Below, piece after piece: positions 1 through 28,771 of a stretch of DNA of 28,771 bases (the first letter of the stretch is position 1; each line of letters begins with the position of its first letter). Position numbers and translations under genes: made by a program. The stretch is from a virus: positions 1 to 28,771 of IMG/VR virus record IMGVR_UViG_3300025309_000042; one strand, 5' to 3'. The notes below the pieces were generated by a model. It searched no databases, was not told the DNA's origin, and saw only the letters and a program-made list of their open reading frames with translations.

Positions 1-391
1 TCTCCGAAGGCGATTGCTCTGACATCAGACCAGCTGAGAGTTTTGCGAGGCTTTTTTTTTCCTCTTCACTCATCCCGATCATCGATGCGTCACTGATTGC
101 CTTGGTGAAGAGGTCCCGAAACTCCCGAACCCTGCGGAAGCCATCGGTATCGAGCCACGCGCCGATATCCTCACGCGTGAAATCAACCGGCGCCTTCATC
201 ACCCGGCAGCCCTCCTGCAGACCGATATCGATCATGGCGGTCTGAAACGATGCTGTCAGAGCTGCGCGGGATATCTCCATGGGGTTGAGCGCGTTGACCC
301 CGGTCCGCTCTTCCAGAAGCGCCAGCGTGTTCCAGCCATACTTCACCGGCCGCTTCTTGCCGCCGATCTCGATCTCTTTGAAACCAGTCAT
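1..391 (-). CDS. Tail assembly chaperone (gpG-like), truncated by window edge
   Basis: This frame starts at ATG 391 and stays open to the left edge, giving at least 130 residues, so the 3' end is missing. It begins MTGFKEIEIGGKKRPVKYGW and contains an alpha-helical stretch with a short acidic-lysine run (EEEKKS) near residue 110. Its place directly after the tail tube gene, where siphophages encode the tail assembly chaperone, and an A9 run in the EEEKKS codons support the call. Proteins of this family bind the tape measure protein during tail assembly and are usually made in two forms by -1 frameshifting. A conserved motif was not recognised, so the family call rests mainly on position, length and the slippery run. 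Confidence 0.65.
   Translation of the reverse strand, partial: MTGFKEIEIGGKKRPVKYGWNTLALLEERTGVNALNPMEISRAALTASFQTAMIDIGLQEGCRVMKAPVDFTREDIGAWLDTDGFRRVREFRDLFTKAISDASMIGMSEEEKKSLAKLSAGLMSEQSPSE
51..60 (-). other. Candidate -1 programmed ribosomal frameshift site
   Basis: The minus strand carries nine A residues followed by G. In the zero frame this reads GAA AAA AAA AGC, so an A AAA AAA or A AAA AAG heptamer is available. After a -1 slip the new frame reads KPRKTLSWSDVRAIAFG and stays open to the window edge, whereas the +1 frame meets TGA within about ten codons. Frameshifting at such a run is established for the gpG/gpGT tail chaperones of lambda-like phages. Its use here is inference. The downstream extension lies outside the window. 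Confidence 0.5.
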
Positions 392-409
392 CTCGTTCAA
401 GGATCACCT

Positions 410-820
410 CTAGATGGTTGAGTGTGTTGGTTCGCCGGAGCCTTCGAAGGTCGCATTGAACGTGACCTTGTCTTCCATCGGGGCACCCTTCTTGAGGGAT
501 GTGATGATGACCAGACCCTCCTGATAGTACTCGCCGGAGATCTCCGTCGAGATCCGGACCGTGAGAGGCTGTTTGAGCTTCATCGCTGTGAGCAGGTCGT
601 TGTAGCCAAAGGTTGCTGACTCATCGAACACGCCGTCAGCCGAGAAGCCGAAGGAATTCAGGCCGGCAAGGATCTCTTTCCAGCCAGCGGAGTCCTTCGT
701 TGTGACGTCGATCGTCTCGCCGTTGACGTTGAAGTCGTTCGAGGTCAGCCCAGCGATCGCCGTCGGCGTGCTTGAGATATCGATGTAAAGCAACATCTCT
801 GTTCCGTTTCTGGCACCCAT
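410..820 (-). CDS. Major tail tube protein
   Basis: This 136-residue protein starts at ATG 820 behind an AAGGATACTGCA leader. It has the build of siphophage tail tube proteins: a start such as MGARNGTEMLLYID, a central DVTTKDSAGWKE segment and a later SADGVFDE segment, which together resemble the 'VTTKDSxGWKExxxG...SxDGVF' pattern of TP901-1-like major tail proteins. Subunits of this family stack as hexameric rings to form the tail tube. The gene lies between the tail terminator and the tail assembly chaperone, the standard siphovirus order. The length is at the short end for the family, and no extra Ig-like domain is present. Confidence 0.85.
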   Translation of the reverse strand: MGARNGTEMLLYIDISSTPTAIAGLTSNDFNVNGETIDVTTKDSAGWKEILAGLNSFGFSADGVFDESATFGYNDLLTAMKLKQPLTVRISTEISGEYYQEGLVIITSLKKGAPMEDKVTFNATFEGSGEPTHSTI

Positions 821-847
821 TGCAGTATCCTTTCTAGTTAAGTGTGG

Positions 848-1267
848 TTACAACTCTTCGACGTGGTGACGAAACCTCAGCACACGCCGCACTACATTCT
901 TCGGTTCTGTCCTCTGCTCCTCGATCGTCGCGGCCGTCTCAAGTTTCGTTGTGATGATGTGGAACTCGCTCGCACAATCGATCCTGTTATTCCGGTCGTC
1001 GATCACCTGTGAGATCAGGCTCCCCATGGCCTCGGCGTCCTTCTTCCCGCCGGCATCACCGGTATATCCAGCGTTCGCGCTCAGTTGCACGATCGCAATC
1101 TGGCCGCGCGTGGTCTTCGTCGAGGCATCCTGCGTTGTCACCGATTCGATCAGGATAAATGGCAATGCAGCTGTGCCAGGCGGACGATCGTACACATCCC
1201 ACAGCCCCGAGGCATTGTGCAGACGCGTGTAATAGGCTTGATGAACTGCGAGAGCAGAATCCCTCAT
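848..1267 (-). CDS. Tail terminator / tail completion protein (DUF3168-like)
   Basis: This 139-residue protein starts with MRDSALAVHQAYYTRL and continues with a VYDRPPGTAALPFILIE segment, a conserved look of DUF3168 / gpU-type tail terminators. The middle holds an Ile/Val-rich strand followed by a helix (EAMGSLISQVIDD). Family members cap the tail tube and join it to the head connector. The ATG overlaps the stop of the preceding gp10-like gene as ATGA, so translation is probably coupled. Its position just before the tail tube gene fits the assignment. Confidence 0.8.
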   Translation of the reverse strand: MRDSALAVHQAYYTRLHNASGLWDVYDRPPGTAALPFILIESVTTQDASTKTTRGQIAIVQLSANAGYTGDAGGKKDAEAMGSLISQVIDDRNNRIDCASEFHIITTKLETAATIEEQRTEPKNVVRRVLRFRHHVEEL

Positions 1268-1719
1268 TTGACCCCCAGTATCTTCTTGATGTTGGCGACG
1301 AAATTCTGACTCTCTTTCACCCAGGCATTGAAGATGAAGTGCTGGGCGGGAATGTTGACCTGGCGAATCCCTTTGCCTTTGAATTGCAAAGCAAATGCTT
1401 CCCAGCCCTCCGGCACGTCGACCAGGGCGCCGGTCCCGAACTCTTGGTACGGGCCGTACGGAACGTCACACCACACACGGCCGCCGTAACCGCCTGCTCC
1501 AATCTGTGAGAAGATCCGGGCCCGCAAGATGCCGCCGAATTTTCCCTTGCCTCCGACCGGAGCATTGCGTTTGGCCTCGCTTTCGATTATGAGCGTCGAC
1601 GTGGCCACTTCCTCTTTGATTGCCTCGCGCTGAATGGCGGTCGCTGCGTTGATCTGTGAGATGACGTTTGCGATCTGCGCGTTGCTCACCGAGAACGATA
1701 TGTAGTTTCCTGTTGGCAT
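1264..1719 (-). CDS. HK97 gp10-like head-tail / minor tail component
   Basis: About 151 residues if translation begins at the ATG that overlaps the upstream stop (TAATG at 1719). An in-frame start at 1746 would add nine residues, and neither has a good Shine-Dalgarno sequence. The pattern SEAKRNAPVGGKGKFGGILR, followed by a YGPYQEFGTG motif, is the hallmark of the HK97 gp10 family: a helix ending in AP, then the 'VxYxxxxEFGT' strand. Members act at the head-tail junction or early in tail assembly. Neighbours on both sides are connector and tail genes. Confidence 0.85.
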   Translation of the reverse strand: MPTGNYISFSVSNAQIANVISQINAATAIQREAIKEEVATSTLIIESEAKRNAPVGGKGKFGGILRARIFSQIGAGGYGGRVWCDVPYGPYQEFGTGALVDVPEGWEAFALQFKGKGIRQVNIPAQHFIFNAWVKESQNFVANIKKILGVK

Positions 1720-2114
1720 TAGGCTGTGGGTTGGATCTCCGAACATACTGCCACAACGATCTCGCCGTAGTCGAGAATCCCGGCGATCTTGTAGATGTGC
1801 GTGCCATAAACGAACCGAAGCAACCGAGAGACGGCCCCCGTTGCCGAGAGCTTGAGCGTCAGGTCCCCCGGGTCACGCATCACCACCTTTGTATCTACCA
1901 CCGAGCCAACGAGCGCAGCCTGCTGAACCTCATAGAGACTCATCGGCAATATATTCGTCCAGAAGGGCCCGATGTCATCCCAGTGCTGGGTGGTCCCGCC
2001 GGCGCCGTCGGGAGTGAGGATCTGCTCCTGGAGCACGGCCCGGCACCGGAAGTCTGATGCACGCATGCGATGTTTGAAGGGAGGCAGCCGGCGTATTTCA
2101 ATCCCGCTTGACAT
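1719..2114 (-). CDS. Head closure / head-tail adaptor protein
   Basis: This 131-residue protein begins MSSGIEIRRLPPFKHRM. It shows the beta-rich layout of the SPP1 gp16 / HK97 gp7 closure family: RAVLQEQILTPDGAGGTTQHW followed by a W-rich turn, then late strands ending YKIAGILDYGEIV. 'TPDGxGGxxxxW' and a C-terminal 'YxIxGILD' are typical of these proteins, which close the portal after packaging and receive the tail. It starts five bases downstream of the connector gene's stop. The N-terminal 18 basic residues look like an extension relative to the family. Confidence 0.8.
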   Translation of the reverse strand: MSSGIEIRRLPPFKHRMRASDFRCRAVLQEQILTPDGAGGTTQHWDDIGPFWTNILPMSLYEVQQAALVGSVVDTKVVMRDPGDLTLKLSATGAVSRLLRFVYGTHIYKIAGILDYGEIVVAVCSEIQPTA

Positions 2115-2118
2115 GGTA

Positions 2119-2736
2119 TCACCTGTAACTCGTTAAGCCACTCAGCAGCTGCGCGGCCGTTGGCGTCATCAGCCCCGTGAGCTCGGCGCCGTCGGCCGTC
2201 TTCACCTGGCCGCGGTTATCATAGGCCACGAGTACCATTTCGAGAATTGCCCGGCCGATGCGTTCGTCGACGTGCTGCTCATCGTCTCCCTCGCCAGCCT
2301 GAAACTCTACCCGGAATGGATACTCGAGATATGTTGAGGTCGAGAACTTCCGCGACGTGTCGATCCGGAAGCACCTGAGGCCCGTCAACCGATAACCGGA
2401 TGAGCTGACGGTATTCCAGTTGGTCCCGTCGAACGATTCCACACTCACGATCGACTGATGAGGCGGTCGGGGCAGGATCACGTAGTCGTGCATTCTCTCC
2501 CACTGGGCCATGATCGTCTGCGTGATGAACGCCCGGTTTGCGACACGCTCGGCTTCCTTCCTGCAGGCGATGATCAGCTTCTCGAGCTGCGCATCATCGT
2601 CCGTGCCGTCGATTCTGCAAAAGGTTTTCGCCTCCTCGAGCGTGACCGGTTCAACCAAGGGCTGCGTGATGACCTTCAGCTCGAGGCCCTCGGCTTCACG
2701 CTCAGTCTGGCGCCGTGTCTGATAGAGACTCTTCAT
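2119..2736 (-). CDS. Head-tail connector protein (HK97 gp6-like)
   Basis: This 205-residue protein is mostly helical. Key segments are EPVTLEEAKTFCRIDGTDDD, where the 'VTLxEAKxxLRID' motif is diagnostic of the gp6-like / phiE125 gp8 DNA-packaging connector family, then EKLIIACRKEAERVANR and a late helix ERIGRAILEMVLVAYDNRG. The first about 20 residues (MKSLYQTRRQTEREAEG) precede the family core. Members form a ring under the portal. The ATG overlaps the stop of the preceding 64-residue gene as ATGA. This is the first canonical virion gene after the inserted sugar cassette. Confidence 0.88.
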   Translation of the reverse strand: MKSLYQTRRQTEREAEGLELKVITQPLVEPVTLEEAKTFCRIDGTDDDAQLEKLIIACRKEAERVANRAFITQTIMAQWERMHDYVILPRPPHQSIVSVESFDGTNWNTVSSSGYRLTGLRCFRIDTSRKFSTSTYLEYPFRVEFQAGEGDDEQHVDERIGRAILEMVLVAYDNRGQVKTADGAELTGLMTPTAAQLLSGLTSYR

Positions 2737-2927
2737 TTTTGCCCCCTGCCTCCCGCGACCTTTGTGCGCCTTCCTTCTCCCGCTCCCGGCTTCGTCCGGG
2801 GCGCCAGTTCGGCTTTGCCGTCCCGGATGTGCAGACGCGCAACATTATCGTCGACCGTATAGAAGCCGCCGCGCAGGACCATGACGCCGTCGATGTAGAT
2901 ATCTTTTTTCGCTCTGAGCCTTGTCAT
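2733..2927 (-). CDS. Small 64-residue virion-region protein
   Basis: The start (ATG 2927) overlaps the stop of the GT29-like gene as ATGA. It begins MTRLRAKKDIYIDGVMVLRG, continues with HIRDGKAEL and ends in a basic Gly/Arg/Lys-rich tail. The layout, a basic strand, a 'G..V..GG' turn and a final 'IRDGKAEL', is like many short phage proteins located near head-tail connectors, but the function is not established. The first 42 residues resemble, over the same length and with a similar final motif, the C-terminal 40 residues of the neighbouring GT29-like protein. Confidence 0.6.
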   Translation of the reverse strand: MTRLRAKKDIYIDGVMVLRGGFYTVDDNVARLHIRDGKAELAPRTKPGAGEGRRTKVAGGRGQK

Positions 2928-3730
2928 ACCAGTACCGCCCTGCCTTTCCGGATGAGAATGTCTGCATCTCGTCTTGTCTTCAGCATTGTATCGCCCGGCA
3001 TAATTGTCTCGGCTCCATGCCGCTGCGCCATCGTTGCCCGGAGTTTGACGATGTCTAAGTGTTTTACCGCGTGGATCTCCAGCAACTGCTCGTTGATCTC
3101 CTTGGATCGGCCGACGATCTGCGCCATGGCGCCGTCCATCGAAAGCGGGACTGTAGTCGAAGCGAGCAATGCTTTCATATAGGCTTTCGATGTCACCTGA
3201 TCGTGGCCCGCTTGACCCCCGAGGATTCGGCCGGCGGTCTCGTTGTATCCTGGATAATACCCGTCCTCGTAAAACGAGAAGCCCGTCAGGTACAGCGACT
3301 TGATCGGCATCGAGAGCAGATGCGTCACGGCAATAACCCCCGCGTTCGGAGTTTTGCGGACCCGGAGCTTGACCTGCTGAATCAGCGAGAACGGGACACA
3401 CTCGAAGGGCACCCGCCCCCGGTTGATCCGTTTGAACTGAGGCACCCGGGGCTCACCCTCGTGGCGCGTGCTCACAATGAACCCCACTTTCCCGACACAG
3501 GGCTTGAATACCTGCTCGCTCGCTGCCATCCCGACCATAAGGAGATGATAGAGAATGTCCGTCCGCTCGCCGATGTCCTCAACCATGCCTGGCGGGACCG
3601 GGAAGCCGCGGTTGATCCGGGCAACCAGGTCGCAGCTCTCGATCCTTGCGCGCTGACGCGACCCCAACAGATATGCAGCTGGGGCGATGATCGCAACCGA
3701 CTTGCCTGTGACGAGTTCAGTAAAGGTCAT
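2924..3730 (-). CDS. GT29 (sialyltransferase)-like protein with C-terminal virion-type domain
   Basis: The product is 268 residues. Residues 12-40 (VAIIAPAAYLLGS ... SCDLVARIN) followed by DIGERTDILYH match the L-type sialylmotif layout of GT29: nucleotide-binding strand, 'S/G-S-x' turn, 'D-x-V-x-R-I-N', then 'G-x-R-T-D'. Residues 128-154 (TPNAGVIAVTHLL ... LYLTGFSFY) match the S-type motif, 'P-x-x-G ... lYGFsf'. GT29 enzymes move sialic acid from CMP-sialic acid to an acceptor glycan, and the CMP-sugar synthetase gene lies upstream in the same cassette. No signal peptide or membrane segment is evident. Residues about 228-268 look like a separate small domain similar to the next gene product. 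Activity and acceptor are inference. Confidence 0.72.
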   Translation of the reverse strand: MTFTELVTGKSVAIIAPAAYLLGSRQRARIESCDLVARINRGFPVPPGMVEDIGERTDILYHLLMVGMAASEQVFKPCVGKVGFIVSTRHEGEPRVPQFKRINRGRVPFECVPFSLIQQVKLRVRKTPNAGVIAVTHLLSMPIKSLYLTGFSFYEDGYYPGYNETAGRILGGQAGHDQVTSKAYMKALLASTTVPLSMDGAMAQIVGRSKEINEQLLEIHAVKHLDIVKLRATMAQRHGAETIMPGDTMLKTRRDADILIRKGRAVLV

Positions 3731-4464
3731 GCGTATTTCTTCCAGAGTCTATCCAGTTCTTGATAGCCTGCTTCCGGCGGTGACTGCCAAGGTTTACGTC
3801 CGACGAAGTGGATCATGCGCTTATTGTTGCCGACAGCACTCCATATTTGCGGATGATGCCGTTGCACTCGCTTGAGCATCTCGAATTCTATTCCGACGAG
3901 ATGGACCTCGTCCGGGTGATTGAGCGAGAAGTATTCATTCAAGACTTGCTGGTCGCCAAAAGAAATATCGGCCATCGAAGCAGCATGAGCTTGAAGCTTC
4001 TCGAAGAGATCGCTCGAAGATTCAAAGGCGAAGATGCCCGAAGAGAACATCGGGCGACCATTGATCGATGCCGGGAGCGAGATGCCGAAGACAACCGGAG
4101 CAGTGAGATGAGTCCATCGCTCTGCTTCTTTGAGCGATCCGATGCAGATCATGTCTGAATCGATATAGAGCCGGACGCCATCAGCCGGGAGATTGAAGAT
4201 CGCGAGCTTCTGCAATGCCAAGCGCCATGATTGCTTCTTGATCGATTGTCCGCTTCCGAGATGCACTTCACCGACGCTTGATCGATCGATGAAGACTGCA
4301 TCCGGCTTCAGTTTCAAGATCGATGATCGAGATGCTTCGGATATCATGCCATCGGTCATGATCAAGAACTCAAAAGCGTCGAGCTTCGCATTCGCCAATA
4401 ATGAAGCGAGCAGCGCACGAGAGCCGATGAGATAATCTTCCGTTGCGAAGGTGATCAACTTCAT
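3727..4464 (-). CDS. GT8-family-like glycosyltransferase
   Basis: Translation probably starts at ATG 4464, which overlaps the methyltransferase stop as ATGA, giving 245 residues. The N-terminal [19 protein letters not shown] is a Rossmann-type nucleotide-binding start. [11 protein letters not shown] (residues 99-109) holds the D-x-D metal and sugar-nucleotide motif. SSGIFAF and [10 protein letters not shown] follow, and [10 protein letters not shown] (217-226) is the C-terminal 'HFxGxxKPW' motif of GT8 glycogenin/LgtC-like enzymes. Such enzymes transfer a hexose from UDP-sugar with retention. The substrate is unknown. It could build the acceptor for the GT29-like enzyme encoded next. The DNA here is visibly less GC-rich and denser in GATC than its flanks. 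Confidence 0.85.
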
Positions 4465-5048
4465 TCTGCGCCTTTGATGAAGAACCAACTCGGCGTCGAT
4501 TTGTCTGTCGTGACGTTGATGACGACCTTCCGGCCTTTGATGAATTCATCGACGGCTTGCTTGACACCGTAGATCGTAGCCCGACGACCGCCGTTGAAAT
4601 AATCATGCCCGGAGAAGAGACCGCCGATCTTGAGCTTCGGCCACCAAGCCCGAAGATCAGCGAGCACGCCTTCGTATGAATGATTCGCGTCGATGTAGAT
4701 GAAATCGAGCGAGCCATCAGCGAAGCGAGCAGCAGCTTCCGGGCTTCGCTCTCGGATGATCTCCGATCGAGCACCGAATCGGGCAAGCAACTTCTGGCAT
4801 TCCATCATGACGTGATTCCAGTCATCGAGCGAGTATTCAGTCGAGCGCTTGACGGGCTTGTTTGTCATGAAGAGCGAATCGTCGTAGTCTGGAAGATCAG
4901 CCCATGCATCGATGCTGAAGAGCTTGCGGCCTTTCCATGTAGCAAGAAGGACCTCAGAGAAATAGCCGCCGAAAACACCAACCTCGACGCCATCGCCGAG
5001 GAGTGAATGAGCGTTCAGAAACTGTGGAATCTCATTGCGTGATTGCAT
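4461..5048 (-). CDS. Class I SAM-dependent methyltransferase
   Basis: The product is 195 residues. [15 protein letters not shown] (21-35) is the SAM-binding glycine loop. LFSIDAW (43-49) supplies the acidic residue after strand 2. [14 protein letters not shown] (115-128) is the 'DxxHxYE' motif of the Methyltransf_24 type, often found in sugar-modification clusters. GGLFSGHDY follows. The start overlaps the end of the CMP-sugar synthetase gene by 17 bases. In this setting it may O-methylate the nonulosonic acid or the GT8-added sugar, which is inference. Like the GT8 gene, its base composition differs from the neighbouring capsid genes. Confidence 0.85.
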
Positions 5049-5715
5049 AGTGCGGATCCGAGAGTATTGAGTTTGCCAGTTTCCAATCGGCCGGTTCGTC
5101 CAACTCGATCAGAGACTCAAAGCCCATTTCATAACCGACCACAACGCCGCTCAAGATGTCGCCCGTCATCCGGAAGGCCGAACTCCGGAAGATGTAGAAG
5201 GCCCCGTTCTCGACGAAGAGGCCCCTTACATTCGCCAGGCCGACCCGACGCAAGGTATCCCGGTTTTCCGGTTCGATCATGACATGGCCGAGCTTCGCAT
5301 AGAAATACCGTTTCATCAGAACACCCGAGACGACCGAGTCTGCTTTCTGCTCCTCCATCTGTGCGAGAGCCTTCTTCAGGTGGTAGGCCTTCGTGAAGGG
5401 GTTTGTTGCCTGGAGGAGCACGACGATATCGCAATCGACGTGCTGCAGGAACTCCCCGATCAAGGATTCCGTCCTCGCCGTGTCTGTCGCACTTTTCTCC
5501 GATCGAGGGAAGTATCGGAAGTGTTTCTCTTTCCCCTCGAGCGCTGTCTTCACCTCCGGGTCGTTCGTTGCGACATAGACCGTCTCAATCTCCATCGTCC
5601 CGAGTGCAGCGTTCAAGACTCGCAGTGCCGGCGAGAAGCCGCCGATCGGGGTGACGTGCTTGCCGGGGATTCGCTTGCTACCGGCACGCATGGGGATGAG
5701 GGCGACGATCTTCAT
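5032..5715 (-). CDS. neuA: CMP-sialic acid / CMP-nonulosonate synthetase
   Basis: The product is 227 residues, the usual length of bacterial NeuA catalytic domains. [10 protein letters not shown] (10-19) is the nucleotide-binding signature. VATNDPEV, then LLQATNPF (100-107), ENGAFYIF (169-176) and ELDEPADW (204-211) follow in the family order. The enzyme joins CTP and a nonulosonic acid to give the CMP-sugar used by sialyltransferases. Sequence alone does not separate N-acetylneuraminate from legionaminic or pseudaminic acid (NeuA, LegF or PseF). The start overlaps the stop of the preceding small Cys-rich gene as ATGA. Confidence 0.88.
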
Positions 5716-5903
5716 GACTTCTGCTTGTAGTCATCGCATTCGTGCGATGAGCCTGATTCCTTTTTGCCGATACTGATGATCTTCAAATTGCAGCACGCCA
5801 TTCCCGCCCATCCGAGATGATGGTCGCAGTCAGTCGCAAAGCATTTCAGCTTTACGATAGGCTCGATCTCGTATGTGATTGTCAAATTTTCTGGCGAAGG
5901 CAT
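5712..5903 (-). CDS. Small Cys-rich protein between neuB and neuA
   Basis: This 63-residue ORF starts at ATG 5903, two bases after the neuB stop context, with GGAGAGTGAT as ribosome binding site. The core KCFATDCDHHLGWAGMACC followed by NLKIISIG holds four or five Cys and two His, suggesting a small zinc-binding or disulfide-bonded module. It loosely resembles DUF1540-like Cys-rich peptides ('C...C....C...I.I'), but the match is not firm. Strict coupling to neuB and neuA suggests it belongs to the cassette. Its role is unknown. Confidence 0.6.
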   Translation of the reverse strand: MPSPENLTITYEIEPIVKLKCFATDCDHHLGWAGMACCNLKIISIGKKESGSSHECDDYKQKS

Positions 5904-5904
5904 A

Positions 5905-6711
5905 TCACTCTCCTTTGAACTTCTTTCGATTCTCGATCTCGCAGTCCACAAGTCCGGACTCAGGCTTGTACTCCATCGCCTCTGCTGCGTCGGCGAGGTA
6001 CTTGACCACTTTTCGCATTCCATCAGGCTCAAGACTTGCCGCGTGATCCGTTCCCTTCTGCGTCCGGTCCAGGGTGAAGTGCCGCTCGATATACTGTGCC
6101 CCGAGAGCAAAGGCAACCAGGTCGAGAGCGACGCCCTGGTGATGGCCTGAATAACCGATCGGGCAGTCCGTCATCGTCCGCAACTGCTGCAGCTCGAGTA
6201 GGCAAGCCTGATCTGATTTGATCGGATAGCCTGTCGTGGTGTGATAGAAGACTGTCTCACTTCCAAACAGCATCTCAAATTCAGTTACCACCATCGCCCG
6301 CTCGTGCCTGGCCAACATTCCGAGAGATACATGCAATGGCACATTGATCTTGCCACAGAGCGCTCTCCACATATCTTCCCGTTGATTGACCGCACTCCCG
6401 AACTTGATGTATGACGGGCTGAGTGATAGAATCTCATTCACACTCTTGACATCGAACACGCTGCAGCCGTAGTCGACCCCGAATGATGCACAGAGGTCCT
6501 GCAGCTCGGCGTGCTGCTCGATCGTGAACTCGAGCGCCTTCCGGTGTCCGTAGTATTCCGGATTGCCACGGTATTGCTCGATGTCACGCTTCTGGAATTT
6601 CACAGCATTGACCCCGCAGAAGTCCGCGGCGATTCGGATCATTCGCTTCGCCGTTTCCAGGTCTCCTTGATGATTACATCCTACTTCACATATCACATAG
6701 GGTTTCTTCAT
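5905..6711 (-). CDS. neuB: Sialic acid / nonulosonate synthase, core domain only
   Basis: Translation starts at ATG 6711, overlapping the nanE stop as ATGA, to give 268 residues. ICEVGCNHQGDLETAKRMI (7-25), GVNAVKFQK, then HTTTGYPI (157-164), GYSGHHQG (187-194) and IERHFTLDRTQKGTDHAAS (208-226) are the TIM-barrel motifs of NeuB: phosphoenolpyruvate and N-acetylmannosamine (or a related sugar) condense to the nonulosonic acid. Bacterial NeuB is usually about 340-350 residues because a C-terminal antifreeze-like SAF domain closes the neighbouring active site. That domain is absent here and is not encoded by the next gene. The dimer may work differently or need a host partner. Confidence 0.9.
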   Translation of the reverse strand: MKKPYVICEVGCNHQGDLETAKRMIRIAADFCGVNAVKFQKRDIEQYRGNPEYYGHRKALEFTIEQHAELQDLCASFGVDYGCSVFDVKSVNEILSLSPSYIKFGSAVNQREDMWRALCGKINVPLHVSLGMLARHERAMVVTEFEMLFGSETVFYHTTTGYPIKSDQACLLELQQLRTMTDCPIGYSGHHQGVALDLVAFALGAQYIERHFTLDRTQKGTDHAASLEPDGMRKVVKYLADAAEAMEYKPESGLVDCEIENRKKFKGE

Positions 6712-7355
6712 AGGATCATGTTTCCACACTCAACAACGAATTGCTTGATCACAACATCCGGACGAGTAACCGCGGTCCCAATGCAAATTGAGTGTGCGCC
6801 CAACCGTATCGCTTCCCGAAGATCGGATGCTGTCCTATAGCGCCCCTCTGCAATGACCGGGGATGACAGCGTCTCGGAGAGTTCTTTGAGCGCCTTGAAG
6901 TCCGGATCCTCTGAGAGGCGTCCCTGAGTTTGTTCTGTGTACCCGTAGAGCGTTGTCGCTATCGCAGCAACTCCGAGATCCTGCGCAACCTTCGAGGTCT
7001 CGATGGAATCCGCCTCGTAGATCAGCCTGGACCTGCCGTGGCCGTGATAGTCTCCGATCGCAGCGAGCGACTCGGTTGCCACGTAGTCGGCCCCGACAGA
7101 GAAGATCAGATCGCTCAGGCTTTTCTTTGGTGTGATGAGATGCCGGACCGCCTGGCTTCCGCCTTCCTTGATAATACCAATGACAGGTATCTCGATGCGG
7201 GTCTTTACGGCTTCGATGCGGCCGATACCTTCGATCTTGACCGCCACGGCGCCAGCATCCTCGGCCATGATTGCAAAATCGCAGACGCTGGGGATTGAGT
7301 CGAAGGCTGACCCGGGGGTTGGTTGAATCGAGATGATAATACCGCGCTTGAACAT
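6708..7355 (-). CDS. nanE: N-acylglucosamine-6-phosphate 2-epimerase
   Basis: The product is 215 residues, about the NanE length. The start is ATG 7355 behind AAGGAGGATGA. It has the TIM-barrel epimerase pattern: GIIISIQPTPGSAFD at the start, AEDAGAVAVKIEGI, EIPVIGIIKE, a later VGADYVATES, LGVAAIATTLYGYTEQT, SPVIAEGRY and GAHSICIGTAVTRP, all in NanE order. NanE interconverts GlcNAc-6-phosphate and ManNAc-6-phosphate, so it can supply the ManNAc precursor for sialic acid from host GlcNAc-6-phosphate. It is the first gene of the inserted cassette, about 85 bases after the major capsid stop. Confidence 0.88.
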   Translation of the reverse strand: MFKRGIIISIQPTPGSAFDSIPSVCDFAIMAEDAGAVAVKIEGIGRIEAVKTRIEIPVIGIIKEGGSQAVRHLITPKKSLSDLIFSVGADYVATESLAAIGDYHGHGRSRLIYEADSIETSKVAQDLGVAAIATTLYGYTEQTQGRLSEDPDFKALKELSETLSSPVIAEGRYRTASDLREAIRLGAHSICIGTAVTRPDVVIKQFVVECGNMIL

Positions 7356-7380
7356 TCATCCTCCTTGTCTTCTAAGGGGA

Positions 7381-7411
7381 TTGGGGGCGACCGCCTGTCA
7401 GCCGCCCCCAA
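7381..7411 (-). other. Strong stem-loop between capsid gene and sugar cassette
   Basis: A perfect 9-bp stem (TTGGGGGCG with CGCCCCCAA) closes a 13-base loop in the 84-base gap between the major capsid stop (7440) and the nanE start (7355). No run of U follows it, so it is not a standard intrinsic terminator. It could act as an RNA processing or 3'-end stabiliser that keeps capsid mRNA more abundant than the cassette mRNA, or as a leaky terminator. This is inference. Confidence 0.5.
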
Positions 7412-7439
7412 CGAATGACCTATCCGTTCCCCTTACAAA

Positions 7440-8882
7440 TTAGCTTGACGCCTGCAGCCCGCCGTAGACAAATGCCAGCGGCCGGAAAATCGGAAGCATG
7501 ATGCGCTCTTCTGCGCGAATCGCGACCATGTTCTGGATGAAGAACTTGTCGTGTGATTCCGAGACTGCGACGTTCGCCTCTTCCCGATCATACAGCGTCG
7601 CACCCAGACCGTAGGCACCACAGAGGGCGTTGCCCTGGAGCATGGACTCAGACTGCACAACGGGCAGCCCCCAGATGCGGCTTCCAAGCACTGCGTTGGG
7701 GTCGCCGATCAGATAGCGCAGATTGCCATCTTTCTCAAGCTCGACCTCCATCCAGTCCATTCCGTTGACCACAAACCCCGTCGCCGGGAACCGGGCCTGC
7801 ATTACCTGGCCGATCATCCGGCGCAGTCCATCGATACGGGTCTCGCCGGCAACTGGCGTAAAGACACCGGCAAGGAGCGTGATACCCTCGAGGTTCGGAG
7901 CAACACCCGAGCCGTAGAGGATCTGAAGCTCTTCCTCGAGCAACACCGAATACAGCAGCTGTGTGTCGATGAAGTTCCGGAGCAGTGGTGCGTCGGCAAG
8001 GATCTGCTTCGACGCCGGCAGCCAGGTCGCAATCGTCGAGGCAACAGCCTGTGCCTCTTCGAACTTCAGATCCGCCTTCGGCTTCTCGCTTCCCTCCGAG
8101 ACAACACCGGCGTTTCCGGTCAACTGTCCGGATGATCCCGAATCGGAGCCGAAGAACGTCGACCGGACATACTGGAGGAGAGGCGTCGAGATCGGCGTCA
8201 CTCCGAGCAGATCACGGATACGAAGCTGTTGGTTCGGAACGGGCTGGATGATACCGGGCACACGGAACGGAACAACAAGATCGCCGGCGCTTCCAGTTGT
8301 GCCGAGTACGTCTTTCCGGCCGAACGACTTCAGCGGAAAGCTGAGGCGCACTCCGGTCGGAACGTTCTTACCTTGCAGAGCAACGATCGACTCGTGTTTG
8401 GCGATAATACTTCCCGCCGTCTCAACAGGTCCAACACCCATAAGCTGACCCGCTTTGATCTTGATCTCGAGCTCGTCGACTCGTTTTGCGAATTCCTTCT
8501 TCTGGGCTTCGCGTGCTTCGTCTGCGAGTTTGCCGAAGTCCTTCAGGCGGTCTTCGATTTCCCTTTTCAGATCGGCAGTCGTGATACCTTTTTTCTGTGC
8601 CTCTTCGATTTCAGTCAGCTTGACAGAGATATCCGACCATGCCTTCTTCTGCTTTTCCAGCAGTGTCTTGATCTCTGTTTCGTCAATGACCTCGAACGCA
8701 AACGGCACAGGGACCCTCCGCACCCAGGTCTTGATGAGAGACCAGACGAAATGGAACTTCGAGGTGAGTGTGGTGTGAATCCAGAACAGCTTCATCGTCT
8801 TCGGAAGCTGGTACTCGTGGAACGCTGCGCCCGCCATTGGAACGAAGGCGAGCAGCATGATGAGCAGCAAGATGTACTTCAT
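7440..8882 (-). CDS. Major capsid protein (HK97 fold), with odd N-terminus
   Basis: The 480-residue frame ends in an HK97-type coat protein: a coiled-coil delta/scaffold segment (about residues 66-150), then SAGDLVVPFRVPGII, LLQYVRST, ASTIATWLPASKQILADAP, NFIDTQLLYSVLLEEELQIL, GFVVNGMDWMEVE and WGLPVVQSESM, the usual order of the family. Two starts are possible. ATG 8882 overlaps the protease stop (ATGA) and has AAGGGG upstream. GTG 8708 has CGGAGGGTCCCT directly before it and would give 422 residues, closer to a normal precursor. The first about 58 residues (MKYILLLIMLLAFVPMAGA) look like a signal peptide, which is unusual for a coat protein. The prohead protease should remove the delta domain. 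Confidence 0.9.
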   Translation of the reverse strand: MKYILLLIMLLAFVPMAGAAFHEYQLPKTMKLFWIHTTLTSKFHFVWSLIKTWVRRVPVPFAFEVIDETEIKTLLEKQKKAWSDISVKLTEIEEAQKKGITTADLKREIEDRLKDFGKLADEAREAQKKEFAKRVDELEIKIKAGQLMGVGPVETAGSIIAKHESIVALQGKNVPTGVRLSFPLKSFGRKDVLGTTGSAGDLVVPFRVPGIIQPVPNQQLRIRDLLGVTPISTPLLQYVRSTFFGSDSGSSGQLTGNAGVVSEGSEKPKADLKFEEAQAVASTIATWLPASKQILADAPLLRNFIDTQLLYSVLLEEELQILYGSGVAPNLEGITLLAGVFTPVAGETRIDGLRRMIGQVMQARFPATGFVVNGMDWMEVELEKDGNLRYLIGDPNAVLGSRIWGLPVVQSESMLQGNALCGAYGLGATLYDREEANVAVSESHDKFFIQNMVAIRAEERIMLPIFRPLAFVYGGLQASS

Positions 8883-9679
8883 GACGATACCCCTTTCTGT
8901 TTGGTGAATGACTCCATATCGCTTAGTTGCTTGCGAAGCGCTGAAGCGATCTCTGACCGCGTGGCCTTCGATGCGGCGGCGAGTGCAATTGCTTGCGAGT
9001 CGTCCGCATTCAGGCTCTGAACGAAATCCTTCATGCTCTGTTGAAATTGTCTGATCCAGATCTCCATCTGCATCGCCGTGTCATCCGTTACCGCGTCGGT
9101 GAGCGCCCTGTTGATGCTGTCGATCTGATCAAATGCTTTTGTCCAATCCTGCACAGACTTGAATCCGAGGAACGGCGTCTGATCGTTCGCTCCCCAGGTG
9201 ACGGCCGAACCGTCCCAGAGTCTGAGCTCGAGCAACCTGGTCGGTTTGTCTTGTGTGCGCTCCTGCTTGACCACATCATAGCCGATACTGTGCTCGTTGA
9301 TCACCTGATCCTGATAGAGGATCATGGTGTCTTTGCCGTAGCTCGTCTGGCTGATCGTCGATTCGAAATACAGCCCGAACTTGTCTTCCTTCAGCACTGA
9401 GGGGCGGCCGAGGAGAAGATCCGGCCGATGCTGGCGAAGAAACGCAACGCGCTTGGAACCGCCGGGCCCCCGCTCCCTGATCGTGCGCCGGAATGCCCCG
9501 GGCACCACGATCTCATTGTCGGAGTCGACGTTGTCGAAGGCCGAGAAGTAGCCGGTGATGATCCCGTTCTTTGTGTCGACGTCTTTGACCATGGACTTCA
9601 ATTCGCAATGCTGATGCGTCGCCATGCCCTTTCGCCGGTAGAGATCGCCCAGTTGCTCGAAACGAGATTGATTCTTCAT
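8879..9679 (-). CDS. Prohead maturation protease (HK97 family)
   Basis: The product is 266 residues. GYFSAFDNVDSDNEIVVPGA (43-62) is the typical 'GxAxxfxxxDsdgdxixPGAF' start of the U35 serine protease. H84 in FLRQHRPDLLLG and S131 in INEHSIGYDV are the likely catalytic His and Ser, and ELRLWDGSAVTWGAN supplies the third region. Residues after about 180 form a helical tail. The enzyme trims the scaffold domain of the coat protein inside the prohead and is then removed. It lies between the Mu F-like gene and the coat gene, the standard order, and its stop overlaps the coat ATG. Confidence 0.92.
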   Translation of the reverse strand: MKNQSRFEQLGDLYRRKGMATHQHCELKSMVKDVDTKNGIITGYFSAFDNVDSDNEIVVPGAFRRTIRERGPGGSKRVAFLRQHRPDLLLGRPSVLKEDKFGLYFESTISQTSYGKDTMILYQDQVINEHSIGYDVVKQERTQDKPTRLLELRLWDGSAVTWGANDQTPFLGFKSVQDWTKAFDQIDSINRALTDAVTDDTAMQMEIWIRQFQQSMKDFVQSLNADDSQAIALAAASKATRSEIASALRKQLSDMESFTKQKGVSS

Positions 9680-9682
9680 TGC

Positions 9683-10498
9683 TCAACCCTTCCTCAAATA
9701 ACCGATCGTACAACGACAATTGATGATGTTCCCTGCGCTCCCTGTCGGATCCCCGGGGAACTGAAGCTGCTCGACTCCGGAGGGGCGCATCGGCACGTCA
9801 AACACTCCGTCCAGCTCCGCTCCCTTCGAGTCCATGTGAAAGTGGTCGAACTCGTCTGTCGGCTTGAGGCCCCGTGTCGCATTGTCCCGGGTCGAGATCC
9901 ACTGCTTCTTCACGTTCGCACCCGAGGTCTTCGCCCCCATGAGCGATCCCCAGTTGGAGGCCGTGACAGTCTCGGTGTGAGCGATCACCATTGCCCGACC
10001 CATGGAGATCTGATCAAGCATCACGTTCGTCCTGATCGCATTCGCAATCTCTATCAGGCTCTTGCCCTGGTTCTCATCGATGACCGTCATGATGCGCCGT
10101 TTCGTGACGTCGTTGATTCCGACGATCTTGCTCTCTGTCTCCGGCGATGTCAGATATTCATTCACGAGCCTGTGCCACTGTGACTCCTGTGCCGGCGTTG
10201 CCTTGATCGATGCGAGGACCTTGCTGGCGAAGACCGGAGCGATCATCATATACAGCCGGTGATAGACCGCGGTGATGACCGGCTTTGATTTGTCGATTGC
10301 TTCTCCGACCGCCTGAGATGCAACATCCGGAGCAACAGCTTTCTCGATCGCATCGGCAGCAAGCTTCGCCTGCGTCCGGAGAGCTTTGCCGATCTTCACC
10401 TTCGCCCAGTAGATGTAGCGCTGGCGCTCGGCCTGTGTGCCGAGCCAGAGCATCCGCTTCTGTTCCTCAGATCTGTTTTCGATCGGCGTCCAGATCAA
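9683..10498 (-). CDS. Head morphogenesis protein (Mu gpF / SPP1 gp7 type)
   Basis: The product is 271 residues. RAMVIAHTETVTASNWGSL matches the 'RxxxIAxTExxxaxN' helix of the family. KKQWISTRDNATRG, the FDHFHM segment and LQFPGDPTGSAG ending in NCRC give the C-terminal 'W...D..TR..H ... ypgDP.gsa.n.iNCRC' signature. Members are minor head proteins bound near the portal, and some are ejected with DNA. The ATG overlaps the portal stop as ATGA. The N-terminal 130 residues are helical and more variable, as usual. Confidence 0.9.
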   Translation of the reverse strand: MIWTPIENRSEEQKRMLWLGTQAERQRYIYWAKVKIGKALRTQAKLAADAIEKAVAPDVASQAVGEAIDKSKPVITAVYHRLYMMIAPVFASKVLASIKATPAQESQWHRLVNEYLTSPETESKIVGINDVTKRRIMTVIDENQGKSLIEIANAIRTNVMLDQISMGRAMVIAHTETVTASNWGSLMGAKTSGANVKKQWISTRDNATRGLKPTDEFDHFHMDSKGAELDGVFDVPMRPSGVEQLQFPGDPTGSAGNIINCRCTIGYLRKG

Positions 10499-11898
10499 AG
10501 CCTGACTCCCGCTTTCTTGAGATATTCGATCGCTAGGGCGAGCTGCTCTTGCGGAGTGCTGCCCTGAGTCCCCGCGAGCAGGTCGCCCGGCCCGAAGATT
10601 TGTGCCCCGAGCGGAATGAATCTGACCTCACCCTCGTCTCCGATCTCAGGCTCTCCGATCTTCTTCAGCGCCTGGTTGATCGTGTAGAGTCCGCCGTCGA
10701 GTCCCTTCACAGCCCGGTCCATCACAGCCGTCCGCTCTTCCTGCAGGATCTCGATGCCGTTGATGTCGAAGTCCATCCAGATCGTATCCGGCTTCAGCTC
10801 CCATTGCGGCACGAGCCACTGATTAAGTCCGTCCCTCAATGCCGCCATCTCGGGGATGATCTTGCCGAAATAGAAATACCGGATCGCTTCGGGCATGCTG
10901 TTGTAGGTTTTATGCTCCGAGTCACCGAGCAGCTCCGGAGGCATTTCGAAACCCATGGCGATCTGCTGCGCCGAGATCTTGAAGCCATTGATCCAGTCGA
11001 CGTCTTTCGGGTTGTAGGCGATATCCTGCCACTTGATATCCGATCCGACGATGACTGGAAGGCCCCGGTTCTCGCCCCCCTGGTCCTCAATGAACTGTTC
11101 ACGAATCTGCTGTCGCTTGTCCTTGTCGGTTGACTTCAGACCCAGGATGCTGAGGATGCCCGGGATCCGGAAAAGATTCTGCACGAGCGTCGTATTCGTC
11201 TCGGTGAACGAGTTGGTCATCGTCACTTGTTTTAGCAGCACCTCGATCGGCGAGAGTCCGATGCGCGTGCCCGTAAGCCGTGGATCGAAGTATCTGAGGT
11301 GCAGCACGTCTTCCTTCGGGACCGGCTTGTTGTGGAATTCGTAGCCGTCGATCGGCGCCGGGTACGGCCCCGCCTTTACTTTCACCACCGAGGGCGACAT
11401 GGGGAAGATCGATTTGATCTTGCCCTTCTCTTCACCCGTGTCGAGACGGCCGCCCCAGATGAACGCGTTGCCCATGATATGCTTGAAGGCAATCACACTC
11501 TCCACGAACTCACTCCAATTCTGCAGGTAGTTCGGCTTGTAAAACAGGTCGTTGAGTGGATGTGTGTCGTTGGCTTCGAGTGCCTCATCCTTCAGGCGGC
11601 GACCTTCTTCAGACGCTCTTGATTTCCCGTCGAGCGATTTGAACCGGGCGAGCGCTTTCCCATTCGTGATGTTGTAGATCCGCCAGGGGATGGCCGCGCA
11701 CTTTGTCGTGATCTGCCTGATCGCCGAGAATACGTAGACATTCTCAGCGTAGCCCTTCTCAGCAAACGACTCCGGGTCGCTGTGCATCCAGACAGTATGA
11801 AACGTCGGATAGTTGGAGAAGAACGTGAACCGATTCGAAAACGGAATCAGCTCTTTCACTCGTTGCCAGATGCTGCGTGGTTTTTGCATGGTCATCAT
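10495..11898 (-). CDS. Portal protein (HK97 family)
   Basis: The product is 467 residues. AEKGYAENVYVFSAIRQITT is the usual N-terminal 'a..~~~vyaci~~ia~~~a~lp' segment. NYLQNWSEFVESVIAFKHIM and GNAFIWGGRL follow, then VPKEDVLHLRYFDPR with GLSPIEVLLKQV, and late GFEMPPELLGDS. The stem and clip layout is that of the dodecameric DNA-entry portal. Two starts, ATG 11898 and ATG 11889, are possible. The second is better spaced from the AAGGG that overlaps the terminase stop. It is placed between large terminase and the Mu F-like gene, as expected. Confidence 0.93.
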   Translation of the reverse strand: MMTMQKPRSIWQRVKELIPFSNRFTFFSNYPTFHTVWMHSDPESFAEKGYAENVYVFSAIRQITTKCAAIPWRIYNITNGKALARFKSLDGKSRASEEGRRLKDEALEANDTHPLNDLFYKPNYLQNWSEFVESVIAFKHIMGNAFIWGGRLDTGEEKGKIKSIFPMSPSVVKVKAGPYPAPIDGYEFHNKPVPKEDVLHLRYFDPRLTGTRIGLSPIEVLLKQVTMTNSFTETNTTLVQNLFRIPGILSILGLKSTDKDKRQQIREQFIEDQGGENRGLPVIVGSDIKWQDIAYNPKDVDWINGFKISAQQIAMGFEMPPELLGDSEHKTYNSMPEAIRYFYFGKIIPEMAALRDGLNQWLVPQWELKPDTIWMDFDINGIEILQEERTAVMDRAVKGLDGGLYTINQALKKIGEPEIGDEGEVRFIPLGAQIFGPGDLLAGTQGSTPQEQLALAIEYLKKAGVRL

Positions 11899-11901
11899 CC
11901 C

Positions 11902-13533
11902 TTACAGTCGACCGACAAAGATATCTTTTGCCGTTGCCATCCATCCGCGCCGGACAAGATTCCAATACATCACGGCGTCACCCTTGTTCGGGGACCGGCC
12001 GAGCCGCTTCTTAATTGCTTCCTTCGCCTCGATGCAGATTTTACCCGAACGGGTTTCCCACGTCGGCGTGCAGAGGTCGTTAAAAAGTTCCTTGTCGTAC
12101 GGCAGCACGAGGTGAGAGTCGGGCCGTTCGAGATCACGAGCGAGGATCCACCACCCCTGAGAGCGGAGGCAGTTGAAGATCTCGTGCATCTTCTGCTCGG
12201 TGTCGGGAAGTTCGATCTGTCCGCCTCCGGACTGGATGTTGACGATCTCTTCGCCAAGCTCATACATCTTGTTCACCGTCGAAGCCCCTACCCCCACGCC
12301 ATCGATGCCGACATAGCCGGCGTCGATCTTCTTCAGCTGCATCCGGGAGTAGACTTGGCTGGTTGCCAGGAGGTCCGCACGCGGGCAGGGGAAGGCGTCA
12401 ACCACTTCCAAACAACTACCCACTCCTTCGGCGATAGCAGCGTCATCACCGGCTTCTGAGTTTGCCACGTCAACGCCGAGGGCGCGCTCGCCTTTCAACG
12501 CCTGATCCGGATGACGCCGTGATGCTCGTTCGCACCACTCCCACTTGATCAGCGAGTGCGCGCCTTGCGCCGGCGAGATGCCTTTGGCCCGGGAGAGATA
12601 CAGCGGATGATTCTCGTTCTTGTTGTAGCCGTCGAGCAGCGTCTTCAAACCGATCTCCGTCTGCGCGCCGGGGATGAAATTGGGATCCTTGAGCACGACA
12701 TTCGGATGATCGAAGCCGGAGATCCGGATCGACTTCACCCGGTCCATCCTGCAGAATTCATGGAGCGTGTCGCCTTGATGATCGGGATTGCCGAAGGCAA
12801 CGATGATATTGTGGGGTGCGCTCATTCGGTCTTTGATTGCGGTCATGACAGCTTCGGCGACGCCAGGTGTCTCTTCGAAGATGATGAGGAGGTGTTCGCC
12901 GTGGATGCCCTGAGCTTTCGTCGCGCTGGTTTGAATCTCTGACGCTTTGACGCCGGCGGTGAACTGTGAAGCCTCCCACACTTCCGGCCGTGGATCGAGC
13001 CGGAGTTCCTTCGACATCATCTCGCCCTTGCCGAAGGCCGGGAATTTCAGATTGAGCTCGCGCCAGATCCCTTTCGCAAGCTGGTCTTCTTTCGGCGCGA
13101 TCGTGATGACCCTCGACTGAAAGAAATTCTCAAGGAACCAGAAGATCAGAGCTGCACCGACGAACGTCTTGCCGACACCGACCGCCGACTCAACGCCGAC
13201 CCAGTGTGACTCGGCGACGTATTCGAGGATCTTCGCCAGGGGATCGACATCGCCGTCCCATTTGTGTGTTGCATACTGCGGGAGGGTGCTCCACTGAATG
13301 GTCTCGCGTCTGATCCTCAAACGATCGACAATGTAATCGATCGGGTGCGTCTGGTAGTAGGTGACTCGTTCACGTTCGGCCGCTTCACGCATCTGGCGAT
13401 CGAGGTGAGCTGTTTCATTCTCGATCCGTCTCCGCAATTCAAGCTCGGCCGCCGCGCGTACGCGCAGGGTGTCACTTATCTGAATTCTGCTGGAGGACAA
13501 TACCCGGGTCCTCGCCTGCTCGTATCCGTTCAA
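11902..13533 (-). CDS. terL: Terminase large subunit
   Basis: About 543 residues if TTG 13533, preceded by AAAGGAACAAC, is used. TTG 13563 is also in frame, and the gene overlaps the end of the small subunit gene either way. ESAVGVGKT (about 115-123) is the Walker A site and HLLIIFEETPGV (about 214-225) the Walker B with catalytic Glu. The C-terminal nuclease domain shows ALGVDVANSEAGDD, GIDGVGVGAS and a last GDAVMYWN, giving the three metal-binding Asp residues. The enzyme cuts and pumps DNA into the prohead through the portal. Confidence 0.92.
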   Translation of the reverse strand: MNGYEQARTRVLSSSRIQISDTLRVRAAAELELRRRIENETAHLDRQMREAAERERVTYYQTHPIDYIVDRLRIRRETIQWSTLPQYATHKWDGDVDPLAKILEYVAESHWVGVESAVGVGKTFVGAALIFWFLENFFQSRVITIAPKEDQLAKGIWRELNLKFPAFGKGEMMSKELRLDPRPEVWEASQFTAGVKASEIQTSATKAQGIHGEHLLIIFEETPGVAEAVMTAIKDRMSAPHNIIVAFGNPDHQGDTLHEFCRMDRVKSIRISGFDHPNVVLKDPNFIPGAQTEIGLKTLLDGYNKNENHPLYLSRAKGISPAQGAHSLIKWEWCERASRRHPDQALKGERALGVDVANSEAGDDAAIAEGVGSCLEVVDAFPCPRADLLATSQVYSRMQLKKIDAGYVGIDGVGVGASTVNKMYELGEEIVNIQSGGGQIELPDTEQKMHEIFNCLRSQGWWILARDLERPDSHLVLPYDKELFNDLCTPTWETRSGKICIEAKEAIKKRLGRSPNKGDAVMYWNLVRRGWMATAKDIFVGRL

Positions 13534-13921
13534 GTTGTTCCTTTGAGCATTGGGTAGGATCAAACACTCCGACGAAGCCGCTGTGCTTCATCTGATCGAC
13601 AAACAAACCTTTGAGCTTTGCGATGCTGTCTTCGATGTCGAGCGCGACTTTGAGCTGTCCCTTTGCCAGAGCTTTCCGGGCCAGACGTTCCCGGCGGGCG
13701 ATATGCTTCTTGAGTTCTTTGAGGCGGTCCGGTTCATACTCTTCCTCGATCTCTCTTGTCGCTCTGGCGATGTATCGATCGACGATGCGCGGCCTTACTC
13801 CATACACTTTCGCACAGTACTGCACGATGAGGTAGCGAGTGTTCCAGGTGAGAAGCAGCTCCTTGACCTTCTCGATACGCTCAAGCATCTGCACTTTTGT
13901 TGCTTTGTGGCCCACATCCAC
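13472..13921 (-). CDS. terS: Terminase small subunit
   Basis: The product is 149 residues. The N-terminal half carries a helix-turn-helix-like region (RYLIVQYCAKVYGVRPRIVD and following RYIARATREIEEE), then a long basic helical segment (KKHIARRERLARKALAKG) and a C-terminal tail that would contact the large subunit. Its position directly before terL and the DNA-binding character support the call. The ATG at 13921 has GGAAGGACAAGTGG upstream. It is the first gene after the promoter-terminator switch region. Confidence 0.85.
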   Translation of the reverse strand: MDVGHKATKVQMLERIEKVKELLLTWNTRYLIVQYCAKVYGVRPRIVDRYIARATREIEEEYEPDRLKELKKHIARRERLARKALAKGQLKVALDIEDSIAKLKGLFVDQMKHSGFVGVFDPTQCSKEQLERIRAGEDPGIVLQQNSDK

Positions 13922-13936
13922 TTGTCCTTCCGTACA

Positions 13937-13979
13937 AAATAAAAACCCCGGTCGTGCCCGTGCACGGGTCCGGGGTTTT
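13937..13979 (-). terminator. Strong Rho-independent terminator upstream of terS
   Basis: The minus strand reads AAAACCCCGG, an 18-base interior holding the palindrome CCCGTGCACGGG, then CCGGGGTTTT and on into TTTTTATTTT. The 10-bp GC-rich stem with a U-rich 3' side is a textbook intrinsic terminator for leftward transcription. It lies 16 bases upstream of the terS start and downstream of the candidate promoter at 14021-14049, so transcripts from that promoter and from the early region both meet it. The stem also has some T residues on the plus-strand side, but no genes there need it. Confidence 0.85.
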
Positions 13980-13993
13980 AGGAGGAGAATACT

Positions 13994-14014
13994 GGTTGAT
14001 GGATCAGATCAACC
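13994..14014 (-). promoter_or_regulatory. Inverted repeat at the predicted transcription start
   Basis: GGTTGAT and ATCAACC form a perfect 7-bp inverted repeat around a 7-base centre. Its right edge falls about seven bases past the -10 box, that is at the predicted +1. It could be a repressor operator or the first stem of the leader RNA. Nothing in the sequence decides between these. Confidence 0.4.
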
Positions 14015-14020
14015 GATGCA

Positions 14021-14049
14021 ATGATAACGATTTGCTAAAGGTTCGTCAA
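14021..14049 (-). promoter_or_regulatory. Sigma70-type promoter for late genes
   Basis: On the minus strand TTGACG (14049-14044) and TATCAT (14026-14021) are separated by exactly 17 bases, with one mismatch in the -35 and one in the -10 box. It lies in the 129-base non-coding gap between the last early gene and terS and points toward the terminase and virion genes. The sequence downstream holds an inverted repeat and then a terminator before the first gene. Confidence 0.75.
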
Positions 14050-14050
14050 C

Positions 14051-14266
14051 CTAAGTTTTAGAGTAAGTTCCATTATGCTTCTGTTTGCCATAGTTCTTCC
14101 ACACTGCGATGAGCTTGATCGTGTCGCGTTTGAGGCACCAAGCCTTGTTTTCTTTGGAGCAAAAGATTGCATCGATCGCATTATCGCTCGTTAGCCCCCT
14201 TACCCGACGCAATCTCTCGTATTGTTCACGAATCTCCGCGTTCCGCTTTTCCCTGGCTTCGCTCAT
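14051..14266 (-). CDS. Small basic phage protein (71 residues)
   Basis: ATG 14266 with GGAAAGCGAA upstream gives a protein beginning MSEAREKRNAEIREQYERLR. The N-terminal half is a charged helix. The second half (TSDNAIDAIFCSKENKAWCL) could be a small helix-turn-helix-like fold. A GTG at 14359 would extend it by 31 residues but has no ribosome binding site. It is the last gene before the late promoter, where phages often encode late regulators. A regulatory role is only a guess from position. The function is not recognised. Confidence 0.6.
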   Translation of the reverse strand: MSEAREKRNAEIREQYERLRRVRGLTSDNAIDAIFCSKENKAWCLKRDTIKLIAVWKNYGKQKHNGTYSKT

Positions 14267-14348
14267 TTCGCTTTCCTTTCCCGCCGCCGCATCAAGGGCG
14301 GTTGTGCTTCTCGTATCGCACCTCGCGACTGGTTTCCTACTCAGAACA

Positions 14349-14363
14349 ATGCGTTTCACGCAT
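14349..14363. repeat. Short perfect inverted repeat in an intergenic gap
   Basis: ATGCGT and ACGCAT surround a 3-base centre in the 114-base gap between the PolX-like gene stop (14381) and the next start (14266). It may be a small hairpin or a protein site. No U run follows. The remainder of this gap shows nothing else convincing. Confidence 0.35.
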
Positions 14364-14380
14364 CGGCGGGGATTTTTGGT

Positions 14381-14863
14381 TTATCTCATTTCCCTTCGCA
14401 CGGGATCCACAAACCCCATGCCTATCAGATCAAACAGGTCTTCCTCTTCCCGGATGAAGCGGCGATTCCCGTCTTGTGCGATGAGAATCCCGTTCTCGCT
14501 CTTGTACCCTTTTCGCTTCCAGCCCCATGCCAGAACCCGGTGCGAGAAGTCTGCGCTCCCGGTCCGTATCGCCAGTATGAGGCCCCAGTTGTCCCGGGTT
14601 GCCATGAAGAGGTCGAGCTTGATCCCTTCCGGCAGATACCGCTGCGTGTACTTCCCCGTCGGCTCTCCCTTTGCCTTCTCCAGCTTCCCCACCTCGGTGA
14701 CGAAACCATACATATCACGACTTCGAGGAATTGCCACTAGTTCAACATCACGGCACTCTTCCCTACGACGTCGAATTGAGCCAGCTATTTCAATTCTCTC
14801 GCAAAATGGTGCCAGAATCGCCTTATACTTTTCCGCTATCTGTTTCGCTTCCTCGAATTTCAT
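14381..14863 (-). CDS. PolX / DNA polymerase beta-like nucleotidyltransferase
   Basis: Translation from ATG 14863 gives 160 residues. AGSIRRRREECRDVELVAIP (27-46) is the pol beta superfamily signature: 'GSxRR', then two metal-binding acidic residues in 'D-V-E'. KLDLFMATRDNWG provides the third Asp. RFIREEEDLFDLIGMGFVDP, close to the C-terminus, is like the end of phage PolX-like proteins. It lacks the fingers/8-kDa domains of full polymerases, so it is a minimal nucleotidyltransferase whose substrate is unknown. Its start overlaps the end of the HNH gene by 41 bases and lacks a clear ribosome binding site. Confidence 0.8.
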   Translation of the reverse strand: MKFEEAKQIAEKYKAILAPFCERIEIAGSIRRRREECRDVELVAIPRSRDMYGFVTEVGKLEKAKGEPTGKYTQRYLPEGIKLDLFMATRDNWGLILAIRTGSADFSHRVLAWGWKRKGYKSENGILIAQDGNRRFIREEEDLFDLIGMGFVDPVRREMR

Positions 14864-15497
14864 TTTTGATCGGCTCGAATTTCTTGATCGTATTCGATTT
14901 CTTGCGGTTGCAGTCCCCACACAAGGGTTGTATGTTGCCAAAAACATTTAGACCGCCCAATTTCACAGGGATAATGTGATCACGTTGGAGTTTGATCTGG
15001 GGCTCGCTCAATCCGCAAGATGGACATGTGAATTCATATATCTGCTTGATCAGTTGCCATTCCTTTGGGCTGACCTTCCCAGGTGCTCCACGTCGGTTGG
15101 CTTTCTGATTGGCCAAATGCTGACGGTAGATTTCAGGGTTCTTCGCCCTCCATCTCCTCTCAACGATGTTCCGCTTCTCTCGATTGGCCTTCGTCCAGTC
15201 GCGCTGATATTCCTTCCATCTCTCGGGATCGCTCGCATGATATGCCTTCGCCCGACGAAGACAGGCTTCTCTATTCGCCAAATAATGCTTTCTTGACCGC
15301 TCGCTAGCTTCGGCCTTGTGAGATGCAGCGTATTCACGCCGACGCATTCTATTTGCCTCAAGATTCTTCTGGTAGCTCTTTGCATTCCTCTCCCGTTCAC
15401 AATGCTTGCAGGATAGGCTCAAGCCGTCCTTTCGGCTCTTATCCCGGCTGAATTCTGACTCCAGGTAGAGCAACTTGCACATGGAACACTTTCTCAT
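14823..15497 (-). CDS. HNH endonuclease with N-terminal zinc ribbon
   Basis: The product is 224 residues. The N-terminus pairs CSMC (C4, C7) with CKHC (about C30, C33) in a zinc ribbon. The middle 90 residues are a very basic helical linker. The C-terminus has TCPSCG, then LQRDHIIPVKLGG, NIQPLCGDCNRKKS: the His-Asn-His nuclease core embedded in a second zinc site. Such proteins often act as free-standing homing endonucleases. It sits between VRR-NUC and PolX-like genes and overlaps the latter. The DNA is visibly less GC-rich than its neighbours, consistent with later insertion. Confidence 0.88.
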   Translation of the reverse strand: MRKCSMCKLLYLESEFSRDKSRKDGLSLSCKHCERERNAKSYQKNLEANRMRRREYAASHKAEASERSRKHYLANREACLRRAKAYHASDPERWKEYQRDWTKANREKRNIVERRWRAKNPEIYRQHLANQKANRRGAPGKVSPKEWQLIKQIYEFTCPSCGLSEPQIKLQRDHIIPVKLGGLNVFGNIQPLCGDCNRKKSNTIKKFEPIKNEIRGSETDSGKV

Positions 15498-15500
15498 CCC

Positions 15501-15830
15501 TCACCACCTTTGCCAGTCTCTGAGTTGTTTGTAGTTATCATAGTCCTTTACCAAGAAATACAGTCCTCCCCGTTGCTTCACCGCCCGCTCGTGCAGCTGC
15601 TGGGCCGTGCTCTGAGTGTCCTCCCCGGTCTTCACCTCCAGCTCAAGATACAGGCCGCCCTTCAAACAGCAAACGATATCAGCCGTCCCGATCGCAGAGC
15701 GGTCCTTGTTCTTTCGGAAGATGTGGCGCTGCGGGTCCCAGATTCCCACCGTGTTGTTACTCCACGCCAGGTGGCCCCGTGCGCCGAGGTCGCTGATGAT
15801 GAGCCGCTTGAGGAGGTTCGAGGCGGTCAT
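15501..15830 (-). CDS. VRR-NUC domain nuclease
   Basis: The product is 109 residues, almost the bare domain. GTADIVCCLKGGLYLELEVK (48-67) carries the PD-(D/E)xK core: D51, E65 and K67, with the typical 'GxxDi.g...G....iEvK'. TQSTAQQLHERAVKQRGGLY, with Q in the helix after the core, is the VRR-NUC signature. Free-standing phage members are thought to cut branched DNA, as in Fan1-type or Holliday-junction resolution, which fits the SbcCD and NinB-like genes upstream. The ATG overlaps the stop of the membrane peptide gene as ATGA. Confidence 0.88.
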   Translation of the reverse strand: MTASNLLKRLIISDLGARGHLAWSNNTVGIWDPQRHIFRKNKDRSAIGTADIVCCLKGGLYLELEVKTGEDTQSTAQQLHERAVKQRGGLYFLVKDYDNYKQLRDWQRW

Positions 15831-15949
15831 TGCAATGTCTCCCAGAGATTCCAGGCTACCATCGCCAGGAGGTACACGACAACGAGGATGCCGATCACGC
15901 TGGCAACCGTTCCGCGGGGGTCTTTCGGTGGGGTGTCAAGGCCGTGCAT
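15827..15949 (-). CDS. Single-pass membrane peptide (40 residues)
   Basis: A 40-residue ORF starts at ATG 15949, straight after the repeat protein stop, and overlaps the next ATG as ATGA. It reads MHGLDTPPKDPRGT followed by one hydrophobic helix (VASVIGILVVVYLLAMVAW) and a short tail. Tight packing with both neighbours supports it being real. The function is unknown. Single-helix phage peptides can affect the membrane or lysis timing, but nothing here shows that. Confidence 0.65.
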   Translation of the reverse strand: MHGLDTPPKDPRGTVASVIGILVVVYLLAMVAWNLWETLQ

Positions 15950-15951
15950 GA

Positions 15952-16914
15952 CTACTCCGCTTCGATAAATTCGCCTTTTGCGTTGAGCCTGTACCACACA
16001 TCGGCTTTCAAGCTATCCGGTCCGGCGCCGGTCAGCGCGCATCGCATCTCATATCGCTGATATTTTGCGTTCCACCATGCGAGAGCAACACACCCATACT
16101 CACCCGCCTTCGCGCGACCGTTATCTCCGGTGACGATTGCCGCGGACGCTTTGCCCGTCGCTGAACTGGCGGAACTGTAGCCCGTCGCTGAACTGGCGGA
16201 ACTGTTGCCCGTCGCTGAACTGGCGGACCTGTAGCCCGTCGCTGAACTGGCGGACCTGTCGCCCGTCGCTGAACTGGCGGACCTGTAGCCCGTCGCTGAA
16301 CTGGCGGACCTGTCGCCCGTCGCTGAACTGGCGGAACTGTAGCCCGTCGCTGAACTGGCGGAACTGTCGCCCGTCGCTGAACTGGCGGAACTGTCGCCCG
16401 TCGCTGAACTGGCGGAACTGTTGCCCGTCGCTGAACTGGCGGACCTGTAGCCCGTCGCTGAACTGGCGGACCTGTAGCCCGTCGCTGAACTGGCGGACCT
16501 GTCGCCCGTCGCATGTTTTTCTCCAGCCCACTGCTCGACCCATTTGATTTGGCCCGAGAGAATGAACTTCATCGCTTCGTCCCATTTTCCGAGGAAGCGC
16601 AGCGTGCCGGTTTTGAATTTGCACTTCTGGCCGCCTTCGATCTCCCCAACGACCTCTTCCGGTTTTGCTCCGTACACTTGCCAGAGCGACTCCCACTCAC
16701 ACTCCTTGCCTTCACCCAATCCAATACCCCACGGCCAGCCGTGGATGCCACCACCGCAAACCGCAGCCTCATTCCATTTCGGCTCGACGACCGATTCTCC
16801 CACAGTCATGGGATGTTGAAAGCCATTATATGACTTGCCGTTTTTGTCCGAGAACCGGAGGATCAACACCTCCCCATTCTCATTGGTCCATTGGTGCGCA
16901 GGTATTTTTTTCAT
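15952..16914 (-). CDS. Repeat protein with 13 SASSATG units (DUF7666-like N-terminus)
   Basis: Starting from ATG 16914 behind GGGAGCGAAGTA, the product has 320 residues. Residues 1-134 form a domain (MKKIPAHQWTNENGEVLIL, later GGGIHGWPWGIGLG and WVEQWAGEKH) seen at the front of similar phage repeat proteins. Then come 13 copies of a 9-residue unit, ATG-x-x-SASS, followed by degenerate units (ATGKASAA, VTGDNGRAKAGEYG) and an approximately 50-residue C-terminal cap with WWNAKYQRYEM. Such Ser/Thr/Ala/Gly repeats probably make a regular beta-helix or solenoid. No function is established. The gene lies among small early genes and not in the virion module. Confidence 0.8.
   Translation of the reverse strand: MKKIPAHQWTNENGEVLILRFSDKNGKSYNGFQHPMTVGESVVEPKWNEAAVCGGGIHGWPWGIGLGEGKECEWESLWQVYGAKPEEVVGEIEGGQKCKFKTGTLRFLGKWDEAMKFILSGQIKWVEQWAGEKHATGDRSASSATGYRSASSATGYRSASSATGNSSASSATGDSSASSATGDSSASSATGYSSASSATGDRSASSATGYRSASSATGDRSASSATGYRSASSATGNSSASSATGYSSASSATGKASAAIVTGDNGRAKAGEYGCVALAWWNAKYQRYEMRCALTGAGPDSLKADVWYRLNAKGEFIEAE
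16162..16512 (-). repeat. Thirteen tandem 27-bp units
   Basis: The units are in frame and nearly identical. Within each, only two codon positions vary: the first base of one codon (TAC, GAC or AAC, giving Y, D or N) and the third base of the next (AGG or AGT, giving R or S). The order along the gene is DR YR YR NS DS DS YS DR YR DR YR NS YS. The identity of all other positions points to recent expansion or ongoing recombination between units. Confidence 0.95.
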
Positions 16915-17090
16915 TACTTCGCTCCCGCTTTCGTTGCTGGCAGGTTGATCTGAAACATCAGACCTTCGACCTTGCCGTCGGCATCGTACCATTTGGCGAT
17001 GTGCGTTGCCTTGGCCCGTACGAGTTCGTGCTCGATGAGCGCTATACTCCGCTCGACCGGAACATCGGATGTGTAGTTCTTGATTCTCAT
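16914..17090 (-). CDS. Small conserved-looking phage protein (58 residues)
   Basis: ATG 17090 follows AAGGAGGAGATCGGTA, a very strong ribosome binding site, and the TAA overlaps the repeat protein ATG (TAATG). The protein begins MRIKNYTSDVPVERSIALIE and continues with an AKATHIAKWYDADGKVEGLM segment. This 'YTSxVPVxxSIxxIExxL...G' pattern is common in small phage proteins next to replication genes. The function is unknown. Confidence 0.7.
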   Translation of the reverse strand: MRIKNYTSDVPVERSIALIEHELVRAKATHIAKWYDADGKVEGLMFQINLPATKAGAK

Positions 17091-17104
17091 TACCGATCTC
17101 CTCC

Positions 17105-17410
17105 TTACTTCGGATTCCTCATGCTGAATCTTGGTTTGTCGTGATGGACGTTCACCGACTCATAGCCGGCGCCGTCCCATACCGCCTCCAGGATGCCGTC
17201 GATGTAGGAGAGCTGCCCGGGCGTCAGATCCTCACCCCGCTTCAGCATCGCATCGAAGTCCTGGGCGGCCTTCAGTTTCTCCGCGCCTTTGCGGACCTTG
17301 AGCAGGTGACGGGTGTTGGCGAGGATCATATCGAGGCTGGCCCGAGCTGACGCCACTGCCAGCTCGGGACTCTCCGGTTCACACCGATCGCAAACCCGTC
17401 TAAGCGGCAT
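17105..17410 (-). CDS. Unknown phage protein (101 residues)
   Basis: ATG 17410 lies inside the end of the preceding gene (11-base overlap), with GGAGAACCCACGCA upstream. The start MPLRRVCDRCEPESPELAVA carries a C-x2-C pair that could bind metal. The remainder is helical (SARASLDMILANTRHLLKVR) with a LTPGQLSYIDGILEAVWDGA segment near the end. I do not recognise the family. Tight coupling suggests it belongs to the replication-side operon. Confidence 0.6.
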   Translation of the reverse strand: MPLRRVCDRCEPESPELAVASARASLDMILANTRHLLKVRKGAEKLKAAQDFDAMLKRGEDLTPGQLSYIDGILEAVWDGAGYESVNVHHDKPRFSMRNPK

Positions 17411-17807
17411 TGCGTGGGTTCTCCGGGATTGCGAGATCGTTGTGGCCTTCGAGCTGCTTCGTCTCATCCACCACATCTGCGTCTGAGAACTCCAGATCCT
17501 CCTGCAGGTCGTCCTTCGATATATCAACGACCTCGACCGTCTCCCCGGTGTCGGGCCTGATGATGGTTTTCTTGCCGGCCTCCGGAGTGTTGTAATGAAC
17601 GGTGCACTCCATCTCTACCACCTCGGCTCCGTTGGCATATTTACTGCCGAGGAGCGTAAGCTCTTCCCGAAGCGGAGTCACGCGCTTCTTGGCAACTTCG
17701 ATCTCCTCGATCTTGTTGATGACGTCGGCCATTTCAGAACCGATCTTGATCAGTTGCTCCTCGCTCAGTTTCCGTGACAGCGAGCGGAGTATTGTCTGTG
17801 GACGCAT
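17400..17807 (-). CDS. Coiled-coil phage protein with 'PDTGETVEV' motif (135 residues)
   Basis: The product starts MRPQTILRSLSRKLSEEQLI. Residues about 14-55 form a coiled coil (SEMADVINKIEEIEVAKKRV), followed by beta strands: VVEMECTVHYNTPEAGKKTI and IRPDTGETVEVVDIS. The strand-turn pattern 'C.v.y......k..vR.DTGE.V....' occurs in many short phage proteins of unknown function. The C-terminus is acidic. It lies directly after the replication-initiator-like gene. Confidence 0.65.
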   Translation of the reverse strand: MRPQTILRSLSRKLSEEQLIKIGSEMADVINKIEEIEVAKKRVTPLREELTLLGSKYANGAEVVEMECTVHYNTPEAGKKTIIRPDTGETVEVVDISKDDLQEDLEFSDADVVDETKQLEGHNDLAIPENPRNAA

Positions 17808-17840
17808 TTGAAATCCTCCTTCGAAAGTTGACTGAATTGT

Positions 17841-18809
17841 TTACTGCTGGGCTAGTTTTCTGATTTCAGGCATCCTCGTCTTCCACTCCTCGCACGTCTC
17901 TCCCGTCCAGTGGTACTCCCCGCACTTCTCGCACTTCGGATAGCACTTCGGACACTGCTCACCCTCGGCAACGAGGATCTCCGGATGATCTTCGCACGGG
18001 AATTTCATCACCTTCCCCATTAGCTGGCCGACGGGCATCGCCTCCCCCGTTCTCGGTGCGGAGGACTGCCTCGATTGTTCCTTCGCCTTCGGCGTGAGAA
18101 TGCCCCGGACGTACGAGAGCCTCCTCACGTTCTGATTGGCGGCCTGGATGATCGCCTCTCCCACAGCAGCATCGCCGTGAACCCGGGCGAGCTGGACGAA
18201 CTGGACAAGCACGGGGTAGGAGAGATTCCCCTCCTTAGCCCCCCACCACACCCGGATGAAGGTTTCCATGTTCATCTTGCCCTCAGCAAGGTCCTTACAC
18301 GATGGCGGTTGTGTCCGTGGCGCCTCGCCGGGCTGTTGCTTCTGGTCGGTTGGTTGGTTGGCAGGTTGGTTGGTTGGTTGGGGCATACCTGGCGGATGCA
18401 CAACCGATGCCTGTGGCATGCCAGGTGCATCGGTCTGCATCCCTTCAAGCCGCTGCTTCCTCAGCTTGTTCCACCGGGCATTGGCGGCGGCACGGTTCTT
18501 CTCGCTCAGGGCCTCCAGGTGCCCGTTCCGCTTCGCCCAGTTGTGGCAGGCATAGTCTCCAGCCTCCTCGTCCAGGAGGCTCACCTTCACCATTGCCGCG
18601 ACGAACACGCCCGGATCACCCCACCATCCGACGATTGACTCAATCTCCTGGGTAGAATAGCCGGTAAGCCTGCCGTGCTCCTTGTGGTACTTTCCACAGT
18701 AAGCCCATAACTTGATTGGCAGCACTTCTGCCCCTTTCCCCAGCAGGCCGATGAGTCGTTTCGTTTTTGGATGTTCGAAGTAATCGAGGTCGAGATTCAG
18801 ATCTGGCAT
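17841..18809 (-). CDS. Replication initiator / replisome organiser-like protein
   Basis: The product has 322 residues. The N-terminus (LNLDLDYFEHPKTKRLIGLL, then LWAYCGKYHKEHGRL) is the winged-helix start of phage replisome organisers (DUF4373-like). A proline/glutamine-rich linker (PTNQPANQPTDQKQQPGEAP) leads to a helical domain with ETFIRVWWGAKEGN and AIIQAANQNVRRLSYVRG, a DnaD-like or primosomal region. A C-terminal zinc ribbon has CPKCYPKCEKCGEYH. It probably recruits host helicase at the phage origin. The repetitive GGTTG tracts at about 18345-18385 encode the linker. Confidence 0.7.
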   Translation of the reverse strand: MPDLNLDLDYFEHPKTKRLIGLLGKGAEVLPIKLWAYCGKYHKEHGRLTGYSTQEIESIVGWWGDPGVFVAAMVKVSLLDEEAGDYACHNWAKRNGHLEALSEKNRAAANARWNKLRKQRLEGMQTDAPGMPQASVVHPPGMPQPTNQPANQPTDQKQQPGEAPRTQPPSCKDLAEGKMNMETFIRVWWGAKEGNLSYPVLVQFVQLARVHGDAAVGEAIIQAANQNVRRLSYVRGILTPKAKEQSRQSSAPRTGEAMPVGQLMGKVMKFPCEDHPEILVAEGEQCPKCYPKCEKCGEYHWTGETCEEWKTRMPEIRKLAQQ

Positions 18810-19217
18810 TTACGCTGCCTTTTCGGATTGCGGTTCGTCGAAGATCTCCGGCGTGTTGACTGTGTTCTCACGGGACTCGCTCACCCGGCCGAGGATGGAG
18901 ATTCCCCGGCCCTTCTCCTTCTCCAGGTCTTCCATCCACTGCTCCAGCGTGTCGGCGTAACAGTACCCCTCGTCGCCCGAGCACACACAGAACCCGGAGC
19001 GCCGCAGGTGACCGACGATCTCAGCCACAACCCGGGGATGAATACTGTAGAGCTCTCCGATCTTCTCGCCCTTGATGTGGGCGCCGTTGCGGTGACGGAT
19101 GATCAGCCGGAGGACCTTGAGGTGTAGCTTCGCATACCGGGCCCGGGCTTCCAGGTTGGCCGCCGTCGATGGATCGACGGATTTGCCGGGCTTGCCTTCT
19201 GTTACGAGTTCAATCAT
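18810..19217 (-). CDS. Winged-helix-type DNA-binding protein (135 residues)
   Basis: ATG 19217 has CAGGAGCCAACCC upstream. After an N-terminal arm, residues about 28-80 (KLHLKVLRLIIRHRNGAHIK, GEKIGELYSIHPRVVAEIVG, HLRRSGFCVCSGDEGYCYAD) have the helix-turn-helix and wing of a small replication or repressor-like protein: 'I..HPR.VaeIVghLRR.G..v'. A Cys/Tyr segment forms the wing. The C-terminal 35 residues look disordered. It is coupled directly to the replication-initiator-like gene, so a helper role in replication is likely but unproven. Confidence 0.65.
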   Translation of the reverse strand: MIELVTEGKPGKSVDPSTAANLEARARYAKLHLKVLRLIIRHRNGAHIKGEKIGELYSIHPRVVAEIVGHLRRSGFCVCSGDEGYCYADTLEQWMEDLEKEKGRGISILGRVSESRENTVNTPEIFDEPQSEKAA

Positions 19218-19246
19218 GGGTTGGCTCCTGACTCGTTGATCAGTTG

Positions 19247-19327
19247 CAGCGCCGGCTGGACTCGAACCAGCAAGTTCCGGCGAGACGTGCACTCTCCCGG
19301 CGATTGTGCCATTTCATCCACGGCGCC
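19247..19327 (-). tRNA. tRNA-like gene with long anticodon arm, possible anticodon GCA
   Basis: The 81-base sequence fits between the ParB-like stop and the next gene. The acceptor is GGCGCCG with CGGCGCT (7 bp, one G-U). Then come TG, a D arm with GATG and AATC (three pairs plus G-A) and the loop AAATGGCAC. The T arm is perfect: GCTGG TTCGAGT CCAGC. The variable loop is a normal five bases (AACTT). The anticodon arm is abnormal: CCGG and GAGA pair with TCTC and CCGG, one G bulged, so eight pairs instead of five. The 7-base loop GTGCACG has U33 and would read GCA (Cys). The discriminator is G, not the U73 typical of tRNA-Cys. CCA is not encoded. Confidence 0.6.
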
Positions 19328-19333
19328 CTGGAT

Positions 19334-20992
19334 CTACTTCTTCGATTTCTTCTTGGCAGGTTTCTTCGCCTTCCTATCGGCCGCCAGGCATTTCGGATTG
19401 TTGCAAAGCGTGTGAGTCTTGTCAGTCCAAGCGCAGGTGAGACCGCCCGTAAGAACGCATGCACTCGTTGGCGTGCAGTTGCAGATCCGGCATACGTCCT
19501 TCGTGGGCCCATCCGCCCTCTGAAGCTTGGATTTCAACTCCTCCGCATACAGCTTCTCCACCTCGGCACGTATGCCCTTCTCGATCGAGGGCGCGTCGAT
19601 CCCGAGTTTCTTCGCCTCGATGATGGCAGCGTTTTGCTCGTAGCCGTTTTCGATACGATCGCCGATAAGAAGGAGCATGGTCACTTTGGCGAGCTGCTTG
19701 TCGCTCCATTTCCTCAGGTCCCCCTTCACCCCGATGATCTTCAGAATATTCTTCTCATATTTCCCCCAGAGAGCGCCAACAGCCATCCTCTGAACGTGCT
19801 CAAGATCTTGCCGGCGCAGTCGATCGGGGAGTGCTTTTGCAATCAAGGGGAGCAGCGCATCTTGAAGTTTCTCGTCCACATCCCGGTCGATGTCATCCTT
19901 GATCTTCTTCAGCCGCTCCTTCTCCTGCGCCTCCGGAGATTTCGGTTTGCTGGGCGTGCTTGAGACGCTGCGCGGATTCCTCCCCCCGTGCTTCGTGCAG
20001 GTCTTCTCATTGCAGATCGTCTCCACCTTTCCACGGCTCGGGCCCCCCACTACCAGGCCGGCCTTCGTGTACCCGCACGATCCAGCCTTCACCACAGAAT
20101 AGCTCCGGGTCGTAATGCTCTCCGGGTACCCCTCCGGCTTGCGCAGCTCGGGAGTGATCAGGACAACCGTCTCGCCCTTACCCTTCAACTGAGCCAGGCG
20201 AATCTGGATGTGCGCCCCCATCTTCGCCTCGAAGCATCCGGGATCCATGCAGTGATCGGCCGCCGTGATGTCGTTGAAGAGGTCTTTGTTGTACCCGGAG
20301 CGCTTCGGGCAATTCGTGCAGCTGCCGGCATCTTCGACAAGGAGCGAGTTCTTCTTGTCGAAGGAGGCTTTCCGCAGATCGAGCTCGAATTCCTGCCGGA
20401 TGAACTGGGCGAGAGATTCAACGCTGATCGGCATGTCGGACTCTCCCGACATTTCAATCGCCTCATCCAGCGCCTTCTCCTGGTCCTTCGGCTGCAGCCG
20501 TGCGATCAGGATGGCATGCCCCAGGAAGATCCTGTTCTCCCTGAATGCCTTCTTCGCCGGCTCAATCAGTGTCACGAGCTGGAGCCGCTTGGCGATGTAG
20601 GACCGCTCCTTCCCCACCTTCTTCGCAATCTCCTCAATGACAAAATGCTTCGCTTGGAGCTGAGCGTACGCCTCGGCCTCATCGAGCGGATGGATGTCAA
20701 CCCGCTGCGTGAACGAGATGAGCTGGACCTCGACTGCCTCCTCGTCCGTGTACGGCCGGACGATCGCAGGGACCTCTTTCGCCCCGGCAGCCTTGGCCGC
20801 GAGAAGCCGGCGTTCACCGTCCACCAATTCATACCGGTCACCCTTCGGCCGGAGCTTGAGCGGATCCTCGATCCCACGGGATGCTATGCTCTCGGTGAGA
20901 TCCTTCATTGCCGCGGGGTCGAAGAACTGCCGCGGGTTTGTTTTCGATTTGTCGATCTTGTCGATCGCTACGACCTGCACTTCTTCCTTCAT
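19334..20992 (-). CDS. Large ParB-like protein with multiple Cys clusters
   Basis: ATG 20992 is preceded by TAGGAGGACAGGTC. The product has 552 residues. An N-terminal ParB/sulfiredoxin-like domain shows IDKSKTNPRQFF, ELVDGERRLLAAKAAGAKEV and AIVRPYTDEEA, where the 'GERR' box binds nucleotide in ParB. Next comes the HTH EEIAKKVGKERSYIAKRLQL. The rest has Cys clusters: CTNCPKRSG with a following HCMDPGCF, a CNEKTC, and a C-terminal CRICNCTPTSACVLTGGLTC. No ParA gene is present. Phage proteins of this type may regulate transcription or bind specific DNA. Partition is one option if the phage is extrachromosomal. Confidence 0.85.
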   Translation of the reverse strand: MKEEVQVVAIDKIDKSKTNPRQFFDPAAMKDLTESIASRGIEDPLKLRPKGDRYELVDGERRLLAAKAAGAKEVPAIVRPYTDEEAVEVQLISFTQRVDIHPLDEAEAYAQLQAKHFVIEEIAKKVGKERSYIAKRLQLVTLIEPAKKAFRENRIFLGHAILIARLQPKDQEKALDEAIEMSGESDMPISVESLAQFIRQEFELDLRKASFDKKNSLLVEDAGSCTNCPKRSGYNKDLFNDITAADHCMDPGCFEAKMGAHIQIRLAQLKGKGETVVLITPELRKPEGYPESITTRSYSVVKAGSCGYTKAGLVVGGPSRGKVETICNEKTCTKHGGRNPRSVSSTPSKPKSPEAQEKERLKKIKDDIDRDVDEKLQDALLPLIAKALPDRLRRQDLEHVQRMAVGALWGKYEKNILKIIGVKGDLRKWSDKQLAKVTMLLLIGDRIENGYEQNAAIIEAKKLGIDAPSIEKGIRAEVEKLYAEELKSKLQRADGPTKDVCRICNCTPTSACVLTGGLTCAWTDKTHTLCNNPKCLAADRKAKKPAKKKSKK

Positions 20993-21003
20993 GACCTGTC
21001 CTC

Positions 21004-21321
21004 CTAGATTACTAGACATCGTGACGTCATCGCCCAGCTCAATGCTTCGGGCGCGTGCTTTCGCCGTTGCTTGGCCGTTGCGCGTATGATTTTGAGCATG
21101 GTTTTTCTTGTCACCGGCCGCTCCGGATTGTCCCGGATATAGGCCAGCGCCGTGTGAGAAATCCCGAGCTTCCTGGCGATTAGCCTCAATGGCCGTTCGT
21201 GCCGTAAACGCCATAAGAGGGGCCGGAGTCTCCGGCGATACTCTGCCCGGATGGAGGCGTTTGGATCGAACAGGGGCCGTTGCTGAGAGTTTTTTACAGC
21301 GTTTGCCACTATGCGCTTCAT
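21004..21321 (-). CDS. Small helix-turn-helix protein (105 residues)
   Basis: ATG 21321 overlaps the ACP-like stop as ATGA. The N-terminal half is rich in Arg (YRRRLRPLLWRLRHERPLRL). Residues about 47-80 (IARKLGISHTALAYIRDNPE, then RPVTRKTMLKII) form a clear Cro/XRE-like helix-turn-helix with a basic tail. It probably binds DNA and may regulate this operon. The N-terminal extension could be partly non-native if a later start is used, but no better start is visible. Confidence 0.65.
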   Translation of the reverse strand: MKRIVANAVKNSQQRPLFDPNASIRAEYRRRLRPLLWRLRHERPLRLIARKLGISHTALAYIRDNPERPVTRKTMLKIIRATAKQRRKHAPEALSWAMTSRCLVI

Positions 21322-21548
21322 TGCTGCCTCTCGATTGCGAAAAGGTAATCCCCAATCGTCGCCATGTTATCACACTCGTAGGGACTGAAAGTGATTCGCA
21401 GTTCCGTCTCCAGCAACTCCTGAAGCTCTGATTGTTCCACCGCGTCCAGTCCCAGGTCTTCCTCGACCTTCGTCTCTCGCGTGACGCGCTCCGGTTCGAT
21501 GTTGAAATGCTTTTTCAGAATAACCTTCAGCACAAGCTCAGTGTCCAT
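21318..21548 (-). CDS. Acyl-carrier-protein-like protein lacking the attachment serine
   Basis: The product is 76 residues, the length of AcpP, with the same four-helix layout. VEEDLGLDAVEQSELQELLE (residues 28-47) aligns without gaps to the AcpP region around 'EDLGADSLDTVEL'. The phosphopantetheine serine of 'DSL' falls on A36 ('DAV'). The nearest serine, S40, is one turn further. If the alignment is right, the protein cannot carry acyl chains in the normal way and may instead bind ACP partners. No fatty acid or polyketide genes are nearby. It overlaps the NinB-like gene end by 11 bases. Confidence 0.75.
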   Translation of the reverse strand: MDTELVLKVILKKHFNIEPERVTRETKVEEDLGLDAVEQSELQELLETELRITFSPYECDNMATIGDYLFAIERQQ

Positions 21549-21951
21549 GGTTCTCCTCTAGTCGTTTCCAGTATTCTTCTTGCGTTGGGAATTTGGCGTT
21601 GAGGAACTCCAGAACTTCATCCGCCTTGTCAGAGAACACTTTGAACTCCTCGCTTGTCATCTCCCGCGTACTGCCGCCGATCGTCACCATCTCCCCGGTC
21701 AGAAGGTTCGGTATCTCTTTCGGATTGAATGCGACCTTCAGTGATTCGTGCACGTCCGGAACCTTCATCCCGGTCATCTCCGAAATCTTGCGCACCTTCG
21801 CACCGAAATAGTAGCGGTTGGCCTTCAGTGTGCGTTTCTTTGGGACCGTCTCGACCGTGACGAAGACCTGCGTGCCATCGTCGGCGTAGACGGGACACTC
21901 GATCTTCCCGCCCCTGACCTTCAGCACGCGCTCTGTGAGAAATGCGCCCAT
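21538..21951 (-). CDS. NinB-like phage recombination protein
   Basis: The likely start is ATG 21951, giving 137 residues. The reading frame is open further up but that part (about 35 residues) lacks coding character, and the ribosome binding site is weak. KKRTLKANRYYFGAKVRKIS followed by EMTGMKVPDVHESLKVAFNP matches the 'RTxxQNxYYWgvvvxxiaexTGyxxexvHexLKxxF' pattern of a common phage family related to NinB and Orf-type mediators, and STREMTSEEFKVFSDKADEV is the usual C-terminal helix. These proteins bind single-stranded DNA and help load recombinase. The gene follows sbcC. Confidence 0.7.
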   Translation of the reverse strand: MGAFLTERVLKVRGGKIECPVYADDGTQVFVTVETVPKKRTLKANRYYFGAKVRKISEMTGMKVPDVHESLKVAFNPKEIPNLLTGEMVTIGGSTREMTSEEFKVFSDKADEVLEFLNAKFPTQEEYWKRLEENHGH

Positions 21952-22221
21952 CAATGTTCCGGTCAAAAATGAATGCGGTCGCTGGCAGGATTCGATACCT
22001 GCACTCAGTGGTTTTTCGTTCGCCCTTGCAAGTATGCGCCACTGAACCTTGAACACTGCTTAGTAAGAGCTATCGTCTCAGATGCTTCGAGTCGCGCCCC
22101 TAACATCCTGAGAGTTTTCGAGACAGTCGCTTGCATACCGGAGCTGTCATTCACTCACGCAGCATTCGCGTCTTTAGTTCGCCGTCCACTGACGACGCTT
22201 CCGCCACAGCAACCGCAACGG
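21952..22221 (-). other. Non-coding 270-base gap with structured elements
   Basis: No convincing gene lies between the sbcC stop and the NinB-like start. The minus strand holds TTCAGTGG pairing with CCACTGAG across a 27-base loop, a T-arm-like GCAGG TATCGAAT CCTGC (8-base loop instead of 7) and TCTCAGGATG with CATCTGAGA (one bulge). A matching acceptor stem for a tRNA was not found. It could be a decayed tRNA or a structured leader for the downstream genes. Confidence 0.4.
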
Positions 22222-24636
22222 TTAGTACACGAATTCCAGTCTACCCTCAGCCGGCACAAGGTGAACGCGTTGCTGTATCTGCCCCCAGATCTCCGGCGTC
22301 TGCGTGATGACGAACGTATAGTGCCGGCGTCCGAGCTTGAACGACTCCCGGAGCATATCGAGGAAGTGCTGCTTGTTGTCCGGATCAAGGGCGCCGTCGG
22401 ATTCGTCGGCGTAGCTCGTGAGGTACTCCTTCCCGGACTTCTCACTCAGGTAGATTGCGATCGCTTCCTGGATGGCCTTCTCAATCCATACTCTCTCCCC
22501 ACCACTCAGATCCTCGATCCGTTTCTCGCCGTCGGCGCCGTAGACCCGGATCTCGAATGTCTCCAGCTGTTTCTTGTTGTCCTTCGACATCTTCGTCGTC
22601 TCGAATGAGATCTGGAAGCGGGTGCCGAACGTCGAGGCCAGGAGCTCGTTGGCGATGCGTGAGACGGCAGGACCGGCCGCATCGAGCTCCAATGCCGGGA
22701 TCCCGTCCTTAGAGCAGGCCCGCTGCAGGAGCCGCCAGTTTTCGAGCTGCGAGAGAATCTTCTGCAGGTCGGCCGTGATCGATCGGGCTTCCGCCTCTGC
22801 CTCATCCAGCTGCTTCAGCATCTCCTGGCGGAACTGAATATCGCCGACGATGCCCGAGCGCTTGTCCGTGAGAGCCTTCAGCTCAGCCTGGGCGATGACG
22901 ATTGCATTCCTGAGCACCTGGAGCTGTTCGTAGAACTCAGGCGCGAGGAGTGTTGCCTTGATCTCTTCCCACTTCGCACGCTTCTCCGTGGCCTCGAGGC
23001 CGAGATTGAACGCATCGATGTGGTGCTTGTTGCCGGTCTCTATCACCCGGGCGGCGATCTCAGCGATAGCCTTCTGCTTCTCCTCGATCGTTGCCTCAGC
23101 AACCCGGAGCTCCTCGAGCAGGCTCTCCCACTTCTTCGCCTCGAGGGTCTGGATCTCTTTGCAGACGGTGAGGTGTCTGGCGGGGTCAAAGCCGACAGAA
23201 GCAATGCGCCCGGCGAACTGATCGTCAACGTGGTTTGTGGGTTCGACTAGCTCCGCTGCCCGAGTTCGACTCGTCTCATACTGAGCTGCCAGAGCACCGA
23301 GTCCATTACTCCATCGATAATCATGGTCCCCCAATTCGCCCATTCTGAGCTCAATACTTCTAATCAGATTCTTCGCGTTGATTGCCGTAGATAACAACTT
23401 GCAGCGGTCTGGCAGTCCCGGAACCGTGTTGCAAGGGACCTCCGAGACGAGAGCGGCCGTGCGTTGTGCCTCCATCAGCTCGCGCCTGCAAACGAGGAGA
23501 TCGCTCTCGAATCGCTCAATCAGGTTTTTCTTTTCCCGCTCGAGTCCCGACTGCTCGTTGGCAATCGCAACGCAGGCCAACTTGTAATCGGAGAGGGCGG
23601 TTTGATATTTCTCCCGGCCCTTCTCCTGCTCCCGCTCGATCGCTAGGACCTGCTCGCGGCGCTCGTTGATATCCTTGAGTTCCAGTCGAAGAGTCTGCAA
23701 CCGGATGACGCTCTGCTCGATCTCGTGCTTATGATCGACGATCTGCTGCTTCCGCTTGATCTCCTCCTCGATAGCCTTCTTCGACAGCCCGAGTTTCTCC
23801 AGCTGCTCTTTGTGGTCCTTGTCGAGCTTCCACTTCTTGGCTTCGAGTACGCTCACCTCGTTCCCCAGGTCATGCACCATGGTGTGCTTCGCCTTGTCCT
23901 CCGCAACCCGGGATTCACGGTTGGCGATCTCCTCACTCCTGAGCTTGACCTGGGTCTCCCCGATCTTTATGTCCGCCTCAACGACTGCGAGTTCCTTCCG
24001 GCAGTTCTCCAGCTCAGAGACGACAACCGCCTCCCGTGAGGTCTGCGCGGCGATCTGCTCGAGCCTTCCACGTCGGCCGGCGATATCCTTTTCCACTTCA
24101 TCTGCCTGGACCTTGCAGTGCTCGGCATAGAGATCATACCGCTGCAGCCCCAGCAGCTCGAGGAAGAGCTCCTTTCTCTTCCCGGCCGTGAGGGAGGTAA
24201 TGCTCTCGGCGTTCTGACAGGAGAAGATACTGCGGAAGAAGAGCTCCGGAGAGCCCAGCAGCTTCTCGATTTCGGCTTTGTAGGTGTTGACCTTGCCGTC
24301 CGACAGCGGCGTGCCATCACGATAGAGATAGGCTTCGGTCTTCGCTGTCTTCGCATCGATGAGGATGTAGGATCGATAGACGTGTCCGGCGAGCTCGAAC
24401 GTGAAGTCCCGGTAGGAATCCCGGAGCCGGAAGTGATTGGAGAGCGAACCCTCACGGCTCGCCAGCTGCAGGTACGGGTGGAGGTTCTCGAGGATCGTCG
24501 TCTTCCCCGAGCCGTTTGGGCCGACGAGCGCGATGAGTCCGGATTGGAATCCCCCGAAGTCGATCGAGACATCGTCCAGTCCGAGGCCGTCGTGAATCCC
24601 GACGGCCCCACGTAGTTTCAGACTGAGTGGCTTCAT
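22222..24636 (-). CDS. sbcC: SbcC/Rad50-like ATPase subunit of nuclease
   Basis: The product has 804 residues. GPNGSGKT (39-46) is Walker A. SIFSCQNAESI (about 136-146) is the Q-loop. Long coiled coils follow. LSGGERVWIEKAI (710-722) is the ABC signature and YLTSYADESDGALD (about 738-751) Walker B with catalytic Glu. The hook region shows VPCNTVPGLPDRCKLL, two Cys ten apart, not the usual C-x2-C zinc hook, and the H-loop region reads FVITQTPEI with Gln where His is usual. With SbcD it cleaves hairpins and DNA ends. The ATG overlaps the 98-residue gene stop as ATGA. Confidence 0.92.
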   Translation of the reverse strand: MKPLSLKLRGAVGIHDGLGLDDVSIDFGGFQSGLIALVGPNGSGKTTILENLHPYLQLASREGSLSNHFRLRDSYRDFTFELAGHVYRSYILIDAKTAKTEAYLYRDGTPLSDGKVNTYKAEIEKLLGSPELFFRSIFSCQNAESITSLTAGKRKELFLELLGLQRYDLYAEHCKVQADEVEKDIAGRRGRLEQIAAQTSREAVVVSELENCRKELAVVEADIKIGETQVKLRSEEIANRESRVAEDKAKHTMVHDLGNEVSVLEAKKWKLDKDHKEQLEKLGLSKKAIEEEIKRKQQIVDHKHEIEQSVIRLQTLRLELKDINERREQVLAIEREQEKGREKYQTALSDYKLACVAIANEQSGLEREKKNLIERFESDLLVCRRELMEAQRTAALVSEVPCNTVPGLPDRCKLLSTAINAKNLIRSIELRMGELGDHDYRWSNGLGALAAQYETSRTRAAELVEPTNHVDDQFAGRIASVGFDPARHLTVCKEIQTLEAKKWESLLEELRVAEATIEEKQKAIAEIAARVIETGNKHHIDAFNLGLEATEKRAKWEEIKATLLAPEFYEQLQVLRNAIVIAQAELKALTDKRSGIVGDIQFRQEMLKQLDEAEAEARSITADLQKILSQLENWRLLQRACSKDGIPALELDAAGPAVSRIANELLASTFGTRFQISFETTKMSKDNKKQLETFEIRVYGADGEKRIEDLSGGERVWIEKAIQEAIAIYLSEKSGKEYLTSYADESDGALDPDNKQHFLDMLRESFKLGRRHYTFVITQTPEIWGQIQQRVHLVPAEGRLEFVY

Positions 24637-24929
24637 GCCTTCGGCCCTCCGAGGACAAACCCGGCCGCCTCAGCTTCCTTCATCGAGAGCGAGCCCTTCG
24701 TCTCCCCTTCTTTTTTCGTGCGGATGTAGCCGAGCGCCTTGTACTCAACGAATGTGCCGCTCGGGATGATGACCTGGTAGACAACGCCGTCAGCGGGATC
24801 CTGAAACATCTCTCCCAAAGGCAAATCCCGCATGGCGTTGTAGAGGTCCTGATTGGCCTGCTTGATCTGGCGTGCGAGGTCCTCGAGCTTCTTGGCCTGG
24901 GCGACGAATTTTGTTTGCAACTCGTTCAT
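24633..24929 (-). CDS. Small protein between sbcD and sbcC (98 residues)
   Basis: The ATG overlaps the sbcD stop and the TGA overlaps the sbcC ATG. The N-terminal 35 residues are helical (MNELQTKFVAQAKKLEDLAR), followed by DLPLGEMFQDPADGVVYQVI, a beta-rich part and a short C-terminal helix (SLSMKEAEAAGFVLGG). I do not recognise the family. The strict coupling suggests the three products are made together and may act as one complex or that this protein modulates SbcCD. No database name can be supported. Confidence 0.65.
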   Translation of the reverse strand: MNELQTKFVAQAKKLEDLARQIKQANQDLYNAMRDLPLGEMFQDPADGVVYQVIIPSGTFVEYKALGYIRTKKEGETKGSLSMKEAEAAGFVLGGPKA

Positions 24930-26104
24930 AACGTGACGCTCCTTTCGACATCGCCGGCGAGCGTGAGCACGTCGGGCTTGATTTCCTGGTTAGTGACCGC
25001 TCCCCACTCGACAACCTTCTCGGTGAGCGTCTTGGCTTTAGTGATCTCGGCGGACCGGGTGCGCTCGGTCGGGGTTGTGATGCGCTCGATCTGGTAGGAG
25101 AAGGCGCCGGGGAAGAATCCCTCAACTTGATCGTCGGTCAAGGTGAGTTGCCGTTCCTTTGTTCCATGCACGCGAATGCGAACCGCTGCGTCGGCAATCT
25201 CGGCGAGATCAACCCTGCGTTCAAGCAGTTCAAGGGCGGGACCGTCGGCTATAGCCGTCTCTATGAGCGCCAGCGCCCTCGACGGAATCTGAATCTTCGT
25301 CGTCACACAGGCTTCCCGGTTCACTTCATGAAGGAGAACGAACCTTGGCGTCACCTCTCCCCAGTTGTTGTGGAAGGTGGATCCGGAGTACCAACCGTGT
25401 GGCATGAACTCCTGGCACTCGTGGATGTGTCCCCAGCATTGCACGTCCGCGCGAGCGAGCGCGAGGTCATGCTTGGAGAGCATAATGTCCTGAGAGACAA
25501 GCTCCTGACCGCTGCAGAGTTTCGAGCCTGAGATGTTGCCGTGCCCAACGAGGATTACGGGACACTTGGAGTCCATCGAGATCGCCCCGAAGCCGGTGAA
25601 GATCTGCTTGATAGCTGTCTGGATGAGGAGGTTCGATTCGTCGATCGATGCGTTCGGCTTGTCCCGGAGGAACCAGGCTTTCTCCGGGTAGCTGAAGAGG
25701 TGGAGAACGAGGTTGCAGTCTGTCGCGTCCCCGGCGATACTATCGAACCAGCGGTGACCATCGACATTAAAGAATCCGACCGTCTCACAGCCCTCGGTGA
25801 CATAGACCGGGTGCTTCGTGTCCAGGGCGGTGAAGACCTCCAGACATCCCCGCGCATCGTGACTCTCGTTGCCCTTGATGATAACGACCGGAGCAACGTC
25901 AGCGAGCCGCATGATGAACGACTTCGCCAGGGAGATTGCGCTCTTGTCATTCAGTGACTGCAGCCGGTTGAACGTGTCGCCGGCGTTGACGATCAGGTCG
26001 GGCTTGAGTTCCGTGGCCTGATCGACGATGAAGTTGGCCGACGCCCGGCACTTGTCGATCTTGTCCTTCTCAAAGTGGGCATCGCCAAAATGTAGGACTC
26101 GCAT
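24926..26104 (-). CDS. sbcD: SbcD/Mre11-like nuclease subunit
   Basis: The product has 392 residues. The metallophosphoesterase motifs appear in order: HFGDAHFEKDKID (D8, H10), NAGDTFN (D43), GNESHD (78-83; an insertion relative to the canonical GNHD), VGHGN (about 187-190) and WGHIHE (225-228). The C-terminal 130 residues form the capping and SbcC-binding region. The enzyme is a 3'-5' exonuclease and endonuclease that opens hairpins and processes ends together with SbcC. It starts where the upstream gene stops (TGATG). The phage may use it for replication intermediates or to counter host defence. Confidence 0.92.
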   Translation of the reverse strand: MRVLHFGDAHFEKDKIDKCRASANFIVDQATELKPDLIVNAGDTFNRLQSLNDKSAISLAKSFIMRLADVAPVVIIKGNESHDARGCLEVFTALDTKHPVYVTEGCETVGFFNVDGHRWFDSIAGDATDCNLVLHLFSYPEKAWFLRDKPNASIDESNLLIQTAIKQIFTGFGAISMDSKCPVILVGHGNISGSKLCSGQELVSQDIMLSKHDLALARADVQCWGHIHECQEFMPHGWYSGSTFHNNWGEVTPRFVLLHEVNREACVTTKIQIPSRALALIETAIADGPALELLERRVDLAEIADAAVRIRVHGTKERQLTLTDDQVEGFFPGAFSYQIERITTPTERTRSAEITKAKTLTEKVVEWGAVTNQEIKPDVLTLAGDVERSVTL

Positions 26105-27150
26105 CAGGCTTGTCCTCCCTTCTCCCAGGGGAACGGCGCCTTCTTATCCGGCGCCGGCAGACCGTTGTAGTACCACAGAGCATCCACCTGGCGAGCGACC
26201 GCCAATTCTCCGAAGATCGTGCCGGCGGGAAACTCAACCGCTTTCACTGTGAGCAGCCGCTTCAGCTCAGCATCTCGCTCGTCGGTGGACTTGAGGGCCC
26301 AGCTATCCTTGTAGCCCGTCTCGGTTTTCAGATCGAACTTCAGCTCACCGCCAGCGGCAACGGTCACGCCAGGCTTCGGATCATCCACTACCTCGGCCCG
26401 TGCACCCTGGATGAGGTTCGGGTCTACCTTCGCCTCCCGCTGCTGAGTCTGAGGACCGTAGATCTGATCAGTGATTCCCAGCGAGTGAGCGACGACCATG
26501 CGCTTCATCTCGGGATCGTCCTTGATCATGTCCGAGATGTCCTCAATAATGCAGGGGACAACGAAAGGCTTGGCGAAGTCCTCGCGCTTCAACTGCCGCG
26601 GCAACATTTCGAGGGCGTCAAAGATGGCCCGGTATTTTGCATTCGATTCGGCAAGCTGGAGGGCGAAGTGTCGGCGTGAATCTGCCTGAGCTTTTCCAAA
26701 GCGTGCAGAGTCCTCGGCGTAGTTATAACTCCCGGTGGTCACTCCGCTTCGCGTTGTTCCGTTTGGGCGCTTGATAGACCACATTACCTGATGTTGCACG
26801 GTGTTCACACGCCCGCCGGTATCGTACTGGACCTCTTCTGCTTTCGAATCGTTCCAGTTAATCCCGGCAGCTCCGGCGATCTTGTTCGCGGCCTTGGCGT
26901 GAAAGGTGAACGTCTTCCCGCCGTCCGTGCTGTAGATATCCGGGCCGTTGTTCTTTGCATCCACTTCGGGGTTGATGAAGACGAGTTCGAAGGCCACCTT
27001 GTGCATCGGCGAGCTGAAGTTCATTGCGGCGGGAACGAGGATATTGAACTTCGTGGAATCGAAGAGCTGAAGCGCTTGCTTCAATTGATCCTGCGACTTG
27101 ACCGTCGGCAGGTTCGGCAGAGTTGCCGGTAGATTTGTAGGCTGACCCAT
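26104..27150 (-). CDS. Unknown phage protein upstream of sbcD (348 residues)
   Basis: ATG 27150 is preceded by CTAGGAGGAGATAAAATC. After a proline-rich start, beta-rich parts (FNILVPAAMNFSSPMHKVAF; DIYSTDGGKTFTFHAKAANK) are followed by helices: RFGKAQADSRRHFALQLAES and KYRAIFDALEMLPRQLKRED, then FAKPFVVPCIIEDI. The 'AESxAKxRAI...L...REDFAKPFVV' core is a pattern I have seen in phage proteins near recombination genes, but no function is known to me. The C-terminal 60 residues (LKSTDERDAELKRLLTVKAV ... ALWYYNG) look like a separate module. DNA binding is possible. Confidence 0.65.
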   Translation of the reverse strand: MGQPTNLPATLPNLPTVKSQDQLKQALQLFDSTKFNILVPAAMNFSSPMHKVAFELVFINPEVDAKNNGPDIYSTDGGKTFTFHAKAANKIAGAAGINWNDSKAEEVQYDTGGRVNTVQHQVMWSIKRPNGTTRSGVTTGSYNYAEDSARFGKAQADSRRHFALQLAESNAKYRAIFDALEMLPRQLKREDFAKPFVVPCIIEDISDMIKDDPEMKRMVVAHSLGITDQIYGPQTQQREAKVDPNLIQGARAEVVDDPKPGVTVAAGGELKFDLKTETGYKDSWALKSTDERDAELKRLLTVKAVEFPAGTIFGELAVARQVDALWYYNGLPAPDKKAPFPWEKGGQA

Positions 27151-27170
27151 GATTTTATCTCCTCCTAGAG

Positions 27171-27200
27171 ATTATTTGATCCTGATGAAGCGCGTGTTAA
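27171..27200 (-). promoter_or_regulatory. Candidate promoter for the sbcDC operon
   Basis: TTAACA (27200-27195) and AATAAT (27176-27171) lie 18 bases apart on the minus strand, one mismatch from consensus in each box. The predicted start falls about 10-14 bases before the ribosome binding site of the 348-residue gene. The -35 box overlaps the end of the HNH gene. This would give the recombination genes their own transcription start. Confidence 0.4.
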
Positions 27201-27703
27201 GAAGCTTTTCTGGTCCTCCGGTTGTTCGCCTGTTCACTTGCGGTTGCCCAGCGACAGTTTCCCGGCTCATAGTCTCCGTCGTTATCGATTCGATCGATCG
27301 AGAAGCCCGCCCCGGGTCGGCGTCCCATGTCGGCTAGGAAGTTCTCGAAGCTGTTGAGCCAGCGTTCGCACACCTTGATTCCACGACCACCGTAGTCCCT
27401 ATATTTCGGCGAGTTCGGATTCGAGCACCGCTGTTTCATCGTCGCCCAGACTTCATATTCTGCTGTGTGGCGAAGCCCATGGGTGCGCGCGATCTTGCCG
27501 AGGCGTTCACGACTCGAATCAACGAGAAGACATCCACAACTCTTCGTATGTCCGCTGACGAGGCTTTCCTTCCGAATGAGCTTCGTCGCTCCGCAGTCAC
27601 AAGCGCAATCGTAGTATGCTTTCCGATTTGCGTCTGTGTGCGAAAATCTGATTGCAGTTAGCCTTCCGAATCGCCGTCCCGTCAGATCGTTCCGAGTCTT
27701 CAT
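27197..27703 (-). CDS. HNH/AP2-type phage endonuclease-like protein
   Basis: The product has 168 residues. It starts with [17 protein letters not shown], then [11 protein letters not shown] and SCGCLLV, two Cys pairs of the N-terminal AP2-like module, then [32 protein letters not shown], and [19 protein letters not shown] with the tail QANNRRTR. This last part is the nuclease-like core of a very common phage family. Many members behave as mobile homing endonucleases. It separates the small genes upstream from the sbcDC operon. Confidence 0.88.
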
Positions 27704-27750
27704 TCTTCCGTGTCTTCCTGATGTGGTGCTAGACTCTTGACCCCAGCCGG

Positions 27751-27781
27751 CGGGACCGCCCGCACCGTGAGGACGGCCCCG
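27751..27781 (-). other. RNA-like hairpin in the gap before the HNH gene
   Basis: In minus-strand RNA an 11-bp stem forms (CGGGGCCGUCC with GGGCGGUCCCG) around a 9-base loop, with two G-U pairs. On the plus strand the same positions would be A-C mismatches, so the structure is favoured only as leftward RNA. It lies in the 93-base gap between 27797 and 27703. No U run follows, so it does not look like a standard terminator. Confidence 0.45.
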
Positions 27782-27796
27782 CGAGGGAGGAACAGC

Positions 27797-28237
27797 TCAG
27801 GCTGGGAAATTCAAATCGTGCGTGTCAGTCGGCGGCCGATTCTCATCAGTCGTCGCCGTTCCTCTTCGGCCCTGATGCGCTTTCGGCGGCTTCGCGCCTC
27901 GGAGTTGGTCCATTGCCGCGCCCTTAAGCGGAATGCTGCTGCTGATCGGGACAATGCAGCATGGACAGTTTCTACCTGGTGGCGGAAGCGTGTAGAGGTT
28001 GCCTGAATGCGATACGCTAAATCGATGACCCGCAGTAAAAGCGGCATGGGGAATCGGCTTGTTCTCTTTCCTCTCTGCATGGATCCTCCTTCTGAGTTGC
28101 CTGAATTGTACGATCATCACAGCCTTGAACAGCGTCCGCCAGGGATGCGTACCCACGAGTTCCACAACGTCGATGCCGTTACGAACAAAGACCGAATGGT
28201 AATCCCGACGGTCGGATATAATCGACACCTGGTTCAC
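27797..28237 (-). CDS. Overlapping ORF with GTG start (146 residues), uncertain
   Basis: GTG 28237 overlaps the stop of the 44-residue gene (GTGA). The first about 55 residues look like a real protein (NQVSIISDRRDYHSVFVRNG, then VVELVGTHPWRTLFKAVMIV). The rest lies on top of the 89-residue ORF, in another frame, and loses coding character (Pro, Cys and Ser-rich). Either it is a genuine overlapping pair or only the N-terminal part is conserved. The function is unknown. Confidence 0.35.
   Translation of the reverse strand: MNQVSIISDRRDYHSVFVRNGIDVVELVGTHPWRTLFKAVMIVQFRQLRRRIHAERKENKPIPHAAFTAGHRFSVSHSGNLYTLPPPGRNCPCCIVPISSSIPLKGAAMDQLRGAKPPKAHQGRRGTATTDENRPPTDTHDLNFPA
27811..28080 (-). CDS. Basic helical protein (89 residues)
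   Basis: ATG 28080 is preceded by AGAAGGAGGATCC, one of the strongest ribosome binding sites in the window. The protein starts MQRGKRTSRFPMPLLLRVID and is Arg-rich and helical to the end (ARSRRKRIRAEEERRRLMRI). Its charge suggests nucleic-acid binding. Family unknown. It overlaps the longer uncertain ORF in another frame. Confidence 0.5.
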   Translation of the reverse strand: MQRGKRTSRFPMPLLLRVIDLAYRIQATSTRFRHQVETVHAALSRSAAAFRLRARQWTNSEARSRRKRIRAEEERRRLMRIGRRLTRTI

Positions 28238-28368
28238 CTGGGGAAGTTGAGCGTGAACCGTTGCTGGCCAAATCCGAGTGCGAACGTGACGAGGGTTGAC
28301 TCCCTCCAGATCCAGACGCGGAAGTGCGACCATGGCACTTTGTAGTTGCGTACGTATGCATGTTTCAT
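28234..28368 (-). CDS. Small ORF of 44 residues
   Basis: ATG 28368 overlaps the stop of the AlpA-like gene (ATGA) and GAGGAAGGTCGC lies upstream. It begins MKHAYVRNYKVPWSHFRVWI, with many aromatic residues and ends NFPR. The tight overlaps on both sides support translation. No function is recognised. Confidence 0.5.
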   Translation of the reverse strand: MKHAYVRNYKVPWSHFRVWIWRESTLVTFALGFGQQRFTLNFPR

Positions 28369-28652
28369 GCGACCTTCCTCCTGTTGAGTTTGAGTATCTT
28401 CTCGACATCGATCGGAACGAACGGCGGGGCTTCTGCATCTTCATCGACAGCGTATGATCGGCGCACTTGCTTGCAGATGATGAACCCCCGAACCGTATCT
28501 GCGTGCCAACGGAAGCCGCGTGTGCTGTCGCCCCACAGCTTCACATCCGGCGCTGGAAAGTTCTTCTCCTTGACGTCCCGATAAAACATCGAGAGTGAGC
28601 AATCGAGCAGCTTTGCGATAGACTTTGGCGATAGGAGTTTTGGGGCGTCCAT
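28365..28652 (-). CDS. AlpA/excisionase-like DNA-binding protein
   Basis: The product has 95 residues. KLLSPKSIAKLLDCSLSMFY (5-24) is the helix-turn-helix, followed by RDVKEKNFPAPDVKLWG and a wing ending RGFRWHADTVRGFI. The pattern 'l.s...vA..l..S..tiYR.v....fP.pv.lg..~~RW..~~v..wi' is that of AlpA/Xis-like winged helix proteins. Phages use such proteins as excisionase or as regulators. No integrase is in the window. The ATG overlaps the upstream stop (TGATG). Confidence 0.8.
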   Translation of the reverse strand: MDAPKLLSPKSIAKLLDCSLSMFYRDVKEKNFPAPDVKLWGDSTRGFRWHADTVRGFIICKQVRRSYAVDEDAEAPPFVPIDVEKILKLNRRKVA

Positions 28653-28771
28653 CAGATTCTCTCGACCTCCATCTTCGCGCGCTGAGCAGCCTCAATGATC
28701 GCATCGAGGGCCTTCATCATCAGAGACTTCTTCGAGGGGCAGGTGCGGGCTGTATCGATCGCCTTGCCGAG
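28652..28771 (-). CDS. C-terminal end of an unknown gene, cut by window edge
   Basis: The last 39 residues of a frame open at the right edge end ALDAIIEAAQRAKMEVERI and stop at TGA, which overlaps the ATG of the AlpA-like gene. It looks like a helical C-terminus. Nothing more can be said about its function. Confidence 0.5.
   Translation of the reverse strand, partial: LGKAIDTARTCPSKKSLMMKALDAIIEAAQRAKMEVERI

Follow-up and report, generated by a model that had tools for sequence, protein, structure and literature searches.

Why would a phage carry, among its head genes, what appears to be the means to make and transfer a sialic-acid-like sugar, and onto what would that sugar be placed? The locus lies in the window analysed here, the whole 28,771-nt stretch of IMG/VR record IMGVR_UViG_3300025309_000042, in which an earlier note had proposed a complete nonulosonic acid (NulO) cassette within a virion operon.

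Gene order and authenticity of the cassette

The seven consecutive genes announced by that note were all recovered, co-directional on the minus strand from 7355 to 2924. In gene order, they encode a NanE-like N-acylhexosamine-6-phosphate 2-epimerase of 215 aa (6708..7355), a NeuB-like synthase of a nonulosonic acid, possibly of its 9-phosphate, with 268 aa and a TIM barrel only (5905..6711), a small Cys-rich accessory protein of 63 aa (5712..5903; sub-threshold DUF1540 match, E=0.09), a NeuA-like CMP-nonulosonate cytidylyltransferase of 227 aa without a fused HAD domain (5032..5715), a Methyltransf_24 protein of 195 aa, possibly a glycan O-methyltransferase (4461..5048), a GT8 glycosyltransferase of 245 aa with a D-S-D motif (3727..4464) and a GT29-type sialyltransferase of 268 aa (2924..3730). 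The borders were also as described. Directly upstream, on the same strand, is the gene of an HK97-fold major capsid protein (7440..8882; PF05065 2.4e-38, phrog_10 3e-57). Downstream, a minus-strand gene for a small conserved protein of 64 aa (2733..2927), which belongs to no recognised family, is followed on the same strand by that of a gp6-like head-tail connector (2119..2736; PF05135 2.8e-9, phrog_442 6.5e-20).

ATGA overlaps join NanE to NeuB, the Cys-rich gene to NeuA, the methyltransferase to GT8, GT8 to GT29 and GT29 to the 64-aa gene. NeuA and the methyltransferase overlap by 17 bases, and NeuB and the Cys-rich gene are separated by a single base. The counts of sigma-70 promoters and T-tailed terminators within the cassette were not above chance. 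The gap from the capsid gene to NanE holds, on the minus strand and immediately ahead of the NanE ribosome-binding site, a predicted structured RNA with a three-way junction (7356..7439; MFE -40.8 kcal/mol, z -4.6). It matched no Rfam family. Its architecture is kept in a close relative, L003 (z -3.2), and, with a different sequence, in a more distant one, L005 (z -4.1).

These two relatives exhibit the same gene order between the same structural genes, with the 64-aa gene at the same place. In L005 the cassette proteins are 45-73% identical and the order is kept except for the Cys-rich gene. The latter, for which L003 has a replacement and which L005 lacks, is the sole non-conserved gene of the cassette and was thus ruled out as a part of the pathway. 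Moreover, identical segments were found in three other IMG/VR contigs (3300009285_000827, 3300025011_000086 and 3300002727_000095). Such copies in separate assemblies, and an order that persists in both relatives, rule out chance as well as the joining of bacterial and phage contigs, the artefact against which the note had warned.

Purifying selection acts on all six enzymes, with dN/dS values against L003 of 0.05-0.18, the structural genes ranging from 0.04 to 0.17. A passenger island of bacterial origin without current function could be suspected from the third-position GC content (GC3) of the GT8 and methyltransferase genes, slightly below that of the head genes. The intact frames, the low dN/dS and the conserved order at 45-73% identity largely refute this explanation, which we regard as hardly tenable.

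Enzymes, substrates and the missing phosphatase

The Pfam cut-off was passed by NanE (PF04131, 2e-30, 105.9 bits for a cut-off of 27), NeuB (PF03102, 5e-50, 170.6 bits for 22.1), NeuA (PF02348, 5e-20, 72.6 bits for 22.6), the methyltransferase (PF13578, 8e-19) and GT8 (PF01501, 9e-9). NanE matched the solved structures 3igs (9e-26) and 4utt (8e-24) with its K63 and E170 aligned to the catalytic Lys and Glu, and both residues are invariant across the phages compared. The usual DxTxRxRP loop is absent, shortened to ATESLAAI, and the protein scored 148.7 bits for a curated NCBIfam score of 189 (PRK01130). NeuB, which may start at ATG 6711 or at GTG 6729 (then 274 aa), matched 6ncs (6e-27). By alignment its residues E9, K38, K103, S106, H190, E209 and H211 correspond to SiaC E25, K53, K129, S132, H215, E234 and H236, respectively, H190 and H211 forming the metal His pair. 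NeuB lacks the SAF (antifreeze) domain, carries V108 at the position of E134 of N. meningitidis NeuB, and stays below the curated score of the canonical N-acetylneuraminate synthase (TIGR03569, 157.7 for 399.65 bits). E134 is likewise replaced in 80 bacterial NeuB relatives, most of them encoded by frames of some 300 aa. NeuA matched PpNeuA (9t4z, 6e-23, 217 residues aligned, including ELD...DW) and mouse CMP-Neu5Ac synthetase (1qwj, 1e-18).

The GT29 family is best known from animals. The protein of this phage alone stayed below the Pfam cut-off (15.7 bits for 23, E=0.01), and relatives passed it with 32.1 and 50.6 bits. By profile it matched ST3Gal1 at 2.7e-18. An AF2 model from a 24-sequence input reached a pLDDT of 84 and a pTM of 0.75 (a 3-sequence input gave a pLDDT of 33), and all 39 of its 39 PDB fold matches at E<=0.001 were sialyltransferases of GT29/GT42 type, with TM-scores by query length of 0.42-0.54. 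The model also aligned with C. jejuni Cst-II. An unrelated fold, which the note had named as a ground for rejecting its reading, is ruled out by the ST3Gal1 and PDB matches, and relatives, profile and model together confirm the GT29 assignment. Both sialylmotifs are present (L, IESCDLVARIN...EDIGERTD; S, PNAG...LTGFSFY). The catalytic His, H176, is conserved in 23 of the 24 sequences. The glutamate of motif VS (H+5) is missing, S181 standing in its place, and is retained in some relatives, L187 among them. The enzyme identities of the note stand.

An additional beta domain is found at the C-terminus of GT29, at about residues 226-268. It resembles the 64-aa neighbour weakly, with profile scores that are suggestive only. 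The idea that the domain is a copy of this neighbour was set aside: the two look alike by eye and the scores are insufficient.

NanE yields ManNAc-6-P, so that the product with this type of NeuB should be NulO-9-phosphate. The presence of NanE thereby argues for a route through phosphorylated sugars, GlcNAc-6-P -> ManNAc-6-P -> NulO-9-P -> NulO -> CMP-NulO. Within 3 kb of the 80 nearest bacterial NeuBs, we found NeuA in 68 cases, a HAD phosphatase in 62, a NeuA-HAD fusion in 56 and NanE in none; nor was a full-length NanE detected in 23 whole genomes with such bacterial NeuBs. In L030 and L117, phages of a second lineage, a HAD gene is located between NeuA and NeuB. The phosphatases adjoining NeuB in bacteria and in some phages of that lineage speak for a 6-phosphorylated substrate. 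A HAD 9-phosphatase was not found in this phage; the dephosphorylation would therefore have to come from the host or from a promiscuous enzyme. Of the completeness claimed by the note, the coherent cassette stood, and no gene for the 9-phosphatase step was found. A phosphorylated route, with redundancy of the sugar phosphatases, is documented in humans and B. thetaiotaomicron (PMC6200933). The human NANS and B. thetaiotaomicron KDN-9-P routes similarly combine PEP with a hexose(amine)-6-phosphate before CMP activation; the phage differs by adding its own NanE, by its SAF-less NeuB and, in this lineage, by lacking the phosphatase.

With the SAF domain and the E134 equivalent missing, the sugar made by NeuB may be Neu5Ac, another NulO or KDN. 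Together with the missing NanE loop, these changes mean that the substrates may differ. NeuB could thus make KDN-9-P or another ulosonate, NanE feeding a different hexose, in which case the sugar would not be sialic-acid-like; the B. thetaiotaomicron route does yield KDN (PMC6200933). We judge this unlikely, as KDN starts from Man-6-P, which would make NanE unnecessary, and the transferase has a sialyltransferase fold. Such a substitution would concern the sugar and not the acceptor, and is compatible with the other readings.

Recurrence in unrelated phages

Of 15 viral loci, 13 have NeuB next to NanE, and contig ends cut the remaining two. The search for the same gene order near capsid genes in other phages, which the note had advised, succeeded and led further. 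In the second lineage, whose capsid gene is unrelated, the NanE-NeuB pair lies downstream of that gene, amid those for minor head and connector proteins, and in a third lineage it lies beside the terminase. A single NeuB origin was rejected (AU p=0.0019), and the second, unrelated lineage carries an independently assembled version of the cassette. GT29 also adjoins NeuA/NeuB in other phages.

No NeuB above 32% identity and no relative of this GT29 were found among 50,697 phage records, and full-text literature searches returned no description of such a cassette. NanE matches in a cultured-phage collection were discarded: they come from a Salmonella assembly or from short contigs without annotation and, judged from the match rows only, look like pieces of bacterial chromosome. 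As regards the host, the portal and capsid proteins matched phages at 22-37% identity only, and about 800 genomes of two phyla, searched with the portal, yielded distant matches only.

We tentatively propose, at somewhat less than even confidence, that a NanE-NeuB-NeuA shunt from GlcNAc-6-P to CMP-nonulosonate was built independently into the virion operons of several unrelated lineages, and that these phages cover their particles with a sialic-acid-like sugar of their own making. In the present phage the transfer would fall to a GT29 whose extra C-terminal domain may dock on the virion. If true, self-sufficient virion glycosylation, with both CMP-NulO and sialyltransferase of viral origin, would be a phage trait, and the occurrence of such genes amid the head genes of unrelated phages would be explained. 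The cassette offers a defined and testable gene set, a group of SAF-less NeuBs that are unexpectedly partnered by NanE, and compact prokaryotic GT29 enzymes.

Candidate acceptors of the sugar

For this phage, the most likely reading, which we hold with modest confidence, is late cytosolic glycosylation of virion proteins by the phage-encoded module. Late in infection, NanE would convert host GlcNAc-6-P into ManNAc-6-P, from which NeuB would form NulO-9-phosphate with PEP. After removal of the phosphate by a host HAD phosphatase (phage-encoded in some other phages), NeuA would produce CMP-NulO. GT8 would add a hexose to the protein, GT29 would then cap this hexose with NulO, and the Methyltransf_24 protein may methylate the glycan. 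The likeliest acceptor would be a protein of the capsid, neck or tail, encoded in the same operon and made in the cytosol. The late virion operon location claimed by the note agrees with the co-directional, mostly overlapping genes amid head genes. Operon position suggests late timing, not the target.

From the cytosol, enzymes of the Cst-II type add sialic acid to lipooligosaccharide, and therefore a host-surface acceptor is also possible. GT29, whose model aligns with Cst-II, would then move NulO onto host LPS or capsule late in infection, blocking superinfection or keeping progeny off debris. Many phages carry surface-glycan genes, and several GT29 relatives are located in long glycan clusters. 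Against this, the cassette contains no lipid-carrier, flippase or polymerase gene, it sits amid head genes in two unrelated lineages, and the second lineage encodes MptE-like (weak match) and GT4 proteins, not typical LPS enzymes; we consider such a late surface change somewhat unlikely. The NeuC-NeuB-NeuA systems of capsule and LPS sialylation in N. meningitidis and C. jejuni share the NeuB and NeuA steps and a sialyltransferase, whereas the phage has NanE in place of NeuC and no polysaccharide export genes. No leftover gene of the cassette could be NeuC.

Lysogenic conversion, in which a prophage alters a surface sugar of its host, as with pseudaminic acid and the epaA/epaB prophages, would be in line with the tyrosine integrase of this phage (G003 26277-27431, PF00589 1.6e-25), and A. 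baumannii offers a proven case of NulO conversion by prophage genes (PMC12053666). It appears quite improbable here, the genes being part of a late head operon, which lysogens normally keep silent, with no promoter of their own above chance. The epaA/epaB genes also act on nonulosonic acids, but they modify host-made NulO in the capsule, whereas the present cassette should provide for both synthesis and transfer of a NulO of its own.

Virion glycosylation, the reading we prefer, has a precedent. Mycobacteriophage Che8 has glycosylated capsids (Freeman et al. 2023, cited in PMC11256854), and in Che8-type phages, glycosyltransferases encoded by the phage act, or have been proposed to act, on virion proteins. 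For these phages only glycosyltransferases, near the genome 3' end, are mentioned, and no de novo CMP-NulO synthesis, whereas the present cassette lies between capsid and connector genes. Maf flagellin glycosyltransferases, as cited in PMC7591256, perform cytosolic protein O-glycosylation with NulO, and it is to these that the weakly MptE-like proteins of the second lineage can be compared; this phage would use GT29 and GT8.

Gene arrangement and conservation

In the window, an IMG/VR virus record of 28,771 bases, the cassette genes all lie on the minus strand, from 7355 down to 2924, and follow the HK97 capsid gene (8882-7440, minus) in the order NanE, NeuB, small Cys protein, NeuA, Methyltransf_24 (MT), GT8, GT29-like, 64-aa protein and gp6-like connector. 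The earlier observation of a sialic acid cassette placed within the virion operon was confirmed for genes, order and common direction. At most joints neighbouring genes overlap by ATGA or more, so their translation may be coupled. Pfam scores lay above the cut-off for five of the seven genes; GT29 by itself was sub-threshold and the small Cys protein matched no Pfam family. PHROGs assigned the surrounding genes to terminase, portal, head morphogenesis, protease, connector, head closure, tail completion, tail terminator and tail tube.

The earlier note had named an assembly join as a possible flaw. The cassette is real: three other assemblies share identical stretches with the window, and relatives keep the same capsid-to-connector order. 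NanE, NeuB, NeuA and GT29 are 92-97% identical in the close relative L003 (MT and GT8, 78-83%); in the more distant L005, where the cassette order between capsid and connector is kept, NanE, NeuB and GT29 are 60-73% identical, and NeuA, MT and GT8 about 45-50%. Measured against L003, dN/dS was 0.05-0.18 in the cassette genes, much like the 0.04-0.17 of the structural genes. The small Cys gene is accessory, being replaced in L003 and missing in L005.

The 84-base capsid-NanE spacer (7356-7439, minus) folds into a stable three-way-junction RNA (z -4.6), with counterparts at L003:5173-5257 (z -3.2) and L005:7297-7381 (z -4.1, similar architecture, different sequence) and no Rfam match. Its role could be to protect the end of the capsid mRNA or to keep expression of the cassette lower. 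In L003, relatives of the ORF at window 27197-27703, which resemble homing endonucleases on inspection and have no Pfam match, are inserted between NanE and NeuB (5886-6383) and between two tail-completion genes (12508-13014), and a DNA-methyltransferase-like gene (9415-10053) between GT8 and GT29. The MuF-like head protein carries an intein-like insert of ~275 aa in L003 (1289-2929; NIIN/C...VISN/C) and L005 (3583-5226), and lacks it in the window (9683-10498).

Enzyme assignments and a probable phosphorylated route

The GT29 assignment was put to the hardest testing. Two of its phage relatives scored above the Pfam cut-off, and a 24-sequence profile searched against the PDB retrieved only sialyltransferases at meaningful E-values (best ST3Gal1, 2.7e-18). 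The structure prediction called for earlier gave a sialyltransferase fold: the AF2 model (pLDDT 84, pTM 0.75) had 39 PDB fold hits at E<=0.001, every one a sialyltransferase of GT29 or GT42 type. The protein has sialylmotifs L and S as well as the catalytic His; the Glu of motif VS is absent. The window-lineage protein (gene 3730-2924) has an additional six-strand C-terminal domain (residues about 226-268), missing from the other phage GT29s aligned and weakly similar to the adjoining 64-aa protein.

NanE retains its catalytic Lys and Glu, with a shortened loop at the DxTxRxRP position of solved enzymes, and the alignments of NeuA to PpNeuA and to its mouse counterpart cover almost the entire protein. 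NeuB retains SiaC E25, K53, K129, S132, H215, E234 and H236, but neither E134 nor the SAF domain. E134 is likewise missing from the 80 bacterial NeuBs nearest to it, most of which have a length of about 300 aa; the window-type NeuB therefore forms a distinct group rather than a decayed one.

In textbook bacterial Neu5Ac synthesis NeuC acts first and yields free ManNAc, whereas the substrate of NanE is ManNAc-6-P. The loci of these 80 bacterial NeuBs encode NeuA within 3 kb in 68 cases, a HAD phosphatase in 62 and a NeuA-HAD fusion in 56; NeuBs of this group are therefore associated with a phosphatase, a pattern that would fit a 9-phosphate synthase. NanE occurred in 0/80 of these loci, and no full-length NanE was found in whole-genome scans of 23 of the bacteria, so that within this analysis the NeuB-NanE pairing seems confined to phages. 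6-phosphorylated sugars and a 9-phosphatase are used by humans and B. thetaiotaomicron, and not by many bacteria (PMC6200933). The cassette had been called complete, which holds for the NanE, NeuB, NeuA and GT29 enzymes and not for a phosphatase, none being found in the window phage. Since sugar phosphatases are redundant (PMC6200933), a host enzyme may perform the dephosphorylation. Two phages of a second, unrelated lineage (L030, L117) encode a KdsC-like phosphatase between NeuA and NeuB.

Recurrence in other phages

Scanning viral contigs for NanE gave 16 loci, 15 of them non-duplicate; NeuB adjoins NanE in 13 of the 15 and the other two stop at a contig edge. NeuB relatives are encoded by at least 282 viral stretches (most of the 80 such loci fetched being without NanE), hence nonulosonate synthases are widespread among uncultivated phages. 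GT29 homologues adjoin NeuA or NeuB in phages L099, L101, L202 and L207-L210 and in Verrucomicrobia L161.

A search for the cassette near other capsid genes, proposed earlier, succeeded beyond L005. In the second lineage (L027, L029-L032, L107-L112, L117), whose capsid belongs to another family (PF25209), the order on contigs long enough is capsid, adaptor, minor head protein, MptE-like/GT4 protein, NeuA, (HAD), NeuB, (MT), NanE, HAD, MT or sulfotransferases, head-tail connector; the cassette is again amid head and connector genes. A third arrangement (L045) reads NeuB-NanE-NeuA, then terminase, SPP1 portal and capsid. The NeuB tree placed the window lineage, with weak support, next to L045, within the bacterial NeuA-HAD-linked group and apart from the second lineage. 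A single clade of all NanE-linked phage NeuBs, named before the tree was seen, was rejected (p-AU 0.0019); the linkage therefore came about, or was put together anew, on at least two occasions.

The second-lineage proteins adjoining NeuA (550-610 aa; L110:5701-7398, L111:6059-7894, L117:6401-8059, L029:7260-9086) combine a weakly MptE-like (Maf-related) N-terminal part with a GT4 domain. Paired sulfotransferase-like genes within these cassettes (L112:11149-12426, L029:12835-14669) suggest that the glycans may be sulfated.

Candidate acceptors and genome context

Phage-encoded glycosylation is a known kind of system, of which this cassette is a variant with NanE-NeuB-NeuA and GT29. The earlier interpretation, that an activated sugar is made late in infection and transferred, is partly supported: the gene set, its arrangement with the head genes, its conservation and the folds are established; timing, flux and use we infer. 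The cassette would be expressed late, together with the head genes; cytosolic flux would run from GlcNAc-6-P to CMP-nonulosonic acid, GT8 would prime the acceptor, GT29 would cap it with the nonulosonic acid and MT would methylate. The cytosolic pool, the lack of carrier-lipid, flippase and polymerase genes in the cassette, and its site inside virion genes of unrelated phages argue for virion proteins as acceptors; glycosylated capsids are known from mycobacteriophages (PMC11256854). Modification of the host surface by the cassette is a serious rival to virion proteins as acceptors. Lysogenic conversion, a lesser one, has a precedent (PMC12053666). The phage is probably temperate, because G003, one of the three assemblies with identical stretches, encodes a tyrosine integrase.

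Both ends of G003 (41,839 bases) fall within a 27-base tandem repeat array (window 16142-16512), which encodes TGxxSASSA repeats, and the window runs through that junction; the genome map is thus circular, at about 41.8 kb. The window also holds an SbcC/SbcD-like ATPase and metallophosphoesterase pair (22222-24636 and 24926-26104) and a predicted tRNA-Cys gene (19246-19327, minus) adjoining the end of a ParB-like ORF.
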